Positions 1 through 52,425 of a stretch of DNA of 52,425 bases are shown piece by piece; position 1 is the stretch's first letter; each line of letters starts with the position of its first letter. Source of the stretch: Candidatus Eiseniibacteriota bacterium (lineage in GTDB: Bacteria > Eisenbacteria > RBG-16-71-46 > CAIMUX01 > WJJG01); the NCBI GenBank assembly GCA_023129715.1, contig JAGMBO010000095.1, positions 1-52,425 on the forward strand, given 5' to 3'. Below the pieces are notes generated by a model. It had not been told where the DNA came from, searched no databases, and saw only the letters and a list, made by a program, of their open reading frames with translations. Made by a program: the position numbers and the translations under genes.

Positions 1-1004
1 CGCTCCCGGGACTCCTTCGCCGCCACTGACGCCTTGTGTGGGTACTTGATCGAGATGGACCGCACCAGCCTGCCATGCCGCCGCATCTTCGCCTCAAGCT
101 CCGCGATCGTGACCTCGGCGTTGCCCAAGCTCAGGGCCCACACAGGAATGTGTCGGGCCTTCTCAAACACCCTATCGAGCAGGGCAGCACCGCCAGTCTT
201 GCTGAACGGGCTTACGGGCAGGCTTCTGCCCTCAAGGATCTCATCGATCACCTTGTACTCGCGCTCGTAGCTGCTCGTGCCGGGATACGGCGGATCGAGG
301 TAGACGATGCTGGCTGGGATGTCGGACAACACGCTCAAGATGTCCGTCTTCAATACCCTCGCCGTTCCTGCGAACACGCCGCCGTTGATCCGCTGCGCGA
401 GTTGCCAGAGGCGGTCCACCCGGGTCAGGCGAAGCCCAGCAATGTAGTTTGGCAGGCAGGTCTGTGTAACGCTGTCAAACTGACCATCGGTCACCTTCGC
501 CATGTTCCCGGCTCTCACCTGCGACATCGGATGTGCAAGTAGCATCACGCGGATCGCCAGCAGCCGCAGGAGCGCCGCCTTGGCCACATCTCGTGTCTCA
601 CCGGCCAATGCCAGGGCTCGATCGAGGACACGCGCCTGTGCGATCGTGAACACATCAGGCGTGTAGGTCTCCTCAACCTTACCGGGCGGGGCATCTGACG
701 GTGCCGCGATGCGCAGCACATCCTCGCGGGTGAGAATCACTCGGCTGTTCTGGATGAGCGCCTGCCCCACGATCACCGACCTCTCGGCGATGTCGGTCGC
801 GATGATGCGGAGACCCTGAGCTTTCCCGAAAAGCGACACCGCACCGCCGCCCAGAAAGCCATCTAAGAGAACGAGGCCAGGCCAATGTCGCCTTGGCACG
901 ATCCTGTCGATTTCGCGAAAGATGGTCGGACAGAGTCTCCGCTTGCCGCCCAGGTACGGCGCCAGACTGCCCCAAATGGCCAGCTTTCGGGATCTTGTGG
1001 GCAT
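1..1004 (-). CDS. D12-class N6-adenine DNA methyltransferase (partial)
   Basis: The reading frame runs on the minus strand and leaves the window at position 1, so the C-terminus is missing. I translated it by hand. From the ATG at 1004 it shows the AdoMet-binding motif LDGFLGGGAVS at residues 47-57, followed by IIATDI, and the catalytic motif DPPYPGTSSYE beginning at D237. This order (FxGGG first, DPPY second) is that of the Dam/D12 adenine methyltransferases, which methylate adenine in double-stranded DNA. An in-frame ATG also exists at 1043, but the 1004 start has an AGGA about nine bases upstream and is preferred. The gene diverges from the small plus-strand gene at 1104. In a mobile element an orphan methyltransferase like this usually protects against host restriction; that role is inferred. 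No matching restriction enzyme is visible inside the window's left end. Confidence 0.9.
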   Translation of the reverse strand, partial: MPTRSRKLAIWGSLAPYLGGKRRLCPTIFREIDRIVPRRHWPGLVLLDGFLGGGAVSLFGKAQGLRIIATDIAERSVIVGQALIQNSRVILTREDVLRIAAPSDAPPGKVEETYTPDVFTIAQARVLDRALALAGETRDVAKAALLRLLAIRVMLLAHPMSQVRAGNMAKVTDGQFDSVTQTCLPNYIAGLRLTRVDRLWQLAQRINGGVFAGTARVLKTDILSVLSDIPASIVYLDPPYPGTSSYEREYKVIDEILEGRSLPVSPFSKTGGAALLDRVFEKARHIPVWALSLGNAEVTIAELEAKMRRHGRLVRSISIKYPHKASVAAKESRE

Positions 1005-1103
1005 CAGCTTATTCCTGTCTTTCCAGTGGATGTCATGCGGCATTCCAAGCGTTTATTGCCTTGCGCCGGGCATGGGGCTCGACGCCAGACGGAGGTAAGA
1101 ACC

Positions 1104-1409
1104 ATGGCCAAGAAGAACGCACCGAAGAAGACCCCCAAGAAGCAAGCAGCCCAGAAGAAGGCCGCGAAGCCGAAGGCCGCCGAGAAGAAGCATGCGGTGC
1201 CTGCCCCAACAAGCGACGCGCGGCAGCCGCAGGACGACTCGAAGGAGGTGGTCGTCTTCGCGATGCGCTTGCGCAGAGCCGAGCGCGATCTCATCCACAA
1301 GGCGGCCGGGTCGGGCAAGGCCAGCCAGTTCATCCGCGCCCTCGCCCTCGCGGCAGCCAAAGGCGACCTGAAGTCCATTCAGGTGATCGTGTCGAAGGTG
1401 CGCAAGTAA
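1104..1409 (+). CDS. Small Lys/Ala-rich protein with helical C-terminal half
   Basis: This 101-residue protein starts at an ATG preceded by a strong GGAGG eight bases upstream; longer frames upstream lack such a site. Residues 1-35 are almost only Lys, Ala, Pro and Gln in repeats of the AKK/PKK type, like histone-H1-type or nucleoid-associated tails. The C-terminal half (about 45-100) reads as beta strand plus two helices (VVVFAMRLRRAERDLIHKAA, then ASQFIRALALAAAKG), the layout of a ribbon-helix-helix DNA-binding fold. A DNA- or RNA-binding role in the mobile element is inferred. It could equally be a small antitoxin-like regulator, but no toxin partner is adjacent. The family was not recognised. 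Confidence 0.7.
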   Translation: MAKKNAPKKTPKKQAAQKKAAKPKAAEKKHAVPAPTSDARQPQDDSKEVVVFAMRLRRAERDLIHKAAGSGKASQFIRALALAAAKGDLKSIQVIVSKVRK

Positions 1410-1585
1410 CCCACCGACGGACAGCCCGGGCCCTCGGCCGCGGGTTGTCTGTTTCGGCCAGCCCATCGTCACGATCATCGGCTCCTCCCGGGCCGCCCGG
1501 CTTGGCTGACAACTTCCCGCAGCCGCCAGCGCCTATTTCCTCCGCGTTGCATCCCGCGCTCGATTCAAACCTTCCACGGCTACTG

Positions 1586-1852
1586 CTATTCGTTCAGGTC
1601 CGTCAATAGGCCGAGGCTGCCATCCAGTTCTCGTGCCTCGTTCAGCATCGGCTCCGTGAACACCCACTCCACTGCTGTAATGGTTCCTCGCGTTAGGTGC
1701 AGCGTGCACGCGAGCATCTCGTGGTCGGCGAGGTGTAGGAACGGGATGATGGCGTCCAGGTGACGGGCGATCTTGCTGAGATGGGTAGCCTCCAGATCGG
1801 TGGCCGGGCTTGCGCTGCCATTCGAGCGAACACGGACCAGAACCTCCCCCAT
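1586..1852 (-). CDS. Hypothetical 88-aa protein
   Basis: Last gene of a minus-strand run of small genes downstream of the primase/helicase. The ATG at 1852 has an AAGGAG site seven bases upstream and lies four bases after the stop of the preceding 46-aa frame, so the two are probably co-translated. The protein is soluble, slightly acidic toward its end, and has a central His-containing stretch (ARHLDAIIPFLHLADHEM) followed by beta-type residues (LHLTRGTITAVEWVF). No motif of a known family was recognised. Position suggests a mobile-element accessory function. Confidence 0.6.
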   Translation of the reverse strand: MGEVLVRVRSNGSASPATDLEATHLSKIARHLDAIIPFLHLADHEMLACTLHLTRGTITAVEWVFTEPMLNEARELDGSLGLLTDLNE

Positions 1853-1855
1853 CTC

Positions 1856-1996
1856 TTACTCCTTTCGTGGTGTGCCCCTTTCCAGAGGTTCCGTAGGGAT
1901 GCCGTCCAGACGATCGTCGCCAGGGTCCAGAAACAGCGCGCCGTCCGACAGCTTGGGTTTCACGCCTCGGATTGCCCTCTTCCCGCATTCGGCCAT
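1856..1996 (-). CDS. Hypothetical 46-aa protein
   Basis: Very short frame starting at an ATG at 1996 with a GAGGAG ribosome-binding site at good distance. It overlaps the end of the 114-aa repeat protein (stop at 1960) and ends just before the ATG of the 88-aa protein, so it fits tightly between two better supported genes. The protein is polar (MAECGKRAIRGVKPKLSDGA at the start, then Asp/Pro-rich) with no membrane segment or known motif. The good start site and tight packing are the only support; it may simply be a translated linker. Confidence 0.45.
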   Translation of the reverse strand: MAECGKRAIRGVKPKLSDGALFLDPGDDRLDGIPTEPLERGTPRKE

Positions 1997-2304
1997 CCCG
2001 GTCTCCTCGGTCCGATCCTGCGCAGATCTGCCGGATCGACCTCTACTATGGGCACGCGCAAGATCCTGGGCTCCTCCGAGACATCCTCGATGTGGACTCG
2101 TATCCTCCGTGGCTCCTGATAGCACTCCTCAACTTCCACGTGGATGGTTCGTGGCGGTTCGGATACGCCTTCGATGACGATGGGGATCTCGCGCGGCGGC
2201 TGCGAAGCGTCCATGACCGGGAAGATCATCCTTCTAGGCCCTGCTGCCTCCCCAGCGCTCTCAGCCCTAGGCAGTCTCTTCATCCTGTGTGATGCCTGGG
2301 TCAT
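1960..2304 (-). CDS. Small protein with four tandem EPPR-type 14-aa repeats
   Basis: The 114-residue frame starts at an ATG with a strong AAGGAGGAAGG site. Residues about 34-92 consist of four imperfect tandem repeats: QPPREIPIVIEGV, SEPPRTIHVEVEECY, QEPRRIRVHIEDV and SEEPRILRVPIVEV. Each has a Pro-Arg turn followed by an alternating hydrophobic/charged beta strand of pattern I-x-V-x-I/V-E. Such a regular strand-turn repeat would suit a small beta-solenoid or a repetitive beta sheet; that is an inference from pattern only. The flanks are basic. It sits in the small-gene operon downstream of the primase/helicase. I know of no family with this repeat. Confidence 0.65.
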   Translation of the reverse strand: MTQASHRMKRLPRAESAGEAAGPRRMIFPVMDASQPPREIPIVIEGVSEPPRTIHVEVEECYQEPRRIRVHIEDVSEEPRILRVPIVEVDPADLRRIGPRRPGWPNAGRGQSEA

Positions 2305-2318
2305 TGCCTTCCTCCTTG

Positions 2319-2597
2319 TTAAAGGTGTCTTCTGATCTCGGCGTCGGTGAGACCCGAGAGGATCCTCTTGGGGCGGGTACGGACGCTCCAGGGCGGGCCG
2401 TAACTGGCCTTGCCGTCACTGCTGTCATATGCTGTCATTCTTAAGGCGCTGCAGTGCAAGCAGATAGATGCCCATGACGCCCATGACGGCATTCCTGCTA
2501 CCTCGGAGGGTCCTGACGATCCCTTGTTCCCACATGACGTCATCTCTGTCCTGGTCGGGAGACCTAAGGTACGCGGGAATGCTGTCATTGCTGTCAC
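2319..2597 (-). CDS. Possible 92-aa protein overlapping the primase stop (GTGA)
   Basis: The frame starts at a GTG that overlaps the primase/helicase stop as GTGA, a typical coupling arrangement, and ends 14 bases before the next gene's ATG, inside that gene's ribosome-binding region. The translation is Thr/Ser-rich at the start (MTAMTAFPRT) and more natural at the end (SVRTRPKRILSGLTDAEIRRHL). The DNA here is rich in repeated TGACAGC/TGACGGC words, so the N-terminal half may be non-coding sequence that happens to be open. The fit between neighbours is the main support. Function is unknown. Confidence 0.4.
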   Translation of the reverse strand: MTAMTAFPRTLGLPTRTEMTSCGNKGSSGPSEVAGMPSWASWASICLHCSALRMTAYDSSDGKASYGPPWSVRTRPKRILSGLTDAEIRRHL

Positions 2598-4894
2598 AGC
2601 CCCCCAACTGCCTGCTGGATCACAGGTTGCGTGGTGACGGCATTCCTGGCATGTGACGGCAGTCCCGTCACAGTGATCTCCCGGAAGGCCGCCCGCCTAC
2701 CGACGCTAATCTCCACCTCAATCCCCATCGCCAGCAGATTCGGGTGGACGACCTTCAACCTCCGTGACAGCCAACTCGAACTCTTCGGCCACCACTTCGA
2801 GCGCGTGTCTACCCCTATCTCCTCACCGATCTGCCTGAGGTGCTCGTAGAGTTCGGCAGGCGTCCCCTGCCACCGATCCCGACCCTTCATGAATGCCAGT
2901 AGCGCCTGCGCCACGGGGCTCGCCTCGAGTGCAGCTTGATTCTGCCGTCCGACGTTCTGTTCGTAAGCCCGCAGGAACCCGCCGGGGCTCTGCCGCAACC
3001 CGACAGCCGCAGCTGCTCCCCACCGCGCGAAGTCGGCCATCCGAGGGCGCGACCGCAGCATGATTCCCGGTTCAACCTGCAGCGCCCGCGATAAGGCATC
3101 TAGAAGCCCGCCGAAGATCTGTGGCCGCGCCACCTCGAAGTCGCGCCACAGTTCGCGTTCCTCCATCCGCTGCGCAGGCGACACTGCCTCCAATTCCACA
3201 ATGAGCGACCGATCGAGCATGTCGGCGCGCTCAGCCACGAGATTGATGCCCGACAGCCCAATGACTCCCTGATACTCAAGGATCGTAGAATCTTCATCTG
3301 TGTAGAGGCTACGCTTCGACCATCCCTCCCCAGACACTGCCCGACATAGAGCATCCGAGAGCCAATCAGGAACACTCGTCAGGTTGTCAAAGAACAACAC
3401 ACGGTTCTGGAACGCCGCGAGAGCGAACTCGGTCTGATCACGAACCCCGCCGCGCACTGGCACAGCCGATGGATCCAGGATTGCTTTGATGATCTTTAGC
3501 ATCGTGGTCTTAGCAGATCCTTGGACTCCGTGGATGATCAGTGCGACGATTGGGATGTTTGCGATCAAGCTGACAACAAGATAGACAAGTAGCAGGCTCT
3601 TATCGCTTTCGTGTCGCAGATTGACGAAGGGCAGCACAAGTGAAGGATCGCCACCGCGGATAGGGTCTGGAAGAGGGCGCTGATGGGGGAAGGGACGAAA
3701 CAGAATGGGTGGCTCGTCGACGACTTCCCAATTCCCGGGAGTGACGCACACGGCGCGCAGCCCATCGAGGTCTATCCAGATTGCATCGTCACGAACCGCG
3801 CAGCGGACATCGAGCTGATACTGTGGGCCGTCGAATAGCGCCATGCCTGACAGGACGTTCCGCACGGACGAGAGCTGCTCACCGTTCAGCGGGCGCTCGA
3901 GGCGCGTCCAGGCCAGCCGAGCGAGCCATTGACCGAATCTGCGTGACTGCAGCGACACGATCTTGCGCCCCCGGTCGAGTGGTAAGGCAGCGAAGCTGTC
4001 ACCGCGCTGGTCGTGGAAGAGTTCAACCCCCTTGGCGAGTACGATTGATATCAGTGTTCTCGCTAGGGATTGCCTCGTATCGTCGGTTCCTGCAGCGCCT
4101 CCCTGCCCAGCATCCCCGGACTCGGCATCGTGCGGGGTGTCTCCCCCGGGCACATACTCCTTTGCGCCCTCAACACGCCACTGCAGCTCTTGCTTCTTGT
4201 GAGTCAACAGCCAGTCCGAGACGTCACCGCCCTCCGCAAGGCCAGGCAGTTCAACAACTCTCACGCTCGACGCGATTCCCGAGAGCGAACGTGCAACGCT
4301 CAGAGCGTGCTGCCATCCTGGCTTGTCATTGTCGGGCAGGATGATGACTTCCCGGCCGCGGAGGTGCTCGTTGAATGCCGCGCGCCACTTGCCCGCCCCC
4401 ATCGGGTTGGTGGTCCCGAGGAGACCAAGCTCGCACAGCCGATCAACGTCCTTCTCGCCCTCTGGAATGAAGACTGACTCATCGCTCTTGGCGAGAAGAG
4501 CTGGCAGACCGTAGAGCACCGGGTGCACACCCTTGAGGTTCCAGATCCAGCCACCATTTCCGTCCGGCCGGCGTTGCGCGAATCGCTTCGGCTCAAAGCG
4601 GCAGACCTGGTAGAGCAAGTGCCCGTTTTCATCGCGATACTCGTAGATCATCTTCGGCTCACTCATGTTGGCACTCCCGTCGTCGAACAGATCGGCCATG
4701 CGCAGTTCCAACGCGGCGATCACATCCTCGATCGAACAGCCTGCGTGACACCTGATCAATACGCGTCCGTCCTCGCCCTCTGACACGCTGAGCGACGGCG
4801 TCCGGTCTTCGTGCGCGGGGCAACAGAAGCTCTGGCCCTTCCGAAGACCTCTGGCTTCGAGCGTGGCGACGAATCGGCGATAGGCTTCACTCAT
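2594..4894 (-). CDS. Mobile-element primase/helicase (CHC2 zinc finger, Toprim, P-loop ATPase)
   Basis: This 766-residue protein combines primase and helicase-like parts, as in many phage and integrative-element replication proteins. Residues 24-53 form a CHC2-type zinc finger (CCPAHEDRTPSLS then CHAGC). A Toprim domain follows, with the catalytic Glu in IPEGEKDVDRL (E145) and the metal-binding DxD in LPDNDKPG (D188, D190). A P-loop (GSAKTTML) lies near residue 458, and the segment VLFFDNLTSVPDWLSDAL looks like Walker B plus sensor region of a superfamily-3-like/VapE-like ATPase. It would prime and unwind element DNA. Its ATG overlaps the stop of the upstream 70-aa frame as ATGA, and its own stop overlaps the next frame as GTGA. 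The start has only a weak AAGGAC site, consistent with coupled translation. Confidence 0.88.
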   Translation of the reverse strand: MSEAYRRFVATLEARGLRKGQSFCCPAHEDRTPSLSVSEGEDGRVLIRCHAGCSIEDVIAALELRMADLFDDGSANMSEPKMIYEYRDENGHLLYQVCRFEPKRFAQRRPDGNGGWIWNLKGVHPVLYGLPALLAKSDESVFIPEGEKDVDRLCELGLLGTTNPMGAGKWRAAFNEHLRGREVIILPDNDKPGWQHALSVARSLSGIASSVRVVELPGLAEGGDVSDWLLTHKKQELQWRVEGAKEYVPGGDTPHDAESGDAGQGGAAGTDDTRQSLARTLISIVLAKGVELFHDQRGDSFAALPLDRGRKIVSLQSRRFGQWLARLAWTRLERPLNGEQLSSVRNVLSGMALFDGPQYQLDVRCAVRDDAIWIDLDGLRAVCVTPGNWEVVDEPPILFRPFPHQRPLPDPIRGGDPSLVLPFVNLRHESDKSLLLVYLVVSLIANIPIVALIIHGVQGSAKTTMLKIIKAILDPSAVPVRGGVRDQTEFALAAFQNRVLFFDNLTSVPDWLSDALCRAVSGEGWSKRSLYTDEDSTILEYQGVIGLSGINLVAERADMLDRSLIVELEAVSPAQRMEERELWRDFEVARPQIFGGLLDALSRALQVEPGIMLRSRPRMADFARWGAAAAVGLRQSPGGFLRAYEQNVGRQNQAALEASPVAQALLAFMKGRDRWQGTPAELYEHLRQIGEEIGVDTRSKWWPKSSSWLSRRLKVVHPNLLAMGIEVEISVGRRAAFREITVTGLPSHARNAVTTQPVIQQAVGGL

Positions 4895-5103
4895 CGCGAG
4901 TTTTCGTCCTTCTTCAGGTGCTCTCCGGCATCTCGGCTTTCATTGTTCTCAGCGGTCATGCCAGTCACTTGAGTGCCTGAGGTCTCCGCATCTCTCGAGC
5001 CTTGGCCCAGGCGCGCAGAGCGACTCCTCAGCAACCGCGTCAGCGCCCTGCGCTGGCTGGCTTCGTCTCCGCGATACCGCCGATTGATCCTTACGGAGTC
5101 CAT
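4891..5103 (-). CDS. Hypothetical 70-aa polar protein between HTH gene and primase
   Basis: A 70-residue frame that starts three bases after the stop of the HTH gene and overlaps the primase start by ATGA. The protein is very rich in Arg, Ser, Asp and Glu with no hydrophobic core, so it may be disordered. It has no clear ribosome-binding site of its own and would depend on coupling. The exact packing argues for a real operon member; the composition argues for caution. No family recognised. Confidence 0.45.
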   Translation of the reverse strand: MDSVRINRRYRGDEASQRRALTRLLRSRSARLGQGSRDAETSGTQVTGMTAENNESRDAGEHLKKDENSR

Positions 5104-5106
5104 CGA

Positions 5107-5310
5107 CTACGGCTTCCGAACCGCTTCGAGAGCCTTGTCCCGCTGCTCATCAAGCCAACGCTGCCACGCCTCCCGCGGCACCCGGATCGACCCGGCCACA
5201 CGTACGGCGGGTATCACTCCGGCCGTGATCAGCTGGTACACGCGACTGGGAGTGACTCCAATGAGCGGCGCAAGATCTGCAGGACGAAGAAGTTCCTTTT
5301 CGGCGTTCAT
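5107..5310 (-). CDS. AlpA/excisionase-like helix-turn-helix protein
   Basis: This 67-residue protein is almost entirely one winged-helix DNA-binding domain of the MerR/excisionase (HTH_17) type. LLRPADLAPLIGVTPSRVYQLI gives the helix-turn-helix, and IPAVRVAGSIRVPREAWQRWL the wing and final helix. Such proteins act as excisionases (directionality factors) or as activators in integrated elements. A GGAGG lies nine bases before the ATG. It opens the minus-strand operon leading to the primase and is divergent from the recombinase operon across a 154-base gap, so it is well placed to control both excision and the choice between the two transcripts. Confidence 0.85.
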   Translation of the reverse strand: MNAEKELLRPADLAPLIGVTPSRVYQLITAGVIPAVRVAGSIRVPREAWQRWLDEQRDKALEAVRKP

Positions 5311-5464
5311 CGAACTGTTCCTCCACTCGGGTCTGCAGCGGCACTCTCCAGCCCCTTCCTAGCACGCCTGGAAGTAGCCTCACTTCTGAGCGGGGCTATA
5401 CTCTTGCCGAGGGGACTGGACTGCCCCCGCATGGACCTAAGCCACCTACAGCAGGAGAAAGAAG
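5311..5464. promoter_or_regulatory. Divergent control region between HTH gene and recombinase operon
   Basis: The 154 bases separate two divergently transcribed operons of the mobile element. A TATACT at 5397-5402 could be a -10 element for the plus-strand operon, with no good -35. The strong AGGAGAAAG ribosome-binding site for the gene at 5465 lies at the right end. The excisionase-like protein encoded on the left is the obvious candidate to bind here. Confidence 0.35.
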
Positions 5465-6628
5465 ATGAAGAAGCTTCCCGATCACAGGGACCGTGACGCC
5501 ATCAGAAAGACGCTAGCGCATGATCTGCACCTCGCAGCGGTCCCGACATCCATCTGGCTGGACCTTCAGGATGACGTGGCTGACTACCAGCGCTTCCAAG
5601 ACCGGGAGGTGTGGGACGCCCTCGTCGAAGCTGCGGGCGATGAACTCCGGGCCCCAACCAAGCCGAAAGAGAGGACCAAAGACCAGATCGAGGTACTGCG
5701 CGCCAAGGTGGTCTCGCTGCACTACGCTCGGCTGGCGTCACGGCGCCCCGAGGTCATGACCCTTTGGCAGGAGACCTTCGGCAATGACATGCCGACCGAA
5801 AGGCAGGTCGACGAGCTGCTCGAGCAGATCGGTCCACGCTATTTCAGTGTTCAGTGGTTCGCAGAGAAGCACATCCCGATCATTGGGCATCGATCGCACG
5901 TGTTTGACCCCACGCACGGACGCAATCCCAAGACGCTGACGGCGCGTTCCGTAGTGCGCTTCCGATGGCCGCAGCAGCGCACCGAGGTCCCTCATGCTCT
6001 GGCCTTGCGGCACCAAGCCAGCACGGAGCACTGCAAACTAGTCTTGTCCTCGCATGTGATGAACGTGCTACGCGATTCTGTATTCGGCCGCGTCCACTCG
6101 GTCGCCTCCCTTCTCGCGACCCAGTACCCATGGGACCAGGAGCATGCTGTAGAGTTCCTCCTCCATCGGAAGATACCCTTCGCGAGCCCCTTAGTTGCTA
6201 CACCCAAAGTTCACACCTCGCACGATCACTGGCGCGTGGTCGTCACGATTCAAGTGGAGCCATGGATGTCGCCCGACACCCTGCAGAAGGTCTACCGGGA
6301 ACTCCAGCGCCAGTTCTACGGCAAGCAGACGGGCCCAGAAGATGCGCAACAGCTTCGCCTGTTCCACTTCGTCCAGGAGTACTCCGTCCGAACGCACGGA
6401 AGGCCATGGGAGGCAGTAGCTGAGGAAGGACTGGACTTCCCGTGGCCTGATGTGGCTCGTCAATGGAACAAGGAGTACGGGGACAGGAGATCCTCGAGAC
6501 GCAAGAACCGGACTTGGCGCTACAGCACTCCGTATCGGATGAGGAGGGCCTTCATGGCAGCGCTCGACAGGCTCATGCGCGCCCCCCGCGAGCCGTACCT
6601 GCACACAATTGCCGAGGAAAGGCAGTGA
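5465..6628 (+). CDS. Unknown 387-aa protein coupled to the serine recombinase
   Basis: The protein begins MKKLPDHRDRDAIRKTLAHD after a strong AGGAGAAAG site. It is soluble, basic toward the C-terminus (RRSSRRKNRTWRYSTPYRMR), and rich in aromatic residues and Trp-containing segments such as YFSVQWFAEKHIP and FPWPDVARQW. I see no P-loop, zinc finger or recombinase motif and do not recognise the family. Its stop overlaps the GTG start of the serine recombinase as GTGA, so the two are made together. This, with the basic C-terminus, suggests a DNA-binding partner in integration or excision (a recombinase accessory or directionality factor). That is inference from position. Confidence 0.75.
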   Translation: MKKLPDHRDRDAIRKTLAHDLHLAAVPTSIWLDLQDDVADYQRFQDREVWDALVEAAGDELRAPTKPKERTKDQIEVLRAKVVSLHYARLASRRPEVMTLWQETFGNDMPTERQVDELLEQIGPRYFSVQWFAEKHIPIIGHRSHVFDPTHGRNPKTLTARSVVRFRWPQQRTEVPHALALRHQASTEHCKLVLSSHVMNVLRDSVFGRVHSVASLLATQYPWDQEHAVEFLLHRKIPFASPLVATPKVHTSHDHWRVVVTIQVEPWMSPDTLQKVYRELQRQFYGKQTGPEDAQQLRLFHFVQEYSVRTHGRPWEAVAEEGLDFPWPDVARQWNKEYGDRRSSRRKNRTWRYSTPYRMRRAFMAALDRLMRAPREPYLHTIAEERQ

Positions 6629-8481
6629 GTCAACGGGCAGCAGTCTATCTCCGCGTCAGCACCGCAGAGCAACGCGAGAAGGAAACGATCAAGACGCAGC
6701 AAGCATTCGCTGCGCGGTATTGCGATTTACACAAGATCCAGGTTGTCAGGACCTACGTCGACGATGGCGTGACCGGAACTCTGCCGCTGTGCAAACGGCC
6801 TGCAGGAGAAAGGCTCCTCGCTGATGCCCGCCAGAGTCTGTTCAACACACTCTACTTTTACAGACTTGACCGCCTCGGTCGCGACCCGCGCTTGACGCTG
6901 GAAGCTGTCAATGAATTGGAGTCTTGCGGCGTTAAGGTCAAGTCGATGACCGAGCCGTTCGATACGGGAGACGCCACCGGTCGATTCCTTCTGACGATTC
7001 TCTCCGGCGTTGCCGGGCTTGAACGTGAAACCTTTCTCGAACGTTCGCGTGCGGGAACTGAACGTCTAGCTCGCGAGGGTGCATGGCTTGGCGGCGTCGT
7101 TCCTTTCGGATATCGAGTGGAAGGCAAGAAGAGGGATGCGCGTCTCGTCGTCTCTGACGAGCCCCTTGCAGGTGTTGGGATGTCCGAGGCCGATGTCGTG
7201 CGAATGGTCTTCCGCCTGGCGGCCACGGAAGGCTGGTCGGCCACAGCGATCGCGAAACACCTCAACCAGCTGAACGTGCCGCCCGCTTACACCAGGGACG
7301 GGCGGAAGGTTACGAGAGGGAAGCGCAAGTGTGCCACGGCGGGAGTCTGGCGTCGTGGCCGAGTCTTGCACATCCTGAAGAACACAACCTATCGAGGCGT
7401 GCATTGGTTTGGCAGAAGATCGATCAAGAAGCGGGAGTTAATCGAGCGGAAGGTACCCGCGATCGTGACCGAGGAGATCTGGAACCAGACCCAGAAGATC
7501 TTGGAGCACAACCGCATCACCGCCACGCGCAACGTCCGGCGCAGCTACTTGCTCCGGTGTATGATGCGGTGCAATCAGTGCGGCTTGACCTTCGTCGGGA
7601 GCTGCCGTCAAGGGAAGCACATCTACTATCGTTGTGGCGGTAAGGCCCAGCTCCGCGGTCCCTACGGTAGGCGGGGCGAGAGGTGTCCTTCGGTGCTTGT
7701 CCCGGGTGAGATCGAGGACCAGGTCTGGGCCGACATCGAGCACTTCCTTCGCAACCCCGGTCAGGTCATCGAGACCCTCGCGGAGCAGGCGAACGACTTG
7801 GGGGAGCAGAGGTCCGCGATTCTGGCCGAGGTTGAGATGATCGAGGGACAGCTGGCGGAGAAGGACGAGGAGCGGACTCGCATCCTGACGCTTTATCGAA
7901 AGGGCAGGATCGAGGAGGCATTGCTCGATCAGCAGATGGCCGCCATCGAGAATGAGCGGAAGGGCCTGTCCGAGGCCCTGGAAGGGGCGCGACAGAGGCT
8001 ACAGGGGCTCACACAGGCCACAACGGACCTCGACGCGACTGAGACCCTACTAGCTGAGTTGAACGGCCGCCTGGACGGCCCGTTGACGTTCGAGCTGAAG
8101 AGGGAGATCGTCGAGACCTTAGTGGAAGGCATCCGCGTCGAAACAACCGAGACAAATGGGCGCAAGGAGGCGGTTGTACACATCACCTACAGGTTCGACG
8201 CGCCCAGAGATGCGATTGTGACTCGCACGGACACCCGTGCAGTTCACAATCGCACAGCCAGGATCAGGCGGTCCTATTGGTGCCAGCGCAGGCCGCCTGG
8301 ACCGGTGCCGCGACGCCTCGGAGCGAGGCCAGTCGGTAACCCGTTCCTGCCATGGGAGGTGTGCCCCAACCTCGATGACAGCGCTCACCAGACCCGCGGC
8401 CGGGCTCCCAGGATCTCCCGGGTGCGAGCGCGGGGCTCAGTGGAGCAGACCCGGCGATCCCTCGAGGCGGTTGGAGTGTGA
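6625..8481 (+). CDS. Large serine recombinase (site-specific integrase)
   Basis: Starting at the GTG that overlaps the previous stop (preceded by GAGGAAA), the product is 618 residues. The resolvase domain opens AAVYLRVSTAEQREKE with catalytic Ser12, and continues with YFYRLDRLGRDPR and the conserved GLERETFLERSRAG segment. A Recombinase domain follows (GGVVPFGYRVEG, then SATAIAKHLNQLNVPP), then a zinc ribbon around 310-350 (RCMMRCNQCGLTFVG then YYRCGG and RCPS) and a coiled coil at about 385-470. This is the layout of phage/ICE integrases that cut and join attP and attB through a phosphoserine intermediate. The last 80 or so residues after VVHITYRFDAP are Arg/Pro-rich and unlike the usual short tail. 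The gene is the outermost one on this side, as expected for an integrase next to its attachment site. Confidence 0.93.
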   Translation: MSQRAAVYLRVSTAEQREKETIKTQQAFAARYCDLHKIQVVRTYVDDGVTGTLPLCKRPAGERLLADARQSLFNTLYFYRLDRLGRDPRLTLEAVNELESCGVKVKSMTEPFDTGDATGRFLLTILSGVAGLERETFLERSRAGTERLAREGAWLGGVVPFGYRVEGKKRDARLVVSDEPLAGVGMSEADVVRMVFRLAATEGWSATAIAKHLNQLNVPPAYTRDGRKVTRGKRKCATAGVWRRGRVLHILKNTTYRGVHWFGRRSIKKRELIERKVPAIVTEEIWNQTQKILEHNRITATRNVRRSYLLRCMMRCNQCGLTFVGSCRQGKHIYYRCGGKAQLRGPYGRRGERCPSVLVPGEIEDQVWADIEHFLRNPGQVIETLAEQANDLGEQRSAILAEVEMIEGQLAEKDEERTRILTLYRKGRIEEALLDQQMAAIENERKGLSEALEGARQRLQGLTQATTDLDATETLLAELNGRLDGPLTFELKREIVETLVEGIRVETTETNGRKEAVVHITYRFDAPRDAIVTRTDTRAVHNRTARIRRSYWCQRRPPGPVPRRLGARPVGNPFLPWEVCPNLDDSAHQTRGRAPRISRVRARGSVEQTRRSLEAVGV

Positions 8482-8750
8482 TTGTCGGGCGCAGGCCCCC
8501 CTCCGGCCCCCCAGAAAGGCCCCACCGTCCCCCTGCCGCGGGTTCCGGCATGGGCGACCGATGTGCTCTATCTGGGATGTCTGCCCAGGAGGGGCAAGTG
8601 CTGAAGCCCCGGGCATCATGATGGAGCCAGGCACCGAGGCCGCCCAGTCCTCCCCTGCTCCTCCGACCTCCGTCCGCCGACTCCGGCTCTGCATATCCAG
8701 GACGTGCCGCTCACCATGCCGATAGGCTGCGCTCTCACCCGCGCGGACCT
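8482..8750. other. Non-coding flank after the recombinase
   Basis: No credible gene is seen between the recombinase stop and the palindromic repeat at 8751. Open frames here are Arg/Pro/Gly-rich products of GC-rich DNA. One end of the integrated element, its att junction, is expected here or within the 3' part of the recombinase gene, but I cannot place it without the other junction. Confidence 0.4.
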
Positions 8751-8794
8751 GGTCTGCCCCCGTGGAATCGGTCCAGTTATTGGGAGGCAGACCA
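8751..8794. repeat. Palindromic 40-bp repeat, copy 1 (IS-end-like)
   Basis: The 40 bases at 8755-8794 match 24625-24664 at 37 of 40 positions in the same orientation. The element is itself an imperfect palindrome: GGTCTGCCCCC at the left faces GGGAGGCAGACC at the right, around a GGAATCGGTCCAG centre. The words resemble terminal inverted repeats of IS3-family elements, but no transposase lies next to it. It may be a solo IS end, two fused ends, or a very short miniature element. Confidence 0.6.
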
Positions 8795-8815
8795 CCAATC
8801 GTTAGGTTGCGGTCT

Positions 8816-9814
8816 TCAGGGGCTATCCGATGAATCTGAACCCTCGCTCTGGAAGAAGCGGAGAAAGGAGAGCGGAAAGCCTGCGTCTACGAGATGGCTG
8901 TCGTAATTCGCGAATTCCCTTGGTGTAAGGTTGTTCAGCCGCTCGCGCGACGAGCGTGCTCCACCTGGCCCGCCAGTGCCACCCTCGAATACTGACGCAT
9001 CCTTGGTCTGTAGCAGGAGACCAATTGCGGTACGAGCCCGTGGATTGTCAGACAGAAAAGGACTGTTGGGCGAGAGATCTATCCGCAGTGGCTCGCGAGC
9101 TCCGAGGGAGACAAGCAGGGTTCTGATGTCGATGTTGTCGCCGGCCATTGAAAGAGCATTCCTTGTCTCAATCGCTGCCTCCGTGCTAACCAGCCTGCCA
9201 TTTGCCCAAGTGCTGATATCGTACGCGTGGAACCACCCGCCAACATTGACCTGTGCACCCGCGTCGATTAGTTGTCTTACTGTATCCAGCTTGCCCGACG
9301 CTGCTGCTGCCATCAACGGTGAGTAGTTCCGGCCGGTTACGGCGTTGGGGTCGGCCCCATGCGCAAGGAGAGTCCCGACGATTCCGGAATTCCCTGCCGC
9401 CGCTGCGGCGTGAAGGGGCGGCGTGCCTCTCTCACAATACTCGGTTGTGCTCGCACCGTATTCCAAGCAAAGGGCGACAAGATCTGCGTAGCCTCCTTCG
9501 GAGGCCAGGGCTATCGCGTTGTCATTGGAACGATCACAGAGATTGGGATCGGCCCCACCGTGCAGCAACAGCCTTGCTGCATCCCTGTTGCCATCACGTA
9601 GCGCAACTAGTAGGGGGAGCTGTCCGGACTGGGTCATCTGATTCGGGTCGGTCCCCTGCTCGATGTGCTTCTGGATAGCCTCTAGATTCCCAGTATACAC
9701 TGCGCGGATGAGGGAGGGGCCACAACCACACAGGAGACACATCAAGAGCAGTGAGAGCGTCGCCCCCTGGGCGAAACTGCTTCCTTGAGTATCCCGTAGA
9801 GTGTGGGATTTCAT
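8816..9814 (-). CDS. Ankyrin-repeat lipoprotein
   Basis: The 332-residue protein starts after a TAGGAGGAAAC site. Residues 18-31 form a hydrophobic signal ending in the lipobox LLCGC, with Cys31 as the probable lipidated residue. From about residue 36 it has at least five ankyrin repeats, seen in phrases such as GNLEAIQKHIEQGTDPNQ, GNRDAARLLLHGGADPNL, GGYADLVALCLEYGAS, GNSGIVGTLLAHGADPNA and GKLDTVRQLIDAGAQVNV. The last 90 residues are different and rich in Ser, Arg and Gly. Ankyrin domains bind proteins; a membrane-anchored form would act in the periplasm or at the inner surface of the outer membrane. It follows the small membrane protein gene on the same strand after 106 bases. The partner is unknown. 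Confidence 0.85.
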   Translation of the reverse strand: MKSHTLRDTQGSSFAQGATLSLLLMCLLCGCGPSLIRAVYTGNLEAIQKHIEQGTDPNQMTQSGQLPLLVALRDGNRDAARLLLHGGADPNLCDRSNDNAIALASEGGYADLVALCLEYGASTTEYCERGTPPLHAAAAAGNSGIVGTLLAHGADPNAVTGRNYSPLMAAAASGKLDTVRQLIDAGAQVNVGGWFHAYDISTWANGRLVSTEAAIETRNALSMAGDNIDIRTLLVSLGAREPLRIDLSPNSPFLSDNPRARTAIGLLLQTKDASVFEGGTGGPGGARSSRERLNNLTPREFANYDSHLVDAGFPLSFLRFFQSEGSDSSDSP

Positions 9815-9920
9815 TGTTTCCTCCTATCGTAGCCGATGGTGCCGCTAGCAGTAGACGGACTCGGAGCCGATTCCCAGTCCCTGAGCCGCATCCGGCACCG
9901 ACCGAGCCAAGTGAGCGGCG

Positions 9921-10373
9921 CTACAGCCGGAAGCTCAGACCCACGACGACTTCTCCCCTCCCAACGCCCAGTATGGGCCGGATGCGTTGATGCCGGTCCG
10001 GGATACTCAGCGATCCCTTCCTGGAAGACGGGGAGCTAGAGTAGGAAGAGGTGGAATCGATCAACGCCACACAAGCATCTGTCTCGATCAGGTTCAGCAG
10101 GCAGGTTTCGGTGGAGTCATCAGGAGCCGGATTCTCATCGGCGGGTTCGGCCGCCGGCTCTGAGGATTTCCTGATGGAGTGCATGATGAAGTACATGGCG
10201 CCGAAGGTGACGACGCCGACGAGGATCAGGGTCTCCGTGGAGATGGTCCCTGGCAGATCGTCATCCCTTCGCTGCCACTGGGCGGATGCCGGTTCGGGGA
10301 CTGCCCAGGAAAGGACCAGCACAACGAAGAGAGTGCCCAGAGACAACGATCGAGCCTGTTTCAGGTGGTTCAT
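9921..10373 (-). CDS. Exported or membrane-anchored 150-aa protein
   Basis: The start has an AAGGAGAGG site. Residues 1-32 are a typical signal peptide ending ASAQ, then a second hydrophobic segment (TLILVGVVTFGAMYFIMHSI) at about 47-66 is a membrane helix. The following stretch is acidic (EPAAEPADENPAPDDS) and Ser-rich, and the C-terminus (ILGVGRGEVVVGLSFRL) reads like a final beta strand ending in an aromatic-basic pair. No family recognised. It lies upstream of the ankyrin lipoprotein and diverges from the ECF sigma factor, so a functional link to that signalling pair is possible. Confidence 0.7.
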   Translation of the reverse strand: MNHLKQARSLSLGTLFVVLVLSWAVPEPASAQWQRRDDDLPGTISTETLILVGVVTFGAMYFIMHSIRKSSEPAAEPADENPAPDDSTETCLLNLIETDACVALIDSTSSYSSSPSSRKGSLSIPDRHQRIRPILGVGRGEVVVGLSFRL

Positions 10374-10588
10374 GTTCCTCTCCTTCCAGCCAGGTGGCTG
10401 ACGTCGATTCCGGAGGTGTCGATCCGATCAGATCCCTTCCTGTCGCCACAGCAATGGATTGCGCCGTTCGTTCGCGATTGCGTTTCACAGAGCTCCCCTC
10501 TACAATCGAGCTATTGCTCACGCTGATCCGCCTCTCTACTCCAAGCAGCGCAAAGCACCGGGCATTCGGGACATGAAAAGTGGGTGCG

Positions 10589-11137
10589 ATGCCAGGAAAC
10601 CAATCGCCTGGAGACTCCGGGACCGCCAGGGACAGGTTGTTCGACCTGGCGTACCGTGAACTTCGGGGAATCGCTGCCCGGTACATGTCCGGAGAGCGGT
10701 CCGGTCACACGCTCCAGCCAACCGCCTTGGTCCATGAGGCCTACCTGAAGCTCAGAAGACAGAAGCGATTCGAATGGAACAGCCGCTCCCATTTTGTTGT
10801 CCTGGCAGCCCAGGCAATGAGACAGGTTCTCGTTGACGTGGCACGGCGAAGGCAGGCAGGAAAGCGGAGAGGAGAGCGTGTCGACTGGACCATCACCTTG
10901 ATCCCCCAGACCGGGCAGATCTCCCCCGACGATTACCTTGCCATCCACGAGGCCCTCGATCAGCTTGCAGACCAGAAACCCAATGGAAGCAGGCATGTTC
11001 GCCTGATCGAGCTCGTCTGGCTGGGCGGTCTAGAATTCACCGAAGCTGCGCAGATGCTGGGCATCAGCCGCCGCCAGGCGCACCGCGACTGGGCCTGGGC
11101 GCGAACCTGGCTGGAAAAGGCGCTGTCGAATGTGTGA
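10589..11137 (+). CDS. ECF-type RNA polymerase sigma factor
   Basis: The 182-residue product has the sigma region 2 signature RLFDLAYRELRGIAARYMSG, the phrase HTLQPTALVHEAYLKL, and AQAMRQVLVDVARRRQAGKR, all characteristic of the TIGR02999 (Sig-70_X6) ECF subfamily. Region 4 is seen in VRLIELVWLGGLEFTEAAQMLGISRRQAHRDWAWA, its helix-turn-helix for the -35 element. An in-frame GTG at 10580 is an alternative start. In this subfamily sigma factors are typically encoded with a Ser/Thr kinase, and here the kinase start overlaps the sigma stop by eight bases. No anti-sigma factor is visible, so control by the kinase is likely but inferred. Confidence 0.92.
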   Translation: MPGNQSPGDSGTARDRLFDLAYRELRGIAARYMSGERSGHTLQPTALVHEAYLKLRRQKRFEWNSRSHFVVLAAQAMRQVLVDVARRRQAGKRRGERVDWTITLIPQTGQISPDDYLAIHEALDQLADQKPNGSRHVRLIELVWLGGLEFTEAAQMLGISRRQAHRDWAWARTWLEKALSNV

Positions 11138-13217
11138 TGAAGAGAGCCCGGCAAGCCGGTTCCCAGAAGACATCTTCAACGACGCCCTGAGGCTGGAGGG
11201 CGAATCGCGAGTTCTGTTCCTCGAGCAATCTTGCGCTGGCGACCTTGAATTGCGGCGCCAGCTCGAAGAGATGCTTCAACTTGCAGATACCAGGCCCGAC
11301 CTACTCCACCCACCCACTACCAGGCAGCCTCCGGATGTTCTGGGCAAGTACAGAATCCTCTGCGAGTGCGGTCGGGGCGGGATGGGGGTGGTCTACCAGG
11401 CCAGAGACACCCAACTCGGCAGGATCGTGGCCTTGAAGGTCCTTCCGGCGGAGCTTGCCCGGGACAGTGGGAGTCTCGCGCGGTTCGAACGGGAGGCTCG
11501 CTTGCTGGCCTCGCTGAACGATCCTCGCATCGCAACCCTGCACTCCCTCGAGGAGTCCGAGGGCTTTCACTTCCTGACCATGGAATTCGTCGAGGGCCGG
11601 ACTCTCAAGACCTTCCTGACCAGCCAACGTCCGTCGATTGCTGGTGCGCTGGAATACTGCGCTCAGGTGGCTGCAGCCCTCGCGGAGGCACACAGGCAGG
11701 GAGTGATCCACCGCGATCTGAAGCCTGCGAACATAATGGTGACGCCCGCGGGCAAGATCAAGATCCTCGACTTCGGCATTGCCAAGGCCCTCGACCAAGC
11801 CTCCTCGGAGGTTGGACAGGCCGGCACGGTGATCAGGGGCGCCACAATTCTGCAGGGCACTCCTGGGTTCATGAGTCCTGAGCAAATCCGTGGTGAGACG
11901 GCAGATCACCGTTGTGACATCTGGGCCTTCGGCTGTGTTCTCTACGAGTGTCTCTCAGGTGAGCCAGCGTTCTTGGACTCCCAGCCTATCGAAGCAGAGG
12001 GAGCGCCAGCTAGTAAGCTGGGGCCAGATCTGGAGATTCTTCCGCGTGGGACCTCGAGATCTGTCCGGAGTCTTCTTCGGTCGTGCCTCGCCCCCGACGT
12101 GAACCGGCGTCTCGAATCCGCCACGAAGGCCGAGGAGATCCTCCGGAGTGTGATTCGGGAGAGGCATGGCAGGAAGCGACGTTTGGCAACGGTCGGCTTC
12201 CTCCTTCTCCTCCTTTTCTTGACACTTCTGGCCACTGGCGTCTTCCGCAGTCCCAACCGTGAGATTGTGGACCTTCAGAATGCAGGTGGTGGAGTGGTCG
12301 TTGCCACGGGTGCCGACAGCAAGGTTGTTTGGTCATCCCGGCTGCCCACAGAATTCGGCGGCAACTGGTTGAGGTGGAACGAAAGCGAGTCGCCGACCAT
12401 CGTGCGGGACAACAGCAAGCCAATTGGGGTCGTTCTTCCTACCGAATCCAAGCTGGATGATCGGTCGAGGATTTGGTATCTCGATGCAGGAAACGGAAAA
12501 GTACTATGGAGCCAGGCGGCGGAATGGGAGACGCCCCTGAGCGCCCAGGGGCAACTGTGGTTTCCTTGGAATACTGTTCTTCAAGGCGATCCTCCGATCA
12601 TTGTTGCCTCCCTCGTGGACGGTACCTGGTACAATGCTGCCATTCGCCTCTATTCCCTGGAGGGGAATGTACTAGGAACCTACTATCATCCCGGCCCGCT
12701 GAAATACCATGATCAAGTGAGCTTCGATGGTGACGACCGTCCATCTATTCTGCTGAGTGGAGTCAACAGCAGTGCTCGCTTCATCCGAACAGTCACCCCA
12801 TTCGAAACAGCAATGCACCCTGGATGCATCGTCTTGATCCAGGGCGACGAAGTCACTGGACAGGCCTTTCCCTACTCCGCCGGAATTCCTGAGGGGCGTG
12901 ACTGGCCCGGAATGCAAGAAGCCCAGGAGCATGCATACCTGTTGGTGCCATTGATTCACCCATCCTGGGGAAAGGCGGAAGTCGGCTGGATTGACTTCGT
13001 GTCCAGGAAGGATGGAAGCGCCGTCTTCCAGGCCGTCCTCCGCGATGGGAGAGTCTTGGACCTGGACCGTTACTTGATGCCTACGAGGTGCTACCTCTCT
13101 GCGGGAATGGCAGCCGATAGCCTCCGTGTCCTCGGCGAGGCAATGTTTCCGCCGTTTCTTCACATCCGTAACGGCGAGCAATCCTTGGTGAACATCCCGA
13201 TCGATTTCGACGAGTAA
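11130..13217 (+). CDS. Membrane Ser/Thr protein kinase with extracytoplasmic C-terminal domain
   Basis: The 695-residue protein overlaps the sigma factor stop by eight bases. Residues 74-345 are a Hanks-type kinase: glycine loop CGRGGMGVVYQA (81-91), Lys103 in ALKVLP, HRDLKPANIM with catalytic Asp196, DFG with Asp214, GTPGFMSPEQIRG as activation segment, and DIWAFGCVLYECLSG. A single membrane helix (VGFLLLLLFLTLLATGVF) lies at about 353-370. The outer 320 residues are beta-rich with Trp-containing phrases (SRIWYLDAGNGKVLW) that recall a beta-propeller of the PQQ/WD type. No PASTA repeats are present. The outer domain probably senses an extracellular signal, and the kinase may phosphorylate the adjacent sigma factor; both points are inferred. 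Confidence 0.93.
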   Translation: MCDEESPASRFPEDIFNDALRLEGESRVLFLEQSCAGDLELRRQLEEMLQLADTRPDLLHPPTTRQPPDVLGKYRILCECGRGGMGVVYQARDTQLGRIVALKVLPAELARDSGSLARFEREARLLASLNDPRIATLHSLEESEGFHFLTMEFVEGRTLKTFLTSQRPSIAGALEYCAQVAAALAEAHRQGVIHRDLKPANIMVTPAGKIKILDFGIAKALDQASSEVGQAGTVIRGATILQGTPGFMSPEQIRGETADHRCDIWAFGCVLYECLSGEPAFLDSQPIEAEGAPASKLGPDLEILPRGTSRSVRSLLRSCLAPDVNRRLESATKAEEILRSVIRERHGRKRRLATVGFLLLLLFLTLLATGVFRSPNREIVDLQNAGGGVVVATGADSKVVWSSRLPTEFGGNWLRWNESESPTIVRDNSKPIGVVLPTESKLDDRSRIWYLDAGNGKVLWSQAAEWETPLSAQGQLWFPWNTVLQGDPPIIVASLVDGTWYNAAIRLYSLEGNVLGTYYHPGPLKYHDQVSFDGDDRPSILLSGVNSSARFIRTVTPFETAMHPGCIVLIQGDEVTGQAFPYSAGIPEGRDWPGMQEAQEHAYLLVPLIHPSWGKAEVGWIDFVSRKDGSAVFQAVLRDGRVLDLDRYLMPTRCYLSAGMAADSLRVLGEAMFPPFLHIRNGEQSLVNIPIDFDE

Positions 13218-13288
13218 GCCTGAGTGCGTCCATGCTGTGGCTTTCCCGAAGCAAGCTACCGCAGTGGGTGCTGGCCTTTCCCTGCACG

Positions 13289-13304
13289 TAGGCGCTTCCG
13301 CCTA
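13289..13304. terminator. Hairpin after the kinase gene
   Basis: A perfect TAGGCG-CTTC-CGCCTA hairpin with a tetraloop lies 72 bases after the kinase stop. There is no T-run, so an intrinsic terminator is only one possibility. Confidence 0.3.
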
Positions 13305-13340
13305 GCCGCCGACCGCAGGCTCTTCAGTGCACTGGTAGCC

Positions 13341-13966
13341 GCCCCGTAGTCCGCGAAAAGGCCGTAACTCCCTGCGGTCAGGCAACTCCTCCCGCCATGA
13401 TATGGTTGCGCCATGATGCGCACACTCATATCAGCTTTGCTCGCTTTCCTCCGGGCTGCGTGGATGCCCCAGACCGCGCTGGCCCTCGAGAACGCCGCCC
13501 TCCGGCAGCAACTCACTGTCTACCTGCGGACTCAGAGGCGTGCCCGACTCCGAGCGAGCGACCGGGTGTTCTGGGTCGCCCTCTGCAGGCTCTGGCCTGA
13601 CTGGACTCGTCCTCTCGTCAGGGGGCGCGTCCGCCGCAGGCGAACCATGGGATCCCCGATCCATATCCGGAACTGAAGAGGCCTCCCCCACAGCCCGGCA
13701 AGCTCCCAGCTCTCCCCGTCCTCGGCGGCGTCCAGCACGACTACCGATTGGTGGCCCGAGCTGGCGGTCGGCCCCGTGGCACCACGATGACCGACCAGGA
13801 CCCCGGTGTGCCCAGGCGTTGGGATCGCCGCCGTGCTGCCCGAACCGGGCTATAGGGCGAAACCGCAAGTACTGTACTCTCAGCTCCAACGCTGCCACAA
13901 GCCCTGCCGATCTAAGGTCGAGTCTGCCATCTTCGCAGCGAGCGGCCTTTCCGCGGACTACGGGGC
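13341..13966 (+). mobile_element. Internally deleted insertion sequence remnant, copy A, with inverted repeats
   Basis: Positions 13341-13364 and 13943-13966 are inverted copies of each other at 23 of 24 bases (left end begins GCCCCGTAGTCCGCG). Between them lie a leader shared with two other remnants in the window and a truncated transposase start. At about 626 bp it is too short for a complete element, so this is a miniature or decayed derivative that kept both ends. No target duplication was established. Confidence 0.7.
13413..13676 (+). pseudogene. Transposase/integrase N-terminal fragment (IS copy A)
   Basis: The frame begins MMRTLISALLAFLRAAWMPQ and continues LENAALRQQLTVYLRTQRR and DRVFWVALCRLWPDWTRPLV, a typical N-terminus of IS3/IS481-like DDE integrases. 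After position 13620 the similarity to copy B (25360) stops and a short unrelated tail leads to a stop. The catalytic DDE region is missing. It is non-functional. Confidence 0.75.
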
Positions 13967-14631
13967 GTACCTGTGCCAGAGGAGGCGGCCCAGACCTGTG
14001 GCCCGACGTCGAGGGGCAGGCCGGGTCCATAGTTCGTTTTTTCAATGAAAGTTGCGCCGCTCCGTCTTCGACGGCAGAACTGCGGGTGGCCCCAGATGGA
14101 CCAATGGCCAGTCCCAGTCACCTGTCTCGCCCACTGGGGCCGAACACTATCGGCACCCCGTCGAGACAGTCGAACTGTGATTCGCCGCCGAAATGAGGCC
14201 CAGGCGAGTTGACCCGCAGATGGACTTCGCCTGCAGACTCGACATCCGTCCTAGCGTAGCTTATTGCGATGCCCGGTGCGTGGCTTGGGTGCCAAACAGT
14301 CTTTCATTGTAGGGATTAGACCACCCAATCGAGGCTGCCACGATCACCCCCTCAGCCGCCTCCACCCTCCTCAGATCCCGCAGCTGCCAAACCACAGGCA
14401 TCGGGGCAGCCCGAGCCACCTCTGTCGCCGGGCACGCGTTTCTTGGTGGACGCTGTGGCCTGCACCATGGTACGATCGCCACAAGACGTTCGAGTGTACT
14501 TGCTGCTGTGCGAGTGTAAGAAAGGCTGCTGAATGCGATCCCGCAACCCGCGCAACAGTCTGCACAAGCAATGCTTCCCCGTCTTGATGGATGCCATATC
14601 GCGGAGGAGAATGCGAGCAGGGAGGTGACCT
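13967..14631. other. Non-coding stretch before the 1669-aa secreted protein gene
   Basis: About 660 bases without a supported gene. The last 10 bases contain the GGAGGTGA ribosome-binding site of the gene at 14632. No clear promoter, repeat or RNA gene was recognised; open frames here lack start sites and natural composition. Confidence 0.4.
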
Positions 14632-17600
14632 ATGCTCAGAGCAGAGAAGAAAGTGATCTCGAGCTGCCCGCGCCAGCCGAGGGCCCTTCCATTCGTCGGG
14701 CATGGTATTTGTCCCATCGTGCTCACGCTCGGATTGTTCCTGGCGGGGAGTGGGATCGTCCGCGTTGGATACACGACGAACCAAAGGTCACTACCACCTG
14801 AACCCCCACCAGTCAACACGCTCCTGCCGCTTGCACCAGGTTATTGCCCGTCCATTGGCGGCAGTCACTTGTACGAGTCTATCCAAAGCGTGCAGATCGA
14901 GAGAATGGAAGATGTCCTCAGAATCACAGTCAATATCTATATCGCCAATCCGACAGGTTGCACGGCGGGCAGCTCATGCCCCGAATATGACAACAGCCCC
15001 GAATACATCAACGCGTGGATAGACTGGGACGGTGACAACGTGTGGGAAGCCGGCGAAAAGGTCTTGGATGTCGCCCTTACAGGATACCTTGGAATCAACT
15101 ACCACGGAACCATGACCGCTGTGCGCCAGGTTGCAATTCCCCCAAACGCGGTCCCCTCTACTTGGATGAGGACGAATCTCGGGTGGGATTATGATCCGAA
15201 CGATCCGTGCGCGTACTCCTGGACTTGGGGGGATGTCCACGATCAGGTCGTCGAGCTCGATCCGATTCGTGTACGCGTGCTCAAAGTAGAGACTGTCGAC
15301 AGGGTCCCCATCAAGGACATTTCCCCAACACTCTTCGAGAGGAGCTATGGGAGTCCGCCCGACTGCGATCTGAGCGACATCCTTGTCGGCATGCTTAAGC
15401 CAGTCGCTGCGGCGTTCTCAAGAGGTGCCCTGGGTCTGAAGGTAACTCTCGGCTACTGCCCCGAGCCACCCTCATGGCAACCAAGAATCGTCTGCAGTTG
15501 GGATATCGACGAAGCCGGAATCCATGAGGAGGTGACGACCTTCGGCTGGGAGAAGCAGTTCAACATGCTCCTGCCATTGAAGATCGGAGAGTACGATCTT
15601 GACATTGGATTCCGCGTGTATGACGATGAGGAATCTCTGGTGGACGCTGTATCCCTTTCTGGCTATACACTATACGTTACCTATGACATGCCCTACCTCG
15701 GAGAGCCTCTCGAAGAGCATTGGCTCAGAGCAGCGACGGAATGGGCAAGGAATGCGAACTCCGCCTTCGCCGTATGCAATTCTCTTTGCGATCACATCTA
15801 CGGCCCGGCACCTCTCTTCTATGACCCTGGAGTGGGTTTCGGCGGCGGCGAATGGAAGCAGTTCTTGGCCGGAAATCGTGATACTGGATGCTGTTATCAC
15901 TTCGGCGAGCTCTGGTGCAAGGTTGGGCAGATTCTGGGCATTGAGTCTGCCCCGGCTGGCTATGACGAGAAGTACTTCATCACAAAGACCCCCGCCATAT
16001 CCCTGGATAACAACACAGGCAACATCCTCAACGGATCGTCGCATGCAAGAGATAGATGGCGCTTCAGTAGTCATTCCTTCGGGCAGTACCCGCTGGGAAT
16101 CAGCCACTACTACGACCCGACATTCGGTGACAAGGGGTTCTCTGACCCAGAGGGGTATATCCAGTGGTATTACACCTCCCTCATCCTGCATGTGCCCTTG
16201 CCGCCTGAGTTACCGAGCGTCGTCGGAAGAAGGTTCGCAAGCGAGGACGGAAGCGAATTCGTGGATCTATATGACCAGGATTTCCAGGGATTCCTAGCCT
16301 ATCACTACTATGGTCCCTATCCTGCTACACCAGAGTCTCCACCAGCTATTAGGATGATGCCCGCCTCGGCCTCCGGGACTTTGGCCAGCATCGATTTCGT
16401 TGGCTCCACACCGAGTGCCGCCTTCACGGGTTCGTACTCCCTGCATCCGACCGACACTGATGCCGATGGTCGCTTCAACTATCTCGCAGTGGACGTCGAG
16501 GTGGATGTCATTGAGCCTGAAGGCCATCGATTGATTGGGTACCTGGTCAAGGACGATCTTCTGGTCAGCGACAGGGGAACCATCGGATCCTCTGTACCAG
16601 CTGAGTATCCGGTTGCCCCAGAGCCTGGTCTCAATACTGTCTCCGCCAGATTCTCAGGCGAAGATATCCATCGGTCCGGCGAAGACGGGCTCTTTACCCT
16701 TTACTTCAGTTTGATCGATGCAACTGGGGCCCCTATAGATAACCTAGTCATCAGTACACACCTCAATCACTCCGACTACAGTGAGACTCCGGCCCGCATC
16801 CTGGGCATTACAGACCAGGGCATCGATGACAACGGGGACGGACTCTTCGAGCGTCTGGAGGTTCAAGCATCAGTGGCAGCTGACGTTCCGGGGTCATACC
16901 TCCTTCTTGGAACCTTGGCATCCGATGGTACACTGGTTGGTGCGACCTCAAGCAGACGCACGCTTGCTGCCGGGGAACGGTTGGTGCCCTTGGAGTTCGA
17001 GGGCAATCACATTTCCAGGGCGGGGCATGACGGACCGTACACCGTCACCTTGTCTCTCGAGGGCGATCACGTTGGTGTCATTCATACCAGGAGCTTCGCC
17101 ACGTCAGCCTACGTGCATTCTCAGTTTCAACAGGACGAAGCCGCCCTGCCATATCTCTACAACGAGCTTCCCCTCGACTTCGACAATGATGGTCTTTACG
17201 ACATTCTCCGCATCGAGGGACAGGTCACCACAGCTGTGGCCGGCTCCTATCGCTTCAGCGGGTGGCTTCAGGATGGCATGGGAGAGACCATCGACTTGTA
17301 CCAAGTTGCGGCCGATCTCGATGCTGGGCCACACACTGTGCAGTTTGACTTCGCCGGTCCATTGATCAACCAACACCAGGTAGACGGCCCCTTCCGCCTC
17401 GCGTTCATCGCTGTCCACGAGGAGGTAGAAGGTCTCATCTTGACGGACATTCCCGCATACATGACCAGCGCATATGGCTGGAGCGAGTTTGCAGGTCCTG
17501 TGCAACCTCTCATCATGTTGACAGGGGAATGCGCGGACTTCGGCAGGGACACGAACGCCAATGGTTTGTTTGATTTCCTGACGGTCCAGGTGGGCGTTGT

Positions 17601-19641
17601 GTGCAGGGAGGAGGGGGTGGCCATAGCCAATGCTAGGTTGATTGATCCAGAGGGCGAGGAGATAGTATGGGCCGTGGGCAACGCCCCCGTCGAGGCCAAT
17701 GCCCCCACCGTGATTGAGATTGATTTCGATGGGAGGTGGATTTACGGGAACATGGTTGACGGGCCATATCATCTTGGGGATGTCCTTGTGTACCACACTG
17801 GGGAACCTGGGGAGTCCGCGTCCATGGCGGACGGTTGTCCCACATCCGGCTACGCGGCTCAGGATTTCGAGCCCGCCGCGATCATTTCTGGGGCGGTTCT
17901 TTACAACGGAGAGCCGGTCGGCAGCGCGTATATTTCCGTGGAGGGGGCAGATGCCGACTTCTCCAATACACAGGGGATCTACAAGCTCACGCTGCTCAAT
18001 GATGGGCACTATCGGATGACGATTGATGCCCCGCCCGGATTGGATGTTGAGTCCTGGCAGATCTTCGTCAATGGAACTCTCGTAGGCGTGGGAAGCTCCG
18101 TTGAGGTCGATGTAAGTGTCGGTGAGGCCAAGCACGTTGATTTCAGCGCACTCGTTAACTCTCCACCTGAGATCAACAGTATCGAACCAGCATTGCAGAA
18201 TGTTCAGTATAGCGACGCAATCGCGCTAGTGATCATCATGGTATCCGATCCCGATGGCGATCCGATCACTGTGTCGGCCGAGCCGGCGCTCAACGCCCTT
18301 GTGGTGGCGCCGGTCGGTCATGACACGTGGGGCCTGTCAGGGCAGATCTTACAGGCTGCGGGCACATACGAGATTGCCTTGACCGCAAGCGATGGCCAGG
18401 CAGACAGCGAGCCGGCGACTTTCACTATTGTCGTGGAGCCTGAAGACGTGGAGGTTTCATTCGTCAGGGAGAATCCAGTCGTGGTCGAGGTCACCAATCC
18501 AGGTGATGACAGTGGCCCCTTCTCCCTCAGCGTCGATGTCATGGAGTTTGATGATCCAGACAATGTTCCGGGTGACAGGAACTCAGCGGGAAACATCAGC
18601 CTCGCGGACATCTCTATGAGTCTCCTTCCCGTTGGCCCTGGTCCAACCGTGACCGGCAGTTGCAGCATGCAGGCGGTCACCCCCGGTCTGTCAGATCCGG
18701 ACAGTCCCTATGACTATGATGTGTCTACGGTTGAGTATTCTTTTGCTGATGCGCCGGTGAACACCTACAGCGTGGCTGTGGAGGTGAATGGGACTGAGTT
18801 TTATGTCGGTGAAGGTGAAGATGTCCTGGTCGTCTCTGACCCCAGCCTGGGCTTCGCTACGGGAGGCGGGCACTTTTTCTGGCCAGGCACTGCTGGCCCG
18901 GGTACCTCCTACACTGGTGACCGCACCAGTTTCGGATTCAACGTCAAGCACAAGCACAAGAACAATGGGGGCGCAAGGGGGGGCCTGCTAGTGATCCGCC
19001 ACCTTGACGATGGCTCCATCTTCCGACTGAAGGGCAATGCGATGATTGGCATCGCGATCGGCGAATCAGACGATGGAGGCATATCGTTTGGCTGGTCATC
19101 GTTTGTCGGAAAGTCCACGTATCAGGAACCCGCTTGGCCGGAAGCCTTGGGCAACTATCGATTCACAGTGTATGTGGAGGATCGCGGTGAGCCTGGTGCA
19201 GATAACGACCGATTTTGGATCGAGACTCGGGATCGTGACGGGTTCGTGACGCCCGGGCTCTCCCTCGAAGGGCCCGCTGAAGCCAACGCTGTCACACTCA
19301 CCGGCGGGAATATCTCTGTCCCCCACGGAGGTGGTGGCAGCAAAGATGGCCTCGCGGGCAACGATCGTCCCGTGCCCGAAGCGTTCGCGTTGGGCGAGAT
19401 CCGCCCCAATCCTATTAAGACGAGAGCCGTAATCAGATTCCAACTTCCTGAGCCGGTCCCCGTCAGTCTTGTTATCTATGACATTTCAGGCAGGGTCGTG
19501 GCCCGGGTCATCGATGCTCCCATAGATGCGGGCTTCCACGAAGCGCCATGGGAGGCCGCCGGCCTGAGTAGCGGTATCTATACATGCAGAATCCAGGCTG
19601 GCACGTTTGTCGAGACTCAACGTGTTGTTGTGGTGAGGTAG
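14632..19641 (+). CDS. Giant secreted multidomain protein: GEVED, transglutaminase-like, Ca-binding repeats, FlgD-like tag
   Basis: The 1669-residue protein starts six bases after GGAGGTGA and has an N-terminal hydrophobic export segment (PIVLTLGLFLAGSGIV). A GEVED-like module carries INAWIDWDGDNVWEAGEK near residue 130. Residues 355-500 look like a transglutaminase-like domain with a Cys (C420/C421 in GCCYHFGELW), His481 (SSHSFGQ) and Asp495 (YYDPTFG) in the right order. Four repeats of about 120 residues each begin with an acidic DxDxDG-type loop at D608, D732, D849 and D973. A carboxypeptidase-regulatory-like Ig fold (from 1081), a cadherin-like fold (SDPDGDPITV, from 1175) and a post-COAP-1-like domain (from 1410) follow. 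The C-terminal 80 residues (NPIKTRAVIRFQLP to QRVVVVR) are a FlgD-like/type IX-type sorting module. It is most likely a surface or secreted protein. Confidence 0.9.
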   Translation: MLRAEKKVISSCPRQPRALPFVGHGICPIVLTLGLFLAGSGIVRVGYTTNQRSLPPEPPPVNTLLPLAPGYCPSIGGSHLYESIQSVQIERMEDVLRITVNIYIANPTGCTAGSSCPEYDNSPEYINAWIDWDGDNVWEAGEKVLDVALTGYLGINYHGTMTAVRQVAIPPNAVPSTWMRTNLGWDYDPNDPCAYSWTWGDVHDQVVELDPIRVRVLKVETVDRVPIKDISPTLFERSYGSPPDCDLSDILVGMLKPVAAAFSRGALGLKVTLGYCPEPPSWQPRIVCSWDIDEAGIHEEVTTFGWEKQFNMLLPLKIGEYDLDIGFRVYDDEESLVDAVSLSGYTLYVTYDMPYLGEPLEEHWLRAATEWARNANSAFAVCNSLCDHIYGPAPLFYDPGVGFGGGEWKQFLAGNRDTGCCYHFGELWCKVGQILGIESAPAGYDEKYFITKTPAISLDNNTGNILNGSSHARDRWRFSSHSFGQYPLGISHYYDPTFGDKGFSDPEGYIQWYYTSLILHVPLPPELPSVVGRRFASEDGSEFVDLYDQDFQGFLAYHYYGPYPATPESPPAIRMMPASASGTLASIDFVGSTPSAAFTGSYSLHPTDTDADGRFNYLAVDVEVDVIEPEGHRLIGYLVKDDLLVSDRGTIGSSVPAEYPVAPEPGLNTVSARFSGEDIHRSGEDGLFTLYFSLIDATGAPIDNLVISTHLNHSDYSETPARILGITDQGIDDNGDGLFERLEVQASVAADVPGSYLLLGTLASDGTLVGATSSRRTLAAGERLVPLEFEGNHISRAGHDGPYTVTLSLEGDHVGVIHTRSFATSAYVHSQFQQDEAALPYLYNELPLDFDNDGLYDILRIEGQVTTAVAGSYRFSGWLQDGMGETIDLYQVAADLDAGPHTVQFDFAGPLINQHQVDGPFRLAFIAVHEEVEGLILTDIPAYMTSAYGWSEFAGPVQPLIMLTGECADFGRDTNANGLFDFLTVQVGVVCREEGVAIANARLIDPEGEEIVWAVGNAPVEANAPTVIEIDFDGRWIYGNMVDGPYHLGDVLVYHTGEPGESASMADGCPTSGYAAQDFEPAAIISGAVLYNGEPVGSAYISVEGADADFSNTQGIYKLTLLNDGHYRMTIDAPPGLDVESWQIFVNGTLVGVGSSVEVDVSVGEAKHVDFSALVNSPPEINSIEPALQNVQYSDAIALVIIMVSDPDGDPITVSAEPALNALVVAPVGHDTWGLSGQILQAAGTYEIALTASDGQADSEPATFTIVVEPEDVEVSFVRENPVVVEVTNPGDDSGPFSLSVDVMEFDDPDNVPGDRNSAGNISLADISMSLLPVGPGPTVTGSCSMQAVTPGLSDPDSPYDYDVSTVEYSFADAPVNTYSVAVEVNGTEFYVGEGEDVLVVSDPSLGFATGGGHFFWPGTAGPGTSYTGDRTSFGFNVKHKHKNNGGARGGLLVIRHLDDGSIFRLKGNAMIGIAIGESDDGGISFGWSSFVGKSTYQEPAWPEALGNYRFTVYVEDRGEPGADNDRFWIETRDRDGFVTPGLSLEGPAEANAVTLTGGNISVPHGGGGSKDGLAGNDRPVPEAFALGEIRPNPIKTRAVIRFQLPEPVPVSLVIYDISGRVVARVIDAPIDAGFHEAPWEAAGLSSGIYTCRIQAGTFVETQRVVVVR

Positions 19642-19756
19642 CACCACCACGATGAAATCATTAGGAACCTAAGGGCGGGAACAGGCATCGGCTCTCGGCC
19701 AGACCGGGCGTCCGTTGGCCTTGTCTTCATCCTTTTAGCTGCCAGCCCCGGGAGCA

Positions 19757-19890
19757 CCCGTACTCCGCGAAAAGGCCGTAACTCCCTGCGGTCAGGCGGA
19801 TGTGCTCGCTGTGATATGGTCCTGCCCATGATTCTCGCCCTTGTGTCTGCACTGGAATGGGCGGGGCAACAGAACGCTCTGCTCCCCATG
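19757..19890 (+). mobile_element. Insertion sequence remnant, copy C (5' end only)
   Basis: The segment repeats the leader found at 13350 and 25295 (TCCGCGAAAAGGCCGTAACT, then CCCTGCGGTCAGGC). It is followed by a decayed start region (MILALVSALEW) that resembles the transposase start of the other copies in position only. No downstream part or right end is visible. It ends where the 20-bp repeat locus begins. Confidence 0.6.
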
Positions 19891-19911
19891 CTGCCCGCAC
19901 ACTCGCCTCCG

Positions 19912-19970
19912 AAAACATCTGCTCGCACCCGAACACTTCTGTTCGCTTCCGCACAGTTGTGCACCACGGT
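19912..19970. repeat. Short tandem repeat family (20-bp unit), locus 1
   Basis: The core unit AACACTTCTGTTCGCTTCCG is at 19932-19951, flanked by a diverged unit before it (AACATCTGCTCGCACCCG) and part of one after it. The perfect palindrome CGAACA-CTTC-TGTTCG is at 19930-19945. The same family recurs at 41328 and 42141. Its position is about 120 bases before the exported endonuclease gene. Confidence 0.65.
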
Positions 19971-20089
19971 GAGGCAGCAGTAGCTCTCCGCGAGGCACCG
20001 AATCCCGTATTGATTCCTGCCGCCGGGGACAGTAGGATCCCCAGGTCTGACAAAGGCAACTCTGCGAATGTGGAAAGCGAGGTGGTGAG

Positions 20090-20893
20090 ATGCCAGTGCG
20101 GTCACTTGGCCTTGCCCTGTCCCTTTGTGCGGTCCTCGCCTTCGGGAGTGCCTCAGCCCAGCGTCCCGAGATCCACTGCAAGCACTTCTTCTTCGGCTAT
20201 CCCTACGGCACTCCCGAGGCCAACGACCTCGTCATCCGGGACCCCTATGCCCTCTCCAACAACGATGAGACCAAGTTCGCCGACTGGGTCGCCTATCGCC
20301 TCGATCCCTGGACCGTCGCAGCTCGCAGCGATGCCTGTCGCGAGTGGCACTCCGACCCCTGGCTAGATCCGGATGAGACGCTGGAAGATGACGACTACGA
20401 CCATGCCCATTCAGAACTCGGCACCGACCGCGGCCATCAGGCACCGCTGGCCTCGTTCAGAGGGGATCCCGACTGGTGGCAGACGAACTACCTCTCGAAC
20501 ATCACGCCCCAGAGCAGTGGTATGAACCAGGGCCCCTGGATGAGACTGGAGGAGGCTGTCCGGGATATCGTCCGCGAGTGGCGGGTTGTCTGGGTCATGA
20601 CCGGCCCGCTCTACGAGCAGGAGATGGATCCCCTGCCGGAAGCTGACGAGGACCACACCATCCCCTCGGGATACTGGAAGATCGTTGCCATAGGTGAGAT
20701 CGGTGACCCGACCAGCGTCCGGGCGACGGCCTTCGTGATGGACCAGGACACGCCGCGGCAGGCGAACTACCAGGACTACATCGTCTCAATCGATGAGATC
20801 GAGCAACGGACCGGCCTGGACTTCTTCTGGGCGCTGCCTGCCTACATGGAGACCCAAGTGGAGAGTGCTGTTGGCGTCTGGCCACCGCAATAA
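20090..20893 (+). CDS. Exported DNA/RNA non-specific endonuclease (DRGH family)
   Basis: The 267-residue protein starts after a GAGGTGGTGAG site and opens with a signal peptide (SLGLALSLCAVLAFGSASAQ). The hallmark DRGH motif is at residues 113-116, with His116 as the general base. N137 (NITPQSSGMNQGPW) is in the place of the metal-ligand Asn and N145 follows in the same conserved block. These belong to the beta-beta-alpha-metal NucA/endonuclease G family, which cuts DNA and RNA without sequence preference using a single Mg or similar ion. The rest (VVWVMTGPLYE, IPSGYWKIV) matches the family fold. It heads a tightly spaced four-gene cassette. An exported nuclease may serve in nutrient scavenging, defence against extracellular DNA, or competition; the choice cannot be made here. 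Confidence 0.92.
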   Translation: MPVRSLGLALSLCAVLAFGSASAQRPEIHCKHFFFGYPYGTPEANDLVIRDPYALSNNDETKFADWVAYRLDPWTVAARSDACREWHSDPWLDPDETLEDDDYDHAHSELGTDRGHQAPLASFRGDPDWWQTNYLSNITPQSSGMNQGPWMRLEEAVRDIVREWRVVWVMTGPLYEQEMDPLPEADEDHTIPSGYWKIVAIGEIGDPTSVRATAFVMDQDTPRQANYQDYIVSIDEIEQRTGLDFFWALPAYMETQVESAVGVWPPQ

Positions 20894-20910
20894 CCCTGGA
20901 GGGCTATGAA

Positions 20911-21534
20911 ATGGCCTCAGACAAAGGGACCGAAGATGCCAAGAGGTTCGCGCGGTGGAAGCGAACGAGCTACGTGGTCCTGCTCGCCCTACTCGCCTTG
21001 ACGCTGCTCTGGTCGAAAGCCTTCATAGCGCTGCGGATCGCAGAGGTCTCGGCGGAGACCATCATGAGCCTCATCGGGTCACTTCTGGTCGTCACCGCTC
21101 TCCTGGAGCGATCTCTAGAGGTCTTCATCAATGCCACGCGCAAGCATGGCCGGGCGCGGTGTGACTTGGCCATGAAGGCGGCCAAGGCGCGACTCAAGGA
21201 GGCGACCACACCCGAGGAGAAGAAGGGTCCCCAGGCGAGCCTGGAGACGGCGCAGGAGACCCTGACGGCCTACAAGAGTGACACGGGCCGCATCGCAGCT
21301 CTCTGGGGCATGGTCGGCGGCGTCCTGATCAGCCTGGCGGGCATCCGGGTGCTCCACTCGCTGCTGGCCCCGAACGTCATCATCGAGAACTCAACTCAAT
21401 ACATGCTCTTCTCGGTGGTGGACGTGTTCGTCACCGGCCTCCTGCTGGCCGGTGGCTCCGATGGACTCCACCAGGTCGCCGCACTTCTGACCGGCTACTT
21501 CGAGAAGAAGAAGGAAGCGGTGCAGGATTCGTAG
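20911..21534 (+). CDS. Four-helix membrane protein with charged coiled coil
   Basis: The gene starts 17 bases after the endonuclease stop with a GGAGGGC site. The 207-residue protein has membrane segments at about 20-38, 48-67, 130-152 and 166-186, the first pair and second pair being separated by a highly charged, helical stretch (KHGRARCDLAMKAAKARLKE to ETLTAYKSDTG) that probably forms a cytoplasmic or periplasmic coiled coil. The C-terminal tail is Lys/Glu-rich. No known family was recognised. Its place directly behind the nuclease gene suggests a joint role, for example as export partner, immunity protein or anchor; all of that is inference. Confidence 0.75.
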   Translation: MASDKGTEDAKRFARWKRTSYVVLLALLALTLLWSKAFIALRIAEVSAETIMSLIGSLLVVTALLERSLEVFINATRKHGRARCDLAMKAAKARLKEATTPEEKKGPQASLETAQETLTAYKSDTGRIAALWGMVGGVLISLAGIRVLHSLLAPNVIIENSTQYMLFSVVDVFVTGLLLAGGSDGLHQVAALLTGYFEKKKEAVQDS

Positions 21535-21559
21535 CCTTGGCGGAGGAGGATCCCCGATC

Positions 21560-21862
21560 ATGGCCATGCTGAACAAGAACCGATGCAAGAACTTCGTCTA
21601 TCAGTTCTTCCTGACGGAGGGGTGGTTGCCCCCAGGCACAACGCCGAAGAACTGGTCGGCCGTGACGATCGGCGAACTGGGCATCGACGACCCACCCCTC
21701 CCGAGTGACCCGCACTTGCAGAAGAGGCGCGTCGCGCTCGACCTGCAGAACTTTTTCGCCCTCCTGGGGGGCAAGCTGCCATCACCGCTCTCCCAGCTCA
21801 AGCGGCGCAGCCTGACTCTGGGAGGATTCGCTGACTGGTGTCATGCCAACCAGGAGGGCTAG
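21560..21862 (+). CDS. Hypothetical 100-aa protein in the nuclease cassette
   Basis: The ATG at 21560 follows a strong GGAGGAGG site and lies 25 bases after the previous stop. The protein has no signal peptide or membrane segment. It contains phrases such as NRCKNFVYQFFLTEGWLPPG, TIGELGIDDPPLP and LTLGGFADWCHANQEG. Helical segments dominate and two Cys residues lie near the ends. No family recognised. It is likely a soluble cytoplasmic member of the cassette. Confidence 0.65.
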   Translation: MAMLNKNRCKNFVYQFFLTEGWLPPGTTPKNWSAVTIGELGIDDPPLPSDPHLQKRRVALDLQNFFALLGGKLPSPLSQLKRRSLTLGGFADWCHANQEG

Positions 21863-21864
21863 CC

Positions 21865-22866
21865 ATGCGAAGACTCATCGGACTCGCAGTACTCCTGCCG
21901 CTCACGTGCATCGCTGCCAATGCTGCCGAAGGTCTCAGCCATGACTTCAGCTATGATATCGATATCCGGGAGGCGGTGGATGGAAGTGACGCCCTCGGCA
22001 TTGACTTCGATCTCCACCTGGACCTCGCGAGGGGCGCAGAGATCGAGCCAGGGCACAGATTCCATCTGGCGACGCGTTTCTCTGGATACCAGAACTTCGA
22101 TAGTGATCGGCGCGACATCAACCACATGCTCGGGGAGCTGGCGCTACGCGGAGATCTCTACCTCCCACAGGCACCGAAGACGGTTGAGGTCGAGAAGGTC
22201 CAGCAGTGGCTCAAGCTCTCGAACAGCCCACCAGAGAGCTTGACAGTAGAGGACATGCAGGAGCTGACGCGCCTCTCGCGGATCATGCGGGGGTTCGATG
22301 CCGATACTGGCGAATCGCCAGCCCGAGTGGTTGGCTACCTATCCTATGATCTCCATTACCGATTCGAGACGACTCAGGATGTGACCGCCAAGCTGCACGC
22401 ATTCGGCCTTGGCGCGAGCGCCGAGATGCCCTTGCTGGGAGAGATTCTTGATGCGGTACTGGGCGTGACCCGTAGCGAGGAGCCCGAAGGCAGGAGAGCC
22501 AGACCCCTCCTGCTCTATGCCGCCATCGACCTCGCCACGTCAGAGGATCTGCTCCCAACCTACGACCACCTCAGGGACGACGACACCCTGTGGAGAGGAC
22601 GCATCGAACTCGCCTGGAGGACTTCCATCCTGAGGAATCAGAAGCTGACTCTCAGCTGGCAGGGCGAAGTCCTCTTCGATGCACCACAGGCCATTGACGA
22701 TGCCGATCGGGAGTTCAATTCCTTCTTCGAGGCGACACTCATCATGCCGGTCAAGAACGGTGCGGGGCTCTTGGTCAAGTACGTTGATGGTCGCCTGTCC
22801 CCGACGTACGAGCAGGTGGCCGCTGCTCTCTTGGGTGTGAACCTGTCCCTGGGTGGAGATGACTAG
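21865..22866 (+). CDS. Exported protein, possible outer-membrane protein, of the nuclease cassette
   Basis: The preferred start is the ATG at 21865, two bases after the stop of the 100-aa gene, because an AGGAGG site precedes it and a signal peptide (MRRLIGLAVLLPLTCIAANA) follows at once. The mature part of about 310 residues is rich in alternating strands (GIDFDLHLDLARG, YDLHYRFETTQDVTAKLHAFG, GRIELAWRTSILRNQKLTLSWQGEV), the pattern of an outer-membrane beta barrel or a periplasmic beta sandwich. A helical insert is near residues 100-140. No family recognised. It is the last gene of the cassette. Confidence 0.7.
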   Translation: MRRLIGLAVLLPLTCIAANAAEGLSHDFSYDIDIREAVDGSDALGIDFDLHLDLARGAEIEPGHRFHLATRFSGYQNFDSDRRDINHMLGELALRGDLYLPQAPKTVEVEKVQQWLKLSNSPPESLTVEDMQELTRLSRIMRGFDADTGESPARVVGYLSYDLHYRFETTQDVTAKLHAFGLGASAEMPLLGEILDAVLGVTRSEEPEGRRARPLLLYAAIDLATSEDLLPTYDHLRDDDTLWRGRIELAWRTSILRNQKLTLSWQGEVLFDAPQAIDDADREFNSFFEATLIMPVKNGAGLLVKYVDGRLSPTYEQVAAALLGVNLSLGGDD

Positions 22867-22956
22867 CGCGGCGAAACGCATCGCCCGAATCACGGAGCCC
22901 TGCACTTGTGCCAATGGATGCTGGAGCAGTCCAAGGCCCTAGCGAAGTGAGGATGA

Positions 22957-23700
22957 ATGTGTTATGAAGAGTGGGTCAAGTCAGGGGGATCGTTAGTGCC
23001 CGATGATGCAGTACTGAAGCTCCAGAAGCGATACCACAAGCGATATCGCGAGTACATCAACTGGCCGCTGACTCGCCCGTTGTCACTCGGTGACATGGGA
23101 AGGTGGAGCAGCGGGAAGACCTTTTCCTACGAGCAGAACATTTCAGATCTGGGGGTTGCACTAGAGACGCGAACAGGCGCGGTGCTCACGTCCCGCGGCT
23201 TCACTACGAAGGGTGGCACATCCACCAAGTTCAAGGCCGCCGGTGAAGCACCGGATCTGCATACGGCACTCGTCAAAGCAAGGGCTGGAGTCAGCATCTC
23301 GCTCAGTGCTAGGTACGCCTGCGTCCTCCGCGCCAATGTACTCATCGAGGAGAGCGTTGCGAATCGGGACGAGGCCGGGAGCACTCTGATGGCACTCGAT
23401 AAGGACGAACGCTGGTGGAAGCACCGGATCGTAGTGACCGCAATACTGCGGGCCGACGCAGCCACAGTCGCGCTTTCGCATTCTTCCGCGCAGCGCGTCG
23501 ACATCAATGCCGGCGTCGATTGCATCGTGCCATTCGATCTCGCGGACGCTGAACTCAGCCTCGAGATCGGCTTCCAAGGGGAGGATACCTCCATTGATCT
23601 CGTGGCCCGGGATGTAGTTCTCGCCTTCCAGCTCTCCAAGGTCAAGAAAGGCAAATGGTGGCACTCATGGGCAGCATCTCAGGCATTCGAGCCGGAGTGA
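22957..23700 (+). CDS. Unknown 247-aa soluble protein
   Basis: The start at 22957 has GTGAGG just upstream. It follows the nuclease cassette by 90 bases and may be transcribed with it. The protein has no signal peptide. Its N-terminal third is basic and aromatic (KLQKRYHKRYREYINWPLTR), followed by a conserved-looking PLSLGDMGRWSSGKTFSYEQ block, then a long run of beta strands (VSISLSARYACVLRANVLIE, IDLVARDVVLAFQLSKVKKG). The strand-rich layout with little helix could suit a pore-forming or ligand-binding beta fold, but I recognise no family motif and make no functional claim. Confidence 0.65.
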   Translation: MCYEEWVKSGGSLVPDDAVLKLQKRYHKRYREYINWPLTRPLSLGDMGRWSSGKTFSYEQNISDLGVALETRTGAVLTSRGFTTKGGTSTKFKAAGEAPDLHTALVKARAGVSISLSARYACVLRANVLIEESVANRDEAGSTLMALDKDERWWKHRIVVTAILRADAATVALSHSSAQRVDINAGVDCIVPFDLADAELSLEIGFQGEDTSIDLVARDVVLAFQLSKVKKGKWWHSWAASQAFEPE

Positions 23701-24060
23701 GGAAGCAGCCAGGTCGTCGATCCGTCCTGAGCCCGCCCGCCTGGCTCAAACACATGTCAGCCGACCCGCCATGGCGAATCCGCAATCCCCTTTCATGCTA
23801 AGAGTTGTGAGTCGCGATGCCTGTTGGAACGATAGCCTCTCTATTGTCGCCCACGCTGCAGGCCCTCGCCGAATGGGCCGCTCCGAGCTTCCATGTGGCA
23901 CCAGCATTCGCTGTCAAGGTATCCTGGTGCAGTTGCCGTGCCCACGAGAATCGAGAGTGCACCTGCTCTGACACCACTGGAAGGCTCGATCAGGTAGTGG
24001 GCCCGCCACAGAGCCCGTGGGACCAAGGAAGCCAAGAGAATCAATAGTTCGGCACGACAT
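23701..24060. other. Non-coding stretch
   Basis: About 360 bases before the gamma-glutamylcyclotransferase-like gene. An AGCCAGG...CCTGGCT inverted repeat follows the stop at 23700 but has a long loop and no T-run. A 76-codon frame from 23817 has no ribosome-binding site and is not called. Nothing else was recognised. Confidence 0.35.
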
Positions 24061-24495
24061 ATGAAACTCTACTTCGCGTACGGATCCAACATGTGGAACA
24101 CGCAGATGCAACGGCGTTGTCCCGAGAGCAAGAAACTCGGCGTCGCCATTCTCAGGAGCTTCCGCTGGATCATTTCGATGCGTGGCTACGCAAACGTTGT
24201 CAAGTCCGCAGATGACGAGGTGGAGGGGGTGCTGTTTCAGATTTCGGATGCAGATGAAGAATCTCTGGATGGGTTTGAGGGGGTTGATAGTGGGAGTTAT
24301 GTGAAGCGGGATTTGCCTGTGTTGCACGCCAACCAAGAGCAACGTGCTCTGGTTTACATTGACCCGGTGACCACGGAAGGCAACCCGAAGGCAGAGTACG
24401 TCAACCGCATCAATGCGGCCCTACGTGATGCGCAGTTGCCCCCGGCTTACGTCATCAATCATGTGCGCCGCTTCATCCCGGAGGAGCCAACCTGA
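24061..24495 (+). CDS. Gamma-glutamylcyclotransferase-like (AIG2/GGCT fold) protein
   Basis: The 144-residue protein opens with FAYGSNM (residues 5-11), the signature loop that binds the gamma-glutamyl group in the GGCT/AIG2 superfamily. The expected catalytic Glu is at E55 in VEGVLFQIS, and the downstream LDGFEGVDSGSYVK block matches the conserved part after it. Such enzymes release 5-oxoproline from gamma-glutamyl amino acids or peptides, though many small bacterial members have uncharacterised substrates. It is monocistronic here, and the start has only a weak ribosome-binding site. The length is close to the usual 120-160 residues. Confidence 0.87.
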   Translation: MKLYFAYGSNMWNTQMQRRCPESKKLGVAILRSFRWIISMRGYANVVKSADDEVEGVLFQISDADEESLDGFEGVDSGSYVKRDLPVLHANQEQRALVYIDPVTTEGNPKAEYVNRINAALRDAQLPPAYVINHVRRFIPEEPT

Positions 24496-24620
24496 GCCTA
24501 ACCAACCACTGCTCGGCATTGGCGGAGGCCGCTGAAGCGCGAGTGCCGTCGTTGGGCGATGACAGGATGTGACTTTCGTGCACGGAGGAACCCGTGACAG
24601 AACCATCCGATTGTACTCCT

Positions 24621-24664
24621 GACCTGCCCCCCTGGAATCGGTCCAGTTCTGGGGAGGCAGACCA
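24621..24664. repeat. Palindromic 40-bp repeat, copy 2 (IS-end-like)
   Basis: Matches copy 1 at 8755-8794 in the same orientation with three differences. It again pairs CTGCCCCCCTGG on the left with GGGGAGGCAG on the right. It lies between two unrelated small genes and has no transposase nearby, although IS remnant B begins about 620 bases downstream. Confidence 0.6.
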
Positions 24665-24768
24665 ACAGCTACGCGTCGCCGAGCTTGACTGTCACGCTCG
24701 CGGCTGATATGCGGTCCGTGTATGGTTGGGGTGTTTGTACAGACAACTCATTTGAGGAGTAGACGAGG

Positions 24769-25254
24769 ATGCATACGAGCGCTGGCTGTCCCACTTACCT
24801 CTATTCAGGTGCACGAGCCATGGTGATACTCCACGATCAGCACCTCCGCAGTTTCTTCGAAACCTGGAAGCGCGCGAAAGCCGCAGAACTGGCTCTTCCC
24901 ATTACCAAGGACACTGCCTATGCTTCCTTGGAGGCACTGCTCCTCCATGTGTGCTCTTGTGCCGGAGGCTATATGCGGTGGTTGTGCGAAGTGCTGCAGC
25001 TTCCGGATCCTGGCATCAGACCGGCCCCTGGCAGCGACAACATTGAGACCGGGGCCAATGACTACATCGACCATCTCGCGCGCCGCTGGCAAAGTCCGCT
25101 CTCTGGTGTTCCAGAGGAGAGCTTCGGAAAGCCAGAGTACGAGACTCGCTGGAAGGTGAAGTACTGCGCGGATGCAATGCTCGAGCATGCAGTCATGCAT
25201 CCTATGCGTCATGAGTTCCAATTGGAGGAACTCCTGAAGCAACAAGCCGTCTAA
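24769..25254 (+). CDS. DinB-like metal-binding four-helix protein
   Basis: The 161-residue product has the features of the DinB/YfiT superfamily: a first helix HDQHLRSFFETWKRAKAAEL, a second YASLEALLLHVCSCAGGYMRW, and near the end MLEHAVMHPMRHEFQLEELL, with His residues spaced as metal ligands. Members are four-helix bundles that bind a divalent metal and often act in thiol-dependent detoxification or as damage-inducible proteins. A GAGGAG site precedes the ATG at 24769; a shorter start at 24820 (MVILHDQ) would remove 17 residues that do not resemble the family. The gene stands alone between two repeats. Confidence 0.8.
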   Translation: MHTSAGCPTYLYSGARAMVILHDQHLRSFFETWKRAKAAELALPITKDTAYASLEALLLHVCSCAGGYMRWLCEVLQLPDPGIRPAPGSDNIETGANDYIDHLARRWQSPLSGVPEESFGKPEYETRWKVKYCADAMLEHAVMHPMRHEFQLEELLKQQAV

Positions 25255-25287
25255 CTGCGCACTAACCTGACGGCCTTGCCTGTCACG

Positions 25288-25677
25288 GCCCGTGCTCCGC
25301 GAAAAGGCCGTAACGCCCTGCGGTCAGGCAACTCCTCCCGCCATGATACGGTTGTGCTCATGATGCGCACACTCATATCAGCTTCGCTCGCTCTCTTCCG
25401 GGCGGCGCTGATGCCCCGGACCGCGCTGGTCCTGGAGAACGCCGCCCTGCGGCAGCAACTCACCATCTACCTGCGTACTCAGCGGCGTGCCCGGCTCCGG
25501 GCGAGCGACCGGGCGTTCTGGCTCGCTCTCCGCAGGCTCTGGCCCGATTGGACCCGTCCTCTCGTCATCGTCAGGCCCGAAACCGTGATCGGGTGGCACC
25601 GCAAGGGCTTCAGGCTCTTCTGGCGTCGCAGACTCGCTGTCCGCCGACCGCCCCCCACCATTGACGCTCTCGGATGA
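25288..25677 (+). mobile_element. Insertion sequence remnant, copy B (5' part)
   Basis: Contains the same leader as copies A and C, here TCCGCGAAAAGGCCGTAACG followed by CCCTGCGGTCAGGC, then a truncated transposase start. No right-hand inverted repeat was found downstream. Confidence 0.65.
25360..25677 (+). pseudogene. Transposase/integrase N-terminal fragment (IS copy B)
   Basis: The frame reads MMRTLISASLALFRAALMPR, LENAALRQQLTIYLRTQRR, RAFWLALRRLWPDWTRPLVI, RPETVIGWHRKGFRLFWRRR and then stops. This is the N-terminal third of an IS3/IS481-like integrase and is longer than in copy A. The full family is about 350 residues with a DDE catalytic core, which is absent here. Confidence 0.8.
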
Positions 25678-26041
25678 CAGCCATATACTTATGTTCGTAG
25701 TTTGAGGCGATCTTCGGGAGGTTCGGCATGTTTCGCACCTTCGACATGTTGGCTGATAGTCCGTCGGAATCGACCTCCAGTCGCCCTAGTCGCACCCTGC
25801 GGGAATGCGTGATGCGATACATCCGAATCCGGCGGTTCCACTCCTTCCATGATGGGTGTGCCGAAGTCGCGATCCGCATTGGGCTCTCCGTGCATGTTGT
25901 GTTCCGAATGCTCCGGACATTGCCGATCCAACAGACGGCCCGTGTGTCTGGTTCGCCCACCGATCCCCCTCGTCTCCTCGGGGTGACGGATCCACGTCGC
26001 AAGAAACGACGATGGATTCTTTGTCGCAGTCGGGGGAATGC
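25678..26041. other. Non-coding stretch after IS copy B
   Basis: About 360 bases. Overlapping open frames on both strands lack ribosome-binding sites and natural composition. No repeat or RNA gene was recognised. Confidence 0.35.
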
Positions 26042-26248
26042 ATGGTGGGCAAGTCCACAGTTGCAGCCATTGTCCTTGCCTGCGTGGGGATCATGCTGGC
26101 ACTAGCGCTGTTCCTGACCACAGTCATCCTGTCGGATTCAGCAGTGCCTGCATTGCTCAGGGGCATATGTCTTTGTATCGCCACCTTTGGGTGCATACTG
26201 GTCGCTGCACTGCTGGTGCGGGTCCTTGAGATCTCCCTGCGCAAGTAG
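26042..26248 (+). CDS. Small two-helix membrane protein
   Basis: A 68-residue frame starting at an ATG preceded by GGGGGAA (an ATG at 26012 would add ten residues). It is almost entirely two membrane helices, IVLACVGIMLALALFLTTVI and ICLCIATFGCILVAALLVRV, joined by a short loop and ending in a basic tail (LEISLRK). No family recognised. The regular hydrophobic pattern and positive-inside tail are the support. Confidence 0.5.
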   Translation: MVGKSTVAAIVLACVGIMLALALFLTTVILSDSAVPALLRGICLCIATFGCILVAALLVRVLEISLRK

Positions 26249-26586
26249 CTGGCGCAATGTACCGACCAATTACGAGTACACAGGACCACAACCGGTCCAT
26301 GGTGCTCGCCAACAACGGCCGCGCATCTATCGCGTCCCTCACGCCGATCAAGCCGCGACTGCCGTTTGCCGAGCCGCCGGGCTCTCGCAAGTCTTGGTAG
26401 TGCTGTGCGTTGCGAGACTGAGCGGCCGTGGGAGGGAGGCGAGCCTGTAGTCGCCCAGGCGGGCTCTCACCACCCTGTGCCTCCCCACTGGCACCGGGAT
26501 GCGCGGCGGGGTATCTTACGCCAGTCGCAGTCGTCCACCAGTGTAATGATGATGTCTGGGAAGTGGGATCAGGTCAGGAGCGGCAA
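26249..26586. other. Non-coding stretch before the DUF4145 gene
   Basis: About 340 bases with no supported gene. The CAGGAG ribosome-binding site for the gene at 26587 is at its right end. No promoter was identified with confidence. Confidence 0.35.
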
Positions 26587-27267
26587 ATGAGTGAACGCGC
26601 CAAACACTCACGAATGAAGACTGCGGGCCAGGAGATCTGGATTGCCTGCACCGGCTGTCGCCGGAGAACCTGTCATGAGATCCTCACCGGAGTCGAAGTT
26701 CATGACGAAGATCCGCTCGGCGAAGTCCAGACATGGACGAGATACATGACGGTTGCCTGCAAGGGGTGCCAGGAAGTGAGCTTCTGCGAAGAAGCTACCT
26801 GCTCGGAAGACATGGAGATCGACCCAGACGGCGCAACCAGGCTGATCCCAACCCTGAAAATATACCCGAGCCGACTCGTTGGGCGGGGCAAGATCGCTGA
26901 CGCACATCTTCTGCCACATGGCGTGTATCGCGTCTATGAGGAAGCGTATGCCGCGCTCTGCAATCAGCATCACGTTCTCGCTGGTCTCGCAATCCGCGTC
27001 TTGATTGAGGCTGTCTGCAGAGAGAGGGCGACGAAGGGCAAGACTCTCAAGTCCAGAATAGACGCCCTCGTCACCCTGGGCGTCGCTACGAGGGAAGGAG
27101 CCAGCATCCTCCACAGCTTGCGCTTCCTAGGCAACAAGGCGGCCCATGAGGCTCGCGCACATCGTACGGAGGAGTTGTCAGCGGCCTTCGATGTTGTGGA
27201 GCATCTACTTACGGGTGTCTACGTGCTGCCAAGAAGGGCCAAGAAACTGCCTGGTAAGGGCGCGTAG
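26587..27267 (+). CDS. DUF4145 protein with N-terminal Cys-rich zinc-binding region
   Basis: The 226-residue protein starts at the ATG at 26587, eight bases after CAGGAG; a longer open frame upstream has no start site. Residues 16-70 carry Cys pairs of the zinc-ribbon type (CTGCRRRTCHE, CKGCQEVSFCEEATC). The C-terminal half (YRVYEEAYAALCNQ, ALAIRVLIEAVC-like block, LHSLRFLGNKAAHEARAHRT) is a DUF4145 domain, a helical module known from restriction enzymes and other defence proteins, often fused to nucleases. Here it is a free-standing protein that converges on the hsdR gene 45 bases away. A role linked to the type I system is inferred from this closeness. Confidence 0.82.
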   Translation: MSERAKHSRMKTAGQEIWIACTGCRRRTCHEILTGVEVHDEDPLGEVQTWTRYMTVACKGCQEVSFCEEATCSEDMEIDPDGATRLIPTLKIYPSRLVGRGKIADAHLLPHGVYRVYEEAYAALCNQHHVLAGLAIRVLIEAVCRERATKGKTLKSRIDALVTLGVATREGASILHSLRFLGNKAAHEARAHRTEELSAAFDVVEHLLTGVYVLPRRAKKLPGKGA

Positions 27268-27312
27268 CAGTGCTGCTCCCCCGCCACCACCTCACTGCTC
27301 CTGCCAACCGAG

Positions 27313-30288
27313 CTACGCTGACTCTAGATACGTCAGCTCAAACACCCTCTCAGTCAGCCAACGTCGGAAAGACTCGTTGTCGCTGAACTGCTTGAAGAGT
27401 TCCGTGTCGTCTCTCAGCAACGCGGTCATTACCCGTGCCAGCGCCTTGTCGTGCTCGATCCGAGCGTTCTGCATGTCCGAGTTCTTCCTGGCGTTCTGGT
27501 AGGCAGCATCGGCTGATACCTGAGCGGGGATCTCCTCCGTGATGAGCCGGTGTACCCGGTCCTCGTCGGTCCAGGGGATGTTGCCAAACTGATCATTGAA
27601 GCTCTTGATGATGTTCGAGAGGCGGTCCAGCTCGGGTTCCGGCTTGTGTCCCCCACCGGCCCCAGGCACAGGCGGAATCTCCGCATCACCGTCCGGTAGC
27701 TGGATCTTCATCACCGCCTGCTTCTCCGCCCGGTAGCTGTCCATGTCGATGGCCTCGAGGATGCCCTTGGACAGGTCCTCCTCCTTGGGTGCTGGCAGCT
27801 TGGGCACGAGGAAGGTCAGGAAGATCGAGAGCTTCTCCCACTCGGCACTCGTGTAGGGCAGGATGGAGGCCAGGAACCCATAGGTCCGCAAGAACGCCTT
27901 CGCCTTGCCCTTGAAGTCCACCTGCCCGTCCTCGTCCAGCTCCAGGTTGTAGACCGCCACACAGGCATCCAGGATCGGGTCTAGCCTATCGCGGTCGGCA
28001 CCCTCCAGGTAGAGCTGGACCAGCTCGTCGATCTGCGCTCCCGAGTAGACCTGGTACCCGTCGAGGCCGGCCTTGAGATCATGGAGCTTGTTGGGATCCG
28101 TCTCCTCGGCCAGGATGGTCGTGCGGTAGTAGGCCGAGAAGGCATCCCGGATCGTGTCCGCGTCGTTCATGAAGTCGAGGACGAAGGTGTCGTGCTTCTT
28201 CGGGTGCGCCCGGTTCAGGCGCGAGAGGGTCTGGACCGCCCTGACCCCGGAGAGTACCTTGTCCACGTACATGGTATGGAGCAACGGCTCGTCGTAGCCG
28301 GTCTGAAACTTGTCAGCGCAGACGAGGATCCGGTATGGGTCTTCCTGGATCTTGTCCGGGATCTTGCTCGACGGGAACCCGTTGAGGGACGCCTCGGTCA
28401 CCTTGACCCCGCCGTACTCGTACTCACCCGAGAAGGCCACGATCGCCCGCCACGGGCTCTTCCGCTCTCGGAGATACTCGCTAATGGCGTGGTAGTACTG
28501 GATGGCCCGCTGGATGCCGCTTGTGACAACCATCGCCCTCGCCCGACCACCGATCTTCTGGAGACCCACCACCTGCTCGTGGAAGTGATCCACGATGATC
28601 TCCGCCTTGAGCTGGATCGCGTGCTCGTGACCTTCGACGTAGCGCCGTAACTTCTTGCGCGCACGCTTGGTATCGAATTCCGGGTCTGCAGGAATGCTCT
28701 TGACCAGCTTGTAGTAGCTCTGGACCGGGGTGTAGCTCGCCAGCACGTCCAGGATGAACCCCTCCTGGATCGCCTGCTTCATGCTGTAGCTGTGGAACGG
28801 CCGGCGCTTGACTTGCCCCCCCTCGTCGTAGGGCTCCCCGAAGATCTCAAGGGTCTTGTTCTTGGGAGTGGCGGTGAAGGCGAAGTAGCTGGCGTTTGGG
28901 AGGAGCTTCCGCGCCTCCATGATGCGGTTGATCCGGTCCTCGAAGGTCTCGTCCTCTCCCTCGGCTCCTGCCTCCGAGAGCGCAATGCTGACCGCGGCCG
29001 AGGTGCGCCCTCCCTGGCTCGAATGTGCCTCGTCGATGATGATGGCAAAGCGACGGGAGCGGTGCTCGGTTCCGATCTCGTCCAGAATGTGGGGAAACTT
29101 CTGTACCGTCGAGATGATGATCTTCTTCCCGCCCTCGATGAACGTGCGGAGGTTGGCCGAGCGATCTGCATGGCCGACGGTGGCGCTAACCTGGGCGAAC
29201 TGCTTGATCGTATCCCGGATCTGCTGATCCAGGATCCGGCGGTCAGTGACAACAATGATCGAGTCGAAGATCGTCCGACCATCCGTGCGCAGCCCAATGA
29301 GCTGGTTGGCGAGCCAGGCGATCGAGTTCGACTTACCACTCCCGGCGGAGTGCTCGATCAAGTACCGATGGCCTGCACCATGCGTCTCCGTGTGGGCCAG
29401 GAGCTTCCGGACCACGTCGAGCTGGTGGTAGCGCGGGAAGATCTGGATCCGCTTCTTCCGCCCGGTCTTCTCGCCCTTCCTCTCGATGATCTGGGTGTAA
29501 TTCTCCAGGATGTCGGTCAGGCCCTCTCGGGTGAGGATGCGCTTCCAGAGATAGTCGGTCTTGATGCCCTCGGGGTTGGGAGGGTTGCCCGCCCCGTCGT
29601 TCCAGCCCTGATCAAAGGGCAGGAACCACGAAGCCTTCCCCCTGAGATAGGTGCAGAAGCGGACTTCGTGGTCGTCCACGGCGAAATGGGCCACACAGCG
29701 CCCGAACTCGAAGAGCCGCTCGCGGGGATCCCGGTCCCTTCTGTATTGCTGGACTGCATCCTCGACGGTTTGCTTGGTGAGGCTGTTCTTCAGCTCGAAG
29801 GTGGCTATCGGGAGGCCGTTGATGAACAGGCAGAGGTCAAGGGCGAGTTGGGTTTCATCCCGGCTGTAGCGAAGCTGCCGGGTCACACTGAATCGGTTGG
29901 CCGCAAAACGCTCGACGGCAGTCGGGTTCTCAGGCGAGGGGCTGCCATAGAAGAGGTCGATGTGGTGGGGGCCGTGCTTGATCCCGGAACGCAGGACTTC
30001 GATCACCCCGCGCTTGCTGATCTCCCCCTGGATACGAGCGAGGGCTTTGCGCCGGGTGGGGCCGTCACTGGCAAGGTCCAAAGCGTCAGCCACCTCGGAC
30101 TGAGTGGCTTGGAGGAAGCGCGAGAGCTGAGCGAGATCCACGCAGTACTCTCGGTCATAGTCTTCCGGACGGCCACAAACGTAGCCAGCGCCGCCCGGCT
30201 CGACCGCAGTCCCGGAATCGCACGGTGAGCCTGTCAGGGCAGTGCAGATCAGGCGCTCGAGGCCGCGTTCGGTGGTGTCCGTCGTCAT
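27313..30288 (-). CDS. hsdR: Type I restriction enzyme, R subunit
   Basis: The 991-residue protein is the ATP-driven translocase and nuclease of a type I restriction-modification complex. The N-terminal endonuclease part has the PD-(D/E)xK-type block ALDLCLFINGLPIATFELKN near residue 165. The motor follows, with Walker A EHSAGSGKSNS near 316, the DEAH box IIIDEAHSSQG near 420, and helicase motifs later (FQTGYDEPLLHTMYVDK, TLSRLNRAHP). The C-terminal helical part probably contacts HsdM. The start overlaps the hsdS stop as ATGA. Length is normal for the family. It cuts unmethylated DNA far from the recognition site after translocation. Confidence 0.95.
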   Translation of the reverse strand: MTTDTTERGLERLICTALTGSPCDSGTAVEPGGAGYVCGRPEDYDREYCVDLAQLSRFLQATQSEVADALDLASDGPTRRKALARIQGEISKRGVIEVLRSGIKHGPHHIDLFYGSPSPENPTAVERFAANRFSVTRQLRYSRDETQLALDLCLFINGLPIATFELKNSLTKQTVEDAVQQYRRDRDPRERLFEFGRCVAHFAVDDHEVRFCTYLRGKASWFLPFDQGWNDGAGNPPNPEGIKTDYLWKRILTREGLTDILENYTQIIERKGEKTGRKKRIQIFPRYHQLDVVRKLLAHTETHGAGHRYLIEHSAGSGKSNSIAWLANQLIGLRTDGRTIFDSIIVVTDRRILDQQIRDTIKQFAQVSATVGHADRSANLRTFIEGGKKIIISTVQKFPHILDEIGTEHRSRRFAIIIDEAHSSQGGRTSAAVSIALSEAGAEGEDETFEDRINRIMEARKLLPNASYFAFTATPKNKTLEIFGEPYDEGGQVKRRPFHSYSMKQAIQEGFILDVLASYTPVQSYYKLVKSIPADPEFDTKRARKKLRRYVEGHEHAIQLKAEIIVDHFHEQVVGLQKIGGRARAMVVTSGIQRAIQYYHAISEYLRERKSPWRAIVAFSGEYEYGGVKVTEASLNGFPSSKIPDKIQEDPYRILVCADKFQTGYDEPLLHTMYVDKVLSGVRAVQTLSRLNRAHPKKHDTFVLDFMNDADTIRDAFSAYYRTTILAEETDPNKLHDLKAGLDGYQVYSGAQIDELVQLYLEGADRDRLDPILDACVAVYNLELDEDGQVDFKGKAKAFLRTYGFLASILPYTSAEWEKLSIFLTFLVPKLPAPKEEDLSKGILEAIDMDSYRAEKQAVMKIQLPDGDAEIPPVPGAGGGHKPEPELDRLSNIIKSFNDQFGNIPWTDEDRVHRLITEEIPAQVSADAAYQNARKNSDMQNARIEHDKALARVMTALLRDDTELFKQFSDNESFRRWLTERVFELTYLESA

Positions 30289-31760
30289 GCCTCGGTCTCC
30301 TCGGGAACTGCGTCGGGGTCATCCGCCATGGCGTCGCCCTCATCCGCGAGATCGTCGGCTTCGTCGGGCAACTCGGGCTCGTCCGCTTCGCTGGGCAAAC
30401 TGGCAGCCACCTTCCGCACATCTACCTTCCCGGAGACCACGTCGGCGATAATCTTGGCACGGAGTTCGCGGAGGAGTTTGATCTCGTGCTGTGAAGCATC
30501 CAAGGCATCCTCGACCAGCAAGATCTTGTTCTCGACCAACTCCACTATGCCCCGCTGCTCAGCCAGGGGGGGAAGGGGGACAGGCAGGCGGGCCATCATC
30601 GACGCGTTCAGATTGGCCATCGTTGCGCCGATGGCCAACAAACCAAGGGAATCTCGGATGGCTGACAGACTGAACACCCGAACAAGATATGCGGAGATCA
30701 GCAGTTCGCCCCGAAGGCGGATGCAAAGGCTGCCCGTTCCACACAACCAGCCCTCCTGCTCGTCTTCTACGAGAGCACAGCGCCCCAGTTCGCCACGCCT
30801 TGCAGCCACGACATCTCCTGACCGAAACCTATGCCGGTCCAGGTCCTGCGCTCGTGTCTCGCTCACGGAAACACTGGGGTCGCCGTGAATCCGGCCATCG
30901 TACATGTGTGATGGATTGATCACGGGCGTCCCCCCCGTGACGTAATCGCTTGCATGCAGCTGACTGCCAAAGGGGCCCGTCTGAATTGATACAGCCGCCA
31001 TGCCAAGCGGCATCACTTGCCAGTGCGCTGGGACATCCCCCAGCCACTCGATCCCAGAGGGCCTGAGCTGGACGCTCGCATCAAGCCCCCGTGTGACAGC
31101 CTGATGAATGATGGCCTGCTTCTGCTCCTCCAGGAGCGTGATCACTCTCTTCCTCGCACGGATGTACCGCCGGATTCGTCGGTCGGCGTGGTCGAGGAAG
31201 CGGACGATGGCGAATTGTTCCGGGAGTGGCGGGAGGGGTACGACCACGGATTTGATGGTGTGGTGCGACAGGCCGTAGCGCGTCACGCCGTTCGCAGAGA
31301 CGTAGTACTGGTAGGCGACGGGTGGACTCTGGAGGACTCTGAGAAGGTATGAGCCGACCACCAGCCCCGCTCTCGGCCGAAGCAATGCAATATGATATCC
31401 ACATATGAGATCGGGAGCGGCGTAGTCCACCAACGCAGGAACCCCGATATCATCCCATGTCTCCGAATCCTTCGTGATCAGTACGTCACCTGCCTCAAGC
31501 CGGAAGCGCCTGATCTCCTCTGGCGTCGCCGTAGCACGCATGAAGGGGATACGCTCAGTGATGAGCTCGTTCTTGTAGACATCGATGTAGTTACAGAGGC
31601 GGACGGGAAGCTCTTCTTTCTTGGTGTGCTTGTCGACATTGCTGACATGTATGCTTACTACGTTGCGCTGCCGCCGCACGTCCCAATGCTCCGGCACGTT
31701 CCCCAACCAGCGCACCCCCGAGTCCTTGTAGCCCGAATACGGCTTAAGTCCATCGATCAT
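30285..31760 (-). CDS. hsdS: Type I restriction-modification specificity subunit
   Basis: The 491-residue protein has the two-fold layout of HsdS. Each target-recognition domain begins with the typical YKDSGVRWLGNVPEHW / LRPSGIEWLGDVPAHW phrase and ends in a conserved LPPLPEQFAIVRFLD / LPPLAEQRGIVELVE helix that serves as spacer. It picks the two half-sites of the DNA target and holds two HsdM and two HsdR subunits. The C-terminal 40 residues are strongly acidic (EADEPELPDEADDLADEGDA), an unusual extension. Both ends overlap neighbours by four bases, so the operon order is hsdM-hsdS-hsdR. Confidence 0.95.
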   Translation of the reverse strand: MIDGLKPYSGYKDSGVRWLGNVPEHWDVRRQRNVVSIHVSNVDKHTKKEELPVRLCNYIDVYKNELITERIPFMRATATPEEIRRFRLEAGDVLITKDSETWDDIGVPALVDYAAPDLICGYHIALLRPRAGLVVGSYLLRVLQSPPVAYQYYVSANGVTRYGLSHHTIKSVVVPLPPLPEQFAIVRFLDHADRRIRRYIRARKRVITLLEEQKQAIIHQAVTRGLDASVQLRPSGIEWLGDVPAHWQVMPLGMAAVSIQTGPFGSQLHASDYVTGGTPVINPSHMYDGRIHGDPSVSVSETRAQDLDRHRFRSGDVVAARRGELGRCALVEDEQEGWLCGTGSLCIRLRGELLISAYLVRVFSLSAIRDSLGLLAIGATMANLNASMMARLPVPLPPLAEQRGIVELVENKILLVEDALDASQHEIKLLRELRAKIIADVVSGKVDVRKVAASLPSEADEPELPDEADDLADEGDAMADDPDAVPEETEA

Positions 31761-33898
31761 CGTCCACTCCTGATGATCTCGTCGAGCAGTCCCTCGGTCT
31801 CCTTCTGCAGGGTCAGAATATCTGCCCGGATCTCCTCTAGTGGACGGAGGGGCTGAGGGTTATAGAAGTACCGATTGAAGCTGATCTCGTAGCCGATCTT
31901 GACACTCGATTCGTCGTACCAGGCATCGTCCGCGTATGGGAGAACCTCCCGTCTGATGAACGCCTCGATGCCGCCCTCCTCCATGAGAGCGACCTGCTCC
32001 GTATCGCGGAGTTCGGTGTCGGGCTCATACTCGACGACGGCCCGCTTGCCGAGAACCGTCGCGTCATGCTGCCCCCGGATTGGGTCGGGCTCAACCTTCC
32101 CGGCCTTGTAGACCTTCTTGATCACCGGGGCGGCGATCTCGTCCCGCTCCGCGAGACTGTTCTGTAAGAGCTTCAGCCTCTTGGCGCTGAGCTTCAGACC
32201 CGCCTTCGCAGCCAATTGCTCCAGATCGGCCAGGAAGGCGTCGTAGTCAAGATGGGGGCCTGGGCCAAGCTCGGCGGCAGCCGCCTCGATCAACTCGCCC
32301 AGAGACGCGTCCTTGGCGTCAACGCAAATCGCCTTGAAGGCCGAAAGTTTCTCGGGGCCTAGGTCCACCCGCAGGCGAAGCGGCCGGTTCACCGTCACCT
32401 TCCAATAGCCGAAGGCAGCATTCGGGAAGATCTTGGACTGCTCCGTCTCCTCGAAGGCCAAGAAAGCCTCACAGACTCGGGAGATGTCCTCCTCGGACAG
32501 TTCGCTGTTCTTCTTTCCGAGGTTCTTCTGGAGCGGCTTGAACCACTGCGTGGCGTTGATCAGCTGGACCTTGCCTTTGCGGTGTTCGGGCTTTCGGTTG
32601 CTGAGGATCCAGACGTAGGTCGCGATGCCGGTGTTGTAGAACATGTTGAGCGGTAGGGCGACGATAGCCTCCAGCCAGTCGTTCTCCAGGATCCAACGGC
32701 GGATGTTGCTCTCCCCCTGTCCGGCATCCCCCGTGAAGAGTGAAGATCCGTTGTGGACCTCGGCAATCCGGCTGCCCAGTGGGGTACCGTGTTTCATCTT
32801 GGAGAGCATATTAGCGAGGAAGAGCAGCTGCCCATCGCTCGATCGCGTGAGGAGCGAGTACTCCGGGTCGTCTGCATGCTCGACAAGGAACCGGGAGTCC
32901 TTGATCCCGTCCTTCCCTCCCATCCGCTCCAGGTCGCTCTTCCAGCTCTTGCCGTAGGGGGGATTCGATAGCATGAAGTCGAACTCGCGTGATGGGAAAG
33001 CGTCGTTGGAGAGCGTCGAATGCTCGGGGCCCCCGACGATGTTGTCCGCAGCGTCTCCCTCGCCCTTCAGCAACAAGTCTGCCTTGCAGATGGCGTAGGT
33101 CTCGGCATTGATCTCCTGGCCGTAGAGGTGGGTGGCGACTTCCTTGCCATGCTCCTTGGCAAGCTGCTGGAGAGCCTCCTCTGCCACGGTCAGCATTCCA
33201 CCCGTCCCGCAGGCACCGTCGTAGATCAGGTAGGTCCCAGACTCGATCTGGTCCGCAATGGGCAGGAAGGTGAGCCGGGCCATGAGCTTGACTGCATCCC
33301 GTGGCGTCCAGTGCTCCCCAGCCTCCTCGTTGTTCTCCTCGTTGAACCGGCGCACCAGCTCCTCGAAGATCGTTCCCATGGCGTGGTTGTCGAGACCCGG
33401 TAGCCGGACAGACCCGTCACCCGCCATGACCGGGTGGGGACTCAGGTTGACCGATGGATCGAGGATCTTCTCGATCAGCGTGCCGAGGGCGTCAGCCTTT
33501 GAGAGGCGTGGGATCTGGTGACGGAACTCGAAGTTCTCGAGGATCTCCTGGACATTCGCCGAGAAGCCATCCAGGTAAGCCTCGAAATCGGCCCTGAGCT
33601 GACCCTGGCTGGCCCGCGCCCGGAGATCCCGGAGCGTGAACTTCGAGATGTTGTAGAACGCCTGCCCGGCCGCTTGGCGGAGGGCGGCATCCTGGTGGAC
33701 GATGCCCGCCTGATCGAGCTTGGCCCCCATGTCGAGCACGGCCTGCTTCGTGGGCTCCAGCACGGCATCCAGGCGGCGAAGTACAGTTATGGGTAGGATC
33801 ACATCGCGGTACTTGCCCCGGACATAGAGGTCCCGCAGCACGTCATCCGCGATGCCCCAGATGAAGTTGGCAATCCAGTTTAGTTGAGAGCGGTCCAT
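31757..33898 (-). CDS. hsdM: Type I restriction-modification methyltransferase subunit
   Basis: The 713-residue protein starts after a TAGGAGGAC site. The N-terminal helical domain (LNWIANFIWGIADDVLRDLY, LPITVLRRLDAVLEP) is HsdM_N. The N6-adenine methylase domain shows motif I DGACGTGGMLTVAEEAL near residue 230 and the catalytic NPPYGKSWK near 311. It methylates adenine in the sequence chosen by HsdS. The C-terminal 200 residues form an extra helical region (KLSAKRLKLLQNSLAERDE to LQKETEGLLDEIIRS) found in the longer HsdM subfamily. It is the first gene of the operon and diverges from the HTH gene at 34129. Confidence 0.95.
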   Translation of the reverse strand: MDRSQLNWIANFIWGIADDVLRDLYVRGKYRDVILPITVLRRLDAVLEPTKQAVLDMGAKLDQAGIVHQDAALRQAAGQAFYNISKFTLRDLRARASQGQLRADFEAYLDGFSANVQEILENFEFRHQIPRLSKADALGTLIEKILDPSVNLSPHPVMAGDGSVRLPGLDNHAMGTIFEELVRRFNEENNEEAGEHWTPRDAVKLMARLTFLPIADQIESGTYLIYDGACGTGGMLTVAEEALQQLAKEHGKEVATHLYGQEINAETYAICKADLLLKGEGDAADNIVGGPEHSTLSNDAFPSREFDFMLSNPPYGKSWKSDLERMGGKDGIKDSRFLVEHADDPEYSLLTRSSDGQLLFLANMLSKMKHGTPLGSRIAEVHNGSSLFTGDAGQGESNIRRWILENDWLEAIVALPLNMFYNTGIATYVWILSNRKPEHRKGKVQLINATQWFKPLQKNLGKKNSELSEEDISRVCEAFLAFEETEQSKIFPNAAFGYWKVTVNRPLRLRVDLGPEKLSAFKAICVDAKDASLGELIEAAAAELGPGPHLDYDAFLADLEQLAAKAGLKLSAKRLKLLQNSLAERDEIAAPVIKKVYKAGKVEPDPIRGQHDATVLGKRAVVEYEPDTELRDTEQVALMEEGGIEAFIRREVLPYADDAWYDESSVKIGYEISFNRYFYNPQPLRPLEEIRADILTLQKETEGLLDEIIRSGR

Positions 33899-34128
33899 GT
33901 CCTCCTACCACCTTCCCCGGAGAGGGGCGCGGCCGCCAGATCGGCGGAGTTGGCCCCTGTAGGCACCTGGACGCGATTGACTTCCACTGGACGATACTCA
34001 AGACACCCAGTAAGGATAAGGCCAGGCCGGTACTGGCTTCAAGGGCGCCATTCGGTGGCCGAGGTGCCAGGGAGGCGGGGCGAGACGGGACAGTGGCATA
34101 GGGCGTTGGCGGTGGCTATGATTCTCGC

Positions 34129-34674
34129 ATGCCTTCAGAGACGGCGAGCTTCGAGCGCGGGGACTTCTACTGGCAGATCTCGTCCGAGCCGATGCGTCGC
34201 GTGGCAGCGCGGTATGGCATCTCCGACGTTGCGCTGGCCAAGATCTGCAGGAAGCTCAAGGTGCCACGCCCCCCGCGGGGGTATTGGGCTCGCAAGGCCG
34301 CTGGAAAGCCGGTGACGCAGGACCCCCTGCCGCCTCTCCCGCAGCGTGCATCTGCAGGATACCGCATTGGGCGCTTGGTGGACCCCATCGACCTCTCAGG
34401 GGTCGGAGACGAAGCCAGACGGCTTCTGCTGCGCGAACACGACCCCGCGATGGCGGTGGCCGTCCCCGACGAACTCCGGAGACCCCACCCGTGGATCAGG
34501 AAGAGCACCAAGGCCCTGAGAACCTTCGGGAAGAGAGGCAAGCGAATCTTCGACGAGCAGGCATGTCTCGATGTCCAGGCACTGAAACCTTCTGCGTCGA
34601 CCAGCAATACCGATATCCCACGAGCGGGCCGCTCCCCCGATAGTGGGCAGGGCCCTGCCGGTAGTGTATCCTGA
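34129..34674 (+). CDS. HTH-containing protein, probably truncated at the C-terminus
   Basis: Residues 1-60 contain WQISSEPMRRVAARYGISDV, ALAKICRKLKVPRPPRGYWA and RKAAGKPV, a helix-turn-helix-bearing block I recall from hypothetical proteins in mobile and defence regions that are usually longer. A second recognisable block, RRPHPWIRKSTKALRTF and then QACLDVQA, is followed by an unrelated Ser/Pro/Gly-rich tail that ends at once. The usual continuation is missing, so the gene is probably cut by a recombination event or frameshift. It diverges from hsdM over 230 bases and could be a regulator of that operon. The ribosome-binding site is weak. Confidence 0.6.
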   Translation: MPSETASFERGDFYWQISSEPMRRVAARYGISDVALAKICRKLKVPRPPRGYWARKAAGKPVTQDPLPPLPQRASAGYRIGRLVDPIDLSGVGDEARRLLLREHDPAMAVAVPDELRRPHPWIRKSTKALRTFGKRGKRIFDEQACLDVQALKPSASTSNTDIPRAGRSPDSGQGPAGSVS

Positions 34675-34849
34675 TCGGGTCCGGGGAGATCCCTGAAGCC
34701 ACACGCCGAGGCTCCTCGGCCGCGCCGAGGACTGTTGGCATAGGGGGCATGCGAGGCGACCCGAGCGTGGGCGGCGTGGCCGAGCGTCCAGATTGCTACT
34801 GACCGCCGAGGAGACTGGTAACCCGCCAACCGGCTGAGGACTCGCCACC

Positions 34850-35809
34850 GTGACGCCGCATGACATGCTAGAGGACGCTCTGCACTCTGAACTCATCTAC
34901 AAGTACTCAGCACCCAGACTGGATCTGCTCAAGTCGACGCTCATCCGCTTCACGCAGCCAAACGGACTGAATGATCCCTTCGAGGCCAGACCTCGGCTGC
35001 TGATGGATTCCCTCGCCCCTGAGGACATTGAGAGTGCGCGAGCAGAGGCCAAGATGATGGGCCTCTCGCCGGACCTGCCCCGGGAGCAGCTCGAAGCCCT
35101 ATTCCTTCGTGGGTTTCCGGCGCACCGGATGGATGAGAGATCGTTTCCTGGGCTCTGGCCATGCCATCTTCCAGCTTTGCGAGAGGAGCCTTTCGAGAGC
35201 CTCGGAGAACTCGATCGCTTCCGAGCGGACGAGGCCGCACGGGAGTTCATGGATGCCGCAAGCAAGGAACTAGGCATTCTGTGCCTGACCGAGGATGGCC
35301 ACTCCCAGCTCATGTGGGCACACTACGCTTGTTCACACAGTGGGGTCTTGCTCACATTCCACCGAGAGCACGCCTTCTTCAAGGAGGGCATGGGACTTCA
35401 CCGCGTGGAATATGCCCCACGGAGAGTCGCAGTTACTTCCAAGGACGGGCTCTTCCGCATCTGTGGGGTCCGCTTCGAGGACGCTGTACCGCTGCCCTTG
35501 CGCGCGTTCCTCAGGAAGCATCCAGTTTGGTCTCATGAAGTGGAACTTCGCATGATGCGCGCGCTTTCTGAATCCGTTGCGCAGAGACTCGACAAGCCAG
35601 ACGTGTACCTATTCCCTGTACCTCCCACAGCACTGGCGGCAATTGTCCTCGGTGCCAGAGCATCCGCGGAGTATGTTGCAGCGGTTCGGGCGATACTCTC
35701 CTCCGATGGCCGCTGGAGTCACGTAAGGCTCTTCGAGGCCATCCTTGATGGTCAGGAGATGGCCCTGAACTACGAGGAAACCGAGATGCGACGCGGAAGC
35801 TCACGGTGA
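34850..35809 (+). CDS. DUF2971 family protein
   Basis: The 319-residue protein starts at a GTG with GAGGA ten bases upstream. It has the DUF2971 landmarks: IYKYSAPRLDLLKSTLIRFT, then QPNGLNDPFEARP near residue 40, and CLTEDGHSQLMWAHYACSHSG near 150-165. The catalytic role of this family is not known to me; members often lie in defence islands and beside restriction systems. It is followed after 137 bases by the KAP NTPase on the same strand, so both may be expressed together. A role in antiviral defence is inferred from context only. Confidence 0.8.
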   Translation: MTPHDMLEDALHSELIYKYSAPRLDLLKSTLIRFTQPNGLNDPFEARPRLLMDSLAPEDIESARAEAKMMGLSPDLPREQLEALFLRGFPAHRMDERSFPGLWPCHLPALREEPFESLGELDRFRADEAAREFMDAASKELGILCLTEDGHSQLMWAHYACSHSGVLLTFHREHAFFKEGMGLHRVEYAPRRVAVTSKDGLFRICGVRFEDAVPLPLRAFLRKHPVWSHEVELRMMRALSESVAQRLDKPDVYLFPVPPTALAAIVLGARASAEYVAAVRAILSSDGRWSHVRLFEAILDGQEMALNYEETEMRRGSSR

Positions 35810-35946
35810 TTCGGGGGCTTCGTGGACCGGGCGAAGCTCTCACGTGCCCTCGAGAGATGAATCCGCCAGGGACGTTACGACGGGGCGGATGATTCCAGCC
35901 CCGGGCCAGGCCCTGTACCGGACCGCGCCTAGAGAGGGAGGCCTTC

Positions 35947-37365
35947 ATGCTCAGGAAGACGGAGGAGATTCAGGTAACTCCCGACAATCCTTTTACTGAG
36001 GACAAGCTGCAACGTCGCCGACCTGTTGAGAACATGGCAGCTCTGATATCTACGATCACTCAGCCCTTCGTGCTGGCAGTCGACGGCAGATGGGGAACGG
36101 GGAAGACCGTCTTCGCCCACATGCTGAGGGCACAATTGCAGAGCAGGGGGCACCCGTGTATCTACTTCAACGCCTGGGAGAATGACTTCGTTGCAGATCC
36201 AATGGTCGCCTTCTTGGGCGAAATCGATGCTGCAATCAAGAGCAAGGCGCTGAAGCTCCCGCCCAAGGCGGCTGCACGAAAGAAGTGGCGATCTGCAAGG
36301 CAGAAAGGCGAAGTAGTGTTGCGTGCGGCGGCGCCGCTCGCTGTCCGTATCCTTAGTCAGGGAATCATTGACGCCCCCCGCATCTCGGAGGCGCTTGAGA
36401 AGCTTGCTGGCGAGGCGCTGGATGGTTATCCGTCCCAGAAGAAGCAGATGGAGTCGTTCCGAGAATCTCTTCAAGGATTCGTGGACGCCGTCGGAGAATC
36501 CGCCGAGAACCAGCGCCTGCCCGTCGTCTTGATCATCGACGAACTCGATCGCTGCCGTCCCACATTCGCGCTGGAACTCCTGGAGCAGGTGAAGCACCTG
36601 TTCTCAGTGCGCGGTATGGTCTTCGTGCTGGCGATCGATCTCCAGCAGTTGAGCAGCATGGCGAAGGCCGTCTATGGCCCCGAGATGGACGGTCGTGGAT
36701 ACCTGCGTCGATTCATCGACCTGACATATGAGCTTCCGCAACCCGACTTGGCCGCCTACTGCCAGCATGTGATCGACGATCTGGAGCTCCCCACGTTCTT
36801 CTCTCCCCGACAGAATGGAGTGGAAGATGCTGAGCATCTCCTCTCCACCGTGACTGGCATGGCCGAGGTGTTCCAGCTCAGCCTGCGCGCCCTGGAGCAG
36901 TGTCTCACCGAGATCAATATCGTGCTGCGCACCACCCCACCATCGCACCTCTCCCTAGTCTTACTGACTTCGTTTCTCATCACCCTCAGGGCTTGGAATG
37001 CAGACCTTTACCATCAGTTCGCAGAAGGGAAGATTGGCGCAGGGCAATTGCTCTCGGGAATCCCAGCTCTGGCCAATAGCCCCTACTTCCAGGGCAGAGA
37101 CCACGACACCTACATGACAGCTTGCCTGTATGCGTTCTCAGGGATGCAGGGCGAGGCGGAAGCCCGGATCGAGGAACGCAAGGCAACCATGGACGATTCG
37201 GATCGAACCGATCATGAACGGAGGCTCGCGCAGAGCGAGCTGGAGTCGCTAGTCCCTCTGACCAAACACCATATGACCACCGGCTTGCGCTTGAGAGCAC
37301 TTCGGACTGTTCTCAGCAGAATCCAGGCCGCAACGGAATACGTGGTGTCCGTGCCTGAGGAATGA
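35947..37365 (+). CDS. KAP family P-loop NTPase
   Basis: The 472-residue protein begins just after a GGGAGG site. The Walker A loop is GRWGTGKT at residues 47-54, followed by the KAP signature YFNAWENDFVADP, and Walker B is VVLIIDELDRCRP with D198-E199. The block YLRRFIDLTYELPQPD matches the sensor region. KAP NTPases are STAND/AAA-like ATPases, often membrane-linked through inserted helices; no clear membrane pair is seen here apart from a mildly hydrophobic stretch near 118-130. Bacterial members are frequent in phage-defence clusters. Nothing in the sequence shows an attached effector, so the downstream action is unknown. Confidence 0.85.
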   Translation: MLRKTEEIQVTPDNPFTEDKLQRRRPVENMAALISTITQPFVLAVDGRWGTGKTVFAHMLRAQLQSRGHPCIYFNAWENDFVADPMVAFLGEIDAAIKSKALKLPPKAAARKKWRSARQKGEVVLRAAAPLAVRILSQGIIDAPRISEALEKLAGEALDGYPSQKKQMESFRESLQGFVDAVGESAENQRLPVVLIIDELDRCRPTFALELLEQVKHLFSVRGMVFVLAIDLQQLSSMAKAVYGPEMDGRGYLRRFIDLTYELPQPDLAAYCQHVIDDLELPTFFSPRQNGVEDAEHLLSTVTGMAEVFQLSLRALEQCLTEINIVLRTTPPSHLSLVLLTSFLITLRAWNADLYHQFAEGKIGAGQLLSGIPALANSPYFQGRDHDTYMTACLYAFSGMQGEAEARIEERKATMDDSDRTDHERRLAQSELESLVPLTKHHMTTGLRLRALRTVLSRIQAATEYVVSVPEE

Positions 37366-37464
37366 GGGCTCTGTCGAAGGAAGATTGACCTGCCTCGGTC
37401 CTCGAACCATGTTGATCCTCACGCGGCTCGAGCCATGCAGTTTCCAGCCCGAGTCTGAGGGTGC

Positions 37465-39657
37465 CTATGGGACGACAACCACCCTCTTCACCACCTCGTC
37501 TTCCCCGATGCTTAGCCGCAGGAAGTCCGCCCCCGCCGCCACTCTCTGCCCGAGCGCGTCGGTGGCATCCCAGATGAGCGTGCCGCTACCCTGCTCGCCA
37601 CACGATAGAATCCTGACGATTCGTCCAGCGGGGTCGCAGATCGCGAGCTGCGCGCTCTCAGTGCCTGCAGGCAGCACGTACCGGATCTGGGCGGCCCCCG
37701 ACACGGGGTTCGGCGACACGCTCGCCCAGAGGGTCTGCCGCGGCACTTCCGGCTCCACAACCTGCGGATCAGAACAGCCGACCGCCCATGCCCCTATCAG
37801 GCCACATCCGACCTGGTTGCAGGGCGAGTAGTTCCAGAGGTGGTAGTCCCCGTTCTCCGCGTCGCAGAAGCATGGGTCGGCGGAGAAGTTGCCGTTGATT
37901 CCCAGTTGATCGGCGATGAGGCCGACCCAGTCACCGCCGTAGTTGCCGTAGATATCGCAGCATTCTAGCACCACCTCTGCAAAGACCTCTGGACGCAGGC
38001 CACCACCATCCTGACTGAAGGCGATGATGCTGTTGTTGATCTCAACGTATGAGTCCGAATGAACACGTATCCCGCCGCCTGTGTCCGTCGCGAGATTCCC
38101 TGAGAAGGTGCAGCCAGTAACGACGTGACTCCCGCAGTAGAAGTAGATTCCACCTCCCTTTCCCTCAACGAAGTTGTCGGTGAAGGTGCAGTCCTCGAGG
38201 ATACTGCTGGAGTAGTTCTCGCAACTTAGCCCCCCTCCGCGGCCGAAGCACGTATTGCCGCCGATCACGCACCTCCTCATGGAGATCGAGGATTGCATAC
38301 CACATACGCCGCCACCCAGTGAGACGCTGGCGTTACGATCGATCCTGCAATCCTCCAACAGAGCCTCGGATGAGTAGCAATACAATGCTCCGCCATTGCC
38401 GCTCGCGACGTTCTCGGACAGATCACACATCGTGACGGAGGGGAAGGCTTCATGGTCAGCCACAATCCCTCCCCCGGAATCCCGAGCAAAGTTGTTGATG
38501 ATCCGACACGAATCGATCAACGGACTTGCACTGTCTCGACAAGCAATGGCTCCGCCATGAAGCGCTTCGTTGGACTTCAGGATGCAATTGATGATGGATG
38601 GGGAGCTGGCCAGGCAGAGGATGGCCCCGCCAAGATAGTCGGGCCAATCCCCTGTAGCATACCCATTGGTAATCGTTACCCTGCGCACTACTGCTAGGGA
38701 GTCCTCTTCCGTCACGAAGGCGAAACCACGGTGTGGATCGATTTCGCTGCCCTGACAGTCAATGACGCAGAACCGAGGATCCCGGTTGGCGGACCTCACC
38801 TCAATGGCTTTGCCCAGGAAATCGATATCCCGATTCCCATCCCCCGAAAAGGTGCCATCGGAGAGAAGGACGGTATCTCCATCCGCCGCAGCATTGACCG
38901 CGTCCTGAATCGTCGGGTAATCCCCAGAGCCATCGGCACGGACGTAGTAGGTAGCGGGCGGGTAGCTGATCAGTCCATCGATAATCAGGTTGTCGAAGGC
39001 AATGTCGAGCGCCGTATTCGCCCGCTCTCGATCGACCCTTCCCACGCCTTGCGCGCCAATACAAATGACCTGCACGGGGCCGCCATAGCCTCCCGCAGAT
39101 CCCAAGGAGGTGAAGACCTCGCTGCCCAAAGGCGCAAATGCCCCTGTCATTGTCTCGCCGACGCGGCTCACCCGATAGCGACCAGTCCACAAGACCTCAG
39201 GCGGAGGGTCTTGCGCGCCAATTGGAGCATCGGGCCCGTATGCCTCGATTCTCTGATCCGACGAGCCATGCGCGAACCTGAGCACCTCGAATACCTGAGG
39301 AACGCCATCCTCCACTGCCAGGATGGATTCATTCATTGTGCTTCCATTGGAAGGATCACGCGGGAACGTGGACAATTCGTAATCGACCGTGATACTGAAG
39401 TCACCGTCGACCCGGAACCGGGAGCGAATGCCACCCATGATGAACCCGTTGGGATTCACGATGAGTGGATCTTCAGGCTTGCTGATGCGTAGATTGGGTC
39501 CGTCGCAGTCGACGGTCCACAGATCGGCCGTGTTCTGGATGTCAAACAGCGATCCCGGGCCGTCCTCGAAATCGAACACGACTTGCTCGGCCTCGGCACC
39601 CATGCCGAATGGGAACCCACAGCAGGCGAGCACGAAGATCGCTATGATGGATCGCAT
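37465..39657 (-). CDS. Secreted right-handed beta-helix protein with FlgD-like C-terminal tag
   Basis: The 730-residue protein has a signal peptide (SIIAIFVLACCGFPFGMGAEA). An N-terminal beta-sandwich of about 200 residues is followed by the beta-helix, which begins YYVRADGSGDYPTIQDAVNA and continues with repeated coils containing GGAI, SSPSIINC and GGGI turns. This is the parallel beta-helix fold of pectin-lyase-like proteins. The C-terminal 90 residues (VSPNPVSGAAQIRYVLPAG to VVKRVVVVP) are a FlgD-like sorting module. The start ATG overlaps the stop of a 60-codon upstream frame as TAATG, with GGGGGG as possible ribosome-binding site. It is probably exported to the surface. Two paralogues lie at 45.6 and 47.1 kb. 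Confidence 0.9.
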   Translation of the reverse strand: MRSIIAIFVLACCGFPFGMGAEAEQVVFDFEDGPGSLFDIQNTADLWTVDCDGPNLRISKPEDPLIVNPNGFIMGGIRSRFRVDGDFSITVDYELSTFPRDPSNGSTMNESILAVEDGVPQVFEVLRFAHGSSDQRIEAYGPDAPIGAQDPPPEVLWTGRYRVSRVGETMTGAFAPLGSEVFTSLGSAGGYGGPVQVICIGAQGVGRVDRERANTALDIAFDNLIIDGLISYPPATYYVRADGSGDYPTIQDAVNAAADGDTVLLSDGTFSGDGNRDIDFLGKAIEVRSANRDPRFCVIDCQGSEIDPHRGFAFVTEEDSLAVVRRVTITNGYATGDWPDYLGGAILCLASSPSIINCILKSNEALHGGAIACRDSASPLIDSCRIINNFARDSGGGIVADHEAFPSVTMCDLSENVASGNGGALYCYSSEALLEDCRIDRNASVSLGGGVCGMQSSISMRRCVIGGNTCFGRGGGLSCENYSSSILEDCTFTDNFVEGKGGGIYFYCGSHVVTGCTFSGNLATDTGGGIRVHSDSYVEINNSIIAFSQDGGGLRPEVFAEVVLECCDIYGNYGGDWVGLIADQLGINGNFSADPCFCDAENGDYHLWNYSPCNQVGCGLIGAWAVGCSDPQVVEPEVPRQTLWASVSPNPVSGAAQIRYVLPAGTESAQLAICDPAGRIVRILSCGEQGSGTLIWDATDALGQRVAAGADFLRLSIGEDEVVKRVVVVP

Positions 39658-39839
39658 TAGGCCCCCCGTTCATGTTTGGGCCAATCACGGTCGAGCAACG
39701 CTGGGATTGTGCCGCCATCATTCGCCGCCCGTATTGTCGGCCATTCCCCCGTCCCGTCGGGCCGGACAAGGTGGGTGGTGGGGTGACCCGATGCGGTTAA
39801 GAAAAGCAGGACGCAGACGATGTAAAGGGCGCGCCACAT
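39657..39839 (-). pseudogene. 5' stub of a fourth beta-helix paralogue
   Basis: The 60-codon frame starts with a signal peptide (LYIVCVLLFLTASGHPTTHL) and the paralogue opening LVRPDGTGEWPTIRAA, which matches the first coil of the three complete beta-helix proteins. After that it breaks off into unrelated sequence and stops at the ATG of the next gene. It is best explained as the remaining 5' end of a deleted tandem copy. It might still be translated and coupled to the downstream gene. Confidence 0.65.
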
Positions 39840-40138
39840 AGCTCTCCCTCTTAGGTCACAACTTCGCCATCACGGTCGAGCGCCTTCTGGCACGGGAATC
39901 ATAGCGAAGGGAGACTACCAGCGCCAGCCTTGATCCGCAGAAGAGCATGGGCCGGTTGACGTCGGAAGACAGCAGTGGAAGATACCCATTGAGGCTGCTA
40001 GCCTAGTTTTCGCGTCGCTGCAGGGAAGGATGAGCCCCTATTGCTGGGCGAACCACGCGTACGCTGCCACAAGCGCTGGCGGGAACTCTCTGCAGTGAAG
40101 AGCGATAAGTTACCATGCGGGGCCAGGAAATGAAGACC

Positions 40139-41242
40139 ATGACGACACGGCTGTACCGTTTCCTTGTGTCGACTCGGGGGGCGGCAGGCCGCACACTTCG
40201 TGCCGCCGCCGCAGTCGCTAGGCCAAGGCTTCGCGCTTCCTTGTTCACCCTGCTCGTCATGGCTACAGCCATCAGCACATTCCTCTATTGGCAGAACCTC
40301 AATCCCGTCAAGTCCTCGTTGACCCGTCGGATAGCAGTCCATCCAGTCTTCTCTGATTCGCTTCCTCCGCGGGCAATCGCAGGATACACCGTCGATATCA
40401 AGGCAACGATTGATGACAGAGGCATTCTCCGGGAAGTCGTCCATCTCCAGGCCCGCGTTCCCTCAGATCCTTCCATCCTGTCCGAGTGTCGCGTCTCCTG
40501 GAGTGAACGGCCAGCCCTCCGCGTGCGCGATCTGATTCCATTGACGGCCGAAGTCGAGGGGATCGAAGGGGCTAAGCTCCCCCAGGTGTCCCCGGCTCAC
40601 TTGCGCCCACTCTTCTGTAGCGTCACCGACGACAGCGGAGTCGTAGTGGCCACGCCGACTGTCGCTCCGTCCTATGGCATGCTCGGCGATCTTGGGGCCA
40701 CAGGGGCCCACAAAGAGCTTGGCGTGAGATTGATGCACGAGAGCAGCCTTGGACACGAGGGTTCATGGTATGACGTGCGCCTCTGCTTGGGGATTCCGGA
40801 GGGCCAGAGGATCCCCTTCTCTTCGTGGCGACGCGGGGAGTACCTGATTGAGTATGTGGTCGATGCGACGCCCGTCTTGATCGGCGAGTGGGGAAAACAT
40901 CGGGCGCTTCTCTTGGCGAAGTTGGCCGAGTACTCGGACATCACTGGCACGGTCGATGTCCCCGGCCAGCTTCTAAGCGTCCATCCTCAGACGAGCGCCC
41001 GAGAAGTAGAGGCATCGCGGGTGGCCTTCAACTTCCGCGATCTGAAGTCCGGGTTCGATCCACTCCAGACGCTGTCGTCTTTCGATCGTGTGACATGGGG
41101 GAAGGGCTTCGAGGGCACTGTGTACTTGAAGTTCGCCCACGACAGGATCCGAATCGTCCACAGCCTTCCACTGATCCTATCACTCCTTGGCGTCTTGCTG
41201 GGTCTCGGCGTAGGGGTCCGCCTGAGGTGGTGGCTGCCGTAG
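40139..41242 (+). CDS. Membrane protein with N- and C-terminal membrane helices
   Basis: The product has one membrane helix near the N-terminus (ASLFTLLVMATAISTFLYWQ) after a basic Arg/Ala-rich cytoplasmic segment and a second at the end (IVHSLPLILSLLGVLLGLGV), leaving about 280 residues between them, presumably periplasmic. That middle part is beta-rich without a known motif. In-frame ATGs at 40115 and 40130 are alternatives; 40139 is favoured because an AGGAA lies at the usual distance before it. No family recognised. It diverges from the beta-helix stub across a 300-base gap. Confidence 0.7.
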   Translation: MTTRLYRFLVSTRGAAGRTLRAAAAVARPRLRASLFTLLVMATAISTFLYWQNLNPVKSSLTRRIAVHPVFSDSLPPRAIAGYTVDIKATIDDRGILREVVHLQARVPSDPSILSECRVSWSERPALRVRDLIPLTAEVEGIEGAKLPQVSPAHLRPLFCSVTDDSGVVVATPTVAPSYGMLGDLGATGAHKELGVRLMHESSLGHEGSWYDVRLCLGIPEGQRIPFSSWRRGEYLIEYVVDATPVLIGEWGKHRALLLAKLAEYSDITGTVDVPGQLLSVHPQTSAREVEASRVAFNFRDLKSGFDPLQTLSSFDRVTWGKGFEGTVYLKFAHDRIRIVHSLPLILSLLGVLLGLGVGVRLRWWLP

Positions 41243-41327
41243 AGCTGGACGGAGACGGCGCTCGAAGTAGATCAGGCTCGGCGGCTCGCTGAGGCACCCT
41301 GCCTTCCCGCCAACTGCTCGCGGCCAA

Positions 41328-41387
41328 ACACTTCCGTTCGCTTACGCACACTCTTGTTCGCACCCGAACGCTTCTGCTCGCCTCCAC
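41328..41387. repeat. Short tandem repeat family (20-bp unit), locus 2
   Basis: Three head-to-tail units of exactly 20 bases: AACACTTCCGTTCGCTTACG, CACACTCTTGTTCGCACCCG and AACGCTTCTGCTCGCCTCCA. The preceding flank CTTCCCGCCAACTGCTCG resembles that of locus 3. It lies in the gap between the membrane protein and a 136-aa gene. Confidence 0.7.
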
Positions 41388-41463
41388 ACTCCCTCGGCCT
41401 GGCACGCTTCCCGCTACAGAACCAGCGGAAGTCAGGAATCGGACAGCTGGCATAGGAGGACGT

Positions 41464-41874
41464 GTGGCATCGAACCGTGATTCTTGGACCCTGCCCCTCG
41501 ACGAGCTCATGCTCGAACTCGATGCCGGGCTACGAGACCTATGGGACATCGTCGAGGGCTCGCTGACGCCGGACAGGGAGGCCGAGTTCGTCGCAATCCT
41601 CAGCTGGATCCTGGCCCTCGAGGCGGAGATCGCATGGAAGGCAGGCATCCCGCCTGCCGCGTCGACCTGTGGCATCCCCTGTCCGATCAGTCTCAACGAC
41701 CGCGTCGAGAAGACAGCACCTCCGGGCTGGGCAATCGCGGTGTTCCTCAAGCACCATCGTCTCTTCGCGCGATTCCGGATCACACGACTTCGCTCCGATG
41801 TAACCCCGCGGGCGCGTTTCGTTCAGGGGTACTCCTCCCCTGTGACGCGTCCATCTAGAAACGCGCCCGCGTGA
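41464..41874 (+). CDS. Hypothetical 136-aa protein
   Basis: The frame starts at a GTG with AGGAGGA just upstream, which is the main support. Residues 5-60 are acidic and helical (LPLDELMLELDAGLRDLWDI, LSWILALEAEIAW), while the last 50 are basic with Arg and Pro. No family recognised. The C-terminal part may be a chance extension, since composition changes there. It lies between repeat loci 2 and 3. Confidence 0.5.
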   Translation: MASNRDSWTLPLDELMLELDAGLRDLWDIVEGSLTPDREAEFVAILSWILALEAEIAWKAGIPPAASTCGIPCPISLNDRVEKTAPPGWAIAVFLKHHRLFARFRITRLRSDVTPRARFVQGYSSPVTRPSRNAPA

Positions 41875-42140
41875 GACAGGTTCACCGCCTCACGACTGAG
41901 CAACGGCATGAAGCGTGCCTCCCCGAGCATTGCGGGATGACTCGAGCCTTCGCTTCCCTCTGCAAAGCCTTGTCTCCGGACCGTTGCGTGCGTTGCCAAG
42001 GCACCTGGAGGTCAGGAACGCATGACGCCACAAGCAAGCTATGCCGTTCGGCGAGTTGACCTTCCCTCGTACGGGCGCTCGGTGACCGACCGGTGCTTCC
42101 TCACGCGATGGACACCCCAGCTTCCCCGCCGACTGTTCGG

Positions 42141-42225
42141 CCCGAACACTCCCGCACAACAGGCGAACACTTTCGTTCGCTTCCGAACAACTGTCCGCCC
42201 CGACCGAACACTTCTGTTCGCTTTC
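42141..42225. repeat. Short tandem repeat family (20-21-bp unit), locus 3
   Basis: Four units in a row, alternating 21 and 20 bases: AACACTCCCGCACAACAGGC(G), AACACTTTCGTTCGCTTCCG, AACAACTGTCCGCCCCGACC(G) and AACACTTCTGTTCGCTTTCG. The perfect palindrome CGAACA-CTTC-TGTTCG is at 42205-42220, identical to locus 1. It lies 150 bases before the protease gene. Confidence 0.7.
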
Positions 42226-42373
42226 GGCCGCATGGCGAACACGGACATGACCGAAAAGCTCGCCACCACCCAGTCCGCGCAGTTTTCCTGCTTGTCAGCC
42301 AGCTCCAGCTGCCATAGACTTCTCTCATTGAAGGCCCTTTGAGTGTACGTACCGCGATCATGGGAGGCCTCAG

Positions 42374-45226
42374 ATGAGAACGCTATGCTCCGTCCTTCTG
42401 TTCTTTGCCGCCACTGCACTTCTAGCCCACGCCGATTCCGATGACCTCTCAGGCGGCGTCCTGCTCGTCCACGCCCCACCCAACTTGGTCTACACCACCA
42501 ACCCGTCCATCGATTGGTGTGACTCCACCAACCTCGCTAGCTGCGAGGATCAGGTCACGCGGGTCGATGAAGGAGAAGCGGTCTGGTACATCCTCAGCGC
42601 CTGGGATGAGGTAAAGAGCTTCTGTGCCGTCGAGTTCGGTCTCGGGGACTACGATTCTGAGAACTACATCTTCGAGGACTACGGGCTATGCCTATCGGAC
42701 GCGATGGCGCTCTTCCATCCCTCTTCACAGGAGTGGCCAGGGCCGAATACTGGCATTGCCCTTGTGGCCAGTGAAGGGAGTTGGTCGGACAGCCTGGCCC
42801 CGATCTGCTGGTTCGTCGGGTACGCCTATGCGGGCACCGACACGATCGCGATCACGGAGAACCCTGCTTCGGACAATGCAGGTTGGCTCTCTGGAGTTTC
42901 CTCGACGCCCTATGAGGCAGAGTGCCTGGGCGCGTTGGGCATAGGGGCGGGCGGAGCGGCCTGTTGTCCCGAGTCAGGTCGTGACAGTGAAGAAGACCCA
43001 CCCGGAGAGGAGGATTCTGAGCACAGCACCAGCTCCCCTGACTTCGACTACACTGTGCCTCTCGTACCCCGGGTCGTCATCGCATCCATTTCTAAGGACG
43101 CCTTCTCCGTCCCCGAAGACCGTGCCCAATTGACTCTTGCCGATGCGATCTCGGACCCGGATGTTCGGATTTCCGACCAACTCGCCACCCTGCTCGAGGA
43201 CACTGGCGTCTTGACTATCGAACGGATCTTTCCGGAATTCGACCCTGCCATCTATGATCGCCACGGGAGACCAGTCCTCGACTTGGACGGACAGCCACTT
43301 ACGGTACCCAACGATCTCAGCGTATGGTTCCGCCTCAGCCTCGACCATGATGATGTCTCCGGTGCGATCTCGCGCCTCCGCAATAGACATGGCATACGCG
43401 GAGCCGAGCCGAGCAGAATCCTTAATCCCGAGTCGCCGCCGACCGATACTCTGTTTGCCCCTCAGCAATGGAATCTACACAATTACGGCCAGTACTGTGA
43501 TGGGTCAGCCGGATACGACATCAACTTCCTTGCCGCCTGGGATTCCTTCGGAGTTGAACTTCCCTTCCCGGTTCCAGTTGGCATTCTCGATACGGGAATC
43601 GATTCGGATCACGAAGATCTCCTTCACGTAGTCGTTGCCGACAATTACACCGACGATGACACTGCGGAAGACAAGGACGGACATGGAACACAAAGTGCTG
43701 GCGTAATAGGGATGGCTCCCAACAATGACAAAGGAGGGGTCGGGATCGCTCCAGCGGATACAATGGTGAACTATAAGGTGCTGTATGCGGGTCTTAACGA
43801 GGCCACCTGGACCTATGAGGCAATTGACGATGCCCTGACAAGAGGTGTCGGGGCGTCAGGCCAAGGAGTCCCGATCAAGGTTGTCAATCTCAGCCTAGGA
43901 CGCTACGGCGACCCAAGTGAGCTGGAAGGTCTAGTACTACAGAATGCCTGCGCCTCCGGTATGGCCTGCATAGCGGCTGCCGGGAATGAAGGTTACCATA
44001 TCACAAGATCTGAGCCCAATCATCACTACCCATCTGACTATGGGCCTCTGGTCTGCAGTGTGAACGCCTTCATCTACTCTGGACAGCGATGGGAAGACGT
44101 ACTACTTCCCCCGTACTTCGATATCCACGCATCGAACTGGGGCCAATACATCGACCTCACTGCTCCCGGTGGCCGAGGCATTGCGGGCCCGAGCGTACCG
44201 CTACCTTACGAACAGGGGAATTACATGGACTTCTCCTATTTCCCCGATTTCCCTGACAGCGCGCTCTCTCCCGACTGCAATACTGACGACAATTACCTCT
44301 ACGCACAGACGTTCCCCATGACTTCCGCAGCAGCACCGCATGTAACAGGGGTCATCGCAGCTGTTCTCTCATGCAACTCAACACTCTCCGGGGAGGATGG
44401 ACTGGCGATTGTCATCCGGACTGCAGTCGACCACGACGTTCTTCCCTGCACTCCTGATTGGGACGGACACTCTGGTTGGGGTCGACCCGATCTCTTTAGG
44501 GCTATGCAACTGGGCTTTGAGCCTGTTAAGGAGCGGGGCATGGTCTCAGACTCGGGGGCCATCATCCAGGACGAAGGCACGGGGATTGCCTTTTTCAAGT
44601 GGACGCCCGAGGTGGAGCGGGGGGACCACAGCTTCCGTCGCTGGAAGGTCACAAAGACAGTGCAACTTGAGAATTCATATGAGAATCCGATTGCATGGAG
44701 CCGCATCGAGGGTTCCTGCGGCTGGCGGATGATAGAAGCCGCAGATGATGAATACTGGGGCGCCATAGAGAACCGAGGCTATGTGACGATTGAGGAACTC
44801 ACCTCGGGAACAATCAGACTCGCTACGTATTTCTATGACGTTACCACAAGTGAAGGCACCTATCGAGTGCCCTGTGATGGGGACGTGACTATGTCGTTCA
44901 CCGTGGTAGAAGGGGAAACCGTGTTCCCATCAGGAGTCCGAGAATCTGATGTGAGGGTACAGCACACTCCTCTTGTCGCGCGCCCCAATCCCTCCCAGCG
45001 TGCGGTGTCGTTTTCGGTGGATGGTTTGGGCGACGAGAACGTGACCAGAATTCAGGTTCTCACTCTTGAGGGCCGAGTGATACGCGAACTCGTTGTCTCT
45101 GACAGAGGTTCTGTCGAATGGGACCTTCTGGACGACATAGGGCACCCGGTTCCGGCCGGGATCTACTTCGTCCGCGGGTCCAAGCCCTTGTTGGGTCAAC
45201 CGAGGAAGCTCGTCGTGGTCCGCTAG
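42374..45226 (+). CDS. Secreted subtilisin-like serine protease (S8) with FlgD-like C-terminal tag
   Basis: The 950-residue protein follows a GGGAGGCC site and starts with a signal peptide (TLCSVLLFFAATALLAHADS). About 380 residues of N-terminal region include an unknown beta domain and a likely propeptide. The peptidase S8 triad is Asp406 (GILDTGIDSDHED), His437 (KDGHGTQSAGV) and Ser651 (TSAAAPHVTG); NLSLGRYG and the oxyanion-hole Asn in AAAGNEG are also present. The end of the protein (LVARPNPSQRAVSFSVDGLG to PRKLVVVR) is a FlgD-like sorting module of the kind also seen at 14.6 and 37.5 kb. It is expected to be exported and to break down extracellular protein or process surface proteins. 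Confidence 0.93.
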   Translation: MRTLCSVLLFFAATALLAHADSDDLSGGVLLVHAPPNLVYTTNPSIDWCDSTNLASCEDQVTRVDEGEAVWYILSAWDEVKSFCAVEFGLGDYDSENYIFEDYGLCLSDAMALFHPSSQEWPGPNTGIALVASEGSWSDSLAPICWFVGYAYAGTDTIAITENPASDNAGWLSGVSSTPYEAECLGALGIGAGGAACCPESGRDSEEDPPGEEDSEHSTSSPDFDYTVPLVPRVVIASISKDAFSVPEDRAQLTLADAISDPDVRISDQLATLLEDTGVLTIERIFPEFDPAIYDRHGRPVLDLDGQPLTVPNDLSVWFRLSLDHDDVSGAISRLRNRHGIRGAEPSRILNPESPPTDTLFAPQQWNLHNYGQYCDGSAGYDINFLAAWDSFGVELPFPVPVGILDTGIDSDHEDLLHVVVADNYTDDDTAEDKDGHGTQSAGVIGMAPNNDKGGVGIAPADTMVNYKVLYAGLNEATWTYEAIDDALTRGVGASGQGVPIKVVNLSLGRYGDPSELEGLVLQNACASGMACIAAAGNEGYHITRSEPNHHYPSDYGPLVCSVNAFIYSGQRWEDVLLPPYFDIHASNWGQYIDLTAPGGRGIAGPSVPLPYEQGNYMDFSYFPDFPDSALSPDCNTDDNYLYAQTFPMTSAAAPHVTGVIAAVLSCNSTLSGEDGLAIVIRTAVDHDVLPCTPDWDGHSGWGRPDLFRAMQLGFEPVKERGMVSDSGAIIQDEGTGIAFFKWTPEVERGDHSFRRWKVTKTVQLENSYENPIAWSRIEGSCGWRMIEAADDEYWGAIENRGYVTIEELTSGTIRLATYFYDVTTSEGTYRVPCDGDVTMSFTVVEGETVFPSGVRESDVRVQHTPLVARPNPSQRAVSFSVDGLGDENVTRIQVLTLEGRVIRELVVSDRGSVEWDLLDDIGHPVPAGIYFVRGSKPLLGQPRKLVVVR

Positions 45227-45564
45227 GAACCGCGCGTGGAGCGGAAGCGGATGGAAAGCGCAGCACGCGACCAGGTAGTGGTGTCAATGGCAAGCTCTGC
45301 CGTGCGCGCAACTGCCAGTCCGAGGACCTCAGCATGTCTTCACCCATGGTTCGGACGGGGCTGCCCGGAGCCTGAAGATCGAACCTCTGTTCGCCCGCCG
45401 GTCCGGCGCACGCTGCGCTTCATGGGAAACCAAGTGTTTATGACACTTCGCGTTACGCTGCCCTTACATCGCAACATCCCACAAGCAGGACCAACAGCTG
45501 TCTTCATCTGCCCGCGTTCTCGTGTGCGAAGTCAACGGGCAAGGCCACGGAGCACCCCCAGCAG
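45227..45564. other. Intergenic stretch upstream of the beta-helix pair
   Basis: About 340 bases between the protease stop and the promoter-like site at 45565. A long open frame in phase with the next gene runs through here but has unnatural Arg/Pro/Ser-rich composition and no start site, so it is not counted as coding. No terminator with a T-run is seen. Confidence 0.4.
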
Positions 45565-45573
45565 TGCTATACT
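45565..45573 (+). promoter_or_regulatory. Extended -10 promoter candidate for the 45629 gene
   Basis: TGCTATACT is a match to the extended -10 consensus and lies 56 bases before the start codon. No good -35 is present. The same nonamer in the word GTGCTATACT lies 50 bases before the paralogous gene at 47107. Confidence 0.4.
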
Positions 45574-45628
45574 TATTGCACGTGGGGTAGTACCGGCTTC
45601 GCACAAGAGGGCCAGAGGAGGAACTTCC

Positions 45629-47011
45629 ATGCTCCGCCACGCACTGCTTTCCTTCGCAGTCTTGCTGTCCGTCAGCACCGCTCGTGCCGATGTCTATCTT
45701 GTGGTCTCCGACGGGACGGGGGACTTCCCGACCATCCAAGCTGCAATCAATGCGGCTACTGACGGGGATGTCATTCTTCTCGGTGACGGCACCTTCGTCG
45801 GAGATGGAAACCGTGACCTCACATATGGAGGCAAGGCGATCACCATCCAGTCCGAGAATGACGACCCTCAAGGCTGCATCTTGGACTGCCAGGGATCCGA
45901 AGGAGATCCCCACCGGGGCGTCGCCTTCGTCTCAGACGAGACTCGTGAGTCCGTCCTCCGCGGGATCACCATCATGAATGGCTGGGTCGGTGGCTGGGAC
46001 TTCCCAGAGGGTTCGGGTGGGGCGGTTTTATGTGAATGGTCCTCCCCGACGATCGAGAACTGTGTCTTCCTCAATAACGCTGCCCGCAGTGGGGGGGGTA
46101 TGACATCCTTCTACGGGTCAAGTCCTGCGATCATCGATTGTACTTTCGAGGGCAATGACGCCTACTACGGCGGAAAGGGAGGTGGGTTATTGGTGGATTC
46201 CTCTATCCACCCTCTGGTCACCGGCTGCACATTCAGGAACAACAGCGACACAGGGATATCATCGGAGGGATCCGGCACAGAGGTACGCAACTGTGATTTC
46301 TCTGGACACGCTAACTTCGGCGTCACGTGCGGCGACGGCTATACGCACACCTATATCATAGATGGATGCCGATTCTTTGACAACCTTGGCCCAGGTCTGC
46401 GATGCACGAGCGCAGGCGGCGTCATCTCATCGTGTGCGTTCTGGGCCAACGAGGCCGAGGACGGGGCGGCCTTACTCCTCGTCTTTGGTTTCTCGGGCAC
46501 GGTTTCGGATTGTCTATTCTATGGGAACCGCGCGGCTGAATCTGGCGGTGCTGTCTGGTGCGGTGATGCTACGGCCACATTCGAGAACTGCACCATCGCC
46601 TACAACGAGGCCGGGAACGGAGCCGGTGGTATCCACTGCGGCTCCGCGACGGTGACCCTTGAGAATACGATCATTGCCTTTAGCACAGCTGGGGGGGCGG
46701 TCGCCGGGGCCGCGGATCTGTCTTGCTGCGACCTCTACGGAAACGCTGGGGGGAACTGGATCGGGGACATTGCGGGTCAATACGGCATCGATGGCAACAT
46801 CTCGGAGGATCCCATCTTCTGCGATCCGTGGAGCGACGACTTCACCCTGCAATCGGACTCCCCATGCGCGCCCTTCTCGTTGCCGAATCCTGAGTGCGAT
46901 CTCATTGGTTCTGAGCCAATAGGATGTCAACCGCCGACGGGAGTGTGGCCGCCTGCAGAAGCTGCGTCCTGGGGCGGGGTCAAGGCTCTCTTCCGGGAAG
47001 GTACCGACTGA
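45629..47011 (+). CDS. Secreted right-handed beta-helix protein with WGGxKALFR C-terminal tag
   Basis: The chosen ATG at 45629 has an AGAGGAGG site and is followed at once by a signal peptide (LRHALLSFAVLLSVSTARAD), giving 460 residues. The mature protein opens YLVVSDGTGDFPTIQAAINA and has beta-helix coils with GGAV, SSPTIENC, GGGM and GAGGIHC turns. The region NRDLTYGGKAITIQSENDDP and the phrase LDCQGSEGDPHRG align with the 37.5-kb paralogue. It ends EAASWGGVKALFREGTD, with no FlgD-like domain. The short tail with SWGGVKALFR is shared with the next gene and may be a sorting or anchoring signal. It is likely a surface or secreted protein of unknown ligand. Confidence 0.88.
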   Translation: MLRHALLSFAVLLSVSTARADVYLVVSDGTGDFPTIQAAINAATDGDVILLGDGTFVGDGNRDLTYGGKAITIQSENDDPQGCILDCQGSEGDPHRGVAFVSDETRESVLRGITIMNGWVGGWDFPEGSGGAVLCEWSSPTIENCVFLNNAARSGGGMTSFYGSSPAIIDCTFEGNDAYYGGKGGGLLVDSSIHPLVTGCTFRNNSDTGISSEGSGTEVRNCDFSGHANFGVTCGDGYTHTYIIDGCRFFDNLGPGLRCTSAGGVISSCAFWANEAEDGAALLLVFGFSGTVSDCLFYGNRAAESGGAVWCGDATATFENCTIAYNEAGNGAGGIHCGSATVTLENTIIAFSTAGGAVAGAADLSCCDLYGNAGGNWIGDIAGQYGIDGNISEDPIFCDPWSDDFTLQSDSPCAPFSLPNPECDLIGSEPIGCQPPTGVWPPAEAASWGGVKALFREGTD

Positions 47012-47048
47012 TCCCCTGCGATCCGCCAGCGTTCGCAACCCGAGGCCG

Positions 47049-47057
47049 TGCTATACT
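47049..47057 (+). promoter_or_regulatory. Extended -10 promoter candidate for the 47107 gene
   Basis: TGCTATACT again, 50 bases before the start codon, within the same GTGCTATACT word as the site at 45565. It would let the second beta-helix gene be transcribed on its own. Confidence 0.4.
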
Positions 47058-47106
47058 CGCAGCGACATAGGTGACTGTGGTTTCCCTGGTAGATGAGGGC
47101 TGTGCC

Positions 47107-48273
47107 ATGGCCCGCAAGCTCCTGGCTGTCCTGCTGGTACTCACCGCGTCGTGGGCTGCACGCGCAGAGACCTATCTGGTAGATCCCCTCGGCACCGGGG
47201 ACTTCCCCACCATCCAGACTGCTGTGGACGCCGCCGTGACGGGTGACACGATCTACCTGGCCGATGGCACGTTCCGCGGCGAGGGCAACTACGACGTTCT
47301 GTGCATGGGGAAGGCAATCGAGGTTAGGTCCCTCAGTGACGACCCATCGGCCTGCACTGTCGACTGTGAGGGCACCGCGTCGATCAATCGTCGTGGCTTT
47401 GAGTTCCGGCAGATCGTCTCTCCCGGCGCCGTTCTTCGAGGCATCACTGTTACCAATGGTCACGGAGACATGGGTGGGGGTGCTGTTTGTTGCTGGGACA
47501 ATACAGCGGTCGCCTTCAGCAATTGCGTGTTTAGCAACTCCCGGGACGAGAGCGGAAGCGCGGGTGGAGGTTTCGGTGGCGGTGGAGTGGTCTCGGGAGG
47601 GGGAATTACCTTCACCGACTGCAGATTCGAGGGCAATAGTGCCACGGGCGGAGGTGCGTTTGCCGCCTCTGGCGAGGGCATCGTTACATTCGAGCGCTGC
47701 ACGTTTGTTGACAATGCTGGCTCGGGGGACGGCGGTGCATGCTATCTCGACTCGATGATAGAAGTCCACTTCTCCGAGTGCCTATTTTTGGGGAATCAGT
47801 CTCAGTATGGTGGGGCCCTGTTCTGCTGGGCCAGTGCAGCGGTCTTTCTCGACCGATGCACCTTCGTGCGGAATACTGCCACATCATACGGCAGCAGCTT
47901 CTGCAGCTACCTCGGAGGTGTCGCTGTCATCGATAATAGTATCCTTGCATTCGGCGAAGGCGGCTCCGCTGTCTACTGCGGTGACCCCGACTGTGCCCAA
48001 CTGAGTTGCTGTGACGTCTATGGGAACGCTGGGGGCGACTGGGTAGATGGCATTGAGGGTCTGGAGGGTATTGACGGCAACATGTCCATGGATCCGCTCT
48101 TCTGTGGATCCAGCCAGGGCGATTACGCACTGCACTCGGATTCTCCATGTGCGGCTGACAACAATCCCGAGTGCGGGCAGATCGGGGCTCTGGGTATTGG
48201 CTGCGCCGGGAGCCCCATCGAAGATCGCACCTGGGGAGGCCTGAAGGCTCTCTTTCGGGCGCTGACTCGCTGA
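47107..48273 (+). CDS. Secreted right-handed beta-helix protein with WGGxKALFR C-terminal tag (paralogue)
   Basis: From the ATG at 47107, preceded by GAGGGC, the product is 388 residues with a signal peptide (LLAVLLVLTASWAARAE). It opens TYLVDPLGTGDFPTIQTAVD and shows Gly-rich coils (GGGFGGGGVVSGGGITF, GGGAFAASGEG, GGALFCWASAAVFLD). The segment SCCDVYGNAGGDW near the end is nearly identical to that in the 45.6-kb paralogue (SCCDLYGNAGGNW) and in the 37.5-kb one. The last residues are RTWGGLKALFRALTR. It lies 95 bases downstream of its paralogue and the two are a tandem duplication with later divergence. Confidence 0.88.
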   Translation: MARKLLAVLLVLTASWAARAETYLVDPLGTGDFPTIQTAVDAAVTGDTIYLADGTFRGEGNYDVLCMGKAIEVRSLSDDPSACTVDCEGTASINRRGFEFRQIVSPGAVLRGITVTNGHGDMGGGAVCCWDNTAVAFSNCVFSNSRDESGSAGGGFGGGGVVSGGGITFTDCRFEGNSATGGGAFAASGEGIVTFERCTFVDNAGSGDGGACYLDSMIEVHFSECLFLGNQSQYGGALFCWASAAVFLDRCTFVRNTATSYGSSFCSYLGGVAVIDNSILAFGEGGSAVYCGDPDCAQLSCCDVYGNAGGDWVDGIEGLEGIDGNMSMDPLFCGSSQGDYALHSDSPCAADNNPECGQIGALGIGCAGSPIEDRTWGGLKALFRALTR

Positions 48274-48290
48274 AGGTATCTGTCTCGTGA

Positions 48291-48348
48291 TTGTATAAGT
48301 AAACCCTCGGTCGTGACTTTCACGGGCCGGTCTGTACAACTTATACAA
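48291..48348. repeat. Perfect 10-bp inverted repeat TTGTATAAGT / ACTTATACAA
   Basis: The arms are at 48291-48300 and 48339-48348, separated by 38 bases, just after the beta-helix stop. They are AT-rich in an otherwise GC-rich setting. Ends of a tiny insertion, an operator, or a recombinase site are all possible; no T-run follows, so a terminator is less likely. Confidence 0.45.
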
Positions 48349-48623
48349 GCTCGTCGCTTCTCCGTTCAACCACGACGACCAGGCCCCGGAGGGGCAGCTG
48401 AGAGGCAGTTCCTGGCGGCCGGGGGCCGGATAGGGCATTCCAGGGGCATTTCTCGATGGTCTGGAGCATAGAAGGGGCATTTTAGGGGCAGTTTTCGGCC
48501 GATTTCCCCGCGGTGAAGATCCCTCTGACCATGTCGCCACACAGGCATCCAACGCAGCATTAGGGACTTGCGGGATTCCGCCTCTCCCGGCGTTCAGTCG
48601 AAACGGCCCCAGATCGCCGATTT

Positions 48624-48751
48624 CGATGCCGCAAAACGGCCCTCTTCACGGAGGCCGATGCCGCAGAATGGGCCCTTTCCCAGGACCCGATGCCGCAAAA
48701 CGGCCCTCTTCGCCGGGGGCGATGCCGCAAAACGGGCCTTTGGAGAGGGCC
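48624..48751. repeat. Tandem array of four 32-bp repeats
   Basis: Four contiguous units start at 48624, 48656, 48688 and 48720, each exactly 32 bases, and each opens with CGATGCCGCAAAACGGCCCT or a close variant. The last ten bases of the unit vary. The conserved part holds a small hairpin (GCCG-CAAAA-CGGC). There are no spacers, so it is not a CRISPR array. No gene overlaps it. Confidence 0.85.
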
Positions 48752-49063
48752 CAGAGCCCGACTTCGGGGCCCACGGAGGCCCTTCTGACCTCCGGATGGT
48801 CCGCATGGTACCGAGACCATGGCCCAAAGCCGCTAACATGCCTGTAGCATCCCGAGATCGCAGTGACTTACGTGATCCGTACGGCGACACTGTGCCTTGG
48901 CCGTCGCCTGCCCCCCCGGAGGAGCCCGCCGGGCCCCAAGCCTCGTGATCCTGGCCCCTCTCCCCCGTGGTATCCTGCTCTTGAAGACCGTGGATATGTG
49001 ATTCGTCTTGTACAGGGAGTTCGTCGTCGGAGAGCGCGTCACAGGTTGCCCTGCAACGGACCG

Positions 49064-49160
49064 TGGAACGCAACCGTAGCTGATCTGCGAGAGCGACTAC
49101 CGACCGTTCCTTCCGCCGTCGAGGTGGTTCATGCCCTATGGGATGAGCGTCGACAGTTAC
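49064..49160 (+). pseudogene. Decayed start region of a STAS-like gene
   Basis: The 97 bases resemble 50057-50144, which spans the upstream region and start of the intact STAS-like gene (shared words include CCGTAGC and TGCGAGA). The frame here opens MPYGMSVDS, comparable to MPCDLSVDA there, but then diverges into nonsense. It is likely a dead paralogue or a recombination remnant. Confidence 0.4.
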
Positions 49161-49288
49161 AGGGGGCGTTCCTCCCCTGCTACCGCAACAGTGCTGGGAG
49201 TTTCCAACCTACATGCTATCGAGCTATTCTCCAGGTGCACACCTTGAGGCACCGTTCTGTAGATGGAGTTCATGAGGGCCGAGGAGTC

Positions 49289-49906
49289 ATGAAAGCTCTC
49301 GGAGCTGGGATTGTCGGATTGGCCGCGCTGATCCTCTGTGCCTCAGCAGCAGACGCTGGGCCTCGCCTCTCCGTTCGAGGTGGGATCGTCAGGGCCGATG
49401 TGGAGACCGAGGGGCGTGCATGGGAGACGGAGCCTATCTGGACCGCGAGCGCTGGAGGCGCCTGTCGGTTTCCTCTGGATCGCCCTTTGTTCTACGAGCT
49501 GGAAGCCCTCTATGTCCAGAAGGGGGCCTCATTTCGAATCGGGGATTCCCAGGGGGAGACCGCCCTCAAGTACTTGACCTTTTCCAACCTTGTGGGACTA
49601 CGCCTGAATGTAGGTCGAGTCTCCGCTTTTTGGATCGGCGGAGTGGAAATGGGCTTTCGCTTGGTTGCCAGATACAGGCAGGAGACCCCTACCGTCAGCG
49701 AGTCGGATCTTCGACCCAGAATCTCTGACTCTGACCTCGGCATCGTTATCGGTGGGGGACTTCAGTTGCCGATTGGCAAGAGCGCGTTTGAGGTGCAGGT
49801 ACGATATGTCTTCGGCATTCCGGACATACATGCGGACCCCGATGGGGGCGGTCCCGTTGACTGGAGGAATCGAAGCATCTACTTGCTGCTCTGTGTGTAT
49901 CCTTGA
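49289..49906 (+). CDS. Outer-membrane beta-barrel-like protein
   Basis: The ATG at 49289 has CGAGGAG just upstream and begins a signal peptide (LGAGIVGLAALILCASAADA); a much longer upstream open frame has unnatural composition and is rejected. The 185-residue mature part alternates polar and hydrophobic residues in strands (RLSVRGGIVRADVETEG, PLFYELEALYVQKGASFRI, NLVGLRLNVGRVSAFWIGGVEMGF, SAFEVQVRYVFG) and ends SIYLLLCVYP. This is the eight-strand barrel pattern of small outer-membrane proteins of the OmpW/PorT kind. No ligand can be assigned. It stands alone. Confidence 0.75.
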   Translation: MKALGAGIVGLAALILCASAADAGPRLSVRGGIVRADVETEGRAWETEPIWTASAGGACRFPLDRPLFYELEALYVQKGASFRIGDSQGETALKYLTFSNLVGLRLNVGRVSAFWIGGVEMGFRLVARYRQETPTVSESDLRPRISDSDLGIVIGGGLQLPIGKSAFEVQVRYVFGIPDIHADPDGGGPVDWRNRSIYLLLCVYP

Positions 49907-50121
49907 TCGAACCACCCGGAACTGACTGGAGCATTCGCGTCTGTCAAGAATACCCAGGGCCAGGGGCACGAGCCTGCTGCAGGCAGCCGGAACGTCGCGT
50001 CAGGCCGGGCCCGCACTGCTGAGGCTCCGTTCGTCAGTGGAGATCTACAGCGCGCGGCCGAACGCAGCCGTAGCCGATGTGCGAGACCGATTGGCGACAA
50101 CTACCGCCCTCGGGGTGGCCC

Positions 50122-50481
50122 ATGCCATGCGACCTGAGCGTTGACGCGGCTGGGCGTCTGATTCTCGTTCACCTTTCCGGCGCAGTGACCGATCGCGACA
50201 TCGTCGCGGCGCTGGAGGAGATCCTGAACATCAGGGGCGAGCAACAGATAGACCGGATTCTCTGCGACCAGCGGGCGATGGAGAGTGCGCCTGACACCCT
50301 GGGCGTACTCGACGCCGCCAGGACGTTCTCGCTCGGCCCCTTCCGCGGCATGCGTCTGGCCATTCTTCGGGCGGCCATGCCGGAGGGACCCCACTTCTTC
50401 GAGACAGCATGCAGGAACCGCATGGCAGATGTCCGCGTCTTCGATGATGAGGAAGAGGCGAGGGAGTGGCTGGGTCCGTGA
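50122..50481 (+). CDS. STAS/SpoIIAA-like domain protein
   Basis: From the ATG at 50122, with GGGGTGG nearby, the protein has 119 residues: MPCDLSVDAAGRLILVHLSG, TDRDIVAALEEILNI, DRILCDQRAMESAP, FRGMRLAILRAAMP and FETACRNRMADVRVFDDEEE. Alternating strands and helices and the final VRVFDDEEEAREWL helix agree with the SpoIIAA-like (STAS superfamily) fold, known from many small stand-alone proteins of unclear function. A signalling or lipid-binding role is possible. It has an apparent decayed copy about 1 kb upstream. Confidence 0.75.
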   Translation: MPCDLSVDAAGRLILVHLSGAVTDRDIVAALEEILNIRGEQQIDRILCDQRAMESAPDTLGVLDAARTFSLGPFRGMRLAILRAAMPEGPHFFETACRNRMADVRVFDDEEEAREWLGP

Positions 50482-50864
50482 GTGCAGTTCTCTTTCGTCG
50501 AATAGACATGGTTCGAACTGCCAGGGTCTCTTGCCCGATGCTCCGGGTGGGTGAGCAGCTACGCTGGCTGGCCAGCGCGAACCAGGCCCCTGGCAACGCC
50601 GAGCGGGTCAATCTGCCGCAGGGCCACCAGCGCGGTACACTCCTAACGCGCACATCAGCAGGGCGTTGCGAGATCGTTTGGCGACTTGCCGTTCGTCCGG
50701 CAGCCCCGCGCCCGAGAGTGATTTCATCTCTTGTGGTGGCCAGGTCGACGTACACCCACGCCCCTGCTATTGTAGGTCGACCACAATGACAGACCATTAC
50801 GAGGACGACTGGACAAGAGCCCCGCACTAGCGGGCGGTGTCAGGGGTAGGCATCCGAGGAAGCT
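50482..50864. other. Non-coding stretch before the SIR2-like gene
   Basis: About 380 bases. A 93-codon frame from an ATG at about 50510 ends at 50789 but has no ribosome-binding site and Arg/Pro/Ala-rich composition, so it is left out. At its right end is the CGAGGAAGCT site for the gene at 50865. Confidence 0.35.
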
Positions 50865-51791
50865 ATGATCAGAACGCCCACAGTGCTCATACTGGGAGCC
50901 GGAGCCAGCAAACCCTATGCCTTCCCGACCGGTCGGGAACTACTCGTCCGTATCTGCACCGATCTCGAAGAGCAGGAAAGCCCCTTGACGAGGACACTCG
51001 TAGAGCTTGGTAATAGCCTCTCGAAGCTCAAGGGATTCGGCACTGCCCTTGCCCTATCATGTCTGCCATCGGTCGATGTCTTCTTGGAGGAGAGGCCCGA
51101 GTTTCTCCAGCTTGGCAAGGCAGCCATAGCATCAGCACTCCTGCCCTTTGAGCGTGAACACAGGCTTCTCCGTACGAGACAACGCGATATGCTGTGGTAC
51201 GAATACCTCTTTGGTCACCTGAGGGCACCCCCCGCCAAGCTCGACGAGAACAGGCTGAAGATCGTGACCTTCAATTACGATCGTTCACTGGAGCAGGCGC
51301 TCTTCTTGGCGTTCATGCATTCCTATGGGTTGGACGACACGGCTGCAGCCAAGGCAGTCGAGAAGATCCCGATCGTACACGTCTATGGCAGCCTGGCGCC
51401 CCTCCCCTGGCAGGATGCCACAGGTCTTCGATATCACTCAGCAGCCAACGCAGCGAATACCCAGAGGTGTGCGGAGAACATTCGTATTCTTCACGAAGGT
51501 TCCCGGGAGGCTGATCTGTTTACGAGGGCACAGCTCTGGATCCGTCACGCCAAGGTAATCTGCTTCCTCGGGTTCGGATACCATCAGACGAATATCGCGC
51601 GGCTAGGCATCCCGGAGGAACTGACGACTCAGGAGGTCTTCGGGACTGCAGTTGGCCTTCAGAAAGCAGAGCAAGAGCGCGTCAAGAAGATGTTCGAGAC
51701 CAAGGATTCGCAGGGAAGCCGGATCTTCCTTGGCGACAATGGCCAAGATGTCCTCTACTTCCTGCGCGAGCAGCGAGTTTTCCGACCGTAG
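50865..51791 (+). CDS. SIR2-like domain protein (possible NAD-consuming defence protein)
   Basis: The 308-residue protein starts after CGAGGAAGCT. Residues 7-23 (VLILGAGASKPYAFPTG) are the SIR2-like nucleotide-binding loop, N137 and D139 lie in VTFNYDRSLEQAL, and H172 in IVHVYGSL is in the position of the catalytic His. This arrangement matches the SIR2-like (SIR2_2-type) domains of defence proteins such as the Thoeris, DSR and AVAST/prokaryotic-Argonaute partners, which destroy NAD on infection, rather than canonical protein deacetylases with a zinc module. No second gene encoding a sensor is next to it, so it may be self-contained or an orphan. The C-terminal third is unassigned. Confidence 0.82.
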   Translation: MIRTPTVLILGAGASKPYAFPTGRELLVRICTDLEEQESPLTRTLVELGNSLSKLKGFGTALALSCLPSVDVFLEERPEFLQLGKAAIASALLPFEREHRLLRTRQRDMLWYEYLFGHLRAPPAKLDENRLKIVTFNYDRSLEQALFLAFMHSYGLDDTAAAKAVEKIPIVHVYGSLAPLPWQDATGLRYHSAANAANTQRCAENIRILHEGSREADLFTRAQLWIRHAKVICFLGFGYHQTNIARLGIPEELTTQEVFGTAVGLQKAEQERVKKMFETKDSQGSRIFLGDNGQDVLYFLREQRVFRP

Positions 51792-51831
51792 CATTCGACT
51801 TGCTCGTCTCGCCGACGGCACAAGGATCAAC

Positions 51832-52158
51832 CTATCGGGCTAAACGAGGGATGTCAGCTTCGAAGACGGGACAACCTTCCGCATCGAGCAGCTTCATCGA
51901 GACGGCCCTTTGCAGCAGATCCTTGGAGTCGACGTTCGCCAGCACCTTTGAGACCTGCAGCGCGATGATCCGGGCGTGCGCCTCGACCTCTGCCTCCCTC
52001 TGGTCGGTAAAGAGCACCGGGTGGTCGTCCATCGTCAAGCCGCCCTTGAATTGCCGTTCCAGATCTCTCAGAGACGCCTGGAACAAGATGTCGCCAAGCG
52101 TGCTCTCCATTCGTGGGTCCGTCACGACCCACAGCGAGTCGTCAGGTCCGAAACGCAT
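51832..52158 (-). CDS. Hypothetical 108-aa protein
   Basis: The start at 52158 is chosen for its strong GAGGAGGGG site; an in-frame ATG further upstream gives an unnatural Arg-rich extension. The protein opens MRFGPDDSLWVVTDPRMEST and then has helices rich in Ala and Leu (AEVEAHARIIALQVSKVLAN, DLLQRAVSMKLLDAEG). No family recognised. It overlaps the upstream 60-aa gene by 17 bases and belongs to a small minus-strand operon that continues out of the window. Confidence 0.65.
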   Translation of the reverse strand: MRFGPDDSLWVVTDPRMESTLGDILFQASLRDLERQFKGGLTMDDHPVLFTDQREAEVEAHARIIALQVSKVLANVDSKDLLQRAVSMKLLDAEGCPVFEADIPRLAR

Positions 52159-52324
52159 CGTTCTCCCCTCCTCGTAGCTCCTCGATGAGCTTCTCGCCAT
52201 TCTCAGGGCTCTCGACCGCCGCCAGCATCCCCTCGCCGACGACGTACCAGCCATCCTTGCGGTGAACGACGCGAAGCTTTCCGCTGGTGTCGAGCTCCAT
52301 CCCGTCGCTGAACCGCAGCTTCAT
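52142..52324 (-). CDS. Hypothetical 60-aa protein
   Basis: Starts at an ATG at 52324 after GGGAGTAGGG. The protein is MKLRFSDGMELDTSGKLRVV and continues with a compact beta-type domain (HRKDGWYVVGEGMLAAVES) and an acidic helix at the end. Such small proteins are common in phage-like and accessory operons, but I recognise no family. Confidence 0.6.
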   Translation of the reverse strand: MKLRFSDGMELDTSGKLRVVHRKDGWYVVGEGMLAAVESPENGEKLIEELRGGENDAFRT

Positions 52325-52329
52325 GGTCC

Positions 52330-52425
52330 CTACTCCCGCTTCCAGCCGCTGGCCAGCTGGGCCAGTATCCACGGGTTCTTCGCGGTGGTCGTCCTGCCGA
52401 CCAGGGTGAAGCCCGTTGCGTGCCG
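52330..52425 (-). CDS. C-terminal end of a gene cut by the right window edge
   Basis: On the minus strand the frame is open from the window end to a TAG at 52330 and reads TGFTLVGRTTTAKNPWILAQ and then LASGWKRE. Only 31 residues are visible. The stop lies six bases before the next gene's ATG, which fits an operon. The family cannot be told. Confidence 0.4.
   Translation of the reverse strand, partial: RHATGFTLVGRTTTAKNPWILAQLASGWKRE

Follow-up and report, generated by a model that had tools for sequence, protein, structure and literature searches.

The DNA analysed here, a stretch of 52,425 nucleotides called the window and forming part of a 4.83 Mb assembly in 186 contigs, carries four adjacent genes that, judged from the sequence, are a real local operon and would be co-transcribed. 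We read it, at about even chances, as an operon gained by lateral transfer, in which an ordinary exported, sequence-blind nuclease does the work of clearing or scavenging and the other genes are lineage-specific accessories at the envelope. It is not filed as a new system because no other genome examined showed the four genes together.

All four genes lie on the same strand as real open frames, with 17, 25 and 2 bases between successive genes, and are preceded by purine-rich ribosome-binding sites (GAGGTGG, GGAGGG, GGAGGAGG and AGGAGGG, respectively). An earlier sequence-only reading had described a four-gene cassette at 20090-22866 with these gaps and a ribosome-binding site before each gene; its coordinates and spacings were exact and all four sites were seen. 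For gene 4, the ATG at 21865 gives a product of 333 residues, and an alternative GTG at 21838 would make it overlap gene 3. Between 19640 and 24100, neither terminator-like sites on the + strand nor promoter-like sites were detected. The GC content at third codon positions is 0.79, 0.84 and 0.84 in genes 1 to 3, 0.72 in gene 4 and 0.69 in the gene that follows. These values weakly suggest that genes 1 to 3 may have arrived jointly and that gene 4 is of other origin. The contrast could fit a composite cassette; alternatively, gene 4 could be no member of it, and this shift is one point against regarding genes 2 to 4 as accessories of the nuclease. The features of the locus are collected in Table 1.

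Table 1. Positions of the operon genes and of neighbouring features in the window.
Feature	Position	Strand	Product	Description
Gene 1	20090-20893	+	267 aa	Serratia-type DNA/RNA nonspecific nuclease, PF01223, Sec-exported (predicted), intact DRGH
Gene 2	20911-21534	+	207 aa	Four-TM inner-membrane protein (predicted), charged coiled-coil-like loop, small undescribed family
Gene 3	21560-21862	+	100 aa	Soluble helical protein, no family match
Gene 4	21865-22866	+	333 aa	Exported (predicted), amphipathic beta-strand-rich, probable outer-membrane barrel
Gene 5	22957-23700			Downstream of gene 4, 90-base gap
Repeat, left fragment, IS-like	~19757-19850	+		Multicopy repeat
Repeat, right copy	25255-25700	+		Short transposase-like ORF, no Pfam hit
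Repeat, third copy	13340-13620			Multicopy repeat
DUF4145/PD-T7-4-like gene	26428			Downstream
Type I restriction system	27313-33898			Downstream
DUF2971/PDC-S31 gene	34850			Downstream
PDC-S20 gene	35947			Downstream
SIR2-like gene	50865			Downstream, further away

The product of gene 1 matched PF01223 in Pfam with an E-value of 5.5e-42 (144.4 bits against a gathering cut-off of 23), and its best solved relative is the extracellular nuclease of Serratia marcescens (PDB 1g8t), aligned over residues 36-265 at E 6.8e-59. The DRGH motif is intact at residues 113-116, and the sequence-only reading was thus right in placing a DRGH endonuclease first. When gene 1 was aligned with six plasmid relatives, N146 and E154 were invariant across the seven sequences; we take these conserved Asn and Glu residues to mark the metal-site region. 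A hydrophobic signal segment is predicted at residues 3-21, likely followed by a signal-peptidase site. Gene 1 is, on this reading of its sequence, a Serratia-type nonspecific nuclease, with activity and export via Sec as predicted properties. It shares with the Serratia enzyme the matching region, the motif and the signal segment, and differs from it in being the first gene of a four-gene operon with envelope genes.

To trace its distribution, gene 1 was searched against 146 genomes, eight of which gave matches at E ≤ 1e-6: this genome and seven outside its phylum. It is absent from all 46 same-phylum relatives searched (the class set and the phylum set are the same 47 genomes). Among species representatives, in the best 80 of 260 matches, the closest relatives are up to 59% identical, and the nearest ones belong to Cloacimonadota, Vampirovibrionales, Bacteroidetes and many other groups. 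Because the nuclease is missing from the 46 same-phylum genomes and has its relatives in unrelated taxa, it was probably acquired laterally. The sequence-only reading had pointed to a repeat-flanked setting, and this was borne out: repeat parts were found at 19757-19832 and 25255-25700, the repeat occurs at 16 places in the genome, and two of its copies enclose the cassette together with three more genes. A serine recombinase, a primase and a D12 methylase are encoded upstream.

That only the nuclease belongs to a recognised family held in the searches of Pfam, NCBIfam, PADLOC and PHROGs, where genes 2 to 4 remained unmatched, gene 2 giving sub-threshold rows only. The NCBIfam search was uninformative for all cassette genes, and none of the four genes matched a PADLOC model at E ≤ 1. 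The described arrangement, with an exported protein at either end and a membrane and a soluble protein in between, likewise agrees with the predictions: gene 1 and gene 4 each have a signal segment, and gene 2 has four membrane segments.

Hydropathy of gene 2 places short outer loops between its membrane segments and a positively charged loop of 60 residues from helix 2 to helix 3. The positive-inside rule would put this loop, like the two termini, in the cytoplasm. Four relatives were found (G126, G037, G287 and one on a Rhizobium plasmid), making a family of five members seen, which have in common the positions E-R-x-x-E, R-x-A, G-x-L, G-x-R-x-L and GG. In G126 and G287 the relative is a free gene amid unrelated genes. 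The relatives of G037 and Rhizobium carry a fused C-terminal region that matches CHAP below threshold. A patatin-like gene lies 3′ of the fusion in G037. With gene 1 as query, the whole genomes of G037, G126 and G287 gave no match at E ≤ 0.01; the same query did match eight genomes in the 146-genome search. Conversely, none of the seven other nuclease-bearing genomes was among the gene 2 matches.

For gene 3, no relative was detected in family databases, the 146 genomes, plasmids, phages or viral contigs. The best of five single-sequence models had a pLDDT of 63 and the others 42-48. Foldseek returned no significant match to the model, its first row being an acyl carrier protein at E 1.9. On VIA re-alignment with 58 chains, 31 rows reached a Z of at least 2 and the best a Z of 6.7, values under 8 being such as a merely common arrangement can give. 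Carrier proteins are named in the titles of 16 of the 31 rows, and most of the remaining rows are complex I or mitochondrial entries in which the chain is probably the mitochondrial carrier protein. No acyl carrier protein family of Pfam or NCBIfam matched the sequence at E ≤ 1, and D-S-L, the canonical attachment motif of carrier proteins, is missing from it. The resemblance of this weak model to the acyl carrier protein fold is thus suggestive, not established.

A small soluble protein, co-oriented with an exported nuclease, could also be its inhibitor: the nuclease would harm neighbours or endanger its producer, and gene 3 would protect from within the cytoplasm. One plasmid relative of the nuclease (L026), which lies near a polymorphic toxin gene, is in keeping with such a competition or self-protection pair. 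However, the Pfam search gave no secretion or delivery domain on gene 1 and, with NCBIfam, no inhibitor family for gene 3. The usual order is nuclease then inhibitor, yet gene 2 lies between the two, and the closest relatives of the nuclease are without gene 3. We regard this pairing as quite unlikely.

Gene 4 begins with a predicted hydrophobic signal segment, past which 13 strand-like alternating segments were counted; 500 shuffled sequences averaged 5.6 (sd 1.9), and none reached 13. Its strand-alternation z of about 4 exceeds that of all 362 background proteins of similar length. No relative was obtained by any search, and the single-sequence model (pLDDT 35.6) is too poor for reading a fold. 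Gene 4 is thus a probable outer-membrane barrel, on a statistical basis. An outer-membrane-like protein sharing an operon with an exported nuclease would suit DNA uptake, gene 4 acting as the DNA port and the nuclease trimming incoming DNA by analogy with EndA, the pneumococcal nuclease of related motif that does so. Gene 1 has a weak, below cut-off match to PF13930, which we take to be the family of EndA-type DNA-uptake nucleases, but it scores in PF01223 and has a signal peptide. No competence gene was present among the window proteins scanned (part of the window genes), a freely diffusing nuclease would destroy the DNA meant for import, and the cassette shows no conservation. Uptake therefore appears very improbable.

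To address conservation of the cassette, genes 2 to 5 were searched against the stretches around nuclease relatives in 80 genome loci (the best 80 of 260 nuclease matches), 42 viral contigs and 6 plasmid loci. Some neighbourhoods were short; among the best 80 of 260, the flanking sequence reached 2 kb or more downstream in 68 and in both directions in 62. Relatives of genes 2 to 5 were found, beyond chance-level matches, at 0 of the 80, 0 of the 42 and 0 of the 6 loci, the related-locus search having used short exact peptide patterns, which more divergent homologues of genes 3 and 4 can escape. A conserved four-gene cassette was accordingly rejected, as no co-occurrence appeared in any genome, viral or plasmid locus examined, and the nuclease system suggested by the sequence-only reading is not supported as a conserved one. 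That reading had named, as the pattern that would speak against it, nuclease homologues standing alone with the other three genes in unrelated settings. As far as the comparison reaches, this pattern is seen: the nuclease relatives examined stand without genes 2 to 5, and all four gene 2 relatives lie in unrelated settings; for genes 3 and 4 no relatives could be detected. Three marginal matches were set aside as chance: gene 3 in L039 (E 0.18 over 19 residues, antisense to a racemase-like gene), gene 3 in L110 (E 0.90) and gene 4 in L093 (E 0.65).

The neighbourhoods of the nuclease relatives contain envelope-type genes of other kinds. Among the best 80 of 260 loci, an ORF of at least 80 residues starts within 80 bases downstream of the nuclease in 22 and within 30 bases in 12, as called by a simple longest-ORF picker, so that some listed neighbours are not real genes. 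An unrelated membrane or lipoprotein-like gene follows closely at seven loci (L061, L064, L091, L101, L106, L035 and L060). At L061 and L064 the nuclease precedes a pair of related two-helix membrane proteins, to which L061 adds a lipoprotein-like gene; a search of plasmids did not turn up the L061 partners. At the Sphingomonas loci L091, L101 and L106, a lipoprotein-like gene overlaps the nuclease by 4 bases. These arrangements resemble the present operon in having the same nuclease family with envelope proteins close behind, and differ from it in that their partners have no detectable relation to genes 2 to 4. Some look real, and they suggest that the family acquires envelope partners, different ones each time. 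Because these seven loci carry such genes, an envelope link for the nuclease family is possible, but not via the cassette of genes 2 to 4.

In 18 of the 42 viral contigs, the nuclease relative shares the surrounding stretch with relatives of holins or endolysins, often as a lipoprotein-like gene immediately 5′ of holin-endolysin, and prophage loci such as L136 and L142 likewise have the same nuclease family beside membrane proteins. The operon could on this account be what is left of a phage-type module for lysis or superinfection, made of a nuclease and a holin-like membrane protein; the CHAP-like domain, sub-threshold, at the C-terminus of two of the four gene 2 relatives points the same way. 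The prophage arrangements, however, have holins and endolysins, whereas the cassette is without an endolysin, genes 2 to 4 match no PHROG or other phage family, and none of the three, gene 2 included, was found in viral contigs or phage records. A phage origin of this kind is the least probable of the explanations weighed.

Defence-type genes, including the type I restriction system, lie ~3.5-13 kb from the operon, with the SIR2-like gene further off. Together with three nuclease relatives beside CBASS genes (L091, L106 and L028, one of them also near Ppl), they hint at a role more specific than clearing, namely a barrier to the entry of phage or plasmid DNA. Genes 2 and 4 would hold the nuclease at the envelope, DNA would be cut while crossing the periplasm, before it meets restriction enzymes, and gene 3 would sense or couple on the cytoplasmic face. 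That phage DNA can be cut at the membrane has been demonstrated for SNIPE, a membrane-bound anti-phage nuclease consisting of one GIY-YIG/DUF4041 protein on the inner membrane (PMC13190303). A nuclease at the envelope could similarly meet entering DNA. However, SNIPE as described there is unrelated to the gene 1 nuclease, genes 1 to 4 match neither GIY-YIG nor DUF4041 in Pfam, and a defence role here is hypothetical. The proximity to CBASS is a lead only, because the three cases were selected by eye among 86 loci. In addition, no co-occurring cassette exists at the genome (best 80 of 260), viral or plasmid loci, and most nuclease relatives are missing an envelope partner directly downstream. 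Literature searches on a defence role of such nucleases yielded no lead, which is not proof of its absence in print. The entry barrier is the main rival, doubtful as it stands, and the evidence does not discriminate between defence and scavenging. Its bolder form, a trans-envelope barrier of a new kind in which genes 4 and 2 position the nuclease on DNA in transit and the carrier-protein-like gene 3 couples it to metabolism or the inner membrane, as a first line ahead of type I restriction, is improbable.

Gene 5 gave a weak match to the PADLOC bGSDM model (E 0.0036). On hhalign comparison with three bGSDM-profile matches the probability was 0.2, against 0.1 for the gene 4 control, and BLASTP returned no match. 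Its assignment as a bacterial gasdermin was not upheld by the profile comparison; the literature on gasdermins offered nothing useful for gene 5, which is no proof of absence in print.

In the accessory reading that we prefer, where co-transcription, localisation and activity are putative, as is any role given to genes 2 to 4, the nuclease would leave through Sec by means of its signal peptide and fold in the periplasm. As expected from its family, it would cut any DNA or RNA in the periplasm or outside the cell with no sequence preference. The inner-membrane protein of gene 2 and the probable barrel of gene 4 would most likely adjust the placement of the nuclease or the surrounding envelope, and gene 3 may be a cytoplasmic helical helper. 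Genes 2 to 4 would thus be accessories recruited to the nuclease and not parts of a conserved four-part machine, as supported by the solitary nuclease relatives and by the decoupling of gene 2 from the nuclease. The main role would be the clearing or scavenging of nucleic acid at the cell surface. The tight spacing of the four genes counts against this reading, as it argues for joint function over a loose gene collection.

The operon adds a record of a small, undescribed family of four-helix membrane proteins, represented by gene 2, and the nuclease family is seen to be carried in varied mobile settings: plasmids, prophage lysis regions and CBASS neighbourhoods. Should its partners indeed keep the nuclease within the envelope, the operon would exemplify, in compact form, defence or scavenging that depends on location and not on sequence recognition.

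Relatives of the Serratia-type nuclease that opens the window cassette were found near phage lysis genes. In 18 of the 42 viral contigs, the stretch fetched around the nuclease relative contained holin or endolysin relatives, and in several of these contigs a holin-endolysin pair lies about 100 bases downstream of the nuclease gene. A lipobox-like start was present in 21 of 41 viral nuclease ORFs. At seven other loci (L073, L082, L093, L104, L106, L108, L109) a DUF2235 gene (Tle1-like phospholipase, PF09994) is close to the nuclease, and in several of them it is positioned directly upstream. In Sphingomonas (L091), a nuclease-lipoprotein pair is located about 1.5 kb from a CBASS operon.

The four-helix module typical of the second cassette gene was seen fused to a CHAP-like domain at two loci; in L014, the fusion is followed by a patatin-like gene. 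The gene next to the window cassette gave a weak match to bacterial gasdermin (PADLOC, E 0.0036), an identity for which profile comparison gave no support, and no relatives of this gene were found in 146 genomes or in plasmids. The window also carries defence-type genes and a multicopy repeat, which occurs at 16 places genome-wide; one of its copies contains a short ORF that is transposase-like.

Coordinates of features in the window and in loci fetched around relatives (L-numbers)
Feature	Location	Strand	Details
Four-helix/CHAP-like fusion	L014:5022-6215; L012:5860-6873
Next gene 3' of window cassette	window 22957-23700	+	247 aa, N-terminus M-C
Viral nuclease relatives near lysis genes	L136, L142, L143, L146, L157 and others: about 5800-6700 of each		
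CBASS operon, Sphingomonas	L091:464-4480		phospholipase, cyclase, E1-E2
Defence-type genes	window 26428-37365 and 50865-51791		DUF4145/PD-T7-4-like, type I restriction system, PDC-S31, PDC-S20, SIR2-like
Multicopy repeat	window 13340-13620, 19757-19832, 25255-25700		
Nuclease-TM-TM operon	L061:6001-8116; L064:5944-7508		

Two distant MAGs (L061, L064) share the nuclease-TM-TM operon arrangement. The two membrane proteins of this operon are related to each other, and in L061 a lipoprotein-like gene follows the pair. The operon is a better candidate than the window cassette for a conserved nuclease-envelope unit.

Follow-up and report, generated by a model that had tools for sequence, protein, structure and literature searches.

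Type IX secretion (T9SS) is standard in Bacteroidota. The signals described for it are C-terminal domains whose length is about 70-100 residues or greater (PMC10202324). They fall into types A, B and C, several of these classes being served by different shuttles in one genome, and type B domains are read by PorP/SprF-like shuttles (PMC10202324, PMC12618676). A type B gene usually lies beside its shuttle. In Flavobacterium, such C-terminal domains (CTDs) combine a signal for secretion with one for targeting, and they are paired with shuttles (PMC12618676). The type A CTD (TIGR04183/PF18962; FlgD-like, PF13860), an Ig-like domain of about 70-80 residues, terminates diverse Sec-exported passengers, of which a single genome encodes many. 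A second group, made up of PEP-CTERM/exosortase, GlyGly-CTERM/rhombosortase, MYXO-CTERM/myxosortase and LPXTG/sortase, works many-to-one through short C-terminal homology on unrelated exported proteins (PMC3237569, PMC11980579). These signals are tripartite, with a motif, a transmembrane helix and a basic cluster.

The locus described here carries a C-terminal tag that has likenesses to both groups. As with the type A CTD, many diverse passengers with predicted export signals end in it, and the two alternate on one beta-helix family. However, it is a nine-residue tail with different residues, unlike the Ig-like type A domain or the large type B and C domains, and, unlike the CTERM and LPXTG signals, it consists of a motif alone, then a stop. 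Comparing sequences across genomes, we favor, with a probability of roughly 0.7, the reading that the tail is a C-terminal sorting signal acting at the protein level and read by one envelope machine.

Three beta-helix paralogues with two kinds of ending

The window, the whole stretch of 52,425 nucleotides analysed, lies in contig C182 of a genome of 4.83 Mb in 186 contigs, hereafter the source genome. Its features of interest are:

37465..39657, minus strand: beta-helix paralogue of 730 aa that ends without the tag and has about 200 extra residues at its N-terminus
37465..37695, minus strand: FlgD-like / T9SS type A-like C-terminal domain of that protein, in place of the tag (PF13860)
42374..45226, plus strand: neighbouring subtilase (S8; PF00082, E 1.4e-30) with a T9SS-type C-terminal domain; context, outside the tag system
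45629..47011, plus strand: tagged beta-helix protein A, 460 aa, with Sec-type signal peptide, right-handed beta-helix (PF13229, E 3.4e-22), linker and tag
46967..46996, plus strand: tag SWGGVKALFR of protein A (HMM E 9.9e-6, source-genome search)
47107..48273, plus strand: tagged beta-helix protein B of 388 aa, in tandem with its paralogue A (PF13229, E 7.1e-9)
48229..48258, plus strand: tag TWGGLKALFR of protein B (HMM E 2.8e-5)

A preliminary description of this DNA had recognized three beta-helix paralogues here, and the relationship holds: with signal and ends removed, their pairwise identities are 39%, 34% and 35% (the last for A against B; E 7e-71 to 2e-48), and all three have the first coil YxVxxxGTGDFPTIQxAxxAAxxGD and the SCCDxYGNxGGxW block. 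The signal peptide, which was also thought to be shared, is a different one in the FlgD-type copy, where the extra residues precede the first coil. The distribution of ends was correctly perceived. Residues 655-710 of the 37465-39657 protein match PF13860 (E 2.8e-5, 24.4 bits, slightly under the 27-bit cut-off), and the two plus-strand paralogues end in SWGGVKALFREGTD and TWGGLKALFRALTR, with EGTD and the stop codon (46997-47011) after the tag of A and ALTR and the stop codon (48259-48273) after that of B. For protein A, the called ORF start at 45236 is probably too early, the signal peptide beginning at 45629. Unrelated genes lie between the paralogues, a 375-aa ORF at 40115 and the subtilase at 42374, whose C-terminus matches NF052228 (PorZ; 3.4e-5) and TIGR04183 (0.0095), both below cut-off.

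Exchange of ends, which the preliminary description had noticed on the three window genes, is a general pattern in the source genome. A search with the protein A passenger uncovered a large beta-helix family, with 127 matched stretches. Among the 52 members that have the C-terminal block and a stop codon, the tag closes 28 and a FlgD-like T9SS-type domain 21; 3 have neither and none has both, and the switch point lies just past a conserved GxxGC block. The end of the 37465-39657 protein is of the same kind as in the 21. On the best tree, 10-11 changes between tag and T9SS end are needed; the starred branches are weakly supported and compatible with a single change, and repeated exchange is therefore suggested only.

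A protein-level motif at the C-terminus

The tag has the form W-G-x-(I/V/L)-K-x-(L/M/I)-(Y/F)-R and mostly ends exactly at the stop codon. It is set on a linker rich in Pro, Ser, Thr and Glu. The end of the tail coincides with the stop codon in 165 of 194 cases and lies four residues before it in 21. A relaxed form of the motif closes 120 reading frames at 115 public loci and is absent from all 623,930 internal positions; the motif itself served to select the loci, which biases the terminal count but not the internal zero. Degenerate tails in the source genome have E, Q, Y, K, D, W or L as last residue and still measure nine residues from Trp to stop. The four residues beyond the Arg characterize a beta-helix sub-branch that includes both window genes. 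Since many beta-helix members of the source genome carry this extension, an Arg at the very C-terminus is not a strict requirement.

Conservation is at the level of protein. Codons at the conserved residues vary freely (Gly codons are used 73, 36, 27 and 17 times), all six Arg codons occur, and all three stops are used. This variety of synonymous codons rules out a nucleotide-level signal. Six homologues only 29-43% identical to the first all keep W-G-x-I-K-S-L-Y-R, apart from x. As judged from such alignments, tails appear to stay nearly invariant while passengers diverge; the search pattern fixes W, K and R, and part of the apparent invariance is therefore imposed. Among the Pfam and NCBIfam families matched by most tagged proteins, no model covers the tail.

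In an AlphaFold2 model of protein A (18-row alignment, mean pLDDT 82), the solenoid is followed by a linker modelled with low confidence, and residues 445-458 form a terminal helix with pLDDT 40-45. A second, unrelated passenger also has a predicted terminal helix, in a poor model (pLDDT 51). Both models agree, weakly, with a flexible recognition peptide. A short, C-terminal, aromatic and basic tail predicted at low confidence to be helical on two unrelated passengers might instead serve as a handle within the periplasm, that is, as a chaperone or protease recognition tag or as a generic membrane-binding helix. We consider this unlikely. W, G, K and the distance to the C-terminus are conserved beyond what membrane binding needs, the tag replaces a T9SS domain on the same passengers, and its helical amphipathicity does not exceed that of permuted columns (column permutation 0.21), which leaves the amphipathic-helix argument unsupported. 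The beta-signal of the BAM complex, we presume, is not a favored match for the tail either, given its mismatched spacing and terminal residue.

Tagged proteins fall into many unrelated groups and mostly carry predicted export signals

Had the tail been confined to the two tandem paralogues, the suggestion that it is a signal in its own right would have lapsed. A search of the genome and its relatives reveals a much wider occurrence. In the source genome, a strict DNA pattern (W-G or a near codon-x-hydrophobic-K-x-hydrophobic-(F/Y)-R) finds 31 sites, nearly all C-terminal, against 0 for the reversed pattern, and relaxed searches bring the number of C-terminal tags to about 50 (54 candidates, a few of them due to chance). 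Of the 47 genomes of the phylum, 37 contain strict tags, and the reversed control gives 0 in all 47. The phylum is probably Eisenbacteria, as its genome G034 and G071, the genome of an Eisenbacteria record, show the same matches at the same coordinates. A tail HMM (A2, an 18-position profile built from 75 tails) finds matches in all 47 at a loose E of 10, with few in family f11. The weak-matching genomes, read directly, contain real C-terminal variants: family f5 keeps TTWGxIK with the last residues replaced (TTWGGIKTVLGN), family f9 often has Arg for Lys (STWGRVRNTYR), and in family f11 tags are down to a few (TTWGKIKARFR).

Beyond the phylum, a scan of 84,980 species genomes yielded at least 115 stretches with the motif, and the HMM matches number up to 99 per genome. 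Record titles among the matches listed name Eisenbacteria, Krumholzibacteriota/-iia, Latescibacterota, Zixibacteria, UBP1, Coatesbacteria, Effluviviaceae, Gemmatimonadota MAGs and unnamed bacteria; no species title from Bacteroidota, Proteobacteria or Actinobacteria is among the 115 matches listed. The tag is likely to be absent outside the groups named. The Zixibacteria genome (G049) has a single match, which may reflect mis-binning.

Most strict tags of the source genome sit on beta-helix proteins, as would be expected if the tail were mere inherited homology within one paralogous family. To this idea we attach practically no credence, as it is refuted by the diversity of passengers. With signal and tail removed, 142 tagged proteins fall into 64 clusters without a BLAST link, five of them within the source genome, and they include beta-helix (27 by Pfam), lamin-tail domain (LTD), NHL, PKD, FG-GAP and thioester proteins, among others. 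A signal-peptide-like, strongly hydrophobic start is found in 133 of 146 complete tagged ORFs; when only ATG starts are counted, the figure is 75% against 26% for other ORFs of the same loci, the calls being made with a home-made hydrophobicity score rather than a trained predictor. Only 8 tagged proteins are lipoprotein-like. A common C-terminal region on unrelated proteins, nearly all with an export signal, is what defines C-terminal sorting signals as a functional class, and the tagged proteins show this pattern. The 127 neighbours of tagged genes, examined by clustering and by Pfam/NCBIfam tallies, comprise generic families and FlgD/T9SS cargo (11 of 127) and no dedicated gene, as in many-to-one systems.

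Our preferred reading, that of a sorting signal, could operate as follows. Tagged proteins would be exported by Sec, as their predicted signal peptides indicate. In the periplasm, the nine-residue tail would be displayed on its Pro/Ser/Thr/Glu-rich linker, probably becoming helical when bound. A single receptor or shuttle, common to all tagged proteins of the cell, would recognize it and deliver the passenger to the outer membrane or cell surface, or hold it there. On the same passenger families, the tail would act as an alternative to the FlgD-like T9SS domain.

Candidate partners

The preliminary description had proposed looking for a sortase-like, rhomboid or T9SS-type partner. On the sortase-like side, the exosortase fails to co-occur strictly with the tag; on the T9SS side, the translocon protein SprA is nearly always present.

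That an exosortase, sortase or rhomboid-type enzyme might act on the tag is brought to mind by the upstream P-V-E-x-(S/T)-(S/T)-W, which loosely recalls the start of PEP-CTERM, and by an exosortase match in 22 of 31 genomes, the source genome included. Yet the tag has neither a transmembrane segment nor a basic cluster after the motif; its Lys lies inside the nine residues, and the stop generally follows directly. Moreover, PF09721 was not found in the tag-rich genomes G010, G016, G032, G053, G057, G062 and G068, some of which are incomplete, and this absence from seven genomes with many tags led us to reject the exosortase as partner. We regard an enzyme of this kind as very improbable.

T9SS is the more serious candidate. 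SprA is encoded in the source genome (7.8e-113). Among the 47 phylum genomes, 43 have convincing matches, and completeness is 69-86% in the four that lack one. All 25 tag-bearing genomes from public records have SprA too; two of these, G063 and G071, seem to duplicate phylum genomes. A type A domain occurs in 47 of 47 phylum genomes, and genomes with more T9SS CTD candidates per Mb tend to have more tag matches per Mb (Spearman 0.65, without correction for descent). Such co-occurrence, the alternation of the two ends on one passenger family, and the precedents of type B substrates with PorP/SprF-like shuttles and of Flavobacterium CTDs would suit a first version of the sorting-signal reading, in which the tag is a minimal further T9SS class whose proteins exit via SprA with a shuttle of their own. 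We hold this to be a real possibility, though short of an even chance. Against it, the tag lacks a domain of the length known from T9SS signals; TIGR04183/PF18962 do not match the two tagged window proteins, and neither TIGR04183 nor the type B domain (TIGR04131/PF13585) figures in the top 25 families for the 142 tagged proteins. Unlike type B genes with their adjacent shuttles, tagged genes have no recurrent neighbour, and in particular no recurrent PorP/SprF-like gene among the 127. The lack of Bacteroidota titles among the matches listed also speaks against a T9SS class, as do the genomes of family f11, in which type A CTDs are still numerous while tags are few: about two thirds of the CTD density is kept, but one sixth of the tags.

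A second version of the sorting-signal reading, to which we give the same weight as to the first, is an independent system, with no relation to T9SS, that sorts proteins to the envelope or anchors them there. It would account for the much steeper drop of tags than of CTDs in f11 and for the failure to find a known signal model covering the tag, and the variant last residues of f5 and f9 suggest a receptor that co-varies with them. It is weakened by the fact that a partner protein was not found and that SprA is nearly always present. Because SprA occurs in nearly all tag-rich genomes, the two versions, a minimal T9SS signal served by a dedicated shuttle and an independent system, are inseparable. 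The proposal that the tail is a sorting or anchoring signal with a separate route thus stands in part: a C-terminal module on unrelated proteins with predicted export signals is what we observe, while sorting would be its probable role and a route separate from T9SS a possible one.

It is tempting to go further and to imagine a whole sorting system that has a receptor and a route to itself, differs from T9SS as well as from every sortase-like system, spans several candidate phyla related to Eisenbacteria and is also used by tagged proteins carried on their phages. We consider this composite picture possible but less likely than not.

Significance and novelty

We found no description of the tail in the open-access literature searched. 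Within the libraries and papers searched, a sorting signal of this sort is known in principle and new in form, having neither transmembrane helix nor Ig domain. Nine residues would be an unusually small C-terminal address for a Gram-negative envelope. If a dedicated shuttle reads it, so short a tag would add to the picture of T9SS types A, B and C; a separate machine is just as possible. The tag marks up to about 100 predicted exported proteins per genome in bacteria known chiefly through metagenomes, most of whose surface proteins lack annotation. It offers a handle for secretome prediction and for finding its reader by phylogenetic profiling, and its alternation with the T9SS domain on the same passengers makes the sharing of cargo by two C-terminal signals directly testable. 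In keeping with the sorting-signal reading, several passengers resemble families that bear other such signals elsewhere and take their names from them, namely ScyF (PEP-CTERM; 1.3e-79), ExeM-GG, rhombosortase-dependent M36 and choice-of-anchor J.

T9SS components and lineage variants of the tail

The T9SS translocon SprA and TIGR04183 domains, the T9SS type A C-terminal domain (CTD), are almost universal in the window's phylum (n = 47 genomes). In contrast, a 2023 review described the T9SS and its CTDs as restricted to Bacteroidota (PMC10202324). Variants of the nine-residue C-terminal tail, surveyed in genomes G011 and G017 and in those of family f11 (loci L209-L238), are lineage-specific: in family f5 the final residues are altered to ..N/GN, in f9 Lys is replaced by Arg, and in f11 tags are few. 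This lineage specificity suggests that the tail co-varies with its putative reader, the receptor proposed to recognise it.

The tag on viral contigs

An exact search of 2.9 million IMG/VR viral contigs returned four tags, all of them in-frame and C-terminal:

L367:1570-1599, minus strand, in a protein with a lipoprotein-like start
L368:3152-3181, minus strand, in a protein with a signal peptide
L369:214-243, exact match
L370:12449-12478, exact match

Since the L367 and L368 contigs hold phage-like Erf and exonuclease genes, tagged exported proteins may be carried by phages of tag-bearing bacteria.

Other genes of the window and the beta-helix family

The window also carries:

6463-8481, plus strand, large serine recombinase, possibly a mobile element
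27313-33898, minus strand, type I restriction-modification operon hsdM/hsdS/hsdR
34850-37365, plus strand, DUF2971 protein and, next after it, a KAP-family NTPase; this pairing recalls defence genes
49283-49906, plus strand, small outer-membrane beta-barrel protein (PF13568, NF049866)

Tagged gene B, the second tandem tagged beta-helix gene, is upstream of the beta-barrel gene at a distance of roughly 1 kb; no recurrent link between the PF13568/NF049866 gene and tags was seen. The beta-helix paralogue family of the window's own genome is very large, with more than 50 members on many contigs (L297-L355). Some copies, such as L310 and L328, are apparently broken.
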